Source of the DNA: Oscillospiraceae bacterium
GTDB taxonomy: Bacteria > Bacillota > Clostridia > Oscillospirales > Acutalibacteraceae
Direction of reading: 5' to 3'
Assembly (NCBI GenBank): GCA_015065505.1
Contig: SVQE01000009.1
Coordinates: 1 to 55,327, forward strand
Length of the DNA: 55,327 nt
Shown: piece after piece, positions 1 through 55,327 of the stretch
Layout of the letters: each line of letters opens with the position of its first letter
How positions within the stretch are numbered: the stretch's first letter is position 1
Made by a program: the position numbers and the translations under genes
Notes under the pieces: model-generated
Database searches by the model: none
What the model was told of the DNA's origin: nothing
The model's input: only the letters and a program-made list of their open reading frames with translations

Positions 1-121
1 CATACTGTCGTATGGTAAGACAAAAAGTGGAAAAAGGGGCGTGAAATATGCAATTTAAGGCTTACTGGGTTCGAATCTCTAATGCCTAAGGATTCAGCTC
101 GCCGGGGCTTTGCCCCATAAA

Positions 122-1279
122 TCAGAAAACATATTTATCATCAAGCAATTCGCTCAGGGCTTTGCCGAAAAGGCGCGCCGAATAGCAGGCTTCATCGAGC
201 GTGTTTGCATCCGTTCCGATTTCAAGCAGAAACGAATTATGCGTTTCATACATATTATATTTTCTTTCGGAAAAGAGTATTGGGCGCATAAGCTCGGGAT
301 AGAGCTCATTCACCTTTTGCTGAACGGATAAATCAAACCTTAAATTATATTCCCAATCGGGAAAATTCTCTACCCTGCCCCATTCACAGCCTGCAATTAT
401 CATCATCTTTGCAGCCTTTTTGCCATTTACAACCGCCGTTGGTTTAACCTTTGTTTTATTTGAATATGTAATATCGTCGCGGTGCAAATCAATGGTTATT
501 TCTATTGAGGGATATTCCTCAAGATATTTTTCAACGGTTTTTCTTGAGGAATCATAGCTTGAATTATAATCAATATCGTGAATTTCGGTGTCGTGAATAA
601 CGCTGAAGCCCGCTGCTTCAAGATATTTCACAAGCTCATCTCCGACTCGCACAACATTTTTAGAATTATCCTTTGAGCGCGAGTCGGACTTTATATAATA
701 ACCCGAATCAAGAAGCGAATACGCTTCGGTTGTGTGAGAATGATAAACTAAAATCACAGGTTTGGATTTATCTTTAATCTTTAATGCTGAGCCGTCTGAT
801 AATAACTTTTTAATATCAGGCTTATAAAACGAGGACGGAATTTTGCTCTGGATTTTAACACCGTTATAATCTATTATCGTTCCTCCGCCCTGATACGGCT
901 CTTCGCTTGTTTTTCCCAAGCTGTCTGATTTTTGGGTTTTCTTTTCTGCTTCTTTCATCAGCTTCTCAATATCCGAAGGCGTTTGCGTTATATCGTGACC
1001 GTCATCGCTATCCTTTGAACCTATCACATTCATAACCTGATGCTCCTCGATTCGAGTGTTATTATTATCCTCTTTATCCTCAAAAATATAATTAGAAAAT
1101 TTTGACTTGACTTCCTTTGCAACCGCGCTCGGGTCTGAAAGATTTATAAGCGCATACGAGGCTGCAAAAACCTCGTCGCCTGCAAGCTTTGAAACATTAA
1201 CGCATATACCGACAATACCGAAAATAACAACGGTGTTTAAAAACATTATAAATAACTGCTTTTTCAAATTACTCACCAT
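122..1279 (-). CDS. spoIIP: Stage II sporulation protein P (SpoIIP)
   Basis: SpoIIP is the membrane-anchored amidase/endopeptidase that works with SpoIID and SpoIIM to degrade septal peptidoglycan during engulfment of the forespore. The 385-aa product has an N-terminal hydrophobic segment (about residues 8-35), a charged low-complexity linker, and a C-terminal domain with VYHSHTTEAY, ITIDLHRD and LLEIGTDANT, the conserved metal/catalytic blocks of the family. It lies 27 nt behind gpr on the same strand, the usual gpr-spoIIP order in Clostridia. The start is uncertain: the ATG at 1279 has a weak ribosome site, and GGTGAG just inside could serve a TTG a few codons on. A GC-rich hairpin near 108-121 follows the stop but lacks a T-run. 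Confidence 0.93.
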   Translation of the reverse strand: MVSNLKKQLFIMFLNTVVIFGIVGICVNVSKLAGDEVFAASYALINLSDPSAVAKEVKSKFSNYIFEDKEDNNNTRIEEHQVMNVIGSKDSDDGHDITQTPSDIEKLMKEAEKKTQKSDSLGKTSEEPYQGGGTIIDYNGVKIQSKIPSSFYKPDIKKLLSDGSALKIKDKSKPVILVYHSHTTEAYSLLDSGYYIKSDSRSKDNSKNVVRVGDELVKYLEAAGFSVIHDTEIHDIDYNSSYDSSRKTVEKYLEEYPSIEITIDLHRDDITYSNKTKVKPTAVVNGKKAAKMMIIAGCEWGRVENFPDWEYNLRFDLSVQQKVNELYPELMRPILFSERKYNMYETHNSFLLEIGTDANTLDEACYSARLFGKALSELLDDKYVF

Positions 1280-1306
1280 ATATAAAATATGATAAGAAAA
1301 TATAAA

Positions 1307-2131
1307 TTATCCCACCAGGGCAAATAAATCTCTGTGGCTAATTCCCTTCTGAAACGACGCATTTATTCCCATACCGATAAGCTTTGCGCCCTGCTCGATT
1401 ATTCTGTCTATCTCACGGGGCGTTACATATGTTCCCGAGTTTTCGCCTTTATTCAGAATGCAGGTGTTAACAACAGTTGGTATGCCTATGCCGATAACGG
1501 GTACGCCCAGAGTTTTTTTAGATATTTCATTTCTGTGGTTGCCAACGCCCGAGCCGGGAATAATGCCCGTTGATGAAAACTGAACGGTTGTTCCGAGGCG
1601 TGTTTCACTTGAGGAAGCAAGCGCGTCAACGGCAATAACGCAGGAGGGCTTTATTTTCTGAACAATTCCCGAAATGATTTCAGAGGTTTCAATGCCCGTA
1701 TCCCCGAGAACACCCGTTGATATTGCCGAAACGCAGAACAGGTTTTCAAACGCCTTGTTGCTGCTGAGCTCCTCCATAATATGCCTTGTTGAAAGCACAT
1801 ATTTCTGCGTTCTCGGACCGAGTGCATCTGCGGTTATATTCGCGTTGCCAATGCCTGCAACAAGCACCGAGGTTATGTTTTCGGGAAGCATTGAATTTAA
1901 AATTGACGAAAAATCATCAAGCCTGCCGTCGAAAATATCCGTATTGTTTATAAACGACTGAATTTCAAGTGTTATATACTTGCCCACAGGCTTTGATAAT
2001 TCGCGCGCTCCGTTTTCGTTTACAACATCAACTATTGTTGCATTTTCGGTTTCTTTAACAATAACGCCTTCGATTGTTGTTTTCTGCGCCGACTCGAAGC
2101 TTTCAAGCGCCAAATCTGTTTTTATTTCCAT
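1307..2131 (-). CDS. gpr: Germination protease (GPR)
   Basis: GPR is the A25-family aspartic-type endopeptidase that degrades small acid-soluble spore proteins (SASP) at germination; it is made in the forespore as a zymogen. The protein begins MEIKTDLALES, matching the conserved N-terminal propeptide/cleavage region (TDLAxE) of GPR zymogens, and later shows the typical VAGIGN, TADALGP, VIAVDALASS and GIPTVV blocks. I place the start at 2131, not at an upstream in-frame ATG (2176), because AGCGGAGCG lies a few bases before 2131 and family members begin here. Its length of 274 aa is short relative to Bacillus GPR. The gene leads a two-gene operon with spoIIP. Confidence 0.95.
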   Translation of the reverse strand: MEIKTDLALESFESAQKTTIEGVIVKETENATIVDVVNENGARELSKPVGKYITLEIQSFINNTDIFDGRLDDFSSILNSMLPENITSVLVAGIGNANITADALGPRTQKYVLSTRHIMEELSSNKAFENLFCVSAISTGVLGDTGIETSEIISGIVQKIKPSCVIAVDALASSSETRLGTTVQFSSTGIIPGSGVGNHRNEISKKTLGVPVIGIGIPTVVNTCILNKGENSGTYVTPREIDRIIEQGAKLIGMGINASFQKGISHRDLFALVG

Positions 2132-2190
2132 AATTTCGCTCCGCTTAATGTTGATTTCTATATAAAGTATATCCAAAAATAAAAAAATGC

Positions 2191-2219
2191 TTGCATTTTA
2201 GTTTTAGTTGTGATAATAT
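2191..2219 (+). promoter_or_regulatory. Sigma-A-type promoter of rpsT
   Basis: TTGCAT (2191-2196) and TAATAT (2214-2219) are separated by 17 nt, about 70 nt upstream of the rpsT ATG. It diverges from gpr. Confidence 0.55.
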
Positions 2220-2290
2220 CATAAGGCACTAAAAGTTCAACCTCTAATTGAAATTAAATATTTACTAACTCATAAGGGAGTGAAAAAAGC

Positions 2291-2548
2291 ATGGCAAACA
2301 TTAAATCAGCTAAGAAAAGAATTAAGGTAAACCAGAAGAAGGCTGCTAACAACAAGAGACGCAACACAGCTCTTAAAACAGCTATCAAAAAGGCTAACGC
2401 TGCTATTGAGAACAATGCTGAAAATAAAGACGAGCTCATCAACGATGCAATCAAGAAGATTGACCAGGCAGCAAGCAAAAACCTTATTCACAAAAACTGT
2501 GCTGCAAGAAAGAAGAGCAATCTTGCAAAGAAAGCAAACAACGCTTAA
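2291..2548 (+). CDS. rpsT: 30S ribosomal protein S20
   Basis: S20 binds 16S rRNA at the base of the 30S body and is an early assembly protein. The 85-aa product starts MANIKSAKKRI and is very rich in Lys/Ala, with the helical repeats and NxAARKKSxL-type tail of bacterial S20; its length is normal. A strong AAGGGAG site lies 11 nt before the ATG. It is a single-gene transcription unit with its own promoter and a terminator directly after the stop. Opposite-strand reading frames here are shadows of its biased composition. Confidence 0.98.
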   Translation: MANIKSAKKRIKVNQKKAANNKRRNTALKTAIKKANAAIENNAENKDELINDAIKKIDQAASKNLIHKNCAARKKSNLAKKANNA

Positions 2549-2559
2549 TTAAAAATTAA

Positions 2560-2591
2560 ACGCTTCTGAATTTCAGAGGCGTTATTTTTTT
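2560..2591 (+). terminator. Rho-independent terminator of rpsT
   Basis: A 10-bp stem (2560-2569 with 2573-2582, one G-T pair, 3-nt loop) is followed by a run of seven T. Confidence 0.85.
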
Positions 2592-2685
2592 GTCTGGAAG
2601 GTTGATAGTTGAGCGCGAAATTTCAGCTGCTGCGCGCAGCTGTTGTATTATCTCACATTACAGAAACAAACAATTCATTTGTTAC

Positions 2686-2714
2686 TTGACTTTGTATACA
2701 AATGAATATATAAT
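2686..2714 (+). promoter_or_regulatory. Sigma-A promoter for the small membrane protein
   Basis: TTGACT (2686-2691) and TATAAT (2709-2714) have a 17-nt spacer, close to consensus. It is 30 nt upstream of the ATG at 2744. Confidence 0.75.
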
Positions 2715-2743
2715 AGAATTAGTTTAATGTGGAGGTTAAAATT

Positions 2744-2995
2744 ATGAATGCAAAGAAAATATTTAAAATCATTGCTATTATTGTTGCCATTGCAGGCGTA
2801 GCTGCTGCAGCTGTTATACTTATTAAGAAACTCACAGCAAAGAAAGAGCCTGAAATTTTCGACGATAACGATTTCTTTGAGTGCGATAACGACCTTGAAA
2901 TAATCGAGGTTGCTGAAGAGGAAGCACAGGTTGAAGAAAAAGTTGAAGAAGAAAAGAAAGCTCCTAAGAAAAAGGCAGCAAAGAAAGCTGAATAA
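2744..2995 (+). CDS. Small single-pass membrane protein with acidic/lysine-rich tail
   Basis: This is an 83-aa protein of unknown function. A basic N-terminus (MNAKKIFK) is followed by one transmembrane helix (about residues 7-27, rich in Ile/Ala/Val), a short basic stretch, an acidic middle, and a tail of alternating Glu/Lys/Ala (KKAPKKKAAKKAE-like). This predicts an N-in membrane anchor with a charged, probably disordered domain on one side. I chose the ATG at 2744 because GGAGG lies 9 nt upstream; an in-frame GTG at 2729 would put the ribosome site inside the gene. A near-consensus promoter drives it, and a hairpin follows the stop before the patatin gene. Confidence 0.75.
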   Translation: MNAKKIFKIIAIIVAIAGVAAAAVILIKKLTAKKEPEIFDDNDFFECDNDLEIIEVAEEEAQVEEKVEEEKKAPKKKAAKKAE

Positions 2996-3006
2996 TTAAA
3001 ACAAAC

Positions 3007-3032
3007 AACCGCTCCTAAACTTAGGGGCGGTT
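3007..3032 (+). terminator. Intergenic hairpin, weak terminator/attenuator
   Basis: A 12-bp stem (3007-3018/3021-3032, one G-T) lies between the small membrane gene and the lipase gene. The following tract (ATTTAG) is T-poor, so partial read-through into 3051 is likely. Confidence 0.5.
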
Positions 3033-3050
3033 ATTTAGAGGAGAGCAAGA

Positions 3051-3899
3051 ATGTATAGTTGCGGATTGGTTCTTGAAGGCGGCGGCTCAAGAGGAATATA
3101 CACAAGCGGTGTGCTTGATGTTTTTATGGAACACGGCATAGAGTTTCCGTATGTTATCGGCGTTTCTGCAGGAAGCTGCAACGGTGTTTCATATCTCGGA
3201 AAATGCATTGGACGCCAGCACGATATAACAATAAACTACATCAACGATAAAAGGTATATGGGAATGAGCCATATGCTTAAAAACGGCGAATACTTAAACT
3301 ACGACTGGATTTTCGGCGAGCTAAGCTATGAATTAATGCCGCTCAATCACGAAGAATTTGAAAATTCAAACGCTGTTTTCTGCTGCGTTGTTGTTAATGC
3401 CAAAACAGGCAAGCCCGAATATTTCTATCCAAAAACCTTCAGATCTTACGGATGCCCCGAAATCAGAGCAAGCTGTGCGCTGCCCCTGGTAACAAAGGGC
3501 GTTGAAATAGGCGGCGAGATTTTCTACGACGGCGGCGTTGTTGATTCAATTCCGCTTGAAAAAGCGCTTGATGACGGATGCGAAAAAGCAGTTGTTATTC
3601 TCACCCAGCACAAGGGATATGTTAAGCAGCCCGTCAGCACGAAATTTGAAATTGCATTCAGAAAAAAATATCCGAAAATCTGCGAAGCCGTTATGAACAG
3701 ACACAATGTTTATAACGCTCAGCTTGAATATGTTCACAGGGTGGAAGAAGAGGGACGGGCGCTTATTATTCAGCCCCTTGCAGACCTCGACTGCCCCACT
3801 CTTGAAAAGGACACGGCAAAACTTGAAAGCATATATCAGCTCGGCAGAATGCAGGGCGAGCAGATGGTTGATAAAGTTAGAGAGTTTATCAACAGTTAA
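3051..3899 (+). CDS. Patatin-like phospholipase (RssA/YlbK type)
   Basis: A predicted Ser-Asp dyad acyl hydrolase acting on phospholipids or other acyl esters in the cytoplasm. The 282-aa product shows the complete patatin signature: oxyanion-hole loop EGGGSRG (residues 9-15), nucleophile elbow GVSAGS with Ser39, and the DGG motif carrying the catalytic Asp (in FYDGGVVDSIP, about residues 162-172). There is no signal peptide or membrane segment. A strong GAGGAGAG ribosome site precedes the ATG. It probably shares transcription with the small membrane protein upstream. The bacterial substrate of this subfamily is not settled. Confidence 0.9.
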   Translation: MYSCGLVLEGGGSRGIYTSGVLDVFMEHGIEFPYVIGVSAGSCNGVSYLGKCIGRQHDITINYINDKRYMGMSHMLKNGEYLNYDWIFGELSYELMPLNHEEFENSNAVFCCVVVNAKTGKPEYFYPKTFRSYGCPEIRASCALPLVTKGVEIGGEIFYDGGVVDSIPLEKALDDGCEKAVVILTQHKGYVKQPVSTKFEIAFRKKYPKICEAVMNRHNVYNAQLEYVHRVEEEGRALIIQPLADLDCPTLEKDTAKLESIYQLGRMQGEQMVDKVREFINS

Positions 3900-4016
3900 G
3901 AATTAAGAGTGAAGAATGAAGAGTTTTGGTTACTCGGCATAAATACCTCAAACAATTAATATAATCGGAGTAAATCGTAACGAAATAATCTCATTGTAAA
4001 GCAATTTCGTTTAATG

Positions 4017-4057
4017 AAAAAACGGACATCTGTTTGAAACAAATGTCCGTTTTTTTC
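4017..4057 (+). terminator. Rho-independent terminator, T-rich on both strands
   Basis: ACGGACAT/ATGTCCGT with an inner TGTTT/AAACA pairing is flanked by six A and seven T. It probably ends the patatin transcript and insulates the small toxin-like gene downstream. Confidence 0.8.
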
Positions 4058-4086
4058 TTTACTTGGTTTGTTTTTTATTGTATAAT
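4058..4086 (+). promoter_or_regulatory. Promoter of the toxin-like mRNA
   Basis: TTTACT (4058-4063) and a perfect TATAAT (4081-4086) are 17 nt apart. The predicted transcript starts near 4093, leaving a leader of about 110 nt before the 21-codon gene. Confidence 0.6.
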
Positions 4087-4203
4087 ACTTTCAGGAGATT
4101 CAGTTCTCCGGCAAGGAGTTGTCACGAAACAACGGTGGACGGTTAGCCCTCTTTATCCAAGAGGGATTGCCCTCTTGAGATTTATTCGAAGGAGGGTGAT
4201 GCT

Positions 4204-4269
4204 ATGGAACAGATCATTTTATATCTAACCTTAGTCTTACTTATTCTTTATTTAGTTCACAAAAGATAA
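4204..4269 (+). CDS. 21-aa hydrophobic peptide, candidate type I toxin
   Basis: A tiny gene not usually called. It encodes 21 residues: a short acidic/polar start (MEQ), about fifteen almost uninterrupted Ile/Leu/Val/Tyr/Thr residues forming one membrane helix, and a basic end (HKR). An excellent GGAGGG site lies 7 nt before the ATG. It has its own promoter, a long structured leader, a bidirectional terminator, and an opposing consensus promoter beyond it. This is the layout of type I toxin-antitoxin loci that encode small membrane-active peptides (Fst/TxpA/BsrG style). I see no clear sequence match to a named toxin family, so the call rests on size, hydrophobicity and locus structure. Confidence 0.6.
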   Translation: MEQIILYLTLVLLILYLVHKR

Positions 4270-4271
4270 AG

Positions 4272-4309
4272 TAATAACCGCCCTCATAGCCGAATAAGGG
4301 CGGTTATTA
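4272..4309. terminator. Bidirectional terminator shared by convergent RNAs
   Basis: A 14-bp perfect stem (4272-4285/4296-4309) around TAATAACCGCCCT serves the plus toxin-like mRNA and the predicted minus RNA. Flanks are A/T-rich on both sides. Confidence 0.8.
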
Positions 4310-4356
4310 TTAACCAATCCTCAAGGGCTAACCGTCTATCGGATAACTCCTTGTTC
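4272..4356 (-). ncRNA. Predicted antisense RNA (antitoxin candidate)
   Basis: A consensus minus-strand promoter predicts a start near 4356 and the shared hairpin would end the RNA near 4272, giving about 85-95 nt. It is complementary to the 3' part of the plus transcript and shares its 5' leader boxes. A 24-codon frame starting MNKELSD begins at or near the predicted 5' end (ATG at 4358) without a ribosome site, so I prefer a non-coding role. Confidence 0.5.
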
Positions 4357-4362
4357 ATTTAT

Positions 4363-4391
4363 ATTATATATGATTATTTTGATATTGTCAA
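4363..4391 (-). promoter_or_regulatory. Consensus promoter of the antisense RNA
   Basis: On the minus strand, TTGACA (4391-4386) and TATAAT (4368-4363) are perfect and exactly 17 nt apart, the strongest promoter match in the window. No protein gene lies downstream on that strand. Confidence 0.85.
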
Positions 4392-4423
4392 CCGAAATTT
4401 AAAGGCGGATATTTATGGCATTT

Positions 4424-6511
4424 TTATTTAACCTTAATTGTAACAGTTACGGTAACAGTTTTTGATTTATATATGCTGTTGCCTGCTGCTTTTACTTTAG
4501 TTTTAACCTTATATGTTCCCTTTTTCAAACATTTTTTAACCGTTATCTTGCCTGCGCTTGAAACGGTTATTTTTTCATTTCCGCTCGATTTTGTATATGT
4601 AACACTGCCCTGCGCGCCCGATACCGAGAAAGCATTTTTCTGCGCTACACTCTGATTCTTTTTCTTAAGGTTTGAATATTTAACGGTTGCAGTTTTACCA
4701 CTTGCCTTAATTGGATTTGCTTTCTTTTCAAGCTTCGGGATTGTTTCTGATTTCAGCACCTCACCGCAGACTGTGCATTTATATGTTTTTGTTCCTGTTG
4801 CAGTGTATGTTGCTTTTTTGGTAACAGTTCCTTTGTCGGAGATATGGTTACATTTACACTTTTCCCAAACAGCATATAAGCTTAAATCTTTGTCAAGTTT
4901 ATAAATTGAACCTACTGCATAATTGGTTCCGCTTCCATCCGATTTGGTATTCCAACCTTTAAAAATATAGTTTTCTCTTGTGGGTATTGTTTTACTGAGC
5001 GTCAGAGCGCTTTTATAGTATTTAGTCTGTTTCGACGGCGCACCCGTTCCACCGTTTGCCTTATATTGAACGCTATATTCAGCCTGAACAAATTTCCAAG
5101 TTTGATTTTTACCGCCGTGGAAAGGCGATTGAATTATATTTGTTCCATTTGCAGTTTTTGCACCCTGAACATCTAACGGATATCCACTGCACTTAGACCT
5201 TATTACATACCCTCCGTTATATCCGTCCTTTGTTATTGCCCACTGCTGCGCAAGTGAATCGTTTTTAGTGTGAACAGCAATATTTGAACTATATGTAGAA
5301 ACCCCGCCTTGTACATCAAGACATTTACCCGAAGCAGCATGTTTGATTCTGTAAAAACCATTACTTAGTTTTTCAACATCGAATGAATTATACCTGCTTG
5401 ATGCCGAATCGCTCCACACTTGAACATTTGTGTTTTCAGGAATACTTCCTGTATCTCCTGATACATCCAGTTCCAAATGGTCATCTAATGTACTGATTAA
5501 CACATATCTTCCGTTTGAAAGAGTTTGAGTGGGTTTATACGGAATAAACAGCCACGATTGTGCATCTGTGTCATCGTTAACATATTGCTGAATATTTGCA
5601 CCATTTTTATTAACTCCGCCTTTTGCGGCATCAACAGAATAGCCCGAATTTTTAGCCTGAATTCTATAGCCGTTTCTGCCGTTTTGCGGAATCGCCCACT
5701 TTTGATTTGAACCGCCATGATATGTTGAAACAATAACATTTGCTTCGTTATTCTTGCTAGCACCGCTAACATCGAGCGACATATTCGTACCCTTTTGCAT
5801 AATGGTATAAAAACCATCACTATATTTCAAAGTCCATATTTCATATGAAGGCGGGTCAATTGTAAGAGGTCCACACAAAGAAACATTAGTCCCTGCACTT
5901 GCAGGCTGTGCAGTGCCTTCTATATCTATATAGTATTGAACCGACTTGTCTGTTGTGCCTGCGTTTGCAATCAAATAATCACCGTCGGGAATTGTTCTGC
6001 TGTAACCTGAAGACATTTCAGTGCCTGTTGGAGTGGATGGTGGCACATAAAAATTAGGCCTTATGTAGGTATTTGCGTCTATATAGTGAAGATTTGCAGT
6101 ACAATACTGTTTATTAGCATAATTTTGCTCAACACAAACCATCTGCGAACCTCTTATTTCTGTAACAATTGCAACATGACCGTATGTGCCGCCTGTCCAT
6201 ACAGCAATATCACCCGGTAATGGTGAGCCTTGGTAACTCCAACCTGATGGGCAATAAGCTCCTCCGTTTGCATATTGATTAGCATTTCCTGACGGAGCGG
6301 GCACTCCAAGATATGCATAATAATACTTAGTTAAATCTACGCACTGCGCTCCGTACACTCCATCGTAATCAAGAGCTTGACCGACCTTTGAATTCGTCCA
6401 TGATACTGCTTGTGATTGCGATATACTTGTTGCCTGAGCAGTAATACTAATTCCTGCTATAACGCTTAATAGCATTACAAATGATAAAAATACACTTAAA
6501 ACTTTTTTCAT
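4424..6511 (-). CDS. Secreted CHAP hydrolase with ricin-type lectin repeats and Ig-like tail
   Basis: A 695-aa exported cell-wall or glycan-binding hydrolase. In order: signal peptide (1-27, ending AQA), CHAP amidase/peptidase domain (about 30-160) with catalytic Cys57 (GAQCVD) and His112 (YGHVAI), two ricin-B-like lectin domains (about 165-470) with QxW-type repeats (NQKWAI, AQSWLF, AQQWAI, NQTWKF), an InlB/Flg_new-type repeat (FKGWNTKSDG ... LYAVWEK), a short CxxC-containing module (YKCTVCGE), and a basic C-terminal Ig-like domain. AAGGAG lies before the ATG. The same tail modules occur in the secreted proteins at 51-54 kb, suggesting a shared family of surface proteins. Its position beside the accessory region does not decide whether it belongs to it. 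Confidence 0.9.
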   Translation of the reverse strand: MKKVLSVFLSFVMLLSVIAGISITAQATSISQSQAVSWTNSKVGQALDYDGVYGAQCVDLTKYYYAYLGVPAPSGNANQYANGGAYCPSGWSYQGSPLPGDIAVWTGGTYGHVAIVTEIRGSQMVCVEQNYANKQYCTANLHYIDANTYIRPNFYVPPSTPTGTEMSSGYSRTIPDGDYLIANAGTTDKSVQYYIDIEGTAQPASAGTNVSLCGPLTIDPPSYEIWTLKYSDGFYTIMQKGTNMSLDVSGASKNNEANVIVSTYHGGSNQKWAIPQNGRNGYRIQAKNSGYSVDAAKGGVNKNGANIQQYVNDDTDAQSWLFIPYKPTQTLSNGRYVLISTLDDHLELDVSGDTGSIPENTNVQVWSDSASSRYNSFDVEKLSNGFYRIKHAASGKCLDVQGGVSTYSSNIAVHTKNDSLAQQWAITKDGYNGGYVIRSKCSGYPLDVQGAKTANGTNIIQSPFHGGKNQTWKFVQAEYSVQYKANGGTGAPSKQTKYYKSALTLSKTIPTRENYIFKGWNTKSDGSGTNYAVGSIYKLDKDLSLYAVWEKCKCNHISDKGTVTKKATYTATGTKTYKCTVCGEVLKSETIPKLEKKANPIKASGKTATVKYSNLKKKNQSVAQKNAFSVSGAQGSVTYTKSSGNEKITVSSAGKITVKKCLKKGTYKVKTKVKAAGNSIYKSKTVTVTVTIKVK

Positions 6512-6581
6512 AAAAACTACTCCTTTTCTTCTGGAGGGCGCTGAGGCCCTTCTGCTTTATAATGATGGATATTGCCAAAAT

Positions 6582-6608
6582 AAAAAAGTGCGCAGCCGAA
6601 GCCACGCA
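6582..6608 (-). terminator. Minus-strand terminator-like hairpin
   Basis: GCGTGGC-TTCG-GCTGCGC (two wobble pairs, UUCG-type loop) is followed on the minus strand by six T. No annotated minus-strand gene ends here, since TnpV upstream is on the plus strand. It would end a small RNA or attenuate transcription into the CHAP gene at 6511. Confidence 0.5.
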
Positions 6609-6650
6609 ATCTTAAGGATAGGTTTGAAAGTGCAGGAGTAGCATAGTAAG

Positions 6651-6680
6651 AGAGTCAAGAATTATTTCTTGGCTCTTTTT
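6651..6680 (+). terminator. Plus-strand terminator of unknown transcript
   Basis: AGAGTCAAGAA/TTCTTGGCTCT (one G-T) is followed by five T on the plus strand. No plus-strand gene precedes it back to 4269, so a short RNA from 6512-6650 or read-through is implied. Confidence 0.55.
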
Positions 6681-6754
6681 CAATCCACACATTCGACAGA
6701 TTTTGTTTTCCTAATTATAATGAAGTTGCAATAAATAATTAGGAGGATTAGATT

Positions 6755-7132
6755 ATGAAAAAGTATATTACTGATGAGAAAAATGGATTGGATTATACAC
6801 TTGTAAACGGTGTATATCTACCTAACCTTGTATCAACCGAAACGCACTATGAAATTGGAATTTGGGGTATGAGGTATTATGATTATATCAAAGAACACCG
6901 CCCTGCGTTCTGCACTTCACTATGCGTACAATGCAAATTGAATACGCATTTACACGAGGTTGATGTCAGAGCAACAGAAATGTTTGAGCGACTTGTGAAG
7001 CAACTCAAAGAACAGCAAGGCATTACCGAACAGCTCAAATCAGATGATATGATGGCTTGGGTGCAGGCGGTAAATAATGTTACCGATCAGGCACGAGAGA
7101 TTGTCTATAACGAAATCATTTATACGAGGTAA
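6755..7132 (+). CDS. TnpV family transposon-encoded protein
   Basis: A small accessory protein of Tn4451-like and other Firmicute mobile elements; its biochemical role is unknown. The 125-aa product has the family blocks YLPNL, GIWGMRYYDYIKEHRP and CTSLCVQ near the start, then an LHEVDxxAxE helix and a C-terminal helix ending IVYNEIIY. Length fits the family. AGGAGG lies 8 nt before the ATG. It is followed 4 nt later by the DUF6809-like gene, with which it probably forms an operon. It marks this area as mobile-element DNA. Confidence 0.8.
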   Translation: MKKYITDEKNGLDYTLVNGVYLPNLVSTETHYEIGIWGMRYYDYIKEHRPAFCTSLCVQCKLNTHLHEVDVRATEMFERLVKQLKEQQGITEQLKSDDMMAWVQAVNNVTDQAREIVYNEIIYTR

Positions 7133-7136
7133 GGTT

Positions 7137-7400
7137 ATGGATATTCTTGAAGAACTTTGGTACGGTAATATTACGCCGACAGAATACAGTCGCATTGAGA
7201 ACAATACAAATTATAAGGAAACACTTAGATTAGTCAATCAGAATCAAGAGAGCTTGAAGGCAATGCTGACAGATGAGCAAAATGATTTGATTGAAAAACT
7301 CTTTACTGCAAACGAAGAACTTGCTAATCTTATAGAACTTGACTGCTTCAAGGTAGGTTTCAAATTAGGTGCAAGATTAACAATGGAAGTATATAAATAA
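7137..7400 (+). CDS. DUF6809-like small helical protein
   Basis: An 87-aa protein starting MDILEELWYGNITPTEYS, a start shared by a family of small mobile-element proteins (DUF6809-like) found next to TnpV. It is predicted all-helical, with an acidic helix (TDEQNDLIEKLFTANEELA) and a final GFKLGARLTMEV segment; no catalytic motif is visible. The ATG at 7137 follows AGG and the TnpV stop by 4 nt, implying translational coupling. An in-frame ATG at 7077 lies inside tnpV and is less likely. A strong terminator follows. Confidence 0.65.
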   Translation: MDILEELWYGNITPTEYSRIENNTNYKETLRLVNQNQESLKAMLTDEQNDLIEKLFTANEELANLIELDCFKVGFKLGARLTMEVYK

Positions 7401-7405
7401 TTAAT

Positions 7406-7454
7406 ATCCCTCTCAAAAGTCCGAAAAATTCGGAGCTTAAAAGAGGGATTTTTT
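7406..7454 (+). terminator. Terminator of the tnpV operon
   Basis: Outer stem ATCCCTCT (7406-7413)/AGAGGGAT (7442-7449), inner TCCGAA/TTCGGA, then six T. Confidence 0.85.
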
Positions 7455-7498
7455 CGTCAAAAACGCCTTTGACCACTTATTAACCACTTATAAAACGT

Positions 7499-8473
7499 TC
7501 AGCAAAACTTCTCTATAAACAAATCTAGATTTAATGCCATTGCTGGTCTGACAAGTGAAGGCTTATTTGCTTCAATGGAATCGATTGTTTCTGAATTGCA
7601 TTTGATCGCACATATGGAAGGCAGTTTATCCTCGTCGTCCCAAGCCCGACTTTCTTGTTCACAGAGATACCATGAATTGTAATGTTCTGAAGGAGGGCAA
7701 AATTTGAGCATGTAATCAAGGTTCTCAAACTCTTCTTTAGTAAGCAAATACAGATAATCATCAGTTTCGTCATTACCTATAATTTGGTCACCTTGATTAA
7801 CATTACGATGTGTTTTAACTATTAGCTGCTTTTCATCGTCAGAGAACAATCTGTTATATAACCATGTATTCATTTCTTCTCGAAGGTCTGAGGCTCTCCA
7901 GCTACAAGCAATTTCTGCACAGCCGAATTCTTCAGTTCCGTCTTCAATAATATTGTATCCTGATTGATGATAAACACTTGGAAGCAATCCGGTTTGACTA
8001 ACTAGATACAGTATGTTGTTGATAACATCGACCTTGTAAGGAAGCCAGCTTATTTTAATTGATTCTCCTTTTTTGTTTTTATTTGAACCAAAGTATATAG
8101 GTTCTTTAATCAATCGGTATTTTATTATCTGGCAAAGGCGTTCCTCTTTATCATTCAAAATACGCAGTCCCTGTTCATAAAACAGGAGAAAATCTCTGGT
8201 AGCTGTGTGACCGACCTCCTTGCGTATGTTACCTATTTGCACAAAGAAATCTTCGTCACAATCAGTCTTGTCTTTCTGTGATTTTACAACAAATTCTTTT
8301 ACCTTCTTAACCGATTCATCGTATACATTGATTTTATGTGTTGTCAGCGACTCAAGGCACATCAGTTGTCTTTCTTTGTTAAATTCTCTGATACAACTAA
8401 TAAGCATATCCATCGGCATAGTATCTGCAAGGATAATTAACTTATCGTATTTCTCAATAAGACTTTCAAACAT
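7499..8473 (-). CDS. DUF6273-like domain protein
   Basis: 324 aa, function unknown. The N-terminal ~110 residues are helical and charged. The C-terminal half (about 130-324) follows the DUF6273 pattern: KISWLPYKVDVINNILYLVS, then a WR..DLREEMNTWLYNRLFSDDEKQLI block, DYLYLLTKEEFENL, and an ending VRPAMALNLD. This fold is related to formylglycine-generating-enzyme-like domains and is common in gut Firmicutes and their mobile elements. AAAGGAG lies before the ATG and the gene starts 15 nt after the stop of the membrane protein upstream. It is probably the last gene of the operon that begins with the glycine-rich protein at 9810. Confidence 0.65.
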   Translation of the reverse strand: MFESLIEKYDKLIILADTMPMDMLISCIREFNKERQLMCLESLTTHKINVYDESVKKVKEFVVKSQKDKTDCDEDFFVQIGNIRKEVGHTATRDFLLFYEQGLRILNDKEERLCQIIKYRLIKEPIYFGSNKNKKGESIKISWLPYKVDVINNILYLVSQTGLLPSVYHQSGYNIIEDGTEEFGCAEIACSWRASDLREEMNTWLYNRLFSDDEKQLIVKTHRNVNQGDQIIGNDETDDYLYLLTKEEFENLDYMLKFCPPSEHYNSWYLCEQESRAWDDEDKLPSICAIKCNSETIDSIEANKPSLVRPAMALNLDLFIEKFC

Positions 8474-8488
8474 ATTGGTCCACTCCTT

Positions 8489-9511
8489 TTATTCTTTTTT
8501 ACTGAAATACCGTCTATCAGCACGCATCATCATGAAAAGACAATATATTTTCCTATCTTTTTCTTCTTGAACCGTACATTCTTGAATATCTTTTAATGCT
8601 TTAAAGAAATCTCTTAATTTCTCACTTGTATCATCAAGTCCTTCGCTGCACATCGACTTAAACTTTAAAAAATCATCAACCATCTTGTCAATGAAATCCT
8701 TACCGTAAAGGTTGTGTTCAAGAATATAATCAAGATATTGACCTTCTTCTGTGATTCCTTTGTAAAAGATATTGTAATCTATACCTGAGCCCAGTTGCTG
8801 TTCGTAAAGATTTCTCAACATATACACTTCAAATATTGTCTGTATAGGGTCTATGAGGGTGTCATCTGATTTATATAATTCCGCAAACTCATCTAAATCG
8901 TCATTTATTATCTCGTTGTTCTCAGTAAAGTTATATTTTTTCATGTTGAACATTATTGAGACAAAGAAAAATATTTGTGATAGGCAATAGTAAACTGTGC
9001 TGTTTTGATCTGTTGAAAATGGTATGTAAACTATCACTACATATACGATTATCGTAACATATACACAGATGTTTAGTATCAATGATGCTTTCAAAAAGAT
9101 TTTACTATTAGCGAAAGCTGCAATAAAATTGACTATCGACCCTACAAAACACGCTGTTAGAATCGGTTCTGCAAAAGCAATAGTTCTCATATAGGTGGGT
9201 ATTACGAAATACGAAAGCGCAAGTATACACCAGAGAAATAGTTGCCACGATAGATCGAATTTTAAGTAGTTATTGAGAGGTTTCTCTTTAAACGTACCAA
9301 TACAATGAACTACATACGGCACTATCAATAACGGTAAAAATATTAGCTGCGATGGTTTCCTGTTAGCTACGTTGCTTTCTACAATAATCTGATACACAAC
9401 TGCTCCAAGCATTGTTAATAAGGCTACAAGTGCTGATGTGCGGTTTGAAAAACGATTAAGTCTTCTGATTAGTGAATCTATATCACGATATAACTTGTTG
9501 TCTTCTGTCAT
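8489..9511 (-). CDS. Polytopic membrane protein with cytoplasmic helical domain
   Basis: A 340-aa protein of unknown function. It has about six hydrophobic segments between residues 25 and 190, then a soluble, acidic, helical region of about 150 residues rich in Asp/Glu/Lys. The upstream ATG at 9616 is rejected because it runs into the hairpin and glycine-gene terminus; AAAGGAG sits 9 nt before the ATG at 9511 (MTEDNKLYRDI). It lies between the glycine-rich repeat protein and the DUF6273 gene, all minus strand, suggesting an operon controlled by the promoter-like element at 9857-9886. Confidence 0.7.
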   Translation of the reverse strand: MTEDNKLYRDIDSLIRRLNRFSNRTSALVALLTMLGAVVYQIIVESNVANRKPSQLIFLPLLIVPYVVHCIGTFKEKPLNNYLKFDLSWQLFLWCILALSYFVIPTYMRTIAFAEPILTACFVGSIVNFIAAFANSKIFLKASLILNICVYVTIIVYVVIVYIPFSTDQNSTVYYCLSQIFFFVSIMFNMKKYNFTENNEIINDDLDEFAELYKSDDTLIDPIQTIFEVYMLRNLYEQQLGSGIDYNIFYKGITEEGQYLDYILEHNLYGKDFIDKMVDDFLKFKSMCSEGLDDTSEKLRDFFKALKDIQECTVQEEKDRKIYCLFMMMRADRRYFSKKE

Positions 9512-9538
9512 AATAAAATTCTCCTTTGTTATGTGATT

Positions 9539-9561
9539 AGCCCTTGGCATCGCCAAGGGCT
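9539..9561 (-). promoter_or_regulatory. Perfect hairpin between two genes of one operon
   Basis: A 10-bp perfect stem AGCCCTTGGC/GCCAAGGGCT with a 3-nt loop, no T-run on either side. It may stabilise or process the mRNA after the abundant small-protein gene rather than terminate it. Confidence 0.5.
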
Positions 9562-9579
9562 GTTTCTGTGGTGTATTTG

Positions 9580-9810
9580 TTAAGAGTTGGACCACCAGCC
9601 ACCACCTGATCGCCACATGCCGCCTGAATCCACACCTCCGGAGCCAGCCGGTCTATAAGTGCCTGTACTGTCAATACCGCCACAACCAGCGTCTCTCCAA
9701 GTGCCACTTGCATCAATGCCACCTGAGCCAGGATCTCTCCATGTGCCACTGTAGTCATATCCACCTGAACCAGACTCTCTGTATACGCCTTTGCCATCAA
9801 AATATCCCAT
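9580..9810 (-). CDS. Glycine-rich 14-residue-repeat small protein
   Basis: A 76-aa protein of unknown function made almost entirely of tandem repeats of about 14 residues with the pattern R-x-x-G-[SC]-G-G-x-D-x-[ST]-G-[TM]-[WY], four copies, after a start MGYFDGKGVYRE and before a Gly/Trp tail. The peptide at 11353-11454 begins MGYYDDQGFWH and shares the G-Y-[FY]-D-x-x-G-x-[WY] unit, so the two are probably relatives. There is no signal peptide. AAAGGAG is 8 nt before the ATG. The overlapping frame 9537-9800 is a shadow. The gene sits directly behind one of the five shared promoter-like elements. Confidence 0.75.
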   Translation of the reverse strand: MGYFDGKGVYRESGSGGYDYSGTWRDPGSGGIDASGTWRDAGCGGIDSTGTYRPAGSGGVDSGGMWRSGGGWWSNS

Positions 9811-9856
9811 AGTAAGTCTCCTTTCGAATTAAATGTTGTTTATGGGTTTTCATTTA

Positions 9857-9886
9857 GTTAATAATGCGTTTAATTAAAAAGTTAAG
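9857..9886 (-). promoter_or_regulatory. Shared promoter-like element, copy E
   Basis: On the minus strand ACTTAACTTTTT, 13 nt, ATTAAC (11-mer 9886-9876, hexamer 9862-9857). About 50 nt upstream of the glycine-rich protein ATG. Spacing is identical to the other four copies. Confidence 0.8.
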
Positions 9887-9904
9887 TGAGTTTTTGATTT
9901 TCTT

Positions 9905-9930
9905 GGGCGAGTTTTCGCTCGCCCATTTTT
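9905..9930 (+). terminator. Hairpin after the CHAP amidase gene
   Basis: GGGCGAG (9905-9911)/CTCGCCC (9918-9924); the T-run (six T) lies on the plus-strand side, although the nearest gene end is the minus-strand CHAP gene at 9940. It may act as a 3' stability hairpin on the minus strand or terminate an antisense transcript. Confidence 0.45.
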
Positions 9931-9939
9931 TGTTGTTAC

Positions 9940-11295
9940 TTATTTCATATCCGACAGTTTCAGATACACATTTTTGCTTCCGCTTCCCCAAGGACATGCA
10001 CAATAGAGAGTCTTGGAATTTACAGATTTGAGGGTACAAATATCGCCGGTATAAGCTCTGCCAATATAATTTATAGCGTTAGCGTCACTGTATGCATTAA
10101 TATATTTTGTACACTTAAATTTAAGCTCTGTAACCTTGAAGTAAACTGTTTTCGTTGAATTTCCCCAGGGGCACCTGCATTCAGCCCAATTATTTTTATA
10201 GATCTTTGTAATCTGAATCTTGTCTCCTGTGTAAATACGTCCGATTTTGCTTCCGTTTACACTACTGTATGCATTAACATAGTTCGCTGCCTTAAGATAG
10301 AAGTTAACAGAAATATAGTTGTTTGAAGTAACACTGGTGGTGTTAAAGTCCGAAAGCTTGAGATAGATTGATTTTGTTCCGCCATTCCAAGGGCAAGCAC
10401 AATAGAGAGTCTTGGAATTTACGGATTTGAGGGTACAAATATCGCCAATATAAGCTCTGCCAATATAATTTATAGCGTTAGCGTCACTGTATGCATTAAT
10501 ATATTTTGTACACTTAAACTTGAGATCTCCAACTCTGAAATAAACCGTCTTGATTGTTCCACCTGTCCAAGAGCATTTGGCAGCAGCCCATCCGTTTGAA
10601 TAGATGGTAATAACGTTGATTGTATCTCCAGAATAGATTCTTCCGATATTAGAACCATTCATGCCGTTATATGCTGTTACATAATTCGCTGCCAACAGTT
10701 TAAAGTTCGTACTAAATGATGTAACCTTTGTTGTAGAAGGTGCTGTTGTTGAACTTCCCTTATAGTTAGGTACGCCGAAATAGAAATTGGGAATGTATCT
10801 TCTGTTGGTGCAAACACAATACCCCTCTGCGCTGCCATTATTATTACTGTTACCTTCAATTGTGTAGAAGTAGTTCCCATCTGTATAGTACACTATACCT
10901 ACATGAGACCAGTCTTTAGTGAAGAAAATATCTCCAGATTTAGGTGTGTAATTACTTCCGTTATAGTACGGAATATTAAAGTAACTGGAACCTGCACCTG
11001 CACAAGCAGAATTCTTTATAACTGAGGTTGGAATACCTGCCTGTCTAGCACACCAGCTTACAAACATTGCACACCAAGGATTATAATTCAGTCCATACCA
11101 TGCACCATACTTGGTATTATTGTTTTTTCCCTCTGTATATCCGAGCTGAGTCTTTGCAACCTGAACAATGTCAGTTCTCTGATTGCCTGTGTTCTTGTAG
11201 GTGTTTTCATATGCTGCAAAAGCAGTCGTTGCCATTCCCGTTGACACGCTTAATACCATAATTAATGCGAGAAATAAACTTGTAATCTTTTTCAT
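9940..11295 (-). CDS. Secreted CHAP amidase with four SH3-like cell-wall repeats
   Basis: A 451-aa exported peptidoglycan hydrolase. Signal peptide 1-28 (ending AFA), CHAP/NlpC-like domain about 35-175 with catalytic Cys75 (NPWCAMFVSWCA) and His131 (WSHVGIVYY), then a linker and four SH3b-like repeats of about 65 residues in an A-B-A-B order. The units alternate ANYVxAYxxxNGSxIGRIYxGD with KCTKYINAYSDANAINYIGRAY. The two B repeats are almost identical at DNA level. AAGGAG precedes the ATG. It lies 57 nt behind the 33-aa peptide gene and is probably co-transcribed from the element at 11502-11531. It might open the wall for an envelope machine or DNA transfer (inference). Confidence 0.88.
   Translation of the reverse strand: MKKITSLFLALIMVLSVSTGMATTAFAAYENTYKNTGNQRTDIVQVAKTQLGYTEGKNNNTKYGAWYGLNYNPWCAMFVSWCARQAGIPTSVIKNSACAGAGSSYFNIPYYNGSNYTPKSGDIFFTKDWSHVGIVYYTDGNYFYTIEGNSNNNGSAEGYCVCTNRRYIPNFYFGVPNYKGSSTTAPSTTKVTSFSTNFKLLAANYVTAYNGMNGSNIGRIYSGDTINVITIYSNGWAAAKCSWTGGTIKTVYFRVGDLKFKCTKYINAYSDANAINYIGRAYIGDICTLKSVNSKTLYCACPWNGGTKSIYLKLSDFNTTSVTSNNYISVNFYLKAANYVNAYSSVNGSKIGRIYTGDKIQITKIYKNNWAECRCPWGNSTKTVYFKVTELKFKCTKYINAYSDANAINYIGRAYTGDICTLKSVNSKTLYCACPWGSGSKNVYLKLSDMK
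9998..10119. repeat. Direct repeat, copy 1 (inside CHAP amidase gene)
   Basis: About 122 bp nearly identical to 10397-10518, exactly 399 bp apart (133 codons), encoding the second B-type SH3-like repeat. Low divergence points to recent duplication or gene conversion. Confidence 0.9.
10397..10518. repeat. Direct repeat, copy 2 (inside CHAP amidase gene)
   Basis: Partner of 9998-10119. Only a few substitutions are visible across the unit. Confidence 0.9.
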
Positions 11296-11352
11296 AATAA
11301 TCTCCTTTGTAATTTAATAGATTTTGTTTTTTCTTGTTTTATTTGTTTGGTC

Positions 11353-11454
11353 CTATTCATCATCTGACTTGTTGGCACTATGGTAGTACCCGTCAGAATC
11401 ATATCCGGACTCATTTTTTGTATGCCAAAAGCCCTGGTCATCATAGTATCCCAT
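11353..11454 (-). CDS. 33-aa GYYD-type peptide
   Basis: A short gene easily missed by gene callers. It encodes MGYYDDQGFWH... and contains two degenerate copies of a unit G-Y-[YD]-D-x-[DG]-G-x-[WY]-[YH]-H, rich in Tyr, Asp, Gly and His, with an acidic end. It resembles the start of the 76-aa protein at 9580-9810. A perfect AAAGGAGG lies 7 nt before the ATG, and one of the five shared promoter-like elements lies about 50 nt upstream, which supports real expression. The CHAP amidase gene follows 57 nt later. Function unknown. Confidence 0.7.
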   Translation of the reverse strand: MGYYDDQGFWHTKNESGYDSDGYYHSANKSDDE

Positions 11455-11501
11455 GCAAAAACCTCCTTTCGTTTTTCACTGTGTTTTTGTTCTTACACAT
11501 G

Positions 11502-11531
11502 GTTAATAAAGCCTATTTGCAAAAAGTTAAG
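11502..11531 (-). promoter_or_regulatory. Shared promoter-like element, copy D
   Basis: Minus strand: ACTTAACTTTTT, 13 nt, ATTAAC (11-mer 11531-11521, hexamer 11507-11502). Upstream of the 33-aa peptide and CHAP amidase. Confidence 0.82.
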
Positions 11532-11549
11532 TGTTTTTTGAAAGTTTTT

Positions 11550-11687
11550 TCAAAAATTTTCACACCATCTTTTGTGTTTCTGTTTTCTCGAATACTGCTT
11601 TTTGCTTTTAACGACCCTCTCATAATAAGGTTGCCAAGTCGGACGTTCTTTTCTTTTTTCTCTTTCAACGTTTTTTTGCAACATCAT
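11550..11687 (-). CDS. 45-aa very basic peptide
   Basis: A short unrecognised gene. The 45-residue product starts MMLQKNVEREKRKERP, contains TWQPYYERVVKSKKQYS and ends WCENF; about a third of residues are Lys/Arg, with several aromatic residues. This suggests a nucleic-acid-binding or ribosome-associated peptide, but no family is recognised. AGAGGTG precedes a double ATG (11687 and 11684). One of the shared promoter-like elements lies about 27 nt upstream of the ATG. It sits between the sigma-like gene and the 33-aa peptide gene, each with its own element. Confidence 0.6.
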   Translation of the reverse strand: MMLQKNVEREKRKERPTWQPYYERVVKSKKQYSRKQKHKRWCENF

Positions 11688-11713
11688 AATCACCTCTTTT
11701 GTTTTGTCAATTA

Positions 11714-11743
11714 GTTAATAATTCCTTTTTGGGAATTATTAAG
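11714..11743 (-). promoter_or_regulatory. Shared promoter-like element, copy C
   Basis: Minus strand: GCTTAATAATTC, 13 nt, ATTAAC (11-mer 11743-11733, hexamer 11719-11714). The most divergent -35-like half of the five, but spacing is unchanged. Confidence 0.75.
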
Positions 11744-11765
11744 CCTTTCTGGAAAAATATTTTGA

Positions 11766-11800
11766 ATAAAAAAAGAAGTAACCGCATCTGCGATTACTCC
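11766..11800 (-). terminator. Terminator of the sigma-like operon
   Basis: Minus strand: GTAATCGCA/TGCGGTTAC stem (11797-11789 with 11786-11778, one wobble) then CTTTTTTT. It closes the DUF1292/CARF-like/sigma operon just after the stop at 11817. Confidence 0.8.
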
Positions 11801-11816
11801 TTTATTGACAATAATA

Positions 11817-13166
11817 TTATCTTTTCAATAACGCCTCTTGATATTTTATGTAGTTACTCATGTGTTCTGAGACTCGCGAGACTGTTGCTCCCTCACCAGT
11901 TTCAAGATTTTTACGAGTCTTATATTTATATGCGCCGTATATGCGGCCCTCATCTACAAGCTTTAATTTTCCTTTGTTTTTAGAATCTTTACTTTCTACT
12001 TCTGTTATACTTATGTTTGAATCTAATAGTTTTTTATCAAACAAAGAAGAATCAAGGTCTCGATATTTCTTAAAAGCTGCAGATTCAACATCTGTTAATT
12101 TAAATATATTTGGTAACAGTACAATGAAATGTATGAAGTCTTTATCACAGCAACCAAGAATCTTGTCATTTGATTTATAAAGATACTCTTGAATAAACGG
12201 AATGGCTTTTAGATATTTCACTACATCACAAGCATAAAACATCTGGAAATGCTCATATTTTTCAGGTGTTGCCTTTCTCTTATCGTTGTTATAGTGTTTG
12301 TAAAACTCTGTCAGAACGAGCATTTGTGAGAAATTATTAGCTATTCTTTTTACTCTTTCTGTCACTTCTATATCTGTTCCAATAGGAGGTTCATTTGATG
12401 GTATATCTATTGGTGTATCACCATCGTCAATTATTCCATCTAACGAATCCATTTTCTGTTGTTGTAAAATTCTTCTAAATCCACCAACTTCAACCGCTGT
12501 GATTTTTTTTGATTCTGAATTTCTTTTGTTATATTCTTTTGCAATTATTTCGTCATTGGGGATTGTACCATTCGTTGATAAATAATAATTCTCTATTCTT
12601 TTGATTTCTGAAATAATTTTGTAAGCCTTATCTTTTTTTATTCTAATCCAATTGGACTCTTCTAAAACATCGCTTTTTATCTGTAAAAGGATTTTGTCAT
12701 TCATAGAATAAAGAAAAAAGCTTGTATTCTTTTCTTTGTCGTACCCTTCTAATAATTTCAGGAATTTTTCATAGGTATAACTTACAATAACATCCAAATA
12801 ATTGCTTTTATCTTCAATTGGCATTTCATAACTGTTCATTATGAAAAAGTTATACAAAATGGGATTGTAGTAGATTATCATATAGCGTATAGCATTAAAC
12901 AAACCAACAATATATTCTCTAATGTCTTTTTTTGCTTGGTCTAATGATGAACAATATAACAATGCCATAAAGTTTATCAAATCCACAACTGTTTTCGGTT
13001 TCTCGGTTTCTTCTTTATAAAAATCTTGAATTCTCTCATTAATGCTTTCATCAAAATCATTTCCCATTTTGATTTTAGGAAATTCGAGTGCATTTGTATT
13101 TAAATAACGCCATCCAGAATAATCTCCGAATTGTTCAATTCGGTATTTTTTTATATAGTTTTCCAT
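11817..13166 (-). CDS. Divergent sigma-70 family factor
   Basis: A 449-aa protein that I read as an RNA polymerase sigma factor unlike the usual sporulation or ECF groups. Residues ~75-180 match region 2: helices followed by GYDKEKNTSFFLYS (141-154, compare the YDPxKGxxFxxYA core) and SNWIRIKKDKAYKI (171-184, compare the IRIP segment of region 2.4/3). Residues 200-250 match region 3: TIPNDEIIAKEYNK, then KITAVEVGGF and the diagnostic MDSLDGIIDDGD. Residues ~250-420 are a helical insert, and the last ~25 residues (ATVSRVSEHMSNYIKYQEAL) resemble a region 4.2 helix-turn-helix. It is the third gene of a minus-strand operon whose upstream element occurs five times nearby, suggesting autoregulation and a local regulon. 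No anti-sigma factor is obvious; the CARF-like or DUF1292 protein could fill that role (inference). Confidence 0.7.
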   Translation of the reverse strand: MENYIKKYRIEQFGDYSGWRYLNTNALEFPKIKMGNDFDESINERIQDFYKEETEKPKTVVDLINFMALLYCSSLDQAKKDIREYIVGLFNAIRYMIIYYNPILYNFFIMNSYEMPIEDKSNYLDVIVSYTYEKFLKLLEGYDKEKNTSFFLYSMNDKILLQIKSDVLEESNWIRIKKDKAYKIISEIKRIENYYLSTNGTIPNDEIIAKEYNKRNSESKKITAVEVGGFRRILQQQKMDSLDGIIDDGDTPIDIPSNEPPIGTDIEVTERVKRIANNFSQMLVLTEFYKHYNNDKRKATPEKYEHFQMFYACDVVKYLKAIPFIQEYLYKSNDKILGCCDKDFIHFIVLLPNIFKLTDVESAAFKKYRDLDSSLFDKKLLDSNISITEVESKDSKNKGKLKLVDEGRIYGAYKYKTRKNLETGEGATVSRVSEHMSNYIKYQEALLKR

Positions 13167-13195
13167 AATATCCCTCTTTTTAAATAGGTTAGAAT

Positions 13196-13804
13196 TTACA
13201 TCAATGATTTTAGAAATTCAGTTGGATTGTCTATATCTGCTTGCCCTACATTATTAATGATCTCATCCATGTACAAAAGCGACGTTACGTCGTATATTTT
13301 GATTTCGTTTGTATTGAAATCTTTGCTTCCGTATGCAAGACATTCTACAACAGTATTTTTCTTTATCCTTAAACAATAGTTTAATGCCATTATTTCAATT
13401 ATTGGAAGCGGTTTTGTTCCATAAGAAATGTCAGCAAAAACCGTATCTCCTTCATTGATTTCTTCAATGATTCTCATAAAAGTGTTCAAGTGTGCTTCTA
13501 CAGTTTCATCATAAGTTATTTTTATTTCTTTTATGCTGTAATCAATATCTGATAAATATTTCTTTGCGTGCTCAAGAAACTTTGCATAATGAACCTTACA
13601 ATTCGGACAAGCATCGTCATCTGTAAAAACTACAATTAATTCGACTTTCTCTCCTTTCTTGCTATATCCTTTAACTAAAGGTAACACAGGAAAGCAAGTA
13701 CAGATATCCGTATCAAGTTTCTCGTTATTAGCAGCAATATATATGCTATCTGTTAAAAACTCCGGCTTTTGCATAGGCGGTATCGTTGTAATAAATATTT
13801 TCAT
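13196..13804 (-). CDS. CARF-like (TM1812/Csx1-type fold) domain protein
   Basis: A 202-aa soluble protein. The start MKIFITTIPP and the motif FADISYGTKPLPIIEIM (residues 123-139) match the pattern of CRISPR-associated Rossmann-fold (CARF) proteins of the TM1812/Csx1 group, where a D-[IL]-[ST]-[HY]-G-x-[RK]-x-[LI]-P loop follows a beta strand. The following ALNYCLRIKKNTVVECLAYGS strand and DVTSLLYMDEIINNV helix also fit. A CPNC pair (66-69) is unusual. No HEPN or other effector domain is attached and no cas genes or CRISPR array lie in the window. It starts 27 nt after the DUF1292 gene and ends 29 nt before the sigma-like gene, so it may be a nucleotide-sensing regulator of that factor (inference). 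Confidence 0.55.
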   Translation of the reverse strand: MKIFITTIPPMQKPEFLTDSIYIAANNEKLDTDICTCFPVLPLVKGYSKKGEKVELIVVFTDDDACPNCKVHYAKFLEHAKKYLSDIDYSIKEIKITYDETVEAHLNTFMRIIEEINEGDTVFADISYGTKPLPIIEIMALNYCLRIKKNTVVECLAYGSKDFNTNEIKIYDVTSLLYMDEIINNVGQADIDNPTEFLKSLM

Positions 13805-13831
13805 TTTCTAGTAACTCCTTTATTTATGTAA

Positions 13832-14134
13832 TTAATCTTCAAAATTATACTCGTCTTTATGTTTTTCTTTAAATAGTTCAAAGACATCGTTTAATGTTTT
13901 CTCGTCATCAACACTTGTATACGATTCTTCGTCACTGTTTTCTTCATCTTTCACCAAAAGAATAACGACTTCTCCTGAATCATCTTTCGGTAGCAACACG
14001 ACGTATTCGTTGCTTTCATACTCAACAAGATCCAAGAATTCAAAGGATACAGGATTTCCTTTTTCATCGTCCAAGATGATGGTGTTGTCCAATTCATCAT
14101 CCAAATCATAATCATCAAATAGGTTTTCAAACAT
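13832..14134 (-). CDS. DUF1292 family acidic protein
   Basis: 100 codons, strongly acidic. The core ILDDEKGNPVSFEFLDLVEY, then EYVVLLPKDD and EVVILLVKDEEN, is the DUF1292 pattern (a small beta domain known from Firmicutes, near yrzB-type genes). The C-terminus is Asp/Glu-rich. The ATG at 14134 is preferred to the far upstream start at 14272 because AAGGAG lies 9 nt before it and the promoter-like element 14178-14207 would otherwise be inside the gene. First gene of the three-gene sigma operon. Its role here is unknown; acidic small proteins can act as nucleic-acid mimics or anti-sigma partners (inference). Confidence 0.75.
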   Translation of the reverse strand: MFENLFDDYDLDDELDNTIILDDEKGNPVSFEFLDLVEYESNEYVVLLPKDDSGEVVILLVKDEENSDEESYTSVDDEKTLNDVFELFKEKHKDEYNFED

Positions 14135-14177
14135 TTCATTTTCTCCTTTTTTGTTTATTCGTAGTTGCCTACATTTT

Positions 14178-14207
14178 GTTAATAAATGATAAATCGGAAA
14201 AGTTAAG
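14178..14207 (-). promoter_or_regulatory. Shared promoter-like element, copy B
   Basis: Minus strand: GCTTAACTTTTC, 13 nt, ATTAAC (11-mer 14207-14197, hexamer 14183-14178). Upstream of the DUF1292/CARF-like/sigma operon, so the sigma gene probably controls itself. Confidence 0.83.
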
Positions 14208-14300
14208 CGGAAATGTTCTTTTTTATTATACACAAGATAAAGTTGTTTTTCAATTATTTTCATTACTAACACGGTTTCTTAAGAAAATCTGCAAAAAGCG

Positions 14301-14330
14301 CTTAACTTTTTTGCAAATCCCTTTATTTAC
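14301..14330 (+). promoter_or_regulatory. Shared promoter-like element, copy A
   Basis: Plus strand: GCTTAACTTTTT, 13 nt, ATTTAC (11-mer 14301-14311, hexamer 14325-14330). The only plus-strand copy; it diverges from copy B with 93 nt between the two -35-like boxes and drives the membrane protein/VirD4-like operon. Confidence 0.82.
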
Positions 14331-14360
14331 TAATTGAAAACAATAAATGGAGGGATTTTT

Positions 14361-14828
14361 ATGTTTAATTTCTTAGTACCTATCATTGCAGCTATTGTCA
14401 TTTTGATATTGTCAATAACGATTCAAGTGGCATCAGCAGCAGAAATAATCGCTACTGTTGGCTGGATATTGGTAATCGGATTATCCGTATTGATAATCAT
14501 TTTCGGCTTGTTACGTAAGGTACCGGTTGGTGAAAAAATTGTCGGAATAATTGTATCTATTATTGCAACCGTTATTAGTGTTGTTGAGTCACGCACTTTT
14601 CTTGGCGCAATTACCACTATCGACACAAGTGGCTTAATGGGTATTATTGAATTTCTGTTTGTCTTCGTCTTTGGGGGTCTATTGTGGCTTTCCGGCGTTG
14701 GCTTGTGTGTATATGCGTCCTATTGGGCGGTGACTGATGAAGAGGATTCTCCTGCCAAATTTTTCAATAGTGTTGGTGGCATTATTGGAAGTTTGCTCTT
14801 GTGTGGTTTCTTCGGTTTCTTCGGATAA
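14361..14828 (+). CDS. Polytopic membrane protein
   Basis: A 155-aa hydrophobic protein with about four transmembrane segments (roughly 2-25, 32-52, 58-80 and 92-125) and a glycine-rich hydrophobic C-terminus ending GFFGFFG. No known family is recognised. GGAGGG lies 6 nt before the ATG at 14361; the upstream TTG at 14334 is rejected because the transcript from copy A should start near 14337. It is the first gene of the plus operon and may be the membrane anchor for the VirD4-like ATPase two genes on, which itself lacks membrane helices (inference). Confidence 0.7.
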   Translation: MFNFLVPIIAAIVILILSITIQVASAAEIIATVGWILVIGLSVLIIIFGLLRKVPVGEKIVGIIVSIIATVISVVESRTFLGAITTIDTSGLMGIIEFLFVFVFGGLLWLSGVGLCVYASYWAVTDEEDSPAKFFNSVGGIIGSLLLCGFFGFFG

Positions 14829-14846
14829 TGTGAAAGGAGTTTTATC

Positions 14847-15296
14847 ATGAAAATAATAACTGGAACTTATGAAAATCTAAAATTTGCTTGTCAAAAAGAA
14901 TTTCGAAATGATTACTTTGACTTCTGTTTCTCATTTGTGGACGAATCAACTAAATTCTATGAGATAAACCGTTTTCTCTATGAGTCCAAGCATACACGGA
15001 GATTTGTCAATAGGTATGAAGGCAATGTCACAATTGATATTTCTGAATGGAATAATAAAAGATTTACTAATAAATACTTCGATGCATTTATGTATTTTAT
15101 TAAGGATACTTCATCTTATAATAATTACATTTTTATTGCGGACAAACAACTAAACTCGGAAATTGAAAAGAAACTTTCAGAATTTTTTTATATTAACATA
15201 GTTGAACTTGAGTCAACAAAACCTGATTCTGGAAAAACTATTGGGTTTGTTGCACCTAATGAAAAGGAGGATAAGGGCAATCATGTTCGAAGCTAA
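14847..15296 (+). CDS. Hypothetical protein
   Basis: 149 aa, soluble, rich in Phe, Tyr, Asn and Lys, starting MKIITGTYENLKFACQ. No family is recognised. It shows alternating short helices and strands, no membrane segment and no cysteine pairs. AAAGGAG precedes the ATG, 18 nt after the membrane gene, and its last 14 nt overlap the start of the VirD4-like gene, so translation is probably coupled. A partner or substrate adaptor of the ATPase is possible, without direct evidence. Confidence 0.65.
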   Translation: MKIITGTYENLKFACQKEFRNDYFDFCFSFVDESTKFYEINRFLYESKHTRRFVNRYEGNVTIDISEWNNKRFTNKYFDAFMYFIKDTSSYNNYIFIADKQLNSEIEKKLSEFFYINIVELESTKPDSGKTIGFVAPNEKEDKGNHVRS

Positions 15297-16743
15297 ATAC
15301 TCACAATATATTCATCCCAGCAAATCGAGATTTGCATATAAAAATGAAATCACCGGTGTCTGTGCTGAAATTTCGAAAGGAAGCAGAAGTAAAGGAGCAG
15401 GTGCTGTTCTGTATTATGAAGATGGTAAATTATATGTCGATGATTCCGATACACACTACTACATAGAGGGCGAAACAGGTAGTAAAAAATCGAGAGTAGA
15501 ATCAACAAATATCGCTAAATCAATTATTAGAGCTAAAGAAAACGGTGTGGTTAACGATCCTAAAGGAGAATTGTATAAAAACACTGCAGGTTATGCAAAA
15601 TTGTTCGACTATAACATTAAAGTACTTAATTTTAGAGATTTTAAATTTTCAAATTCCTGGAATCCTTTACACTTAGCAAAACTATATGAAATTGAGGGAA
15701 AACACACACAGTCGTCTGAAGTGTTGGACGACTTCAAAGATGCAATTGTTGCTCCGTTGATTAATCTGACAAATGACAGATATTGGGGAGACATGGCAGG
15801 TTCTGTTTTTTCTTATAGTTCGAAAATCTTGGTTAAATCTGTTCCGGACAATGTTTTTAACATAGCTAGCATTATTCAATTTAGCGATCAAGAAAATCTC
15901 CCGATTTTAAGGGAGTTAATGCAAAGAATGGACAAGACTTCTGAAACTACTTTGGCAATGAAAGGTATTGTGAACTTGTCCGCCGAAAAAACACTTGATT
16001 GTATTTTCTCTACAGTGCAGCAGATGTATCTTCCCTTCATTCGTAATAAAGCATTAATGAATTTACTCTCTAGCAATGATATTGATTTTCAAGATTTGGT
16101 AGATAAGAAAACGATAATTTATGTAATATATCCTGATGAAAAAAACGGTTATGATTATCTTGTTAATCTGTTTTTTTCTCAGTGCTACCAGTACTTAATC
16201 GATTATTCAACAAAGTATGATGATGGCAAATTAAAAAGGAGAGTGAATTTTCTGTTAGACGAATTTAATAATTTACCTCCTATTGAAAAATTTGCCAATA
16301 AGATTTCAGAGGCTAGGGGGCATAACGTGCGTTATTTTCTCTTCGGTCAGTCATTTGGTCAGTTAAAAAAGAATTATAAGGAGAACGCACAAACCATTAT
16401 TGATAACTGTAACTGGATTGTTTTCACGTCTAAAGATATGGCGCTCTTTGAAAGAGTTTCAGAAATGTGCGGTAAGGAGATAGATAGTTATGGTAAGGAA
16501 CGATCTTTAATTGAAGCTTGTGATTTGCTACATCTGAAAAAGTATAAAGATGGTGCAGAAGCATTAATCATTAAGAATGGACAGTTCCCGTTCGTTACAA
16601 AACTTCCTGATTATGAATATATTGATGTTTTTGAAAAAGCTCCAGAATCACAACTAAAAGAAATTCGTATTCGACAAAAGCCAAAGTGCATCACTTTTAA
16701 TAAATGGATTAGCGGGTTGGGTTCTTTTTATGAGTATCCGTAA
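15283..16743 (+). CDS. VirD4/TraG-like ATPase with altered Walker A
   Basis: 486 aa, related to type IV coupling proteins. Features: P-loop region GETGSKKSR (63-71), then the family segments GVVNDPKGELY and FSNSWNPLHLA, a Walker B strand VNFLLDEFNNLPPI (residues ~325-338), and a late FLFGQSFGQLKKNY / IIDNCNWIVFTS block typical of TraG/VirD4. The invariant Gly of GxxGxGKS is Lys here. There are no N-terminal membrane helices, unlike VirD4, but the first gene of the operon encodes a membrane protein. The ATG at 15283 is chosen over 15202; AAGGAGG is 12 nt upstream. No VirB4 or other type IV genes lie nearby. Possible roles are relaxase-DNA docking for the element or delivery of another cargo. 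Confidence 0.72.
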   Translation: MFEAKYSQYIHPSKSRFAYKNEITGVCAEISKGSRSKGAGAVLYYEDGKLYVDDSDTHYYIEGETGSKKSRVESTNIAKSIIRAKENGVVNDPKGELYKNTAGYAKLFDYNIKVLNFRDFKFSNSWNPLHLAKLYEIEGKHTQSSEVLDDFKDAIVAPLINLTNDRYWGDMAGSVFSYSSKILVKSVPDNVFNIASIIQFSDQENLPILRELMQRMDKTSETTLAMKGIVNLSAEKTLDCIFSTVQQMYLPFIRNKALMNLLSSNDIDFQDLVDKKTIIYVIYPDEKNGYDYLVNLFFSQCYQYLIDYSTKYDDGKLKRRVNFLLDEFNNLPPIEKFANKISEARGHNVRYFLFGQSFGQLKKNYKENAQTIIDNCNWIVFTSKDMALFERVSEMCGKEIDSYGKERSLIEACDLLHLKKYKDGAEALIIKNGQFPFVTKLPDYEYIDVFEKAPESQLKEIRIRQKPKCITFNKWISGLGSFYEYP

Positions 16744-16839
16744 TACTTTTGAAAAAATATACTGTTGTTTTGTAAAATTATTTATTTTTATGTCAAATTA
16801 TGATATTATTATATTGAATATTAAATTGGAGGGATAAAA

Positions 16840-17250
16840 ATGATTATTACAAGTGTAAAAATTCGAAGACCAGAGAATGTTACAAGTAAGTTGGTTGGAA
16901 TCTGTTCTATAACTCTTGACGACATGATTGCAGTTCATGATATTAAAATTTTATCTGCTTCAGAAGGAAGTTTTTTGGCTATGCCTAGTAGGAAGACACC
17001 TTCTAATACATTCAAGGACATTGTACACCCGATTAATAAACCAGCAAGGGAAAAGATAGAAACTATCGTCCTAGGGTTGTTCAATGAAACAGAGAAAGAA
17101 AGCTATGCTTCTCAAGAATTCAAATATAAAAGAAATGATTGTAAATCTCTTTTAGAACAAGAAATTGAAGATTTTGAAACTGTTGAGAGTAAATCACATG
17201 ATTCTTTTATTAACGAATCACTTAGAAAAGAAATTAGTTCTTGGAAATAA
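16840..17250 (+). CDS. spoVG-like: SpoVG homologue with C-terminal extension
   Basis: 136 aa. Residues 1-85 match SpoVG, a small DNA/RNA-binding regulator of septation and virulence genes: ITSVKIRRP, SITLDDMIAVHDIKIL, FLAMPSRKTP and FKDIVHPINKPAREKIE are its conserved blocks. The last ~50 residues are an added charged, helical tail not present in housekeeping SpoVG. GGAGGG lies 7 nt before the ATG. The stop is 16 nt before the giant STAND gene, so the two are almost certainly co-translated. It may regulate or be sensed by that protein (inference). The gene is accessory, probably a second copy besides the chromosomal spoVG. Confidence 0.85.
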   Translation: MIITSVKIRRPENVTSKLVGICSITLDDMIAVHDIKILSASEGSFLAMPSRKTPSNTFKDIVHPINKPAREKIETIVLGLFNETEKESYASQEFKYKRNDCKSLLEQEIEDFETVESKSHDSFINESLRKEISSWK

Positions 17251-17266
17251 CTTATAGGAGAAAGCT

Positions 17267-20200
17267 ATGGCTGAAATAAAAAATATGAATGGTATTACCT
17301 TATATCCAGATGAAAAACAGAAGGAATTATTTGATATCGTTTCTTCTGCTTTTTCAGTTGAACTCCAAACCAGTAATTGTTTTATTCTTACGCTTGTTCA
17401 ACAACGTATAGGGGATTTGTTAAAAGAGAATGGATTTGAGAGAGCAAATAAGGCGACCTTTTCTGCTGCCCCAAGTTATTTTAAGTTGGGATATAACAAG
17501 AAAAATGCTGATGCAATTAGCATAATTGGATTCCCCGATGATGATGATTTTTCGCTTTCTAAAAATCCTGATTTTATTCCTGCAAGAAAAAATGCACAGG
17601 GACTCCTCACACAAGAACGGCAAAGAGAACTTGCCGAAATTTTTGCTGAAATCTTTAAGGAGCAGAATAAAAACGGCAAAGTATATTTAGCAACTGTAGG
17701 CATTAAGGCTGGCAAAATTATTTCGGATGCAGGTTTTGGGAGAGCGTCTGTCGAACTCTTTAAATCAGCACCTGATTACTTTGAGACCGTTGAAGAATCT
17801 GAAGGTTCTTGGATGGTATTTTTAAAAGAAGATTGTGGTGTATCTTTATCAACGGATAAAAACTCTTCAGAACACAAAAGAAAAAACATAGATGATATTT
17901 CGTTTGAAGAGTTTGAATCTTATATTAAGGAATTGTTTTCTTCAAAAAACTTTAACATAATTGTTGAAGAGCGTGTTTTGAGAAAAGCCATTCATCATAC
18001 GAGTGGCGATATGTGGAATTGTATTATAAAATCATTCTACGCACTTAATGGCATTGAGATTACTAAATCACCGACTCTTACAGATTGGGAAAAAGTTGTA
18101 ATTGATTTTGAATCCTTAAAATCTGATTGTTCAGAAGAACGTCTTTCCGGATTTTCTTTGAATATGTCTGCGGAAGATGTTGAAAAATATGTTGACTCTT
18201 ATATGCATTCCGTTGAAAACTTTAGTTTAGTTGGTCAAAGAATACAATCGCTTTGTGGAACAAATAATCCACTTGCAATGGTATTCTATGAATTGGGTCT
18301 CATAGCAGGACTTTCTAATGATAGGCAGTTCTGTTTTAGGCTCCTTCTTCAGTACTATTCATATAACGATAAGACTAAAATCAGTTTTATTTGGGACAAA
18401 TATGCTGAAAAAAACATCAATCCTGCGAATATGACAATTCTTATCGGAACATGGTTTTTAGAAAAAGAGTTTGTTTTAATCAAGGAGTACATAAAAAAGT
18501 ATTATGAGTTCTATGATGAATCAGAATTGATGCAGCTTTACTATGAGTATTCAGATGCATTGCTTGGCAACTCCAGTAGTTCATTACCACCATTAACTTG
18601 TCTAAAATATGAATATGCCATTGACTTGGTAAAAACATTTCTTGGTTGTGCTATTTTTGAAGATAAATCAGATTTGTATTTTAGAATGCTAATTTGTTGT
18701 TTTACAACTCCAAAAGAATACATAATTTTCTCGGATTTATCAGAAATAATTCTTAAACAAACTGATTATATTTCCAAGCATTATGAATTATTGGTACAGA
18801 ATGCAAAAAATGATGGAGACTATCTGTTTTTGTTAAGTAAACTAATTGAGTTAAATATTATTAAACCTGATGAGTCTTGGCAAATGTTAAGTAATAGCAT
18901 TTTGGAAGATTACAAATTGCAAATTGGCAATGCAACTGTTGACGAAAAGAGAAAGCTATTACTTGAAGCAATTAGGCTATTTCCCGATAATGATTATTTT
19001 ACTAGCGAATTTGTTTCGTTAATCAGTGTTGAAAATGAGGATGATATTTGTGTATTGTTTGACAGACTTATTGACTCTGCAAATTATCTAATTATCACTT
19101 CCATTTTTGAAAACCATTCCGAAATTGAAGCGTTAAATAGTGCTGAAGTACTTAAAAGAGTTAGTATATGTTACCAGCAGCAGAATGAACACTTAAAATC
19201 TTTAGATATTGAAATTCGTATTATTCTATCATTGGTGGAAAAAGACGATGTGAGCACTAAATCTAGACTCACAGATTTTCTCTTTGTTCTATATAATGGC
19301 TTCGTTTCATCAAATCCCATTGTTTTAGATTGTAATACTGCTAGTAATTATCTTAGCCTTTTTAACCACTACAAATGTGAAACAAAGGATGCTCATTATT
19401 ACGCAATTGTAATCATGGGTCTGGCTTTTTATGCAAATAACATCCCACTTTTAAGTATGATGTTCGCTGTATCCAAGCCGTTAGATAATGAAAATAACAT
19501 TTTTGCATATTGCGAGAATGCTATTTCCACTACGGAAACAGGTTATTCTCATCGTCTTGGTGATTTTCAACGCACTTTTGAATATGTAATTACACAAGAA
19601 AAACCAGATATCTTTTTTAATATCTTAGGCAAGATATCTAATGTAATTCAAAATAAACAAGATGTATCTATTTACAACCAATTAAGAAATACTAACATTG
19701 AGGATATGGATACATTAAAAATAATAACTCTTATTGTTTCTGAATATAACAAGGAACGAGCTTGGAGACTTCTTTCACAACTTGCAATAAAGTCAAAAAA
19801 ATATGCTTTAAATTTTGTTGCTAACTGTGTATGGCTATATATGTTTAAAGATACGTCACACCCTCTTTCAAATTGCACACGTGCTTTAGACCGCTATGTT
19901 GATGATGGATTGCCACGTAACTTCCTTTGGTGCTGTTTAGAGGTCTTAAAAACTTCTTTCCATGGACCTATTACTGTATTTGAAAATGCATTGATCAATC
20001 ATATTTCTCGTTGCCAATCTTTTGTTAATGCTAATCATAGCGTCGCTGAAGCCTATTTAGAGGTTTTGTCATTGAAAGAAAAGCCTAAATCTAATGATTT
20101 TCTTCTTTTATCGGAAATTGCACTTCAAAGTGATTCTTTTGATGTGTTTTGTAATGAATGTATTGCAAACAATCGCAAATACTTATCATTATTAAAGAAA

Positions 20201-23200
20201 GATTTAGCTTTAGTTGTTCGTTTTTGCGTTTCAGCTTGTAGTGCTCGCGACGATGGCTTCTTGTCTGCATTACCTATATATAAACAAGTCAGAACCAATA
20301 TATCATTTAATGGAAATGACTCCAAAGAATATGCGGTGTTGTTATGGATTGATGGTTTATTAGAATGTAGAAAATCACCTTTGCCGGATTCTAAATTTTT
20401 AGAAGGTTCAATAGCATTATTGTCTGCATATCCTAATTTGTCCTCTCCTGATGTTATTACAAAATGGGTTACACATAATGCGACAAGAACTTTTCCGAAC
20501 TCTCTTTTAATAAGGAATTGGATTAATACTTTTGGAAGCATTCGAACAGTAAAGTTAGCAGATTCAGCATATCTTAACTATGTGAATAAAAATTGGTTGC
20601 CTGACGATTCTCAGGAGCTCGCCGAGTTCTTCAGAATGAAGCTGTTTTTATCTGAAAAATATATTTATTACTATGATCGAATGAAATCCGAGCCACAGGA
20701 TAATTATTTAAGAAGATGTCATGCTTTTTTTGGTTACAGAATATTGGCTAATATTACATCGTCGGTTCCAGAAAGTTTTAAATCCAAGATGGAAAAGGAT
20801 CTAGCATATCTAAATAAACTTGATCGGTTTCGTAAGATTCAAACCGGAGTTGAAAAGTTTGTTGATAATGTAGATGATGAAGTAATAAGGCGTTTATTTT
20901 TATACTGTGGTATCACAAACTATTGGGATGTTTGTTTTGAACAATGTCTAAATTCCCTAGACAAGTTATCTTTATATTCAGATGAGATTGTTCCTTATAC
21001 TGAAGCTGTAGATTGTCATCCTTTACGGAGACGTTTATTGCAAATGTATTTGTATTCTTCAATTGCTCAGACAATGATAGAATCAGGCAATGAATACGAA
21101 AACCTTTCAAGTCTCAATGAAGTACAAATGCATTATAACAGTTTTGTCGAATTAGGAGTTGATGCAAGCGAATATATTGAAAAGACTGAAAGACTGATTG
21201 AAATTGTTCAACCAAAATTGATTGAAATTATTACTTCAATAAAAGAAGCTGATTCCTTTGACGAAAGAATCGGCTTAATTCGTGGCGTCTATTTTGCTCT
21301 TGCGAACAAGAATATTTCTATACTTCAGAACAAATTCTACGAATTAGAAAAACTTGAATATAATAGTATTGCTATTAAAACCATTTTGGCTATTCAGTAT
21401 AAACGAAACATCAAGGAATTCATATTTAATATGTCTTTAAAAGGCGAATCCGCTGTCTTGCCTTTCTTTGACTACGATAAAACAACTAACACAATTGGGG
21501 AAAGTGAGTGTGAATTATTAAAAAGTGCATATTATTCAACAATAGGTGACTTTGAAAAAGCGAGACTCTATTATAACCATTCTAGTTTTGATGATAGTTT
21601 GTTTAACAAATTGAGCGAACAGGTTGGCTACTCTATCGATAACGAAAAAGCACTCGTTTTTGAGTTTGATTCTATTAGCGGCAAAAAAGAATTTTTGTTG
21701 CCAGAGTTTTCGTTTTTTAGGGTAACAGATCCTAATGGTGTTAAATTAAGTCAATTGATTTCAGATTACTATGCTGACAATCTTTATGATGCAAGAGGAA
21801 AATGCTCTGTTGCAAGTAAAATTCTATTTTATTATAAAAATGGTGAGTTCCAAAGTGATATAGAAAAATTTATTTTTGATTGGGGCTTCACAGAAATAGA
21901 CGCATTATCTGATGTTGAGAAAAAAGCTGGTGTTTTGTTTGAATTACTTGATAACATTGGCTTAATTGAACCTTATAAACCGTTATTTAAGGAATCGTTT
22001 GTTAAGAATTTTTTATATGTTTTACAAGAATTTGATTATAATTATCTGTTTAACAATTTTGAGCGTATTTATTCATCACAACAAATACTGTATAAAGAGT
22101 TCTATCCATATAGCAACTGTGACTGTTACGCTCAAACTCTTGCTTTGCTCAAGCAATTGTTTGGAATTGACATCAATAAATATGAACCAAAAATTATTGA
22201 TTTAAAAGTGGATAAAATAAAATCAGACTTAATAGAACTTCATATTAATAAATATCCCCAAAATCGTTTTGTCAATAAATGTATTGAGTTTGTGGAACGC
22301 TTTTTGAAAAAAATTCGTGCCAAAGGCAATGTAGAAATAAGGATACTTAATCATAATAATGAGTTTGACGGGGTTATTTACTACCAAATTCATAATATAG
22401 GGTTCGAAATATTGTCAAATATTTATCTTACATTTGAAGTAAATGGATTAAAAGACCGCATTGAACTCAATACTCTAATGCCTAATGGTCTTCGCCCAGA
22501 TCAAATTTTCGCAGGTGAATACTCAATTGCTAGAGATTTTGATAATGGGACTTCGATTTGTTGTGGTGTCACAATAGAGTATACTTCATATGACGAAAGT
22601 GGCAAAAAAATATACACAAGTTATTTGGCTATAGACCCCAAAAGTGCCGATGCTTTGAATGTGTTTAAAAGTAAACTTGAAGCGTATCATAAAAATGGTG
22701 ATGCAGGATATATTGAGGAACCAATAAAAAGAGATTCTGATTTTGTTGGAAGGGAAGAGAAAATTGAAATAATTATGGGGAAAATACTTAAAGGAGACAA
22801 TGTTCTTCTTTTTGGTACCAATGGCACAGGAAAATCCAGTATACTCCATTATATTAGAAAAAAATCACTTTCTAATGCTTATGAAAACAAGTCAAATCGC
22901 AGTCTTGGAAAGACATATTATGCAACTGAATTGAAATTTGATTCTGATTGTACAGAAAGAATTGTATTAAATTCAATTGTTAATTCTATTTCTTCACAAG
23001 CCAGTTTGTTTAAATCATTTATTAGACACAATGCAACGGACGAAACAATTGATATAATTGAGGATGTTACGGCGTACTGGACCAAACATGGTGAAAACAA
23101 CTATGATGAAAATGATTTCTGCCAAAACACCGATAATCTTCGACAATTCTTTAATACGCTTGATGAAGCACTTGATTTGTCAGACCTTGATGTTTATATT

Positions 23201-25216
23201 TTAATTGACCAGTTTGAGAGAGTTATTTCTTCCAAAAACATTGATTCTAATCATATGCTCTTCTTAAGGGATTTGTCTTCTCAAAGAATAAGGTTTATTC
23301 TTGCTGGCTCGAATTATCTATTAGAAGAAGTGTCCGTTGACAAAATCAGTAATCAAAATAGGACTGCTTGGTCGGATATATTTTCTAGAGGATTTGAAAA
23401 AGAAAAAATAGGCAATATGATTGAAGAGGATTTTAAACTCCTTATAAAGCAAGATAGTGCTCTTAATAATGGATATCTTACTTACTCTGATGAAGCAATA
23501 CAACTGTTGTGGAAATACACAAAAGGTCATGCACTTTATTCTTGTTTATTGGGAAACAGAACTCTAGATATAATGAGTAGTAGACAGGTCAAGCGAAATA
23601 TTATTTATCCTTCAGATGTATTTATTGCAATATATCAGTCAGGGAAATACTTGCCTGGAGAAAAATCAAACAAAGGTAAAGAGATTGATATAAAAAAACA
23701 AATCTTTCAAGATATCAACGATAACATTGCAATTAAACTCGTAGGCAAGGCGTTGGCTACGATACAATCTTCAGGAGAATTGAAGGTTTCTTACCAAAGA
23801 CTTAAAGATTATGTTGAAAACCATCGCCCGGATATTTTAGATGAATTACCTGATTCCCTGTCAGTTCTTATTGCCAGAGATTTCATTTCTTATGATGAAA
23901 TAGATGTTCCCGTTGACGAACAAAAGGATTTGTTTAATACAGAAAACACAATAGAAAATGCAGAATATTATTTCACAAGTGATTTGTATTTGGAACATTT
24001 TATAACTATACCCGTTCCAAAATTATCAGAGGAGGAACGAAAAAGGATACTCCATAGGAATCGTTCGTTAGACGATTTGGCAGATGAAATCAAAACTATG
24101 GACCTTTCACCTGAAGAAATCGAATTGCTACGTGAAAAATTACCTAATTTATTTACAAATGGAACTGTCAATATTTATAATATTGACAGACAATATAATG
24201 ATCAATCGAGAGATGAATCTATCGGTATTCAAAACAATTATCAAATTAATGCCCAATTCATCAATTCATCAATAAATACATTATTGACACCTGGGTTATC
24301 CGCTACAGATTACATTAATGCACTGGATGAATTTCCTAAACTGTCTGCATTTGTTTCCAACGATAAAAGAAACGAATATGAAAGTCTTCGTTTGCAATTA
24401 ATGGAATGTACGAAACCCGATGAATATGAGGAACTATCTGAAAAAATTGAGCCAATTGCAACACCTGCGAAAGAGCAAATGATAGGTGCTGTACAGAAAG
24501 CAGCCATCAATTCTCCAAATTTCTTTGATTTGCCAAAGGAAAGATGGGTTGATTTAATAGGTATAACAAAAAATGAGTTAGAAAAAAGAATACCTTCAGA
24601 GTTTATGCCTTCATTATCTTTTGCTATATTGCTCCATAATGTATTTGATACAATTATGTTAAATACCGATGATGAAGATGAAACTCTAAAAGATGCTAAG
24701 AAGAAAATTGATTACTGTCCCGTTGCAATAATGTACTGCAAAGTTATTGAGGCTATGCTAAAAAAACTTCACACACCGATATATGTTAAAAGGATAGAGT
24801 CGGCAACTGTTGATAAAAAGGGCAAGACATTTGCTCAGCTTGTTAAACGTAATGGAAAAATTAATTATTATGATAAAGATCTAACCATAGGCTCCTTTTC
24901 ATACACTATTGCCCAATACCCACCATACATAAAAACAATTGAATGTTTTGAAAATGAAATTATTGAAAAACTTGATGTTATATGTGATATTACGGGCATA
25001 AAAGAAGATATGGCTCCATTAAACATAATATGGACTGAACACGCTAAACAAGTTGCAATTGTAGCTGGAGTAAGAAATAAATCAGCACATGATGCTACAC
25101 CGATATCATTTGAAATTTTTAATTGGCTGATAAAAACATTATTTGGTAATGGTAATGGCGAAGGAGAAATATATAGATTAGCTCAGCTTGCCAACGAAAA
25201 CTATCCAACAGTTTAA
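17267..25216 (+). CDS. Giant STAND-type ATPase with HEPN-like C-terminus
   Basis: 2649 aa. Residues ~10-85 and ~110-190 form two similar winged-helix-like units, each ending in F-x-S/A-A-P-x-Y-F, reminiscent of OST-HTH/LOTUS RNA-binding domains. Residues ~250-1700 are an alpha-helical solenoid (TPR-like). A beta-rich domain (~1730-1810) leads to a STAND/AAA P-loop module: VGREE (1827-1831), Walker A GTNGTGKS (1850-1857), Walker B ILIDQFE (1978-1984). The C-terminal ~300 residues are helical and end with VRNKSAH (R2603...H2608), the R-x4-H motif of HEPN ribonucleases. Sensor-solenoid, switch ATPase and nuclease-like end is the plan of anti-phage STAND (Avs-like) proteins. A good ribosome site (GGAG) precedes the ATG. 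Base composition is AT-rich. Ligand and activity are inferred. Confidence 0.75.
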   Translation: MAEIKNMNGITLYPDEKQKELFDIVSSAFSVELQTSNCFILTLVQQRIGDLLKENGFERANKATFSAAPSYFKLGYNKKNADAISIIGFPDDDDFSLSKNPDFIPARKNAQGLLTQERQRELAEIFAEIFKEQNKNGKVYLATVGIKAGKIISDAGFGRASVELFKSAPDYFETVEESEGSWMVFLKEDCGVSLSTDKNSSEHKRKNIDDISFEEFESYIKELFSSKNFNIIVEERVLRKAIHHTSGDMWNCIIKSFYALNGIEITKSPTLTDWEKVVIDFESLKSDCSEERLSGFSLNMSAEDVEKYVDSYMHSVENFSLVGQRIQSLCGTNNPLAMVFYELGLIAGLSNDRQFCFRLLLQYYSYNDKTKISFIWDKYAEKNINPANMTILIGTWFLEKEFVLIKEYIKKYYEFYDESELMQLYYEYSDALLGNSSSSLPPLTCLKYEYAIDLVKTFLGCAIFEDKSDLYFRMLICCFTTPKEYIIFSDLSEIILKQTDYISKHYELLVQNAKNDGDYLFLLSKLIELNIIKPDESWQMLSNSILEDYKLQIGNATVDEKRKLLLEAIRLFPDNDYFTSEFVSLISVENEDDICVLFDRLIDSANYLIITSIFENHSEIEALNSAEVLKRVSICYQQQNEHLKSLDIEIRIILSLVEKDDVSTKSRLTDFLFVLYNGFVSSNPIVLDCNTASNYLSLFNHYKCETKDAHYYAIVIMGLAFYANNIPLLSMMFAVSKPLDNENNIFAYCENAISTTETGYSHRLGDFQRTFEYVITQEKPDIFFNILGKISNVIQNKQDVSIYNQLRNTNIEDMDTLKIITLIVSEYNKERAWRLLSQLAIKSKKYALNFVANCVWLYMFKDTSHPLSNCTRALDRYVDDGLPRNFLWCCLEVLKTSFHGPITVFENALINHISRCQSFVNANHSVAEAYLEVLSLKEKPKSNDFLLLSEIALQSDSFDVFCNECIANNRKYLSLLKKDLALVVRFCVSACSARDDGFLSALPIYKQVRTNISFNGNDSKEYAVLLWIDGLLECRKSPLPDSKFLEGSIALLSAYPNLSSPDVITKWVTHNATRTFPNSLLIRNWINTFGSIRTVKLADSAYLNYVNKNWLPDDSQELAEFFRMKLFLSEKYIYYYDRMKSEPQDNYLRRCHAFFGYRILANITSSVPESFKSKMEKDLAYLNKLDRFRKIQTGVEKFVDNVDDEVIRRLFLYCGITNYWDVCFEQCLNSLDKLSLYSDEIVPYTEAVDCHPLRRRLLQMYLYSSIAQTMIESGNEYENLSSLNEVQMHYNSFVELGVDASEYIEKTERLIEIVQPKLIEIITSIKEADSFDERIGLIRGVYFALANKNISILQNKFYELEKLEYNSIAIKTILAIQYKRNIKEFIFNMSLKGESAVLPFFDYDKTTNTIGESECELLKSAYYSTIGDFEKARLYYNHSSFDDSLFNKLSEQVGYSIDNEKALVFEFDSISGKKEFLLPEFSFFRVTDPNGVKLSQLISDYYADNLYDARGKCSVASKILFYYKNGEFQSDIEKFIFDWGFTEIDALSDVEKKAGVLFELLDNIGLIEPYKPLFKESFVKNFLYVLQEFDYNYLFNNFERIYSSQQILYKEFYPYSNCDCYAQTLALLKQLFGIDINKYEPKIIDLKVDKIKSDLIELHINKYPQNRFVNKCIEFVERFLKKIRAKGNVEIRILNHNNEFDGVIYYQIHNIGFEILSNIYLTFEVNGLKDRIELNTLMPNGLRPDQIFAGEYSIARDFDNGTSICCGVTIEYTSYDESGKKIYTSYLAIDPKSADALNVFKSKLEAYHKNGDAGYIEEPIKRDSDFVGREEKIEIIMGKILKGDNVLLFGTNGTGKSSILHYIRKKSLSNAYENKSNRSLGKTYYATELKFDSDCTERIVLNSIVNSISSQASLFKSFIRHNATDETIDIIEDVTAYWTKHGENNYDENDFCQNTDNLRQFFNTLDEALDLSDLDVYILIDQFERVISSKNIDSNHMLFLRDLSSQRIRFILAGSNYLLEEVSVDKISNQNRTAWSDIFSRGFEKEKIGNMIEEDFKLLIKQDSALNNGYLTYSDEAIQLLWKYTKGHALYSCLLGNRTLDIMSSRQVKRNIIYPSDVFIAIYQSGKYLPGEKSNKGKEIDIKKQIFQDINDNIAIKLVGKALATIQSSGELKVSYQRLKDYVENHRPDILDELPDSLSVLIARDFISYDEIDVPVDEQKDLFNTENTIENAEYYFTSDLYLEHFITIPVPKLSEEERKRILHRNRSLDDLADEIKTMDLSPEEIELLREKLPNLFTNGTVNIYNIDRQYNDQSRDESIGIQNNYQINAQFINSSINTLLTPGLSATDYINALDEFPKLSAFVSNDKRNEYESLRLQLMECTKPDEYEELSEKIEPIATPAKEQMIGAVQKAAINSPNFFDLPKERWVDLIGITKNELEKRIPSEFMPSLSFAILLHNVFDTIMLNTDDEDETLKDAKKKIDYCPVAIMYCKVIEAMLKKLHTPIYVKRIESATVDKKGKTFAQLVKRNGKINYYDKDLTIGSFSYTIAQYPPYIKTIECFENEIIEKLDVICDITGIKEDMAPLNIIWTEHAKQVAIVAGVRNKSAHDATPISFEIFNWLIKTLFGNGNGEGEIYRLAQLANENYPTV

Positions 25217-25245
25217 GTATAATTAATGCACTTTCCAAACAAATG

Positions 25246-25276
25246 AGAGGTTGTCTGGAATGACAACCTCTTTTTA
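25246..25276 (+). terminator. Terminator of the STAND gene
   Basis: AGAGGTTGTC/GACAACCTCT, 10-bp perfect stem with 6-nt loop, then TTTTT on the plus strand. On the minus strand it also lies just beyond the intact end (25274) of the frameshifted gene. Confidence 0.85.
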
Positions 25277-25365
25277 TGCACCTATTGATTCTACTCGTAT
25301 AATTCTACTATCATTCGCCTTTACATACTCGTTAAAGACTTTGCTTATCGCATCCGCTTTTTGTA

Positions 25366-26214
25366 TTAGAGTACGATTAATAAATATTGCAACAAATTCA
25401 ACTTGAATCTACTAACCCCATAACTCGTTTCGCTTTCAATGAGGTTTGCTTCTTTTAGTAACTGCAAATACCTTCGTCCAAAAGCAGTTGTGCCGAAGTA
25501 TGCATCAAAGTTAGTAACAGGCAGGATGACCCAATCGGTGTTGTTCTGCTTGTTTGCTATATAGTACTTGTATAGCGTAATTAATACTTCCAGTTTTACA
25601 CCTTTTGGAGTCGATAATATTAACTGCTCTGTTAATTCAGGTGATAATTCAAAATCCTTGTTCTGCAGCTCGCCTTGCTCTAGTGCGTCTGCAAGGATGT
25701 CGTCAAAGTGAATGAGAAAACTGCCCTGCGTTTTTGATGAATATAGCGGTACCTGGTATTGCATAACCTTTTTTCGCCAAGCAGTTGCAAAGCCTTTTAA
25801 TTTATCCGGCTTCTTCTGGTCATATTTTGATACCTTGTCAGGATTATCTTTAATAAACTTAATCGTGTTCTGCACAAAGGTATAAAACCAGCCGTTACCG
25901 TTTCTGTCAACAAGCTCAGAAAATTGCTCGTGTAAGTGTCTGTAATCCGTTTCGCTCTGACCTTCCTTCTTCGGTTGGTCAGTTTTTTTATTCGGCACAC
26001 TGCACCACGCACAGAGAGCCAGCCTTGCACGGTCAATATCTGCCTCGCCGTTTTCATACATATACCCACGGGCAACAATCGTCAGCACACGGGTTAAGCC
26101 GATAAACTTTGTGAGCATATCAAAATTAAACCTGCCGAGATAGGTGTGCTTGTCGGCGGTTTTGTAATCCATCTTACCGGTGTAAGCGAGAAATTCCTCT
26201 TTTTCGTTTAGCAT
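25366..26214 (-). CDS. Element protein with winged-helix end, probably frameshifted
   Basis: 282 aa, function unknown. It begins with an acidic/aromatic N-terminus and is mainly helical; the last third (LEVLITLYKYYIANK ... FGRRYLQLLKEANLIESETSYG) looks like a winged helix. The frame ends abruptly after SRFKLNLLQ. A different minus frame continues as IQVEFVAIFINRT ... IRVESIGA to a stop at 25274, right before the terminator hairpin, so one base has probably been gained or lost near 25415-25420 and the intact protein would have about 310 residues. Its start overlaps the end of the RNA polymerase-like gene by 41 nt, implying translational coupling and a joint function. Confidence 0.6.
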   Translation of the reverse strand: MLNEKEEFLAYTGKMDYKTADKHTYLGRFNFDMLTKFIGLTRVLTIVARGYMYENGEADIDRARLALCAWCSVPNKKTDQPKKEGQSETDYRHLHEQFSELVDRNGNGWFYTFVQNTIKFIKDNPDKVSKYDQKKPDKLKGFATAWRKKVMQYQVPLYSSKTQGSFLIHFDDILADALEQGELQNKDFELSPELTEQLILSTPKGVKLEVLITLYKYYIANKQNNTDWVILPVTNFDAYFGTTAFGRRYLQLLKEANLIESETSYGVSRFKLNLLQYLLIVL

Positions 26215-29203
26215 TCTTATCTTCCTTCAATTCATATTCAATGTAGAATAGCAACACATCATAAGCAAACTGCCGCTTGCCAAGTGCTATCGCACATTTT
26301 AAAGCTGTTCTTCCCGATATATTCATTTTGCGCAGATAATCAGTAACGCAACGCTTGATGTTATGCTCGTAATCAATACCGTCATTGAATTTGTAGCTTC
26401 GCATAATAGCGTTTATCAATTCGCTTTCCGTATTGTTGCGGAGAGCGTTTTCTTTTCTCTGCTGTTCAGTGTTTCTGTCATCATAGTCACAGATAATATC
26501 GCCGAAAACACGATAACCATTGCACCTGAAATCTGCAAAGAATTCCGTGTAGTCAAATACAGCATAATTATCCATATCAATAGATTGATGTATAAAGTCT
26601 ATTCGCTCCTCATAATCCATCAAATGAAACTGCTGCTCTGTCAAATTTCTGCGCACTTCGGCAATATGCTCCGCGCTCATACCGGCAAACAAACCGTAAA
26701 GCTCGTCAGCGGTGTATTCCTCCTCTTGACCTCTTGCAAAGAGAATACGTTCCACATCGCTTCTGCGTTTCATATCATTTGTCGCAATACGGCTGATTCT
26801 GATTTTCCTATGCACTTCCTCATAGTCAGCAATAACAGATTTCATTAACTCTAAATCTTCAGGATTTAACTTGTCCTTCCAGCTTTTCTCTCTTGCGAAT
26901 GGAAATAACTCATCATCACTTGCAGGGGTTGGCTTTAATCTCGGCGTATGTCTTTCAAGCATTCTCGCAAAGTACGGAAGCTTTTCAACATTAGCGCTAA
27001 CGCTATTCCAATCCGTTGAGGCAAAGAACTTGTCCAGCTTTTGTTTCTGTGTATCCTCATACCAATGCTTGCTGTCAGAACTCTTAACAATGTTCTTGTA
27101 TTGAAGAAAGCTGCTACGCTCTACTACCTTACGATTCAGATATTCGGATAAGCCGGGCTTGACGCCGCTTTTCGCCGAGTCTATCTCTAAGCCTGTAAGG
27201 ATTTCAAGCGTTTCTGTTTCCTCACGCATTTTCTTGCGTTCTGCTTCGCTTTTGCTTTCGTCGTACGCGATAATACTTCTGTCAAAGGCAGCATTACAGA
27301 TTTGACCGATTCTTGCATTAAAGGTATTTTTAACCGTTTCCATACGGGCGCGCCAGTCGTTAGCGTCACGCATCAACGGCTCTGCTGACGGTATTTTTAA
27401 TACGGGATATTGTGCTGTATAACTGTCAAGCTGGCTGTCTGTACCACCATAGTTTCTTGCAACGCATTCGTTCATTAACGGTTCTGCGATTGTTTTAATC
27501 ATATCGCCGTCAAAGTCCGCACCACCCAAGCGTTCAGGCATAAGCGTTGAGGAGTCAACCATAATGACATAGTTCAGGTGGGATAAATACGTTTTCCTGT
27601 AATATCCGACCTCCTCCATAGGTCTTGCTACGGCTTCCTCGTTCCTTGCAATATGCGGATTACGAAGTAAAACATAGGTGTCGTTATCGTTGTATTCAGC
27701 ACAGGGAGCATAGAACTCGCCTTCACGCAGGCGTTCTTGCTCTAAAACAATAGTACTGACATCGCTCGATGTTTTAATAATATGCTTTATGAAATAGATT
27801 AAATCACCGGAAAGATAACGGTTATCGCCTGCAGCAATTAACCTGCCGATAGCATATTGCTCCAATACCTTCTTTGCCTGATTGTCAAGCTGCTTTGTGA
27901 AATACGGCTCATTAATGAATTTCGGATTTAGTTTTAGTATTTGTGCCCAATCTGGATTTTTCTCCTTAATGTAATCAGTACGGAACTTTTCATTAGCGAC
28001 TAAATCATAGTAACGCTGTTCAGTTGCTTTTGTGATCCAATCCCTTTTCTCGTTAGCAGGACTATTCTCCCAACAAAGCGACAAATCAGCTGGACGAAAT
28101 TCTTCGGGTTTGATAGTTGCAGTAACTAAAAACTGATAGTTCATTTCCGTAAAGGCAGAGGTCTTTTCTTGGCTGACCTCTGATATATACAGGGAGTGCT
28201 TATATTCCTTGCACTTGGCTAAATAGTCATACCAAGTCATACCGTTCTGCTCCATCCAGCCGCAGCCCTTGAACATACTTTTTGTCAGGATAATATCCAC
28301 CTTTTCAAGCGGATGATATATGCCCCACATATCCTTGATTTCTTTTACGCCGAATTCAGCAAGAAAATGCTTGAAATCAACCTTATGCAGTACACCTTTA
28401 ATATACGGCATACGAATCTGAAAAGAGGTGTGCGCTTCTTTACCGCAATACAGTTCATCTATTGATTTTGCATACTGAAAAGAAATTAAGCCCTCGCCGT
28501 CAAATTCTGTTACGTCAACATCTGCTAATTTTTCAACACGCTTGTATTTGCGCATAGCGTTATCAGTACCATCATCTTCAACGGTAATGATATCTACTCC
28601 GTGAACGGTAGTAATGGGGTTATCAATAACGATAATTCTGTCGCTGTTCCAAATATCCATATCATCAACACGGAAGCCGTCAGTGAGCATTAAGCCGTTG
28701 TATGCATACAGCTTTGAAAGCTGACACATACCGATTTGCATATCGAGCATTATTCTTTTTCGGACAGGCTCATACAAATCCTCACGGATAAAGGATAATC
28801 TTGCATTACGGCTCATACTGGCGGAACGCTCAAAAGCAATGTATCTGTCGGAGCCGTAGCCGAAGTCCAAACTGATACCTTCAGGGCGAAACATATCCTC
28901 CGCCATCTTCTGCCAGTCAATATATTTCTTCTGTGTAGGCTGTCTGTCAAACACACGGGAAAAATCAACATATATTAAAACATTACAAAGCTCGTTTGCT
29001 TTACCGCCGATAATACTATTGTCATTTTCAATAACCTGCTGAATTTGATAGAAAAGAGCACAATCATCCTGCGGAGGGGAGGCAGGGTTGATACACTTTT
29101 TTGTTGCATTTTCAGATAGGTAAAAATGATAAACGCCGTCCTCGTTCAGTTTAGCATTACGCATTATCATACGAGCAGACAGCTCATAAATTTTGTATTT
29201 CAT
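26174..29203 (-). CDS. Two-barrel single-subunit RNA polymerase-like protein
   Basis: 1009 aa. The diagnostic motif is GGADFDGD (Asp563-x-Asp565-Gly-Asp567), the catalytic metal-binding loop of double-psi beta-barrel RNA polymerases (beta' NADFDGD; eukaryotic RdRP DLDGD). About 50 residues earlier LLRNPHIAR (514-517 RNPH) corresponds to the RNP block of RdRP/QDE-1-type enzymes. The N-terminal ~250 residues are a mixed domain and the C-terminal ~400 are helical. Length suits a single-subunit polymerase such as phage YonO or fungal QDE-1. I start it at 29203 (MKYKIYELSAR), where AAGGAG lies 9 nt upstream; 29236 has no ribosome site. It probably transcribes element genes or makes primers for replication (inference). 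Divergent from parM. Confidence 0.72.
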   Translation of the reverse strand: MKYKIYELSARMIMRNAKLNEDGVYHFYLSENATKKCINPASPPQDDCALFYQIQQVIENDNSIIGGKANELCNVLIYVDFSRVFDRQPTQKKYIDWQKMAEDMFRPEGISLDFGYGSDRYIAFERSASMSRNARLSFIREDLYEPVRKRIMLDMQIGMCQLSKLYAYNGLMLTDGFRVDDMDIWNSDRIIVIDNPITTVHGVDIITVEDDGTDNAMRKYKRVEKLADVDVTEFDGEGLISFQYAKSIDELYCGKEAHTSFQIRMPYIKGVLHKVDFKHFLAEFGVKEIKDMWGIYHPLEKVDIILTKSMFKGCGWMEQNGMTWYDYLAKCKEYKHSLYISEVSQEKTSAFTEMNYQFLVTATIKPEEFRPADLSLCWENSPANEKRDWITKATEQRYYDLVANEKFRTDYIKEKNPDWAQILKLNPKFINEPYFTKQLDNQAKKVLEQYAIGRLIAAGDNRYLSGDLIYFIKHIIKTSSDVSTIVLEQERLREGEFYAPCAEYNDNDTYVLLRNPHIARNEEAVARPMEEVGYYRKTYLSHLNYVIMVDSSTLMPERLGGADFDGDMIKTIAEPLMNECVARNYGGTDSQLDSYTAQYPVLKIPSAEPLMRDANDWRARMETVKNTFNARIGQICNAAFDRSIIAYDESKSEAERKKMREETETLEILTGLEIDSAKSGVKPGLSEYLNRKVVERSSFLQYKNIVKSSDSKHWYEDTQKQKLDKFFASTDWNSVSANVEKLPYFARMLERHTPRLKPTPASDDELFPFAREKSWKDKLNPEDLELMKSVIADYEEVHRKIRISRIATNDMKRRSDVERILFARGQEEEYTADELYGLFAGMSAEHIAEVRRNLTEQQFHLMDYEERIDFIHQSIDMDNYAVFDYTEFFADFRCNGYRVFGDIICDYDDRNTEQQRKENALRNNTESELINAIMRSYKFNDGIDYEHNIKRCVTDYLRKMNISGRTALKCAIALGKRQFAYDVLLFYIEYELKEDKNAKRKRGISRLHR

Positions 29204-29236
29204 AGAAAATACTCCTTCATAGATGCATTTTAACAC

Positions 29237-29386
29237 AAAACGAAAAGTATTTCAATATATGAATACTGCTCCCACAAATTTGTGTAATTAGCAGTATATC
29301 TTTATTGAAAGGAGGTTAAATCCCCATGTAGCAACGCTACAAATTAACGTTAAATGTATCAAAAATATTATTTAGGAGGTTGAAAA
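29237..29386. promoter_or_regulatory. Divergent regulatory region with nested palindromes (possible parC)
   Basis: Between the RNA polymerase-like gene (minus) and parM (plus). It contains ATACTGCT/AGCAGTAT (29263-29270/29290-29297) enclosing a perfect ACAAATTTGT (29274-29283), and TGTAGC/GCTACA (29327-29332/29336-29341). ParM systems usually carry their centromere just upstream of parM, so this is the best parC candidate. A GAAAGGAGG with an ATG-TAG two-codon frame near 29326 may be a small leader. Confidence 0.45.
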
Positions 29387-30316
29387 ATGAAAGCATTTAA
29401 CAATTTGAAAATCATCGGAATTGATCACGGTTACGGTAATATTAAAACCGCTAACCACTGTTTCAAGACAGGCATAACCGGTTATGATTCCGAGCCGCTT
29501 TTTACAAAGGATATGCTTGTTTATGACGGCAGATATTACCTTATCGGCGAAGGGCACAAGGAGTTCTTGGCGGAAAAGCATTTTGATAATGACTATTACT
29601 GCCTTACCCTTGTAGCTATCGCAAAGGAATTGAAAGCCGAAGGCTTAACCGAAGCGGATGTAGTAATTGCCGCCGGACTGCCGCTGACTTGGACAAGCGG
29701 ACAAAAGAAAGAATTTGCTGAATACCTTAAGCAAAAGGACAATGTTGAATTTGTATATCAAGACATTGAATACCACATTCATATTATTGATGTTAAGGTA
29801 TATCCGCAAGGCTACTCTGCTATTGCTCCGTTTGCGTCATCGCTTCACGGATTATCTGTTCTTGCCGATATTGGTAACGGCACGATGAATACCTTGTACC
29901 TTGTAAACGGCAGACCGCAAAGCGGGCAGATGTTTACTGAGAAATTCGGCACTTATCAATGCACGCTCGCCATTCGTGAAGGCTTTATGCGTGAAACTCG
30001 CAGAGAGCTCAACGACATCATTATTGATGAGATACTCTGCAACGGAACGGCGGATATTCCCATCAGCGATTTGAACATCATTAAACTAATTGCTGAAGAA
30101 TATGTTGCTGACATATTCCGCAGACTCCGTGAGCACGGCTATGACGAGAATACGATGAAGTTAATTGTTACAGGCGGCGGTGGTTGTCTTATCAAGCATT
30201 TCGGGAATATTAACCCTGACAGGGTTGAATTCATTGATGATATCTGTGCTGCCGCCAAAGGATATGAGTATATTGCCGAGATTAAGCTGAAAGCGGAACA
30301 AGCCCATGCAGAATGA
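29387..30316 (+). CDS. parM: ParM/StbA-family actin-like partition ATPase
   Basis: 309 aa. ParM filaments push plasmid copies apart when bound by the ParR-parC complex. The start IIGIDHGYGNIKTAN is the phosphate-1 loop of actin-like ATPases; LADIGNGTMNTLYL (about 160-175) is phosphate 2 and IVTGGGGCLIKHF (about 270-283) the adenosine motif. Length fits ParM/Alp7-like proteins. AGGAGG precedes the ATG. It overlaps the next gene by 11 nt, as parM-parR pairs do. Its presence suggests the element spends time as a replicating circle. Confidence 0.85.
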   Translation: MKAFNNLKIIGIDHGYGNIKTANHCFKTGITGYDSEPLFTKDMLVYDGRYYLIGEGHKEFLAEKHFDNDYYCLTLVAIAKELKAEGLTEADVVIAAGLPLTWTSGQKKEFAEYLKQKDNVEFVYQDIEYHIHIIDVKVYPQGYSAIAPFASSLHGLSVLADIGNGTMNTLYLVNGRPQSGQMFTEKFGTYQCTLAIREGFMRETRRELNDIIIDEILCNGTADIPISDLNIIKLIAEEYVADIFRRLREHGYDENTMKLIVTGGGGCLIKHFGNINPDRVEFIDDICAAAKGYEYIAEIKLKAEQAHAE

Positions 30317-30620
30317 TTACAGGCTCAATTTGCGGTTTCGATTGGACAATCCGAAAGAAAAACAAGCAGCAGAATATTTGCAATCCCTACATGGTATATC
30401 GCGTAATCAATTCATCATTGACACTATACTATCATATATTGAAAAGCAAAATACAAAAGCACTGACAATAGACGATATACGCAGTATGTTCAAGGAAGAA
30501 TTAAAAGCGGTAGCCTTTGTTTCGGTTGGTTCTAACAAATCAAATACAAAAGAACTGACCGAAAAAGAGCAGGCAGAGAACATTCAGAATGTTATAGAGG
30601 ATTTGGATATGTTCGATTGA
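30306..30620 (+). CDS. ParR-like DNA-binding partner of ParM
   Basis: 104 aa. The N-terminus (YRLNLRFRLDNPKEKQAAEYLQ, then ISRNQFIIDTILSYIE) fits a ribbon-helix-helix protein that would bind centromere repeats. The C-terminal half is charged and probably disordered, the part that contacts ParM in known systems. It starts inside the last codons of parM. The identification rests on the fold pattern and the gene order. Confidence 0.7.
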   Translation: MQNDYRLNLRFRLDNPKEKQAAEYLQSLHGISRNQFIIDTILSYIEKQNTKALTIDDIRSMFKEELKAVAFVSVGSNKSNTKELTEKEQAENIQNVIEDLDMFD

Positions 30621-31010
30621 GCCACTTTGGCACCATAATTTCGATTGCAAAGACAGATTTGTACCGTTATGGCACAAACTATATGCAGAGCAAAAAAGAG
30701 AAAAGTTTGAGGCACAGAAGAAGGGTTGCACAGCCAGTCCGTGTCTGTGTCTCATACTTTATCAAGCAGGGCAAAAATATATATTTTTGCCGCACGCCGC
30801 AGAGCCCCGTGCATTTCTTTAGGGAAATCCTTTCCCTAAAACCCTTTGTAATTCAAAATTGATTCTTGACTAATGCACTCGTTGGGTGTATTAAATAACG
30901 CAGTTTGTTTAATATTTGCACAATACTATAGAAATTTATATCAGTATCGTGTTAAAAATAAACAACTATTGACAATATAACGGCTGACCGTTATAATATA
31001 AGTAAGGCAG
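30621..31010. other. Gene-free stretch with two perfect palindromes
   Basis: No convincing gene. It contains a 22-bp perfect palindrome GGCAAAAATAT/ATATTTTTGCC (30770-30791) and TTTAGGGAAA/TTTCCCTAAA (30828-30837/30841-30850). The second may end the parMR transcript, although no long T-run follows. An origin or transfer site is possible but unproven. The end of the stretch carries the promoter at 30969-30997. Confidence 0.5.
30969..30997 (+). promoter_or_regulatory. Promoter with built-in operator for the Xre/NTase pair
   Basis: TTGACA (30969-30974) and TATAAT (30992-30997), 17-nt spacer, both perfect. A perfect 8-bp dyad TATAACGG-ctga-CCGTTATA (30976-30983/30988-30995) fills the spacer and runs into the -10, ideal for repression by the Xre protein encoded just downstream. 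Confidence 0.8.
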
Positions 31011-31019
31011 GTGAACGAA

Positions 31020-31589
31020 ATGACAATTAATAATATTATTGAAAATAATCATATATCAAAATACCGTCTGGCTAAAAACAGCGGCATTCCGTATATGACG
31101 ATTAATGATATTTGCTCCGGCAAAGCTAACCTTGCAGATTGCAACGCCAAGACGATATACAAGTTATCAAAAGAACTCGGCGTTTCGATGGAGGAATTGC
31201 TTGAGCCATATATGCTCCCTCGCCCTGCGTTTGAATTGTTCAAGAGCAACGTGTGCCATAAGCTGAAATCACTCGGCGATATTCAGTTTTTGATTGATAC
31301 AATTGAAAGTGAGGATATTATCACTTACTATAACAGAAGCTGGTATCCCGAATGCTTGTATCTGCTGGCGATGGTGGATTATATCAGCCGTGAAAATGAT
31401 GTACCGCTTTGTGAGGAATATAATCAGTATCGTAAGTTAAAACTAAATGATATTATTTATCCTTCGAGCATTTTAACTGCGGCAGCTGTTTCCAAAAACG
31501 ATAACATTAAAGAAAAAGCATTAAAGAATGCGATTCCCGAATTTATGCGATTTAATATCGTAGAAAGCGAGGTAAGAAATGTCAACTGA
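31020..31589 (+). CDS. Xre-type antitoxin/repressor
   Basis: 189 aa from the ATG at 31020 (an in-frame GTG lies at 31011; AGGTG is 9 nt before the ATG). Residues ~5-60 are a Cro/C1-type helix-turn-helix: ISKYRLAKNSGIPYMTINDI then AKTIYKLSKELGVSMEELLEP. The C-terminal ~120 residues are helical and unrecognised. It overlaps the nucleotidyltransferase gene by 11 nt. The promoter upstream has a perfect dyad, fitting autorepression. With the partner it resembles toxin-antitoxin pairs combining a DNA-binding antitoxin with a nucleotidyltransferase toxin (AbiE/MenT-like). Confidence 0.75.
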   Translation: MTINNIIENNHISKYRLAKNSGIPYMTINDICSGKANLADCNAKTIYKLSKELGVSMEELLEPYMLPRPAFELFKSNVCHKLKSLGDIQFLIDTIESEDIITYYNRSWYPECLYLLAMVDYISRENDVPLCEEYNQYRKLKLNDIIYPSSILTAAAVSKNDNIKEKALKNAIPEFMRFNIVESEVRNVN

Positions 31590-32343
31590 TAATACAAGTG
31601 TCATTAACAAAAACAATCTTGATAATTATCTTAATGAGTTATCTAAAACCTATAAAAAGCTTGCAGGCAGAAAAACGGTGGTTGAAATCATTTTAACCGG
31701 CGGTGCCGCTATTATTGAAAACTATGGTTTTCGCGATATGACTACCGATGTTGACGCTGTCTACAATTCTTCGTCTGCTTTGAAGGAAGCAATTAATATT
31801 GTAGGCGACAAATACGGTTTGCCGAACGGTTGGTTGAATGATGATTTAAAGAAAACTGCGTCATACAGCCCAAAGCTGTATCAATACTGTGTTCCTTACA
31901 AGACCTTTAATCAGGTATTGAATATCAGAACGGTTACTTCTGAATATCTGATTGCAATGAAGCTGAAGGCAGGCAGAGAATACAAGAATGACCTTTCAGA
32001 TATAGTCGGTATTCTCAGCGAGCATCAAAAGAAAGGCAATCCCATCACCTATGAACAGGTAGATACTGCCGTAAAGAATTTGTACGGTGGTTGGGATGGT
32101 TTTGATGACAGTGCAGTCACATTCATTAAAGACGCATTTGCGAACGGAAACTTTGAAGAGCTCTACACCGTAACAAGGGATAATGAAAAGGAAGCAAAAA
32201 GGCAGCTTACCGATTTCAACGAAAACTATCCTGATGTGTTAAAAACGGAAAATGTTCACAGTGTTCTTCAAAGCCTGAGAGCAAAGCAGGCTGAAGTTCA
32301 AAAAAGAAAGCCGAACAAAAAGCGAGATGATTTAGAAAGATAA
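31579..32343 (+). CDS. Nucleotidyltransferase-fold protein (DUF6036-like), candidate toxin
   Basis: 254 aa. The N-terminal half has the minimal nucleotidyltransferase core: ILTGGAAIIENYGF (GG motif) followed by MTTDVDAV with the D-x-D metal pair. The middle (TSEYLIAMKLKAGREYKNDLSDIVGIL) matches the helix following the core in DUF6036/AbiEii-like proteins. The C-terminus is basic and probably flexible (KRKPNKKRDDLER). It is second in a two-gene operon with an Xre protein and is followed by a terminator. Known relatives transfer nucleotides to tRNA or proteins; the target here is unknown. Confidence 0.72.
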   Translation: MSTDNTSVINKNNLDNYLNELSKTYKKLAGRKTVVEIILTGGAAIIENYGFRDMTTDVDAVYNSSSALKEAINIVGDKYGLPNGWLNDDLKKTASYSPKLYQYCVPYKTFNQVLNIRTVTSEYLIAMKLKAGREYKNDLSDIVGILSEHQKKGNPITYEQVDTAVKNLYGGWDGFDDSAVTFIKDAFANGNFEELYTVTRDNEKEAKRQLTDFNENYPDVLKTENVHSVLQSLRAKQAEVQKRKPNKKRDDLER

Positions 32344-32357
32344 TATCAACACTACAC

Positions 32358-32393
32358 AGAGCCGATGAGCGTAAAAGTTCATCGGCTCTTTTT
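32358..32393 (+). terminator. Terminator of the Xre/NTase operon
   Basis: AGAGCCGATGA/TCATCGGCTCT, 11-bp perfect stem, 10-nt loop, then TTTTT. Confidence 0.9.
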
Positions 32394-32413
32394 GCATTTA
32401 AGGAGGTAAATTT

Positions 32414-32740
32414 ATGGAAAAGAAAAAGCAACCGGGAATATATTTCACGGTTACGGAAAAAGAAAAGCGCAGGATTAAGCGCAATGCTGAAAACTGCGGA
32501 CTGAATCAAAGCGAATATATCCGTCAAAGGGCGTTGGGCTTTGCACCGAAAGCGGTGCCACCCGACGCCTTTTATCATTTCTGCGAGAAATTGGATGCGC
32601 TGTGCGAAGAACCATTTTCGGCAGAGGTTAATCACAAGGCATTAACTTTACTTGCGGAGATTGAGCAAGTGTTAGTACGACCAACAAAGGAGGTGCTGCC
32701 GTGGCAACCACAGGCTTCTGGCCCGTCAGAGGACGGTTAA
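32414..32740 (+). CDS. mobC: MobC-like relaxosome accessory protein
   Basis: 108 aa. MobC proteins help a relaxase open DNA at oriT. The N-terminus ends in a ribbon-helix-helix-like segment: YFTVTEKEKRRIKRNAE then GLNQSEYIRQRAL, the usual MobC (Bacterial mobilisation protein) pattern. AAGGAGG precedes the ATG by 8 nt. Its 3' end overlaps the relaxase start by 40 nt, giving coupled expression. An oriT is expected close by, perhaps in the 70 nt upstream, but I see no clear nick consensus. Confidence 0.82.
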   Translation: MEKKKQPGIYFTVTEKEKRRIKRNAENCGLNQSEYIRQRALGFAPKAVPPDAFYHFCEKLDALCEEPFSAEVNHKALTLLAEIEQVLVRPTKEVLPWQPQASGPSEDG

Positions 32741-34092
32741 AGGATGTATTGACCTATGCGGAAAATCCCGACAAAACTATGGAACAGAAGTTTCTTGACG
32801 AGGACTTATTTGCTACGCTGAAATATGCTTCTAACAGCGAAAAGACTGATGAGCAGATGTATGTGTCAGGTATTAACTGTTCAAAGCACCGAGCTTATGA
32901 GGAAATGTGCACTGTTAAAAAGCGTTACGGTGAGCGTGGCAGTGTTGTTGCTTATCACGGATATCAGAGCTTTCGTGAGGGAGAGGTTACGCCACAGGAA
33001 GCACATGAAATCGGTATTGAAACAGCAAGACGAATGTGGGGTGACTGGTTTCAGGTGGTAGTCACTACCCATTTGAATACAGACAAGCTTCACAACCACT
33101 TTGTTATAAACAGCACTTCCTTTAAGGACGGCAAGAAATACCGTAACAGAATCGGCGACCACAAGGAGCTTCGCAGGGTATCTGACGAGATATGCAGAAG
33201 CAGACAATTATCTGTATTGGAAAACGCTCCATTTTACGGCGGAGATAAGAAGGACTACTGGCTTCGTCAAAACGGTATTCTTTCTCATAAGGATATGCTA
33301 TACAACGATGTCAATGAAGCACTGGCGTCAACGGAAAGCCTAATGGAATTTCAATTCTATATGGAATGTCTTGGATACCGATTTGTCCGAGGCTTTAGAA
33401 ATGAACATCCTTCCGTAATAGGACCGAACTGGCAGAAGTCAATACGCATTGACAGTCTTGGTAAGAATTATACCACACAGGCACTTGTTGAAAAATTGGA
33501 AAACAATTATCATGATGTGAACTTTCAAAGGTTTCAGCCTCCTGCAAAGAAGCGCAAACCGTATATGCATTTAATTATAGAATTTCGCAGGCAAGAGCCT
33601 GATGTGGTAACGGCTGTGTTTGAGTTGATAATTACAATTATTAAGCTTTGCACCGGTGACAATATTAATAACAGTTATCAAACGCCGTTATCCCCTGCTA
33701 TGAGAGCTGAGATTGTGAGGCTTGATAAGACGCTTCAAGAATATCATTTTCTTCGTGAACATAACATTGTGAACACGGAAGATTTTTCTATTTGTAGGGA
33801 TAATATCAAGTCGCAAATGGAGGGATATATCGCAGAGCGTCAGCATTTACGAAATCTCCTTCGCCGAGTAAAAACACCTGAACGGGAGCAAGAACTTAAA
33901 TCCAAGTGCATGCAGCTTTCAAAGAAAATCAAACCGCTACGCAATGATTTAAAAATTTGCGAACGTATTGAAGAGAGAACGCCAAAGCTCAAGGAAATAG
34001 CAAAAGAAGAGCTACAACTTGAAATTGGTAAGTTCCCGAATAAAGCATTAGAAAATCAAAGAAATAACAATGAAAGGATTAAAGAACGATGA
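32701..34092 (+). CDS. MobA/VirD2-type relaxase
   Basis: 463 aa, GTG start. The relaxase nicks oriT and pilots the strand during conjugative mobilization. Motif III is clear: TTHLNTDKLHNHFVIN with His124, Asp128, His131, His133 and Asn137 (H-x3-D-x2-H-x-H). An N-terminal motif with Tyr19 (VLTYAENPDKT) supplies the candidate catalytic tyrosine. The C-terminal third is a charged coiled coil. It starts inside mobC and ends with a 4-nt overlap (ATGA) with parB, so mobC-relaxase-parB form one operon. Length fits MobA relaxases of Tn4451-like elements (TnpZ role). Confidence 0.88.
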   Translation: MATTGFWPVRGRLKDVLTYAENPDKTMEQKFLDEDLFATLKYASNSEKTDEQMYVSGINCSKHRAYEEMCTVKKRYGERGSVVAYHGYQSFREGEVTPQEAHEIGIETARRMWGDWFQVVVTTHLNTDKLHNHFVINSTSFKDGKKYRNRIGDHKELRRVSDEICRSRQLSVLENAPFYGGDKKDYWLRQNGILSHKDMLYNDVNEALASTESLMEFQFYMECLGYRFVRGFRNEHPSVIGPNWQKSIRIDSLGKNYTTQALVEKLENNYHDVNFQRFQPPAKKRKPYMHLIIEFRRQEPDVVTAVFELIITIIKLCTGDNINNSYQTPLSPAMRAEIVRLDKTLQEYHFLREHNIVNTEDFSICRDNIKSQMEGYIAERQHLRNLLRRVKTPEREQELKSKCMQLSKKIKPLRNDLKICERIEERTPKLKEIAKEELQLEIGKFPNKALENQRNNNERIKER

Positions 34093-34946
34093 AAAATATT
34101 TCAATTAACAAAATTCACCCGTTTGAAGGACACCCGTATAAAGTTCTTGATAACGAGGAAATGAACAACCTTATTCAGAGCGTGCAGGAATACGGCGTAA
34201 TGTCGCCGCTGATTGTACGCCCGCTTGAAAACAAAATCGATGAGTATGAAATCATATCGGGACACCGCCGCTTCCGTGCGGCACAGAAGGCAGGACTTAC
34301 CGAGGTTCCTGCCTATATTTATGCCGTAAACAGAGATGAGGCGGCAATTATGCTTGTGGACAGTAATCTGCACCGTGAGCATATTCTGCCGAGCGAGAAG
34401 GCGTTTGCTTACAAAATGAAAATGGAAGCGCTAAAAAGACAAGGCAAGCGCACGGATTTAACTTTGTCGCAAGTTGCCACAAAGTTAGATACTGCTTCCG
34501 AGATAGGCAGAGCCTTGAATGAAAGCCGTGACCAAGTGTTCAGGTATATCCGCCTGACCTATCTTATTCCTGAACTGCTTGACTTGATGGACGAGGGCAA
34601 GATTGCATTTTCGGTAGGTGTTGAACTGTCCTATATTGATGATAATGTGCAATACGCACTCCTTGACATCATTGAGCGAGATAACTGTACGCCGTCCTAT
34701 TCACAGGCGTTTCATATGCACAAAGCAATGCGTGAAGGCAGGCTGACGATGGCATATATCGAGGACTTAATGTCACAGGAAAAGCCAAATCAGCGTGAAA
34801 CGATAAAGCTATCCTCCGAGCGTATTCGTTCCTATGTGCCGAAGAAGTATAACGCTAAGCAGACGGAGGACTTTATTATCAAAGCCCTTGAGCATTACAA
34901 CCGCTATCTGAAAAGACAGCGAGAAAGGGATTGGGGGGCTCGATGA
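34089..34946 (+). CDS. ParB/Spo0J-like partition protein
   Basis: 285 aa. The N-terminal ParB/sulfiredoxin-like domain shows INKIHPFEGHPYKV, YGVMSPLIVRPL, YEIISGHRRFRAA (box II, GHRR) and VDSNLHREHILPSEKAFAYKM. The helix-turn-helix around LSQVATKLDT ... SRDQVFRYIRLTYLIPELL follows. Such proteins bind parS-like sites with CTP. No ParA is found near it, so an orphan role in replication or copy control is possible, in addition to ParM/ParR. It overlaps the relaxase gene by 4 nt. Confidence 0.87.
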   Translation: MKNISINKIHPFEGHPYKVLDNEEMNNLIQSVQEYGVMSPLIVRPLENKIDEYEIISGHRRFRAAQKAGLTEVPAYIYAVNRDEAAIMLVDSNLHREHILPSEKAFAYKMKMEALKRQGKRTDLTLSQVATKLDTASEIGRALNESRDQVFRYIRLTYLIPELLDLMDEGKIAFSVGVELSYIDDNVQYALLDIIERDNCTPSYSQAFHMHKAMREGRLTMAYIEDLMSQEKPNQRETIKLSSERIRSYVPKKYNAKQTEDFIIKALEHYNRYLKRQRERDWGAR

Positions 34947-34947
34947 T

Positions 34948-35109
34948 ATGGAAGAGATTAACAACATTTCCGCTGTTGAAACCCCTCAACAGATTTCGTT
35001 CTCTATTGAGGATAAGAATACCGTTTACGATGTCAGCGCTGATTTCTCACTTGAAGGTAAAGAATCACTTCTGACGCAGTTAAAGAAACTGATTTTAGAA
35101 TCGGCATAA
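34948..35109 (+). CDS. TnpW-like small transposon protein
   Basis: 53 aa, starting MEEINNISAVETPQQI. The C-terminal part (ISFSIEDKNTVYDVSADFS, then LLTQLKKLI) follows the TnpW pattern of a short strand, a V-x-V-x-F-S step and a final helix with K-I/L-L/I-x-L-I. TnpW is a small protein of unknown function next to the recombinase in Tn4451-type elements, which is where it lies here. The ATG is 1 nt after the parB stop. The gene is too short for many gene callers. Confidence 0.6.
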   Translation: MEEINNISAVETPQQISFSIEDKNTVYDVSADFSLEGKESLLTQLKKLILESA

Positions 35110-35118
35110 TTGTAAAAA

Positions 35119-35163
35119 GTGCATTGAGGGTAGTATATTGTATATATGCTACTCTCGGTGCAC
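35119..35163 (+). promoter_or_regulatory. 20-bp hairpin directly before the recombinase ribosome site
   Basis: Positions 35119-35138 pair with 35144-35163 without a bulge (GTGCATTGAG... / ...CTCGGTGCAC, several G-T pairs). The stem ends 2 nt before AAAGGAG, so as RNA it could control recombinase translation; as DNA it could be an operator. Confidence 0.65.
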
Positions 35164-35177
35164 AGAAAGGAGTTAAA

Positions 35178-36857
35178 ATGATAAGAACCGAGAATAAAAA
35201 CAAAATTACTGCATTATACTGCCGTCTTTCTCAGGATGACGGCATTGATATGGAGAGTAACTCTATATCGAATCAAAGAAAAATCTTACAGGAATATGCC
35301 GATTCTAACGGTATAACAAACACTATGTTCTTTGCCGATGACGGCTATACGGGAACAGATTTCAACCGCCCTGACTTTCAGCGTATGGAAGCAATGATAG
35401 AGCGAGGCGAAATCGGAACGGTTATTGTAAAGGACTTATCCCGTTTTGCCCGTAACTATATTGAAGCCGGCAATTACCTTGAAGTGAAGTATCCTTCGCT
35501 CGGTGTTCAGTTTATCGCTATCAAAGAAAATGTTGACACCATTAAGGGAACAGGTATGGAAATGATGCCCTTTTATAACATCTTCAATGAATGGCACGCC
35601 GCTGAAACGAGCAAAAAGATACACGAGGTTTGGAAAATTAAAGCATCAGAAGGCAAGCGTGTTTCTTCCGCTGTTCCTTACGGGTATATGAAATCGCCCG
35701 ATAATCACGAGCAATGGATTATTGACGAGGAAGCGGCAAAGGTAGTACGACACATATTCGATTTATGTATGCAGGGCTTGGGTATCGGCAAGATTGCTTC
35801 ACAGCTTGAACGTGAAGAGATACTCAACCCAACTGCTTACTGGTTGTCAAAAGGTGTTAAAACAAGAAACAAACTGAATGTGCCTCCGTGTCGTTGGGGT
35901 GCTTCTACAATTAGAGGTACATTGGAAAACATTCAATACACAGGCTATACCGTAAATTTCAAAACCACAACCGTCAGCTATAAGGTGCACGACCGTGTTT
36001 ATAATCCCAAAGATGATTGGCAAATTATTCCTGACACACAGGAGGCAATTATTGATATGGAAACCTTTAACAGAGTACAAGAAATACGGAGTCATCGCCG
36101 CCGACACACTTCAACTGGCAGAAAAAGCATTTACACAAGTAAAATGTTCTGCGGCGACTGTGGTGCAAAGATGTATTTCTGTGCTGCTAAATCAATTCCC
36201 GATAAAAACGTATTCTTCCGTTGCTCCGAATACAAGGAAAACAAAGGCAAATGTTCTATTCATCACATCCGTGAAACGGCGGTTAATGAGATTGTAACCA
36301 GAGCCGTTAAAGAGGTCGTAAAGTATGTTACAGAATATGAGCCGGTTTTTCTGTATATGTACGCAAAGAAGCACAATGAAGAAATGCTGACAAATATCAA
36401 GCAGACAAAACTACGCATTGAGCAATCAGAAAAACGTATGCAGGAGCTTAATCAACTGATTATGAAGGTGTACGAGGATCACGTGCTTGGTAATTTACCT
36501 GACGCAAGGTACAAAATGATGGCTGCCAATTATGAAGCGGAGCAAGAAAAGTTGGCAAAGCAGATTGAAGCTGACAAGGCAACGCTTGCAAAAGCAGAGC
36601 AAACCGCTGTTGATGTTAAATCATTTTTGAAGGTTATCCGTAATTACACTGACATTGAACAGCTTGATGAAAAGACGGTCAACACGCTTATTTCAAAGAT
36701 TGAGGTATTTAACAAAGTAAAAATTGATGGTAAATATCACATTCCCGTCAAGGTTCATTTCACCGCTGTCGGCATTATTGATATTCCGAGCGAAAAGGAA
36801 ATTAAGAAGATAATGGCGGAAATACAGGCAAACCCCGGGTTATTGAAAACAGCATAA
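35178..36857 (+). CDS. Large serine recombinase (TnpX/TndX type)
   Basis: 559 aa. It catalyses excision and integration of the element. The N-terminal resolvase domain has the nucleophile Ser18 in YCRLSQDDG, then SISNQRKIL, DDGYTGTDFNRP and VIVKDLSRFARNY. The recombinase domain follows (VPYGYMKS, GIGKIASQLE, W-x-x-STIRGTLENIQYTG), then a zinc ribbon (FCGDCGAKMYF ... FFRCSEY) and a coiled coil. The ATG at 35178 has AAAGGAG 9 nt upstream; 35124 would place the start inside the hairpin. It is the last gene before a terminator and large palindromes, as expected near an element end. Confidence 0.93.
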   Translation: MIRTENKNKITALYCRLSQDDGIDMESNSISNQRKILQEYADSNGITNTMFFADDGYTGTDFNRPDFQRMEAMIERGEIGTVIVKDLSRFARNYIEAGNYLEVKYPSLGVQFIAIKENVDTIKGTGMEMMPFYNIFNEWHAAETSKKIHEVWKIKASEGKRVSSAVPYGYMKSPDNHEQWIIDEEAAKVVRHIFDLCMQGLGIGKIASQLEREEILNPTAYWLSKGVKTRNKLNVPPCRWGASTIRGTLENIQYTGYTVNFKTTTVSYKVHDRVYNPKDDWQIIPDTQEAIIDMETFNRVQEIRSHRRRHTSTGRKSIYTSKMFCGDCGAKMYFCAAKSIPDKNVFFRCSEYKENKGKCSIHHIRETAVNEIVTRAVKEVVKYVTEYEPVFLYMYAKKHNEEMLTNIKQTKLRIEQSEKRMQELNQLIMKVYEDHVLGNLPDARYKMMAANYEAEQEKLAKQIEADKATLAKAEQTAVDVKSFLKVIRNYTDIEQLDEKTVNTLISKIEVFNKVKIDGKYHIPVKVHFTAVGIIDIPSEKEIKKIMAEIQANPGLLKTA

Positions 36858-36860
36858 AAA

Positions 36861-36887
36861 TAGGTGTAGCCGTTACGACTACACCTA
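36861..36887 (+). terminator. Hairpin after the recombinase gene
   Basis: Perfect 9-bp stem TAGGTGTAG/CTACACCTA, 9-nt loop, 3 nt after the stop. The following tract is A/T-mixed, not a pure T-run. Confidence 0.7.
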
Positions 36888-36960
36888 TACATATTATATT
36901 GTCTGTCCTTTAGAACACGTGACAGAAGCCACGCACAAAAAACGCATAACTCCAACTGTC

Positions 36961-37115
36961 GCCAAACAATTATAAAAATGATTGCTAAACCTCATATGGG
37001 AATAGTACATAATTATACAGAGTATAGCGTTTTTATCCATAAAGACAAAAACACTATTCCCTAAACGAGGCACAGTTATACTAAGCAATCATATTCATTT
37101 TTATAATTATTTGGC
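36961..37115. repeat. Long nested inverted repeat near the element end
   Basis: Arms of 20 bp (36961-36980/37096-37115, one mismatch) enclose further ordered pairs: ATTGCT/AGCAAT, CCTC/GAGG, GGGAATAGT/ACTATTCCC and GTTTTTATC/GACAAAAAC. The whole 155 bp can fold into one long hairpin. It could be a small non-autonomous insertion, a recombinase-binding region or a structured RNA. No target duplication is seen. Confidence 0.7.
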
Positions 37116-37163
37116 AATCTTATTTTATCATTTAAACAAAAATAAGTCAAGGAGTATATAAAA

Positions 37164-37281
37164 ACGGCGGAGGCGATAGCGCAGTAAGGGGCGAATTGAG
37201 AAACAGTGGTGCAAATTCCAAGCATCTTAGTGCACCGCGTTTCTCACTCTTCGTCTCTTGCTGCGATTCCGTCTTCGTCGT
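37164..37281. repeat. Imperfect 50-bp-arm inverted repeat
   Basis: Left arm 37164-37213 and right arm 37231-37281 align almost end to end. Most differences are A/G or C/T transitions, which keep pairing as G-U in RNA. It lies between the element end and the backbone gene at 37347; no gene is present. Confidence 0.65.
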
Positions 37282-37300
37282 TTGTGAATAATACATTCCA

Positions 37301-37333
37301 TTTAAAAAGAGCCGCGGAATTCCGTGGCTCTTT
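37301..37333 (-). terminator. Terminator of the membrane protein gene
   Basis: AAAGAGCC(A/G)CGG/CCGYGGCTCTTT stem (37306-37333) with five T on the minus strand (37305-37301). Confidence 0.85.
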
Positions 37334-37346
37334 GTTATATATGAAG

Positions 37347-39194
37347 TTATTTTGTAACCGAAGTAGCAGGAACAAAATCACCTTTATCATCGGCAAAGGT
37401 AACGGTTACCTTATCGCCCTTTTGCATAAGAAGAACATCCATACAATCGGTTACTTTAATATAATAGTATTTATCCTCTATCTTAAGATAATAAACCGTG
37501 TTGCCGTCGTTAACAGAGGTTTTAATGTCCTTAATCTCGCCTGTTACGCTCTTGCTTTCGGGCTTTTCTTCATCCTTTTTATCCGAGGATTCTTCCTTGC
37601 TTTTCTCTTTATCCTCATCAACCATATATTCATCAGCACTTGCGCTGTTATCAACAACGCCCTTATCCTTGAGTGCGTCGATATAGTTTGAAACTGCTGC
37701 ATTAAGCGCCTTGATATCGCTCTTCTGAACATCAACAAGACCTGTGCCTACTATGGTTTTATCCTCAAGGTTAACAAGCGCATAGCCCTTGATTGTGTAG
37801 CCGTCTCCGTAAAGGGACATAAAGTAGGTGGGCTGACCTTCGATATCAAGAAGAATCGGGAAGATTGCATTATAGCCGTAGTTCTGAACGGCGTCCTTTG
37901 CGGATTCAACTGCGGAATATTCCATTGCACCGCCGTTTTTATAATACCTCGTTTCCTTTGTTCTCTGATTGCAGAGAACGAAGCCGAAGTTTGAGGTATC
38001 GGATTCAATCGAGGTAACGCCTGTATAAACCCATACGTCGTCGTCGAGCGCGATGTTTCCGCTTCCGCTTGACGCAACGTTAACATCATTCTGGAAGATT
38101 ATTGAGTTCCAGAAGCCGTTAGCAAGCTTGCCGTGGTAGTTATACTGGTCGATAATAAGGCTTTCGTTATAAACAACATCAATCCAGTTGAGTGATTTAT
38201 CGGTTTTAACCTTATCTATGCTGTAATACTTGCTTTCGCCGCTGAGTGCGTCTGTAATAATAACGCCCTTAACATCCGTTCCGCCGAAAAGACCGATTGT
38301 TTTATCGAGAACGGGAGTAATCCAATAGGGATGAGCATCGTCGTCGATTTCAAAATTCGGGTTATCCATAATTGCAAACGGGAACTGGAAACGAAGGTGA
38401 CGCAGAAGCTTTTCATTGAATAACTCTGTTGGTGAATACTTAATTCCCTCGCCGAACTTTTCAACGCAGTCAACAACCTGAACCTTCTGGCTTACAAGGT
38501 CGATAAGCATATATGCAGGAAGACCTTCCTTGGTGTTGTTAAACCACTTGAAAACATCGGCATACTGAAGATATGCAACGCGAACGGGCTTGCCCTTATA
38601 GTTAATCTGAGTTGAATCGGAGGTTACAACATACTGGCTCTTATATTCATCAAGATAACCGAGCTGCTGGTCTGCAAGAACCTTTGCGGTCTGCTGGTCA
38701 AGACGGGGAACCTCGTCGTAGTTGATATCCTTGAAGTCCTCTGTAAAATCGCTGTTTGAAACCGTCATCAGCTCGCTGTATGATTTTGCTCTGAAAAGAG
38801 TTGCGCCGGCAAGATAACCAACAAGCATAACAGCAAGAATTGCCAGAACCATTATTACGGGAACCTTTGCCTTTTTCTTTGCGTAAACGCGGCGCTCAAT
38901 CTTTCTTCTTGCGCCGATAAGAAGCGAAAAGCTGAAATAAAAAACTGCAATTATTTCAATTAAAAACATATATAAGTCGGTTGACTTGAAATTAAGCGCA
39001 GGATACATAATGTAATAAACCGCGCCGCTGACAACTGCAGTTATAATAAACGCAATTAAAAGCTTCATCGGAAGCTTTTCGGGCTTAACAACAACTTCAA
39101 CCTCGTCGTCCTTTTTAGGCCACTTAAACTTTGATTTGAAATTTTTGATTACTTCATCTGCATCGTAATCCATATTTGGAATTTTATCGCTCAT
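37347..39194 (-). CDS. Large membrane-anchored extracytoplasmic protein, unknown function
   Basis: 615 aa from the ATG at 39194. A cytoplasmic N-terminus (MSDKIPNMDYDADEVIKNF) is followed by three hydrophobic segments (about 45-65, 75-95 and 115-135, the last after a KKKAKVP stretch), then a ~400-residue domain that is probably outside the cell (two internally similar PepSY-like stretches with Y-x-V-D and A-Y-L-Q-Y blocks), an Asp/Glu/Lys/Ser-rich linker (~540-570) and a C-terminal beta domain resembling an OB-like module (YYLKIEDKYYYIKVTD). The start is chosen because GGAG lies 8 nt before it. Single gene with its own terminator. I do not recognise the family. Confidence 0.7.
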   Translation of the reverse strand: MSDKIPNMDYDADEVIKNFKSKFKWPKKDDEVEVVVKPEKLPMKLLIAFIITAVVSGAVYYIMYPALNFKSTDLYMFLIEIIAVFYFSFSLLIGARRKIERRVYAKKKAKVPVIMVLAILAVMLVGYLAGATLFRAKSYSELMTVSNSDFTEDFKDINYDEVPRLDQQTAKVLADQQLGYLDEYKSQYVVTSDSTQINYKGKPVRVAYLQYADVFKWFNNTKEGLPAYMLIDLVSQKVQVVDCVEKFGEGIKYSPTELFNEKLLRHLRFQFPFAIMDNPNFEIDDDAHPYWITPVLDKTIGLFGGTDVKGVIITDALSGESKYYSIDKVKTDKSLNWIDVVYNESLIIDQYNYHGKLANGFWNSIIFQNDVNVASSGSGNIALDDDVWVYTGVTSIESDTSNFGFVLCNQRTKETRYYKNGGAMEYSAVESAKDAVQNYGYNAIFPILLDIEGQPTYFMSLYGDGYTIKGYALVNLEDKTIVGTGLVDVQKSDIKALNAAVSNYIDALKDKGVVDNSASADEYMVDEDKEKSKEESSDKKDEEKPESKSVTGEIKDIKTSVNDGNTVYYLKIEDKYYYIKVTDCMDVLLMQKGDKVTVTFADDKGDFVPATSVTK

Positions 39195-39263
39195 AAGCAT
39201 AGCTCCAATCAATATATAATAAACTGATTATACAATAATTATTTAAAATAATCAATATAAAAT

Positions 39264-39289
39264 TACCCGATGCAATTAAGCATCGGGCA
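39264..39289 (-). terminator. Terminator of the hydrolase gene
   Basis: CCCGATGC/GCATCGGG stem (39266-39273/39280-39287) followed on the minus strand by TAATTTTATATT. Confidence 0.65.
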
Positions 39290-39296
39290 ACGCTTT

Positions 39297-40223
39297 TTAT
39301 AATACTTCTTTTTCAACCCAGTCGGTTAAATCCTGCATAACCTTTTCCTTATCGGTTTCGTTAAGAACCTCGTGGCGGTCGTTAGGATAAAGCTTGATTG
39401 TAACCTTTTTATGGTCGGTTGCAAGAAGCTTCTGATAAATATCTCTTATTCCCTTTGAATATTCACCAACGGGGTCCATCTCACCGCTTACAAGATATAC
39501 GGGAAGCTCGGTTTTGATGTTTTTATACCATTCGTCGGTGTTGGCTTCGATATTCAGCTTAACAAGGTCGTTCATACCCTGAGCCGAGAAAAGGAAGCCG
39601 CAGTATTCATCAGCAATATATTTATCAACAATATCATTGTCTTTCGTCAGCCAGTCAAAAGCAGTTCTGCCTTCAAACTTCTTGTTATATGAGCCGAAGC
39701 TCATTTTATCAAGAGTTTTGCTCTTGTGCTTACTGCCCTTCATTTTAACAACCATTGCGGAAATCTTATCGCCAAGCCCTGCAATCGGATTTGCACCGCC
39801 GGTGCCCATATAGATTGCGCCTGCGAAATCAAGCTCATTGTGCCATGCGGTGAAGCAGCGAACAATGAACGAGCCCATTGAATGTCCCATAACAATAATT
39901 TTTTTGTCGGGATATTCGTTTCTTGCTTTTTCAAAGGTTGTTTTGAAATCCTCAACAAGAGCTATGTATCCGTCTTTCTCGCCGAAATAGCCCGTTTCAT
40001 CAAAATCAACATTCGATTTTCCATGGTTTGCCATATCGTGCATAAAAACAGCATAGCCCTTTGATACGAGGTATTCAATAAAGCCTCTGTATCTTTCCTG
40101 ATGCTCTGCCATTCCGTGATGAATAGCAAAAACAGCTTTAACATCACCGTCGGGCTTATATGAATTGCCAACTATTTCGCAAACACCTGTTGCGGAAGGA
40201 AAACGATATTCTTCAATTTTCAT
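39297..40223 (-). CDS. Alpha/beta hydrolase, lysophospholipase-like (Hydrolase_4)
   Basis: 308 aa. It probably hydrolyses monoacylglycerols or lysophospholipids in the cytoplasm. The oxyanion-side motif HHGMAEHQERYRGF and the nucleophile elbow VMGHSMGSF (about residues 113-121) are clear, and YLVSGEMDPVGEYS and NDRHEVLNE supply the Asp and His of the triad. The spacing fits the serine aminopeptidase S33/monoglyceride lipase family. A GGAG ribosome site precedes the ATG. It is a single gene between two short palindromic intergenic stretches. Confidence 0.88.
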   Translation of the reverse strand: MKIEEYRFPSATGVCEIVGNSYKPDGDVKAVFAIHHGMAEHQERYRGFIEYLVSKGYAVFMHDMANHGKSNVDFDETGYFGEKDGYIALVEDFKTTFEKARNEYPDKKIIVMGHSMGSFIVRCFTAWHNELDFAGAIYMGTGGANPIAGLGDKISAMVVKMKGSKHKSKTLDKMSFGSYNKKFEGRTAFDWLTKDNDIVDKYIADEYCGFLFSAQGMNDLVKLNIEANTDEWYKNIKTELPVYLVSGEMDPVGEYSKGIRDIYQKLLATDHKKVTIKLYPNDRHEVLNETDKEKVMQDLTDWVEKEVL

Positions 40224-40238
40224 AATTTTACTCCTATA

Positions 40239-40315
40239 TGGGCGATTTATAAATCGCCCTACTAATCACCGGTCACCGGTCACTGACCACTGACCACTGT
40301 AATTCGCTTTGCGAA
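40239..40315. repeat. Palindromic and short-repeat spacer
   Basis: Contains the perfect palindrome GGGCGATTTATAAATCGCCC (40239-40258), a run of related CACCGGT/CACTGAC steps, and AATTCGC/GCGAATT. No gene. Confidence 0.7.
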
Positions 40316-40744
40316 TTACTCTTCAGGTTGGTCGGATGTGCAGTGCGGGCACTTTGTTGCATCAATAGCAATTTCACTCTTACAGAAGGGGCAAACCTTT
40401 GTTGTCGGAGCTTCTTCAGCTTCTTCCTTCTTCTTGCTTGCAAGGTCTTTTGCCTTGTTTGCGCTTTTAACAATGAGGAAGATAACAAATGAAATGATTA
40501 TGAAGTTAATAACTGCTGAAATGAATGCGCCGAAATTAACCTTTGTGTCGGGATTCTTGTCGAGAATCTGAATTGCAAGTCCGATATCAGTTCCGCCGAT
40601 GCAGGCAATAAGCGGGTTAATTATGTTTTCAATTAAAGCATTAACGATTCCGCTGAAAGCGCCGCCGATGATAACGCCGACTGCAAGGTCGAGCACGCTG
40701 CCCTTGTTGATAAACTCTTTGAACTCTTTAAAAAACTTTTTCAT
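40316..40744 (-). CDS. mscL: Large-conductance mechanosensitive channel with C-terminal zinc ribbon
   Basis: 142 aa. MscL opens under membrane tension to release solutes during osmotic downshock. The N-terminus FFKEFKEFINKGSVLDLAVGVIIGGAFSGIV is the S1 and TM1 helix with the gating glycines; TM2 spans about 68-92. Unlike the classic channel, the cytoplasmic helix runs into CPFC...CPHC (Cys118/121/132/135), a zinc-ribbon-like module. AAAGGAG precedes the ATG. The extra module may bind metal or a partner; such fusions are known in some Clostridia, but its role is unclear. Confidence 0.93.
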   Translation of the reverse strand: MKKFFKEFKEFINKGSVLDLAVGVIIGGAFSGIVNALIENIINPLIACIGGTDIGLAIQILDKNPDTKVNFGAFISAVINFIIISFVIFLIVKSANKAKDLASKKKEEAEEAPTTKVCPFCKSEIAIDATKCPHCTSDQPEE

Positions 40745-40791
40745 TTTCTATTCTCCTTTGATTTAAAAAATAAATTTGCTAATTTATAATA

Positions 40792-41664
40792 TCATAAAAC
40801 TCCGCTAAAATCAAATGCAGGAATAAAATTTTTATCAGCAGAGCTCAATTCCTGTATGAAAAGCTTCTCAAGTCCCTTATCAAGCGCATAGTTTACTACC
40901 TTATCATATTCCCTTTTTGTTACTCCTCTGTTGATTTCGGGAAATTCATCAAGCTTGGTGCATGGGGTATATTGCGCCATAAGCGAGAGATAAGTTTCGG
41001 GATAGTTTTCGCTTAGAAAATCTATTATTTCAAGCGATGAATTCGTGTTCGACGGAAGAATTAAGTGCCTGATAATAAGCCCTTTTTGCATTATTCCCCT
41101 TTCATCAAACACATCCTCTTTTAGCTGATTTCGCATTTCATTTATTGCCGCCTTTGCAATTTGCGGATAATCTTCTGCCCTGCTGTATTTCTTTGCCCTA
41201 TCGTTTCTTATGTATTTGAAATCGGGCAGATAAATATCAACCAATCCGCTGAGCATTTTAAGGGTTTCAGCATCCTCGTAGCCCGAGGAATTCCAGATAA
41301 CGGGCAGCTTTGAATTCCATTTTTCAAGAACCGGAAGAAGCTGAACTGCCCAGTGGGTTGGGTTTACAAGATTTATGTTATTTGCGCCCTGCTGTTCAAG
41401 AGCTTTGAATATATCAAGCAGCTTTTCAGGGCTTACCGCTTTGCCCTTATTTTCGCTGCTGATTTCAAAATTCTGGCAGTAAACGCATTTAAGATTGCAG
41501 CCGCTGAAAAACACAGCTCCGCTGCCGTTTTCACCGCTGATGCATGGCTCTTCCCAGAAATGCAAAGAGGCTCTTGCAAGCCGAAACTCGTTCGGACTTT
41601 GGCAAAAGCCGATTCTTTCATCCCTGTTCACATTGCATTTTCGAGGACAGATATTACAGTTCAT
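40792..41664 (-). CDS. Radical SAM protein, PflA-like (COG1313 type)
   Basis: 290 aa. It has the radical SAM cluster motif C-x3-C-x2-C in FSGCNLKCVYCQNFEI (about residues 55-70) and an extra N-terminal Cys set (MNCNICPRKCNVNR ... GFCQ) that probably binds another iron-sulfur centre. This matches the PflX/pyruvate formate-lyase activase-homologue group of uncertain substrate. Later motifs WNSSGYED and RHLILPSN agree. GGAG lies before the ATG. Single gene, followed by the MscL gene on the same strand after 47 nt. Confidence 0.85.
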   Translation of the reverse strand: MNCNICPRKCNVNRDERIGFCQSPNEFRLARASLHFWEEPCISGENGSGAVFFSGCNLKCVYCQNFEISSENKGKAVSPEKLLDIFKALEQQGANNINLVNPTHWAVQLLPVLEKWNSKLPVIWNSSGYEDAETLKMLSGLVDIYLPDFKYIRNDRAKKYSRAEDYPQIAKAAINEMRNQLKEDVFDERGIMQKGLIIRHLILPSNTNSSLEIIDFLSENYPETYLSLMAQYTPCTKLDEFPEINRGVTKREYDKVVNYALDKGLEKLFIQELSSADKNFIPAFDFSGVL

Positions 41665-41721
41665 AGTTCTCCTTCAAATTGAGATTTGCTCTGCAAATAT
41701 CAATTCAAGTTTCAAGTACCA

Positions 41722-42229
41722 AGCCCCGAGCTCCGAGTTGTCGGGTCGCTTCGCTCCGATTAATAATTTATTGTCCGAGCGCAGCGAGTAACCTGAACAC
41801 GGAACTTGGCTCTCGTAACTGGCAACTCAAATAATAATTCAAGTTTCAAGCCCCGAGCTCCGAGTTGTCGGGTCGCTTCGCTCCGATTAATAATTTATTG
41901 TCCGAGCGCAGCGAGTAACCTGAACCTGGAACTTGGCACTCGTAACTGGCAACTCAAATAATAATTCAAGTACCGAGCCCCGAGCTCCGAGTTGTCGGGT
42001 CGCTTCGCTCCGATTAATAATTTATTGTCCGAGCGCAGCGAGTAACCTAAACACGGAACTTGGCACTCGTAACTGGCAACTCAAATAATAATTCAAATTT
42101 CAAGCCCCGAGCTCCGAGTTGTCGGGTCGCTTCGCTCCGATTAATAATTTATTGTCCGAGCGCAGCGAGTAACCTGAACACGGAACTTGGCTCTCGTAAC
42201 TGGCAACTCAAATAATAATTTATATAAGC
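41722..42229. repeat. Four tandem copies of a 127-bp unit
   Basis: Units begin at 41722, 41849, 41976 and 42103 (start AGCCCCGAG), each exactly 127 bp, with a few substitutions. The unit contains GTCGGGTCGCTTCGCTCCG and TCCGAGCGCAGCGAG arms that can pair. The last copy runs past the rsmI stop (42220). A single related copy lies at 50905-51026. No gene is in this 555-nt stretch. Confidence 0.95.
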
Positions 42230-43038
42230 TCCTTATATATCTCGCTCTTCTTAAACGGCGTATTTGCAGATATTTCCTTTGCGGCGGAATTAACGCTCAT
42301 TCCGCTTTCAACAAGGCGTTTTGCTTTTTCAACAGCTTCTTCAAGCGTTATTTCCTCAGCAGCTTTCTTTGCGCCTTCAATAATCACAACGAATTCGCCC
42401 TTTGGTTTATCCGCTGTGTATTTTTCTATCGCCTCTTCAATCGTTGTTCTGATAACCTCTTCATGAAGCTTTGTTATCTCGCGCACAAGGGCAATATTTC
42501 TGTTGCCGAAATGCTTATAAAAATCCTCAAGGGTTGCAAGCAGCTTATGGGGCGCTTCATAGAAAACCATTGTTCTTTCTTCGTTTTCAAGACTTTCAAG
42601 ATGCTCGCGGCGCGATTTTTTTGCAATGGAAAGAAAGCCCTCAAAGGTGAATCTTCCCGTATTCATTCCCGAAATTGCGAGTGCAGTTGCAAACGCGGTA
42701 GGACCCGGAACAGCCTCAACCTTAATTCCGTTTTCGTGGCAGAGGAAAACCAAATCCTCGCCCGGGTCGGATATTGCAGGCATGCCTGCATCGGTTACAA
42801 TCGCGCAGTTTTCACCGCTCATAATACGGCTGAGAATTATCTCGCCGCGTTCTCTTTTATTATGTTCAAAATAGCTTATCATTTCTTTTTTTATGTTGAA
42901 ATGATTAAGAAGCTTCAGCGTTACTCTTGTGTCCTCGGCGGCAATAAAATCAACGCTTTCAAGCGTTTCAACCGCTCTCGGGGATAAATCGCCGAGATTG
43001 CCTATCGGAGTTCCAACTACATAAAGTTTTCCTATCAT
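42220..43038 (-). CDS. rsmI: 16S rRNA (cytidine1402-2'-O)-methyltransferase
   Basis: 272 aa. RsmI methylates the ribose of C1402 in the ribosomal decoding centre using SAM. The start GKLYVVGTPIGNLGDLSPRA, the block VTDAGMPAISDPGEDLV and VPGPTAFATALA are signature segments. I start at 43038, the family's usual N-terminus, not at the longer frame beginning at 43122, which would run through a palindromic repeat. The ribosome site GGTGAT lies at the edge of that repeat. The stop codon falls within the last tandem repeat unit. Confidence 0.96.
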   Translation of the reverse strand: MIGKLYVVGTPIGNLGDLSPRAVETLESVDFIAAEDTRVTLKLLNHFNIKKEMISYFEHNKRERGEIILSRIMSGENCAIVTDAGMPAISDPGEDLVFLCHENGIKVEAVPGPTAFATALAISGMNTGRFTFEGFLSIAKKSRREHLESLENEERTMVFYEAPHKLLATLEDFYKHFGNRNIALVREITKLHEEVIRTTIEEAIEKYTADKPKGEFVVIIEGAKKAAEEITLEEAVEKAKRLVESGMSVNSAAKEISANTPFKKSEIYKELI

Positions 43039-43045
43039 TTTATCA

Positions 43046-43217
43046 CCAAACCTATTCTTGCCTCCCTTTGCCAAAGGGAGGTGGGTGCGAAGCACTCGGA
43101 GGGATTGAACCACCAAAACCAATTCTCGCTTCGCTCAATCAATAATCCCTCAGTCACTTCGTGCCAGCTCCCTTTCGAAAAAGGAGCCGAGAATATGTTA
43201 CTCGCTTCGCTCGGTCA
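43046..43217. repeat. Palindromic intergenic element, copy 1
   Basis: Starts TTGCCTCCCTTTG/CCAAAGGGAGG (43058-43081), then GGAGGGATTG ... AATCCCTCAG and AGCTCCCTTTCG/AAGGAGCC, a mosaic of nested inverted repeats. The same order occurs at 44634-44805. The rsmI end of the element reads AGGTTTGGTGAT and supplies its ribosome site. Confidence 0.85.
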
Positions 43218-43220
43218 ATC

Positions 43221-43961
43221 CTATCTGATTTTATCTTCATATCCGTCGGCATAACTGCCGTAAACTTTCAGCATTTCTTCGCTGAATTTTGATTCGCTGT
43301 TTTTAATAATCAAATCGGGCTCAACCCGCAAAAACGGCTTCGCGCCCTTTTTGCCCTCAACAAGGAATAAAAACGGTTCCTCGCCCTCTTTATCGCAGAC
43401 GAAGCGCAGCCTTTTAGGCTCGAGCTTATACTGCCTCATAATTGCAAGCGCGTCAACAAGCCTTTCGGGACGGTGGCACATACAGAATCTTCCACTGTAG
43501 GTCAGCAGATAATTTGCCGCCTTCACTGCGTCCTCAATATTGCAGCAAACCTCGTGCCTTGCAATTCTTGCGCTTTCGCTCAGCGATTCAAAGCCCGTAT
43601 TTATCGGCTTATACGGCGGATTCATTGTTACAAGCGTGAAGCACTCGGCTTTGAATTCCTCATTTGCCTTTCTCAAATCGCATAAATGCGGATAAAGCCT
43701 TTGCTCAAAGCCGTTTTCCTTTATTGAATATTCAATCTGCTCTATTGCATTTTGCTGAATATCAAGGCAGTGAACGGGGCTCTGAGCTTCATCCCTCAGC
43801 CATAGAAACGGAATTATTCCGCAGCCGCTTCCCATATCAAGCGCTTTATCTTTTCTTTTTATGTTTGCGAAATATGCAAGAATAACCGCATCCGTTCCAA
43901 AGGTGTGGTCTTCGGAAACAGCTATTTTCACATCATCGCTCAGTCTTTCAAAGCTATACAT
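43221..43961 (-). CDS. TrmN6-like adenine-N6 methyltransferase
   Basis: 246 aa. SAM-dependent methyltransferase related to YfiC/TrmN6, which modifies A37 of a tRNA. Motif I is LDMGSGCGIIPFLW (about 40-54), motif IV is VTMNPPYKP with the N-P-P-Y catalytic signature of N6-adenine enzymes, and HTFGTDAVILA near the start is family-typical. The ATG overlaps the SDR stop by 1 nt, so the two are co-translated. Its tRNA target cannot be told from sequence. Confidence 0.85.
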   Translation of the reverse strand: MYSFERLSDDVKIAVSEDHTFGTDAVILAYFANIKRKDKALDMGSGCGIIPFLWLRDEAQSPVHCLDIQQNAIEQIEYSIKENGFEQRLYPHLCDLRKANEEFKAECFTLVTMNPPYKPINTGFESLSESARIARHEVCCNIEDAVKAANYLLTYSGRFCMCHRPERLVDALAIMRQYKLEPKRLRFVCDKEGEEPFLFLVEGKKGAKPFLRVEPDLIIKNSESKFSEEMLKVYGSYADGYEDKIR

Positions 43962-44629
43962 CAGATAATACCGCCGTTTACATTAAGAATTTCGCCCGTT
44001 ATATATTCATTTTCGGCAAGGAAAAGAACTGCCGATGCAACCTCCTCGGGTTTGCCGAGTCTGCCGAGCGGAACCTCGTTTTCAAGCTCCTGCTTATCAA
44101 AGCAGGCATTCATTCTTGTATCGATAATTCCCGGGGCTACGCAGTTAACCCTGATATTTGAAGGTGCAAGCTCCTTTGAAAGCGACTTGGTCAGCATAAT
44201 AACTGCCGCCTTAGTCATTGAATAGAGTGTTTCGCAGGATGCGCCTTCTATTCCCCATATTGATGAAATATTGATTATTGCGCCGCTTTTTCTTTTGAGC
44301 ATATCAAGCGCAGCATATTTAGAGCAGAAATATACCGCCCTCTGATTAACATTGCAAACCGTTTCATAATCATCATAGGTTACATCGTTTATCATTTTGA
44401 TAAGCGAAACGCCTGCATTATTAACAAGAACATCAATATCCTTTATTTCATCAAAAAGCTTTTCAATATCCGCTGTGCTTTTAAGATTGCATTTAACTGC
44501 TTTAACATTTTCAATTTCGGGCAGGGTTTCGTTATATGTTATAACAACATCATATCCCCTGCTTAAGAATAATTCGGCGCAGGCTTTGCCTATTCCCGTT
44601 GCACCGCCGGTAATAAGAACTTTTTTCAT
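43961..44629 (-). CDS. Short-chain dehydrogenase/reductase (FabG-like)
   Basis: 222 aa from MKKVLITGGATGIGKA. The Rossmann motif TGGATGIG, the NNAG block (VLVNNAGVSLI), the catalytic Tyr/Lys in YSMTKAAV and the C-terminal ITGEILNVNGG are classical SDR features. Ser in NISSIWG supplies the third catalytic residue. I use the ATG at 44629, where GGTGAT lies upstream; 44641 would start in the repeat. Substrate unknown. It forms an operon with the TrmN6-like gene. Confidence 0.9.
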   Translation of the reverse strand: MKKVLITGGATGIGKACAELFLSRGYDVVITYNETLPEIENVKAVKCNLKSTADIEKLFDEIKDIDVLVNNAGVSLIKMINDVTYDDYETVCNVNQRAVYFCSKYAALDMLKRKSGAIINISSIWGIEGASCETLYSMTKAAVIMLTKSLSKELAPSNIRVNCVAPGIIDTRMNACFDKQELENEVPLGRLGKPEEVASAVLFLAENEYITGEILNVNGGII

Positions 44630-44633
44630 AAAA

Positions 44634-44805
44634 ATCACCAAACCTAATCTTGCCTCCCTTTACCAAAGGGAGGTGCCGAGCCTGCGAGGCGGAGGGATTG
44701 AAATATTATTATAATTCTCGCACTACTCAACTGGTTAATCCCTCAGTCACTTCGTGACAGCTCCCTTTCGTAAAGGGAGCCGAGAATATGTTACTCGCTT
44801 CGCTC
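44634..44805. repeat. Palindromic intergenic element, copy 2
   Basis: Same modules and orientation as 43046-43217: TTGCCTCCCTTTA/CCAAAGGGAGG, GGAGGGATTG, AATCCCTCAGTCACTTCGTG, AGCTCCCTTTCG/AAAGGGAGCC. The gene-proximal end again reads AGGTTTGGTGAT, giving the SDR gene its ribosome site. Confidence 0.85.
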
Positions 44806-44831
44806 AAACAATTAAAATATACCAAATTTTA

Positions 44832-44860
44832 TTGAAATTTGCAAACCTATAGTATATAAT
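44832..44860 (+). promoter_or_regulatory. Sigma-A promoter of the 166-aa gene
   Basis: TTGAAA (44832-44837) and TATAAT (44855-44860), 17-nt spacer, 26 nt before the ATG. Confidence 0.75.
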
Positions 44861-44886
44861 TATTAAAAATTTATTCAGGTGAAGCT

Positions 44887-45387
44887 ATGGACAGAGAATT
44901 TTACACGATTTCGGTTTATGTTGACAAGGATGAAAACCTTATCGGAATTCCGTGCGGCGACAGCGAAAAATACGGAATTGCGGATATTGACACGGTTTTG
45001 CTTTTAAATGCGCCATACACCGATAAGGCGCTTGAAAGCTTTATTGAAAAGGTTATCAACGCGTGTTACACGAAAAAGCATAACGACGATTCCCCTGTTT
45101 CAACGATTGAACGCTACACAAAGAAAAGCGGCTTTGTTAATGCAACAGCTGATTTTGAGCTTATTTCAATAGTTAAAACAAAAACCAATTATTCGCTTAT
45201 GCCAACCTTCAACGATTATGAAAAGGGTCCGCTTGCGATTGACGACGACGAGCGCATTCTTTATCTTAATTATAACGAGGGTGAAATGGCTGAAATAATC
45301 AGAGAATTCATCGAGGTTTATCTTAAAGCGAATATGTTTTATAAAGAAAAGCGTGAGCTTGAAGAAGAAAAGAAAAATAAAAAATAG
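44887..45387 (+). CDS. Hypothetical acidic protein
   Basis: 166 aa, soluble and unrecognised. It has a beta-rich N-terminal half (FYTISVYVDKDENLIGIP), a central FELISIVKTKTNYSLMPTF segment and a charged C-terminal helix of Glu/Lys (KREL...KKNKK). AGGTG precedes the ATG and a near-consensus promoter lies 27 nt upstream. It is a single gene followed by repeat-like spacer DNA. Confidence 0.7.
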   Translation: MDREFYTISVYVDKDENLIGIPCGDSEKYGIADIDTVLLLNAPYTDKALESFIEKVINACYTKKHNDDSPVSTIERYTKKSGFVNATADFELISIVKTKTNYSLMPTFNDYEKGPLAIDDDERILYLNYNEGEMAEIIREFIEVYLKANMFYKEKRELEEEKKNKK

Positions 45388-45618
45388 TTTCAAGTTGCGA
45401 GTGCCGAGTTCCGAGTTTTCGGTTTCTGGCGTTCAATTATAATTGCCAACCGCAGGTCCCGAAATTCGTAATCTCGACCAACGGTTCCCAAAATTTGTTT
45501 CGGCTTGGAGCGCCGACAAATTTTGACCGTTCGGCAGTTCTTTTTGTTCGCTTCATCTGCCACTGGCAGCGCTCGCAAACAAACCGTAATTCGTAATTTT
45601 ATATTTTAGGAGAAACAA
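45388..45618. other. Repeat-like spacer without genes
   Basis: A mosaic of phrases used elsewhere in the window (GAGTGCCGAGTTCCGAG, AATTGCCAACCGCAGGTCCC, CACTGGCAGCGCTCGCAAAC). It includes AATTTGT/ACAAATT arms. AGGAG at the end serves the GH43 gene. Confidence 0.6.
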
Positions 45619-46584
45619 ATGCATCTTTTAGCGGTTGACACAGATAACAACATCGGTCAGGCAGACCCATATATTTTAAAAGCAAACGGAAGATACTACA
45701 TTTATGTAACCGGTCACGACGGAATTTACGCCTATCATTCAGACAAGCTGCTTGAAGGCTGGGAATTTGCAGGCAGGGTTATGACCGTTGAAAACCAGAA
45801 GGAATTCTGGGCGCCCAGCGTTATTGAAATTGACGGAACATTTTATATGTATGTTTCGTTTGAATATTTTAATGACACACCCGATAAGGGCGGTCACCAT
45901 CAGGCAATGCATGTTGCAACGGCAAAAAATCCGCTTGGTCCTTTTGAAAACGCAAGGCAGCTTTTGCATCCGTTTTCAATCGATTCCCACATTGTTAAGA
46001 ATGAAGCAGGTCTGTTCCTTTTCTATTCTTCAAACCGTTTTGAGGGCGAAAGAATAGGAACCTGCATCTATGTTGATAAAATGCTCGACCCCTTCACACC
46101 CGAAGGCAAGCCCGTTTTAGTTATTGAGCCGACTCTTGATGAGGATATTTTCAGAAGGGACAGATACAAAAAGGGTCAGCACTGGCACACGATTGAAGGC
46201 GCATACTACTTTAAAGAGGGCGACTGGCAGTATGTTATGTATTCGGGCAACTGCTTTGAACAGCCAACCTACTACATCGGCTATGCAAGAGCAAAAACCG
46301 ACGAAACCGATTTAACAAAAATCAAATTTGAAAAATACCCCGACGATAAAACCTATCACCCCGTTTTAAAGGCAAACGAGTTTGAGGAAGGCACGGGGCA
46401 TCATTCGATGATTAAGGAAGACGGTCAGTGGTACGCCGTTTATCACGCAAGGGATTATGTTATTTATGACGAAAATGATAAAGAAATCCCCTACGATGTT
46501 TTTGATGCAAGAAATGCAAGAATCTGCAAGCTGCATGTTAAGGACGGAGTTATTACAGCAGAGAGATATGCAGACCATATATAA
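45619..46584 (+). CDS. Glycoside hydrolase family 43-like enzyme
   Basis: 321 aa, no signal peptide, so probably cytoplasmic. GH43 enzymes are five-bladed beta-propellers that remove arabinose or xylose from plant polysaccharide oligomers. The start NNIGQADPYILKANGRYYIYV holds the catalytic base Asp, EFWAPSVIEIDGTFYMY gives the second blade with conserved W-A-P, HTIEGAYYFKEGDW holds the acid Glu, and GTGHHSMIKEDGQWY the family's late G-x-x-H. Length and order fit the family. Substrate cannot be set. Confidence 0.88.
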   Translation: MHLLAVDTDNNIGQADPYILKANGRYYIYVTGHDGIYAYHSDKLLEGWEFAGRVMTVENQKEFWAPSVIEIDGTFYMYVSFEYFNDTPDKGGHHQAMHVATAKNPLGPFENARQLLHPFSIDSHIVKNEAGLFLFYSSNRFEGERIGTCIYVDKMLDPFTPEGKPVLVIEPTLDEDIFRRDRYKKGQHWHTIEGAYYFKEGDWQYVMYSGNCFEQPTYYIGYARAKTDETDLTKIKFEKYPDDKTYHPVLKANEFEEGTGHHSMIKEDGQWYAVYHARDYVIYDENDKEIPYDVFDARNARICKLHVKDGVITAERYADHI

Positions 46585-46589
46585 ATCTC

Positions 46590-46765
46590 ACACCTTCCCC
46601 TTGAGGGGAAGGGGGACCGCTTGCGGTGGATGAGGTGTGTTATCTGAACAGCACACTCTCTGATTATTCCGCCGACGGCACTCAAATCATTAAGACACCT
46701 CATCAGTCTGCTCCAAGTATTCGCAGACAGCTTCCCCTCAAGGGGAAGCCAAATAGGTTTGGAGA
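46590..46765. repeat. Palindromic intergenic element, copy 3 (variant)
   Basis: CTTCCCCTTGAGGGGAAGG begins it and GCTTCCCCTCAAGGGGAAGC ends it; internal CACACCT... GAGGTGTG also pair. It has the same plan as copies 1 and 2 with different arms. The hisC-proximal end reads AGGTTTGGAGAT, providing the ribosome site. Confidence 0.8.
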
Positions 46766-46770
46766 TTAAT

Positions 46771-47832
46771 ATGAATAATTTATGGGAAAAGAATATCAGA
46801 AAAGTTGAGCCCTATGTTCCGGGTGAGCAGAGCAAGGAGAAAAACATTGTTAAAATCAATGCTAACGAAAATCCCTATCCTCCCTCACCCAAGGCAATCG
46901 AGGCTATAAGGAATTTCAGCGCGGATAAACTGCGCTTTTATCCCGATGCAAACGCATATCCGCTTAAGAAGGCGCTTGCAGATTATTATAATGTTGAGGT
47001 TGAAAACATCTTTCTTGGCAACGGCTCGGACGATGTTATTGCTCTTTGCTTTCAGACCTTTTTCTGTTCTGAAAAGCCGATTGCATTCCCCGATATAACC
47101 TACAGCTTTTATCCCGTTTGGTGCAGACTTTTCAATATTCCGTTTAAAACATATAAGCTCGATGAGAATTTCAGAATAATTCCCGAGGATTATAAAGAGG
47201 AAAACGGCGGCGTTATTCTGCCCAATCCCAATGCACCGACTTCAATCGGCGAAGGACTTGATTTTGTAAGAAAGCTGCTTGAATACAATCAGGATTCAAT
47301 AGTTATTATTGATGAAGCGTATGTTGATTTCGGCGCAACAAGCTGCACAGAGCTTATTAAGGAATATAAAAACCTTGTTGTTACGGGAACATTTTCAAAA
47401 TCCCGTTCGCTCGCTTCCCTGAGAATCGGCTTTGCTGTTGCGGATAAAGAGCTTATTTCATATCTTGAAGCGGTTAAAAACTCTTATAATTCCTACACCG
47501 TTGATTCCCTTTCAATCGCTGCAGGCGCTGCATCGGTTGAGGATGACGAATATTTCAGAGAAACTATAAACAAGGTTATTAAAACAAGGAAAAGAGTTAC
47601 AAGCGAGCTTGAAATTCTCGGCTTTGAGGTTCTTCCCTCTTCATCAAATTTCATTATGGCAACGCATAACGGCTATAGTATGAAAGAGATGTTTGAATAC
47701 CTCAAGGAACAAAAGGTGTTTATAAGATATTTCAGTCTGCCGAGGATTGATAAATATGTTAGAGTAACAATCGGGACAGACAATGAAATGGATGTCTTTC
47801 TTGAGAAAGTTAAAGAATTTCTGAATGCTTAA
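46771..47832 (+). CDS. hisC: Histidinol-phosphate aminotransferase
   Basis: 353 aa from MNNLWEKNIR. PLP enzyme that transfers the amino group from glutamate to imidazole-acetol phosphate in histidine synthesis (a related role in aromatic amino-acid transamination is possible). Signatures are NANENPYPPSP, LGNGSDDVIAL, LPNPNAPTSIG, IDEAYVDFG and the PLP lysine in TFSKSRSLASLRIGFA. Length is normal. GGAG lies 8 nt before the ATG at the edge of a repeat. No other his genes are next to it. Confidence 0.93.
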   Translation: MNNLWEKNIRKVEPYVPGEQSKEKNIVKINANENPYPPSPKAIEAIRNFSADKLRFYPDANAYPLKKALADYYNVEVENIFLGNGSDDVIALCFQTFFCSEKPIAFPDITYSFYPVWCRLFNIPFKTYKLDENFRIIPEDYKEENGGVILPNPNAPTSIGEGLDFVRKLLEYNQDSIVIIDEAYVDFGATSCTELIKEYKNLVVTGTFSKSRSLASLRIGFAVADKELISYLEAVKNSYNSYTVDSLSIAAGAASVEDDEYFRETINKVIKTRKRVTSELEILGFEVLPSSSNFIMATHNGYSMKEMFEYLKEQKVFIRYFSLPRIDKYVRVTIGTDNEMDVFLEKVKEFLNA

Positions 47833-47838
47833 AACACC

Positions 47839-47894
47839 ACCTGCTAACTGCTACCTGCTAACTGCTAACTGCTACCTGCTACCTGCTAACTGCT
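47839..47894. repeat. Eight tandem 7-bp repeats
   Basis: A[AC]CTGCT repeated eight times without interruption, immediately followed by AACATAAAGGAG, the ribosome site of the next gene. Confidence 0.95.
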
Positions 47895-47914
47895 AACATA
47901 AAGGAGTTTATACA

Positions 47915-48322
47915 ATGAAAAACGCACTTAAAATTGCGGGAATAATTGCAAATCTGATGTGCTTTATTTCAGGAATATGGGTTTGCATAGTTCAGCTTTT
48001 CAAGCTTGACACATATTTTGTGTTCTTCCTTCCGAATCTGAGTTATGCGGAAAACCTGTGGTTCAATCTGATTTTGTTTGTTCTCGGAATTGCGGCGCTG
48101 ATGTTCGTTTTGCCGATACTCGGTGAAATCTCGCCCGATGAGGTTGAATTCCCGACAGTTTATGCAATCATTCCGCTGATAATCAGCGTTATCGGAATTG
48201 TTTCGGCGTTCTCGCTCACAACCTCAAGAGAAAAGGCTTTAGTAATTATTTCAGCAATTCTTTTCTTCTTTATATCGGGAACAATTATTTATAATTCAGC
48301 AAAAATCTTTCAGGCAAAATAA
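47915..48322 (+). CDS. Four-helix membrane protein
   Basis: 135 aa, very hydrophobic, with four predicted transmembrane segments (about 6-27, 47-68, 82-103 and 109-128) and short polar loops. Family not recognised. AAAGGAG lies 8 nt before the ATG, directly after a stretch of 7-bp repeats that could vary in length and alter expression. It is probably transcribed with hisC and is followed by a strong terminator. Confidence 0.75.
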   Translation: MKNALKIAGIIANLMCFISGIWVCIVQLFKLDTYFVFFLPNLSYAENLWFNLILFVLGIAALMFVLPILGEISPDEVEFPTVYAIIPLIISVIGIVSAFSLTTSREKALVIISAILFFFISGTIIYNSAKIFQAK

Positions 48323-48328
48323 CAAACT

Positions 48329-48383
48329 AATCCGTCATTTTTGATTCCGTTTTTTTAAGGATGATAAATGAACGGATTTTTTT
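48329..48383 (+). terminator. Terminator of the hisC/membrane gene unit
   Basis: AATCCGTCATTT/AAATGAACGGATT (one bulge) with a long T-rich loop, then seven T. Confidence 0.75.
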
Positions 48384-48470
48384 ATTCTTTGATAATTTTA
48401 GGGCGCGTCGCCCACGGCAGCGCTCGCAAACGAACCCCCTAAATTCGTCATTCGTAATTCGTAATTTAGC

Positions 48471-48829
48471 GTATACAGGGGTCTGACCCCTGTATACGCT
48501 AAGGCGTTGTTGCAACGGCGCGTCGAGGTCGCCGCGCCCTACAAATTCGTTAAATGATATGAACACTAAACCTTTGGCACATTATCGCGCCCCGATAACG
48601 CGCAACTCGAAACTCGCAACGCGCAACTATGTATACAGGGGTCTGACCCCTGTATACGCTAAGGCGTTATCGCAACGGCGCGTCGAGGTCGCCGCGCCCT
48701 ACAAATCGTTAAATGATATGAACACTAAACCTTCGGCGCATCATCGTGCCCCGAGAACGCGCAACTCGAAACTCGCAACGCGCAACTATGTATACAGGGG
48801 TCTGACCCCTGTATACGCTAAGGCGTTGC
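48471..48829. repeat. 160-bp tandem repeat headed by a 27-bp palindrome
   Basis: GTATACAGGGGTC-T-GACCCCTGTATAC starts at 48471, 48631 and 48790 (spacing 160 and 159), each followed by GCTAAGGCGTT and an AACGGCGCGTCGAGGTCGCC unit. Two full units plus part of a third. The 646-nt stretch 48323-48968 has no gene; reading frames through it are translations of the repeat. Confidence 0.92.
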
Positions 48830-48931
48830 CGAAACGAATTATATAATTGCCGACCGCAGGTCCCACAACTCTTCACTCTTCACTCTTCATTCTTCACTAT
48901 TCACTCAACTATCCACTACCCACTATCCACT

Positions 48932-48963
48932 AAAAAAACCGACTCAAACGAGTCGGTTTTTTT
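48932..48963 (-). terminator. Terminator of pckG
   Basis: CCGACTC-aaac-GAGTCGG with seven A before and seven T after; works in both directions and lies 6 nt past the pckG stop. Confidence 0.9.
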
Positions 48964-48968
48964 GTTTA

Positions 48969-50747
48969 TTAGTCCTCAAATGCTGCTCTTACTGAAGCAA
49001 GCTCGTCTGCGAGTTCCTGAGGAAGTCTGTCGCCGAACTTAGCATAAAGCTCGTCAACGCCTGCAAATTCCTCTGCCCAGGCATCCTTATCAACATCAAG
49101 GATTGAATCGATTGTTTCAAGAGAAATATCAAGACCTTCGCGGTTGATATCCTTTGCATAGGGAAGGTAGCCGATAGGTGTTTCCTGAGCGTCAACCTTG
49201 CCTTCGCAGCGGTCGATAATCCAGTCGAGAACTCTGAGGTTATCGCCGAATCCGGGCCAGATGAAGTCATCGTTTTCATCCTTACGGAACCAGTTAACAT
49301 TGAAAATCTTCGGTGCTTTTTCGGGGTCGAGACCTGCGCCGATTTCAATCCAGTGCTTCCAGTAGTCGCCCATATTATATCCGCAGAACGGAAGCATAGC
49401 CATCGGGTCGCGGCGAACAACGCCTACTGCGCCTGTTGCTGCTGCAGTTGTTTCAGAACCCATAATTGAACCAACGAATACGCCGTTGTTCCAGCTCTTT
49501 GACTGATATACAAGCGGAGTGAGCTTAGCTCTTCTGCCGCCGAATACGAATGCAGAAATCGGAACACCGTTCGGATTTTCAAATTCGGGTGATAAGCAGG
49601 GGCAGTTAACAGCGGGAGCAGTAAATCTTGAGTTCGGGTTTGCAAGAGGCTCATCGGATGTGCCGTTGATTTCCTCGCCCTTCCAGTTAATGCAGTGAGT
49701 CGGAGGATTCTTATCAAGCTTCTCCCACCAAACTGTATTGTTATCAAGGTTGTGGCAAACGTTAGTAAATATTGTTCCCTTCTTTGTTGCTGCAAGAGCA
49801 TTCGGGTTTGACTTCTCGTTTGTTCCGGGAGCAACGCCGAAGAAACCGTTTTCGGGGTTGATTGCATAAAGTCTTCCGTCGGGACCTTTTCTTATCCATG
49901 AAATATCGTCGCCTACGCACTCAACCTTATAGCCCTTTGCAAGATATCCCTCGGGAGGAATAAGCATTGCAAGGTTGGTTTTACCGCAAGCTGAGGGGAA
50001 TGCTGCGCAGATATATTTTGTTTCCTCACCGGGTCTTGTGAGACCGAGGATGAGCATATGCTCTGCCTGCCAGCCCTCGTTTTTACCGAGATAAGAAGCA
50101 ATACGAAGTGCAAAGCACTTTTTGCCGAGAAGAACGTTTCCGCCGTATGCAGAGTTAACTGAAATAATTGTGTTATCCTCGGGGAACTGAACAATCCATC
50201 TGTTTTCGGGGTCAACATTGCACTTGCAGTGCATTCCGCGAACCCAGTCATCGCTGTCGCCGAGAGCATCAAGAACGGCTGTGCCAACTCTTGTCATAAT
50301 CTCCATATTGAGAACAACATAGATTGAGTCTGTTATTTCAATACCAATCTTTGAGAACGGAGAACCAACGGGACCCATTGAATAGGGAATGATATACATT
50401 GTTCTACCCTTATATGCCTCTTTTGCAATTTCATCAAGCATTGCATAGCACTCTTTGGGGTCCATCCAGTGATTTGTGGGGCCTGCATCCTCTTCCTTGC
50501 TTGTGCAGATAAGAGTTCTTGCCTCAACACGGGCAACGTCGTTTACTGCAGTTCTGTGAAGATAGCAGTCGGGAAGTAAATCCTGATTGAGCTTCACCAT
50601 TTCGCCTGTTTCACAAGCTTCTGCACGAAGTGCGTCAATCTGCTCCTGTGAGCCGTCAATCCAGATAATCTGTGCCGGCTTTAAGAAATCAACCTTCTCA
50701 TCAAGCCATGCAAGGAGCGACGGATTTTTAGTTAAATTTGTCTGCAT
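48969..50747 (-). CDS. pckG: Phosphoenolpyruvate carboxykinase (GTP)
   Basis: 592 aa. Interconverts oxaloacetate + GTP and PEP + CO2 + GDP; in anaerobes it often runs towards oxaloacetate for succinate or anaplerosis. Signatures of the GTP type are RTMYIIPYSMGPVGSP, the nucleotide loop FPSACGKTNLAML (near residue 250, with the reactive Cys), WIRKGPDGRLYAINPENGFFGVAPG and NWFRKDENDDF. It is full length. AAGGAG precedes the ATG. Single gene with a strong terminator. Confidence 0.97.
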   Translation of the reverse strand: MQTNLTKNPSLLAWLDEKVDFLKPAQIIWIDGSQEQIDALRAEACETGEMVKLNQDLLPDCYLHRTAVNDVARVEARTLICTSKEEDAGPTNHWMDPKECYAMLDEIAKEAYKGRTMYIIPYSMGPVGSPFSKIGIEITDSIYVVLNMEIMTRVGTAVLDALGDSDDWVRGMHCKCNVDPENRWIVQFPEDNTIISVNSAYGGNVLLGKKCFALRIASYLGKNEGWQAEHMLILGLTRPGEETKYICAAFPSACGKTNLAMLIPPEGYLAKGYKVECVGDDISWIRKGPDGRLYAINPENGFFGVAPGTNEKSNPNALAATKKGTIFTNVCHNLDNNTVWWEKLDKNPPTHCINWKGEEINGTSDEPLANPNSRFTAPAVNCPCLSPEFENPNGVPISAFVFGGRRAKLTPLVYQSKSWNNGVFVGSIMGSETTAAATGAVGVVRRDPMAMLPFCGYNMGDYWKHWIEIGAGLDPEKAPKIFNVNWFRKDENDDFIWPGFGDNLRVLDWIIDRCEGKVDAQETPIGYLPYAKDINREGLDISLETIDSILDVDKDAWAEEFAGVDELYAKFGDRLPQELADELASVRAAFED

Positions 50748-50854
50748 AATTTATCTCCTTAAAAAATGATTAATGTGTTTTTATCAAAAAAGGGCAAAGC
50801 CTTTTTTATCAGTATAATTATAACAATTTTCAGTGAAATTTCAATAGTTAATAA

Positions 50855-50902
50855 TAAAAAACTTGAGATTTATCGTATACGCGATAAATCTCAAGTTTTT
50901 TT
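50855..50902 (-). terminator. Long bidirectional hairpin upstream of pckG
   Basis: A perfect 16-bp stem (50860-50875/50882-50897), with A-run before and T-run after, can end the minus-strand secreted-protein operon before pckG. Confidence 0.85.
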
Positions 50903-50904
50903 AG

Positions 50905-51026
50905 TTTCAAGTGCAAAGCTCCGAGCTCCGAGTTGTCGGGTCGCTTTGCTCCGATTATATTATTTTTTGTCCGAGCGCAGCGAGTAACCTGAACATGGAA
51001 CTTGGTGCTCGAAACTCGGAACTGAA
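50905..51026. repeat. Dispersed copy of the 127-bp repeat unit
   Basis: Contains CTCCGAGTTGTCGGGTCGC, CTCCGATTATATTA, TCCGAGCGCAGCGAGTAACC and GAACATGGAACTTGG in the same order as 41722-42229, about 10 kb away, in the same orientation. Confidence 0.85.
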
Positions 51027-52148
51027 TTAAGACTTAGTCGTAACCGTTTTTGCCTTGCTCCAGGGTGAATAATATTTAGTTCCGTTAACCGTTTTATAGG
51101 TGCGAACGCGAACATAATACTTTTTCTTAGCCTTAAGACCTGTTACGGTTTTGCTTGAGGTCTTTGTTCCCTTTACCGTAACTGTTTTCTTATTATTTGT
51201 GAACTTACTGTTTGTTGCATACTGAACCTGATAGCCGCTTGTCTGAGTTGCCTGCTTTGCCCATTTAACCGTAAAGCCCTTACTCTTTGCCGAAACCGAT
51301 TTAGCCTCAGTTCCCTTGGGATTGATTTTAAATTTTGCGGCGTAGGTGCCCTCATATTCGTTTTTGAAGGTTATTTTAACCTTTGCGATGCCAACATTTT
51401 TGTTATTTGAATACTTAACCGTGTAGTTTTTCTTCGATATCTTGTTGCCCTTGCTGTCTTTAACGGTAACAGTGGGCTTTCTCTCTTTGCCGTTGTAGGT
51501 CAAAACGGAAGCCGAAAGAGTAATTGACTTAACCTTTCTGATGGTTTTTGTCTTTTTGTAATACACACAGCCGTTTCTGTCGCAGGCGGTGTAGTACATT
51601 CCGCTTTCATTGTTCTTTAAATCCTGCTCAACGGTTGAGGCGAAAATATCATCATAATAGTGATGGGTGTGTTTGTTGATAACAACGTTTGAGGTGTAGC
51701 TTCCGTAGGAATAGCTTGCTGCAACAAGATAATATGTTTTACCTGCTTTAAGATTGCCGCATACCGAAGGATATGGCGACTCCTCTGTATCAACCTTCCC
51801 GTCAACCGAGGCAGCCATACCGATTCCCAAATACTCGTCGTTTTCATCCGTGATAAATGTAGCAGCCATTGAAAAGCTCGCGTCCACCGAGGGGTCTACT
51901 GCCGGAGCATACGGGGTGTCGAAAACAAATTCGTAATAACCGCTTTCCGTCGGTGCAAACTTGCAGATATAGGCATTTTTTGCTGCTTGTTCGTCATCTA
52001 TTGAAACGCCTTTAAGCGTTACGCTGAAGCTTTCGCCAAGCGCTCTTTCGGGTGCTTTTGCTTTAGTTGCCGCAAACGCGTTCACCGAGAACGAAAGCGA
52101 GCAGACAAGCATTGCCAGCGCCATAATAACCGATAATGATTTTTTCAT
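51027..52148 (-). CDS. Secreted protein with Ig-like and fibronectin III domains
   Basis: 373 aa from MKKSLSVIMALAML (ATG at 52148; AGGAGAG upstream; the longer frame from 52271 has no ribosome site). Signal peptide 1-26 (ending AFA), a beta-rich N-terminal domain (~35-165), a cysteine-containing stretch (YTACDRNGCVYYKK), an Ig-like module (VLTYNGKERKPTVTV ... YAAKFKINPKG) and a C-terminal Fn3 domain (GFTVKWAKQ...SGYQVQYATN...YYVRVRTYK). It has no catalytic motif; probably an adhesin or surface-binding protein. It follows the leucine-rich-repeat gene on the same strand by 91 nt and shares module types with it. Confidence 0.85.
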   Translation of the reverse strand: MKKSLSVIMALAMLVCSLSFSVNAFAATKAKAPERALGESFSVTLKGVSIDDEQAAKNAYICKFAPTESGYYEFVFDTPYAPAVDPSVDASFSMAATFITDENDEYLGIGMAASVDGKVDTEESPYPSVCGNLKAGKTYYLVAASYSYGSYTSNVVINKHTHHYYDDIFASTVEQDLKNNESGMYYTACDRNGCVYYKKTKTIRKVKSITLSASVLTYNGKERKPTVTVKDSKGNKISKKNYTVKYSNNKNVGIAKVKITFKNEYEGTYAAKFKINPKGTEAKSVSAKSKGFTVKWAKQATQTSGYQVQYATNSKFTNNKKTVTVKGTKTSSKTVTGLKAKKKYYVRVRTYKTVNGTKYYSPWSKAKTVTTKS

Positions 52149-52239
52149 AATTAATCTCTCCTTTTGACGGTAGGTTTTTTGAGAATGATTTCTCAAATTT
52201 AATGTAGCACCTTTTGTGTTACAAATCAAGGTTTTGTTG

Positions 52240-54249
52240 CTATTTTTTATAAACCAGCTTTGTCTTTTCACCGTTTACCGTAGTTGAGGAATCAACTATT
52301 TTATATGCACAGATTTTGAACTTATATGTTTTTTTATTCTTCAGCGTTTCGCCCGACGGGGTTTTTGAAACGGTTACCTTATTCTTTGAAGCGCCCCTCA
52401 TGGTTTTTATTAGCTCATACTTCTTTGTTTTGGGGTTATACATATAAATCTTATATCCGCTGACACCGCTTCGCTTATTCCATTTAAGCGTGAGCGAGGT
52501 TGCACTCTGCTTTGAAACCTTGAAGCCCGAAATCTTTTTCGGCTTTATTTTAAAGGTTACTTTCTTGCTTGATTTATAATGCAAGCCGATTCCCGTAACG
52601 GTTACTGTTGCAACACCGGGAGCGGTATTATCTGAATAAGAAAGCTTGAAATCCGTTCCTTTTTTGAGCTTTTTGCCGTTATATGTAACGCTTACCCCGG
52701 GCTTTATTGCCTTGCCTGTTTCAGTGAAGGATTTAACTTCTAAGCTAATCTTGCAGCTGCCGATATTTCTTTTAAGCATCGGAATTACTTCGGTGACGGT
52801 TGTTTCGCCGCATCTGTCGCAAACCTTGTGGCGCTTGCCCTTTGAAGTATAGGTTGCCTCTTTATCAATAATCCAGTCGCTTTCCTTATGTCCCAAAGGC
52901 TCAACAACTGTTCTGTTGAAATGCTCGCCGCAATAGGTGCAGGCATATTCGGTGTAGCCCTGCTTTGTGCAGGTTGGCGAAACAATATCGTAAACATATG
53001 AATATGTGTGCGCGCATTCGCCGTCTGTTACAAGGGTTATATTGTTGTTATACGCATACTGATATGCCGCAGTGTTTGCAGGCGTTGTTATTGAAAAATC
53101 ACCGTAGAGCTTGTATTCCTCGGACTCTTCAATATAGTAGTAACCCAGAGCGTGATTGCCGATTGAATTAACGCTTCTGCCGATTCTCATATTCTTAAGC
53201 GAAGGGCAGTTCAAAAATGCACATTCACCGATATTTGAAACCGTTGCCCCGAGGGTTACGCTTTTAAGCACTGCACAATCCGAAAACGCATACGAGCGTA
53301 TATCAAGCATGGAGGTTCCCATTTCAATGCTTTCAAGGTTTTTCGCACCGAAGAAGGAATATGAAGCGGCAACCATAACCGTATCGGGTATTTTATATGA
53401 TTTATCATTCTTAGCCGCAGGATATGCGATAAGCTGAGTTTTATTTTTATTCTCTGAAAGCGAGAACAAAACGCCGTTTTCAGCCGCAAATTCCTCGTTA
53501 TTTGAGTTAACCGCAAAAGCTGTCAGGCTTGAGCAGTTTCTGAATGCTGCAAGACCTATGCTGCTTACGGATTGAGGAATTGCTATTGTTATAAGGCTTG
53601 TGCAGCCGTTGAATGCGCTTGCGCCTATTGATTCAAGCTTACTGCTGAGGGATACTGCAATAATTCCCGTACACTCTGCAAATGCGCTTGTTCCTATCGT
53701 GGTTACGGAATTGCCGCCCACAATGCCCGTTATTTCCTTTGCGCCGTAGAAAGCGCAGGTGAAAACATTTTCAACGCTGCTCGGAATTGAATAAACGGAT
53801 GTTATATTCGGGGTAAGTGCATTTGGATAGCAATAAAGAATTTTTCCCTCTTTATCGAAAAGAACTCCGCCGACTGAGGAATAATTCTCATTTTCCTCTG
53901 CAACGGCTATTTCTTTAAGCGAGGTGTGATATCTGTTAAGGTGGAAGATGTTTTCCATAATCTTAACGGATTTCGGAATGGTTATCTTTGTTATTTCAAC
54001 GGAATCAAACATTTCAAGATTAACGCTCTGAACCTCGTATTTATTTCCGTTTGTTTCAATGATTTCGGGAATTACAACATCGGTTGCAGTTCCCTTATAT
54101 CCCGTTATAACTGCAACGGCTTCCTCGGGGGTTACAGAGTATTCAAAGAGCTCGTCATCCGAAACAAGTGCAAGCGCCGTTATCGGAAACGATGAAACCG
54201 CTAAGATAACAGAGAGCAGAATTGCTAAAAGGCTTCTTGAATTTCGCAT
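52240..54249 (-). CDS. Secreted BspA-like leucine-rich repeat protein with Fn3 tail
   Basis: 669 aa. Signal peptide 1-28 (ending ALA). Residues ~40-390 are BspA/LRR_5-type repeats of ~23 residues (e.g. TSAFAECTGIIAVSLSSKLESI, SAFNGCTSLITIAIPQSVSSI). Then a zinc-finger-like block with CxxC pairs (CTYCGEHF, CDRCGET), an Ig-like module (VTYNGKKLKKGTDFKLSYS) and an Fn3 domain (LTLKWNKRSGVSGYKIYM). Such proteins bind host or bacterial surfaces. Its ATG overlaps the stop of the upstream gene (TAATG), so it is translationally coupled to the MMPL/YhgE-like gene. Confidence 0.9.
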   Translation of the reverse strand: MRNSRSLLAILLSVILAVSSFPITALALVSDDELFEYSVTPEEAVAVITGYKGTATDVVIPEIIETNGNKYEVQSVNLEMFDSVEITKITIPKSVKIMENIFHLNRYHTSLKEIAVAEENENYSSVGGVLFDKEGKILYCYPNALTPNITSVYSIPSSVENVFTCAFYGAKEITGIVGGNSVTTIGTSAFAECTGIIAVSLSSKLESIGASAFNGCTSLITIAIPQSVSSIGLAAFRNCSSLTAFAVNSNNEEFAAENGVLFSLSENKNKTQLIAYPAAKNDKSYKIPDTVMVAASYSFFGAKNLESIEMGTSMLDIRSYAFSDCAVLKSVTLGATVSNIGECAFLNCPSLKNMRIGRSVNSIGNHALGYYYIEESEEYKLYGDFSITTPANTAAYQYAYNNNITLVTDGECAHTYSYVYDIVSPTCTKQGYTEYACTYCGEHFNRTVVEPLGHKESDWIIDKEATYTSKGKRHKVCDRCGETTVTEVIPMLKRNIGSCKISLEVKSFTETGKAIKPGVSVTYNGKKLKKGTDFKLSYSDNTAPGVATVTVTGIGLHYKSSKKVTFKIKPKKISGFKVSKQSATSLTLKWNKRSGVSGYKIYMYNPKTKKYELIKTMRGASKNKVTVSKTPSGETLKNKKTYKFKICAYKIVDSSTTVNGEKTKLVYKK

Positions 54250-55327
54250 TATTTATCCCCCTTTCCGAATATCTTGTTAAACAAATCTTTAATTCTTTCG
54301 GTGAAGGTTTTTTCCTTCGGCGCAGACTTTTTGGCAGGCGCCTGCTGCTGTTTTACTATCGGATTGGTTGTGAAAACAAACTGAACATTTTCAACGCCTT
54401 CGTTCTTTTCGCTTGTGTATGAAACGGGAACGAAATCGGAATGGTCGTAATCCGCAGTCATTGAATTGATTGCGTTTTCAACAACCTCGGGTAAATCCTT
54501 GGTGCCGTTATAAAGCTGCGAGGTTCCGTCCTTAAGCGCCTCAACACCGTCGTTAAGCTGGGAAACACCATCCGCAGCGTCCGCAAGACCTGCATCAAAT
54601 TCGGTGTAGTTATCTGCAATTGCGCTTACGCCGTTTGTGAACTGAACAAGACCCGCATCAAAGTTCTTATAGTTATCATAAAGCAGCTGCATACCGCTTC
54701 TCAGCTCTTTGAGCTGATCTATCATTTCCTTGTTCTTAAGAAGCTCATCAACCTGCTTTGAAAGAGTGTCTATCTCGGTTGAAAGAATATTCATTGTTGC
54801 GCTCATACTGCTGTTTGAGGATTCCATTGCAGGACCTATGGCGTTGAAGGTTGATTTAACCGTCTGAGCTGCATAATAGGTCTGAACAAGAGTTCCGAGC
54901 GCCTCATTGCCCGGATTCTTTTCATATAATTCGGCAATATCCTCGGCGGTAACCGTATTTTCGGGTATTGCGTCAATGGCGACCTTAAGCGCGTTATAAA
55001 GCGCTGTGGTTGTTGAGCTCATACCCTCAAGCACCTCGGGAACCTCTTTAAGAATCTTATTGAGGTTTTCCATTTCATCATAGATGTCTTTAATCTTCTG
55101 AATATCCTCATCCGTCAGCGTTTCGTTGAGGGATTTTGATATAAGCTGCAGAGCATCCCTGATTTCGCTTGAGCCCTGAACAAGCATATCCGAAGCTGCG
55201 TTGAGCTGTTCAAGACCGTTCATAATCTGAGTTGAGCCGTCGCTGAGCTGTGCGGCGCCGTCCTCAAGCTGTTTAGCGCCGTCCTTTAGCTTTGCAACAC
55301 CAGAATCGAGCTGAGCAATGCCGTCTG
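54249..55327 (-). CDS. C-terminal part of an MMPL/YhgE-like protein with DG heptad repeats
   Basis: A partial gene; it is open to the window edge. The visible ~358 residues include repeated heptads of the type [DE]-G-[AS]-x-Q-L (AKQLEDGAAQLSDGSTQ, and later AADGVSQLNDGVEALKDGTS), long coiled coils and a tail with FVPVSYTSEKNEGVENVQFVF followed by a basic, probably cytoplasmic, end (KTFTERIKDLFNKIFG). This pattern occurs in the extracytoplasmic part of Firmicute MMPL/RND-like and YhgE/Pip proteins that export wall- or lipid-linked molecules. The membrane part lies outside the window. Confidence 0.7.
   Translation of the reverse strand, partial: DGIAQLDSGVAKLKDGAKQLEDGAAQLSDGSTQIMNGLEQLNAASDMLVQGSSEIRDALQLISKSLNETLTDEDIQKIKDIYDEMENLNKILKEVPEVLEGMSSTTTALYNALKVAIDAIPENTVTAEDIAELYEKNPGNEALGTLVQTYYAAQTVKSTFNAIGPAMESSNSSMSATMNILSTEIDTLSKQVDELLKNKEMIDQLKELRSGMQLLYDNYKNFDAGLVQFTNGVSAIADNYTEFDAGLADAADGVSQLNDGVEALKDGTSQLYNGTKDLPEVVENAINSMTADYDHSDFVPVSYTSEKNEGVENVQFVFTTNPIVKQQQAPAKKSAPKEKTFTERIKDLFNKIFGKGDK

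Follow-up and report, generated by a model that had tools for sequence, protein, structure and literature searches.

What reads a set of five two-box elements that surround a divergent sigma-like gene, and on what signal, is the question raised by a 55,327-nt stretch of DNA from an Oscillospiraceae bacterium (contig SVQE01000009.1; hereafter the window). A pattern search confirmed the positions and strands previously described for all five elements (A–E, 5/5; Table 1), which have the consensus CTTAACTTTT-N12-TTATTWAC, 30 nt in length and composed of two boxes. Within the window all of the elements point towards adjoining genes, with 27–48 nt between the end of ATTWAC and the start codon (A, 31; B, 44; C, 27; D, 48; E, 47 nt), inside the 25–55 nt given in the preliminary description. 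The fixed spacing claimed there was likewise borne out, as CTTAAY and ATTWAC were paired in the window at a gap of 18 nt only, with no matches at gaps of 14–17 or 19–23 nt.

Table 1. Coordinates, strand, context, and evidence for features of the window.
Feature	Coordinates	Strand	Context	Evidence
Promoter-like element A	14301..14330	+	precedes presumed operon A, ATG 14361	pattern search, leave-one-out matrix
Promoter-like element B	14178..14207	-	precedes DUF1292-CARF-sigma-like operon, ATG 14134	pattern search, leave-one-out matrix
Promoter-like element C	11714..11743	-	precedes 45-aa peptide frame; most divergent of the five copies	
Promoter-like element D	11502..11531	-	precedes 33-aa MGYYD peptide frame and CHAP-protein gene	
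Promoter-like element E	9857..9886	-	precedes 76-aa MGYFD peptide frame	
SigA-like sequence TTGAAA-17-TATAAT	14225..14253	-	adjoins element B upstream	11/12, consensus match only
DUF1292 protein, 100 aa	13832..14134	-		Pfam PF06949 E 5.8e-13
Stand-alone CARF protein, 202 aa, CARF2/TM1812 type	13196..13804	-		PADLOC PDLC01821 E 3.2e-54
Sigma-70-like protein, 449 aa, presumed sigma factor	11817..13166	-		synteny and weak collinear profile matches
Intrinsic terminator-like hairpin	11772..11803	-	between sigma-like gene and element C	
45-aa basic peptide frame	11550..11687	-	behind element C	reading frame only
33-aa MGYYD peptide frame	11353..11454	-	behind element D	reading frame only
CHAP-domain protein, 451 aa, cell-wall hydrolase type	9940..11295	-		Pfam CHAP E 4.5e-10
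Hairpin	9904..9925	+	between CHAP-protein gene and element E	T tail only on + strand
76-aa MGYFD repeat peptide frame	9580..9810	-		no Pfam or PHROGs match
340-aa protein	8489..9511	-	second gene after E	hydrophobic segments by eye
324-aa protein	7499..8473	-	third gene after E	no Pfam family at E 0.01
155-aa hydrophobic protein (by eye)	14361..14828	+	first gene behind A	no family
149-aa protein	14847..15296	+	second gene behind A	no family
VirD4/TraG-like coupling ATPase	15202..16743	+	third gene behind A	PF02534 E 5.1e-36
SpoVG-domain protein	16840..17250	+	behind A	PF04026 E 2e-25
2,649-aa protein, STAND-like NTPase region near residue 1825	17267..25216	+		

Using a leave-one-out matrix, each left-out site ranked directly behind its four training sites and scored 25.9–35.5 bits, compared to ≤17.3 bits for other window positions. 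Mean pairwise identity among the copies was 0.88 for box 1 and 0.95 for box 2, compared to 0.37 for the spacer, 0.38 for the upstream flank, 0.40 for the downstream flank, 0.64 for the 7 bases 3′ of box 2, and 0.27–0.28 for the background. Such divergence of the spacers and flanks next to boxes that remain 88–95% identical suggests selection on the boxes, and it largely refutes a recent duplication that spread one promoter without any shared regulator, an origin already rejected in the preliminary description; it is rated very improbable here, with the spacers a little over background (0.37 compared to 0.28) and TTTGCAAAT common to the spacers of A and D, shifted by one base, as the points in its favor. 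A separate de novo two-box scan, which excluded plain repeats by dropping dyads whose 48-nt windows agree in ≥34 columns, picked up the motif from its B, D, and E copies; four shuffles yielded 0 dyads each.

The rest of the genome was covered by a scan of the 2.31-Mb assembly (95 contigs, 88.95% complete), in which CTTAAYNNTT-N14-ATTWAC had five matches, all inside the window, and none in the reversed control. The stricter pattern CTTAACTTTT-N12-TTATTAAC had 15 matches at ≤3 mismatches: E, D, and B with 0, A with 1, none with 2, and a 3-mismatch class of 11 that includes C and is at background level (reversed control, 33). Every match of the genome with 0–1 mismatches falls inside the window, and a spacing control, in which the strict pattern was one base longer, had 12 scattered matches, 0 of them in the window, compared to 20 for its reversed control. 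Among 398 genomes of the family, CTTAACTTTT-N12-TTATTWAC matched four times, all in this window, with 0 matches in the 397 other genomes and one in the reversed control (in G401). In viral_contigs there was one match per stretch among the 80 stretches listed of at least 120, as by chance. The five elements very probably constitute a real co-regulated promoter set, and the sequence gives strong support to a local set to which the operon of the sigma-like gene itself belongs.

A scan of the window for sigma-70-like promoters (≥9/12 consensus) returned 43 sites, with 40.7 expected in shuffles, and 0/5 of the elements were among them; the elements are described here as promoter-like, and starts of transcription at them are predicted. 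The SigA-like sequence upstream of B is a possible basal promoter of the operon behind it. The five sites could instead be operators, or activator-dependent housekeeping promoters, of another regulator of the island (for example the DUF1292, SpoVG, or an HTH protein), in which case the 449-aa protein would not be a sigma factor. Read as TTAACT-N16-TATTAA, the element agrees with the SigA consensus at 4/6 + 4/6 positions by hand count, and the island also encodes SpoVG and a Cro-type HTH protein. Yet no element reaches the ≥9/12 threshold, which tells against this alternative, and paired boxes that always lie 18 nt apart and are directed at genes suit recognition by a sigma factor better than by a repressor.

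Element B precedes the operon of the sigma-like gene, as the preliminary description had it. The order of the operon is DUF1292-CARF-sigma-like, with the CARF gene between element B and the 449-aa gene (the PF06949 search used the DUF1292 frame with one extra upstream codon). The CARF protein had been missed earlier, and its presence shifts the reading from an autonomous to a sensor-controlled sigma regulon. The PDLC01821 match spans residues 1–201 of 202, which assigns the protein to CARF2 over its whole length, and a match to TIGR02221 (E 1.9e-11) lies under the family cut-off; no relative was found in viral_contigs and no relevant sequence match in the PDB. G129 and K131 of the GxK motif, which in CARF proteins presumably contacts the ligand, are conserved in 9/9 aligned CARFs, and the protein is presumed to be a nucleotide second-messenger sensor.

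Outside the window, a divergent sigma-70-like gene directly follows the CARF gene in 17 of 18 relative loci, including all 11 named loci (L026–L036), five further loci (G272, G055, G264, G321, and G739), and a Treponema saccharophilum plasmid; the CARF locus of G317 has no sigma-like neighbor. The count includes close kin (L028/L033, L034/L035, and G272/G739) and leaves out L025/L016 of G201, a partial match in a longer protein (611-aa frame). The relative loci often adjoin type III-type cas genes, while some of the genomes have no detected type III genes, and the gene order is common to two diverged CARF clades. A profile of 10 named-locus partners (A4) had sigma factors as the top 14 of its 43 PDB matches at E ≤10, and a profile of five partners outside cas loci (A6) had them as the top 7 of 14, so that as a group the CARF partners resemble sigma factors, with single E-values that are marginal (best E 0.0016 and 0.0024, respectively). 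The two profiles align with each other over 251 columns (E 2.4e-5). One A6 member matched Sigma70_r3 (0.0024), Sigma70_r4 (0.1), and a PHROG sigma family (2.8e-4); the partners in L019, L023, L024, L029, and L168 had no Pfam sigma match. The de novo two-box scan, applied to the loci, or the regions around them, of 11 of the 18 relatives, found no repeated motif in nine, and the repeats in the other two were rejected as apparent CRISPR repeats (L030) and an apparent dispersed repeat (G272). With no comparable motif in these 11 loci, the multi-promoter regulon has been seen once.

For the 449-aa protein itself, the preliminary description had named the lack of any sigma match by profile search as a finding that would refute its reading, and the protein taken alone indeed had no sigma match in Pfam, NCBIfam, PADLOC, PHROGs, or the PDB, whether to region 2, 3, or 4 of sigma-70. 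Without a significant Sigma70 match of its own it is filed as sigma-like. No relatives were found in 294 other genomes of the order, nor in genome_contigs, viral_contigs, plasmids, or phages, from which the records nearest to the window's genome were possibly excluded. In a ranking of 1,553 sequences (the protein, 552 real ORFs, and 1,000 shuffles, with decoy ORFs containing the protein taken out beforehand), it was second with the profile of CRISPR-linked partners (best stretch, residues 267–328) and second with a profile built from four sigma factors encoded in the same genome (residues 136–223). The sole better scorer in both was a phage ORF that by eye resembles a T4 gp55-type sigma factor. 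With an HMM of the pooled partners it ranked fifth, behind three shuffles and the phage ORF. Using hhalign, its score was equaled by 1/250 shuffles against the CRISPR-linked partners and by 15/250 against the genome's sigma factors, and 3/80 decoy proteins scored higher against all partners pooled. One of 1,000 shuffles outscored it in another run of the sigma profile, and compared to 200 shuffles it was slightly better with one profile (0.0062 compared to 0.011) and no better with two others.

Support for a sigma identity of this protein is indirect and comes from its synteny, from the promoter set, and from similarity that is collinear but weak. The earlier proposal of an autoregulated sigma factor with its own regulon stands for the local promoter set, own operon included, and in its sigma part only by this indirect route. 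That the protein has no family match of its own favors a different island regulator, but the conserved neighbor of the CARF gene is sigma-like, and control by another regulator is considered unlikely. The elements are probably read by the 449-aa protein.

Neither cas10 nor RAMP genes, as in a type III CRISPR system, were found in the window's own genome (assembly 89% complete), which without RAMP genes has no known source of cyclic oligoadenylate; this ligand is possible for the CARF protein, if doubtful. A Cas10-palm match in the genome (25.8 bits, cut-off 27) was rejected; it lies in a membrane-sensor-type frame without cas-like neighbors and by eye was judged a GGDEF-type domain. The sigma factor and regulon could be real with a CARF protein that clears the messenger, as a ring nuclease or a sponge, and exerts no direct control; Crn1, for one, belongs to the CARF proteins. 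Stand-alone ring nucleases Crn1–3 are described from type III loci (PMC12409355). However, three near-complete genomes in which no RAMP genes were detected (G055, G264, and G321), and in which a ring nuclease would have no obvious job, retain the pair, and two diverged CARF clades agree in its gene order, leaving messenger removal improbable. Control of the 449-aa protein by the CARF protein is moderately favored.

The preliminary description had counted a VirD4-like ATPase in the regulon; the identification is right, but the ATPase gene is the third behind A, and the gene adjoining A encodes the small hydrophobic protein. A further match of the ATPase, to NF045973 (E 1.6e-60), is under cut-off, and its true start is probably downstream of 15202. 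The 2,649-aa protein matches nSTAND1 (E 2e-4) and AAA_16 (E 2.8e-4), both under cut-off, and its gene is placed in operon A by inference. The CHAP-domain protein has an apparent signal peptide, by eye. A longer 375-aa frame of the 340-aa protein had no Pfam family over cut-off.

The best reading, with a probability of roughly 0.6, is that a mobilizable island carries a sigma factor under CARF control, which regulates its own operon and a regulon of five promoters in all. The island would carry a sensor-sigma operon (DUF1292, CARF, and sigma-70-like), with basal expression that the SigA-like sequence upstream of B could supply. On binding a nucleotide second messenger, the CARF protein would switch the sigma protein, be it as an anti-sigma factor that the ligand releases or as an activator that needs the ligand. 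Together with host core RNA polymerase, the sigma-like protein would read CTTAACTTTT as the −35 and TTATTWAC as the −10 box, so amplifying its own operon from element B on signal and turning on four further units: the CHAP cell-wall hydrolase, the MGY-type small peptides, membrane proteins, and the VirD4-like ATPase with the giant STAND-like protein. The likely purpose of the regulon would be a defense or stress program.

Several known systems come close to this reading. CASP-sigma, which with Csx30 belongs to type III-E CRISPR, has three copies of its motif inside its own locus, which points to positive autoregulation (PMC10028731), and the window's sigma-like protein is similar in having motif copies in its own locus. 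As described there, CASP-sigma is CRISPR-linked and is inhibited by Csx30, which the Csx29 protease cleaves, whereas the window's partner is a CARF protein in a genome without detected RAMP genes, and neither a protease gene nor one resembling Csx30 was found next to the sigma-like gene. In the CalpL-CalpT-CalpS system, a nucleotide second messenger releases a sigma factor, which then mounts a transcriptional response, the sensor being a SAVED-Lon protease with a separate anti-sigma factor (PMC11229360); in contrast, the window has a stand-alone CARF gene directly before the sigma-like gene, which has DUF1292 and CARF as neighbors and neither a SAVED-Lon protease nor a CalpT-like anti-sigma factor beside it. 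The best reading would resemble CASP-sigma or CalpS as described in these reports, minus their protease relay. CARF sensing is tied to transcription, as proposed for the window pair, in Csa3 and RtcR (PMC4012209), though there CARF is fused to an HTH domain and to a sigma-54 activator, respectively, whereas in the window CARF and sigma-70-like proteins are separate genes. The phrase "RNAPol + CARF, UAS-58", used for a pair near type III loci in a 2023 report (PMC10910872), may refer to this pair in its CRISPR-linked form; that phrase does not state that "RNAPol" is a sigma factor, and it comes without promoters, CRISPR-less loci, or a regulon. No published report of a CRISPR-less CARF-sigma regulon was found.

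It is proposed, tentatively and at slightly below even odds, that CARF and sigma-70-like pairs form a separate class of second-messenger-to-transcription switch, also outside CRISPR, carried by mobile elements with private promoters, so that a nucleotide alarm signal would turn on a cargo regulon (lysin, small peptides, and VirD4-like/STAND proteins) without a protease or classical anti-sigma factor. If true, nucleotide alarm signals would be linked to gene expression by two proteins only, and the island would display the promoters served by a CARF-sigma pair, making the circuit testable at small scale. It would also mean that mobile elements carry sigma switches in bacteria where type III CRISPR was not detected, which would hint at messengers or synthases yet to be discovered in those bacteria.

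The five two-box elements claimed by the preliminary description (A on the plus strand, B–E on the minus strand) were all found in place, with an in-register consensus, 5' to 3', of CTTAACTTTT-N12-TTATTWAC and with C as the most divergent copy. Tested for random density across the source assembly (2.31 Mb, 95 contigs, 88.95% complete), a looser pattern had five matches, all of them elements A–E, and its reversed control none. A strict pattern allowing up to three mismatches had 15 matches, of which only E, D, B and A carried 0–1 mismatch, none carried two, and 11, including C, carried three, a background level (reversed control, 33). With TTATTWAC, the strict pattern occurred four times among 398 genomes of the family, all in the window, and was absent from the remaining 397 (reversed control, one match, in genome G401). 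Within the window, a hexamer gap of 18 was the sole productive spacing (gaps of 14–17 and 19–23 yielded none), and sites omitted from a leave-one-out matrix scored 25.9–35.5 bits, compared to ≤17.3 at other positions in the 55 kb. A separate de novo two-box scan found the motif again via B, D and E, whereas its four shuffled controls yielded no dyads. Box identity between copies is 88% and 95%, compared to 37–40% for spacers and flanks (background, 27–28%), bearing out the proposal that this is not a recent duplication; the seven bases 3' of box 2 are 64% identical. Element ends lie 27–48 nt from start codons, inside the 25–55 nt first proposed. Read from their sequence, the elements are a selected, island-specific promoter-like set, neither chance nor plain duplication. 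The de novo scan, applied to 11 other CARF loci or stretches, found no repeated promoter set there, so the visible regulon is thus far on the window's island only.

Features of the island and its surroundings
Feature	Coordinates	Strand	Position or remark
Second CHAP protein, ricin-type lectin domains	4424–6511	minus	without promoter element
76-aa MGYFD peptide frame, 340-aa protein with hydrophobic segments, 324-aa protein	9580–9810 (peptide frame)	minus	behind E
Hairpin	9904–9925		T tail on plus strand only; between CHAP gene and E
33-aa MGYYD peptide frame, then CHAP-domain protein	11353–11454 (peptide frame)	minus	behind D
45-aa peptide frame		minus	behind C
Terminator-like hairpin	11803–11772	minus	3' of sigma-like gene
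DUF1292, CARF and sigma-like genes	14134–11817	minus	downstream of B
155-aa hydrophobic protein, 149-aa protein, VirD4-like ATPase, SpoVG-domain protein, 2,649-aa protein	17267–25216 (2,649-aa protein)	plus	behind A
1,020-aa protein	26177–29236	minus	PF05183 match
Large serine recombinase	35124–36854

The gene order behind B agrees with the earlier placement of this element before the sigma-like gene's own operon, and the small peptides, cell-wall hydrolase, membrane protein and VirD4-like ATPase expected behind the elements are all present in element-led gene sets. We infer that the five genes behind A form a single operon. A SigA-like sequence (TTGAAA-17-TATAAT) just upstream of B would permit basal expression of the sensor operon, but is only suggestive because such promoter-like matches, taken together, occur no more often than in shuffles. 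The MGY[YF]D-type peptides, the first frames behind D and E, are Gly/Tyr/Trp-rich, and a peptide-pattern search of the remaining scanned CARF loci gave no match. The 2,649-aa protein combines a STAND-like NTPase region with two N-terminal repeats that resemble each other (by eye), and has a likeness to large defence sensors. The neighbourhood includes mobile-element genes (relaxase, ParM-like, ParB and TnpV proteins and the large serine recombinase). The 1,020-aa protein matches eukaryotic-type RNA-dependent RNA polymerases (E 6.6e-10) with its DFDGD motif intact at residue 574 and, by these matches, is a relative of two-barrel polymerases, here carried by a bacterial mobile element.

The gene between the DUF1292 and sigma-like genes, overlooked in the preliminary description, encodes a 202-aa stand-alone CARF protein (PADLOC PDLC01821, E 3.2e-54, residues 1–201; TIGR02221, E 1.9e-11, under that family's cut-off). 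Relatives occur in eight other genomes among 394 of the order, two others among the 398 family genomes (only one being new) and 11 named loci (L026–L036), three of which overlap the genome-search loci (L027/G201, L033/G232, L036/G213). All 11 named loci encode a 268–326-aa protein of one family next on the same strand, and further pairs occur in G272, G055, G264, G321, G739 and the Treponema saccharophilum plasmid pTS2. Overall, 17 of 18 relative loci carry the CARF and sigma-like pair, though close kin are included and these are not 17 independent cases. The exception, in G317 (L020, 9520–10098, minus), is the only stand-alone CARF relative without a sigma-like neighbour and has a long tree branch. 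The pair on the spirochaete plasmid (L168, 8001–9587) adjoins AAA ATPase and VWA genes and is annotated as TM1812 family plus hypothetical protein. The window CARF groups with the named-locus CARFs (support 87/81, moderate), separate from the Treponema/G272 clade (100/100). As adjacent sensor and sigma genes kept together across two diverged clades, the CARF and sigma-like proteins fit a putative partner pair.

As a group, the proteins encoded directly after CARF genes are probably sigma factors. Sigma factors were the top 14 of 43 PDB matches to a profile of ten named-locus partners (A4; best E 0.0016) and the top seven of 14 for five partners outside cas loci (best E 0.0024), and alignment of these groups to each other spans 251 columns (E 2.4e-5). 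Individual partners matched Sigma70_r2 (0.0032), Sigma70_r3 (0.0024) and Sigma70_r4 (0.1), all under curated cut-offs, and a PHROG sigma family (2.8e-4). Two of the 11 members of alignment A5 match Sigma70_r2 and two Sigma70_r3; in family profile searches several partners match neither.

The description of the 449-aa window protein as sigma-70-like held in part: searched alone it had no significant match, but it ranked second of 1,553 sequences (the set including 552 real ORFs and 1,000 shuffles) with both the CRISPR-partner profile and a profile of four sigma factors of its own genome. The matching stretches differ between these profiles, in the expected order, and the only sequence ranked higher is a phage ORF resembling, by eye, a late sigma factor. 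With the pooled partner profile it ranked only fifth; three of 80 decoys outscored it in hhalign, 1/1,000 shuffles did so in a separate profile run, and 1/250 and 15/250 hhalign shuffles matched its scores. In a profile comparison with A4, the protein reached E 0.031 across 123 columns; its inclusion in the alignment left the top PDB matches largely as they were, with SigI1 and SigI6 moving up. Given the lack of a significant match alone and the mixed rankings against shuffles and decoys, the protein is labelled sigma-like; that it is the factor reading the five elements is likely (probability about 0.7).

Nine of the 11 named loci lie inside or adjoin type III-type cas genes (by eye from frames), L027 not doing so and L028 being ambiguous. 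Family searches detected RAMP genes in four of ten CARF-bearing genomes tested, adjoining the pair in G213 (together with Cas6) and G232 and at other genomic positions in G201 and G272; none were detected in G000, G739, G055, G264, G321 or G317. In two loci from genomes without detected RAMP genes, the pair adjoins VWA, PP2C-like phosphatase and kinase-like genes (by eye), located 3' of the pair in L022 (9131–13440) and 5' in L024 (8593–16276); the L023 pair precedes weakly DUF1292-like and AAA/M41 proteins. Cyclic oligoadenylate is the likely ligand of the CRISPR-linked CARF copies. No RAMP gene was found in the window's own genome, which would imply another kind of synthase, one missed in the 89%-complete assembly, or a different messenger.

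In the open-licence papers searched, no account of a CARF gene paired with a sigma-70-type gene was found apart from the phrase "RNAPol + CARF, UAS-58" (Altae-Tran et al., PMC10910872), an entry that may be the CRISPR-linked form of the pair, the available text of which does not state "sigma factor". According to the accessible part of PMC11229360, regulators and Cas10 proteins <500 residues were excluded, which could conceal the ~490–500-residue Cas10-like proteins (by eye) adjoining some pairs. The behaviour nearest to the island's, in the text available, is that of CASP-sigma, with three motif copies within its own type III-E locus and an inhibitor, Csx30, cut by a protease (PMC10028731), and CalpS, released via CalpL and CalpT (PMC11229360); unlike the window's sigma-like gene, neither is described with a CARF partner in those portions.

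The best-supported reading of the island is a sensor-controlled sigma switch, in which the CARF protein would sense a nucleotide signal and govern the sigma-like protein, which in turn would boost its own operon via element B and switch on A, C, D and E. The cargo of lysin-type hydrolase, small peptides, membrane proteins and VirD4/STAND proteins suggests that this switch may serve a defence or stress response.
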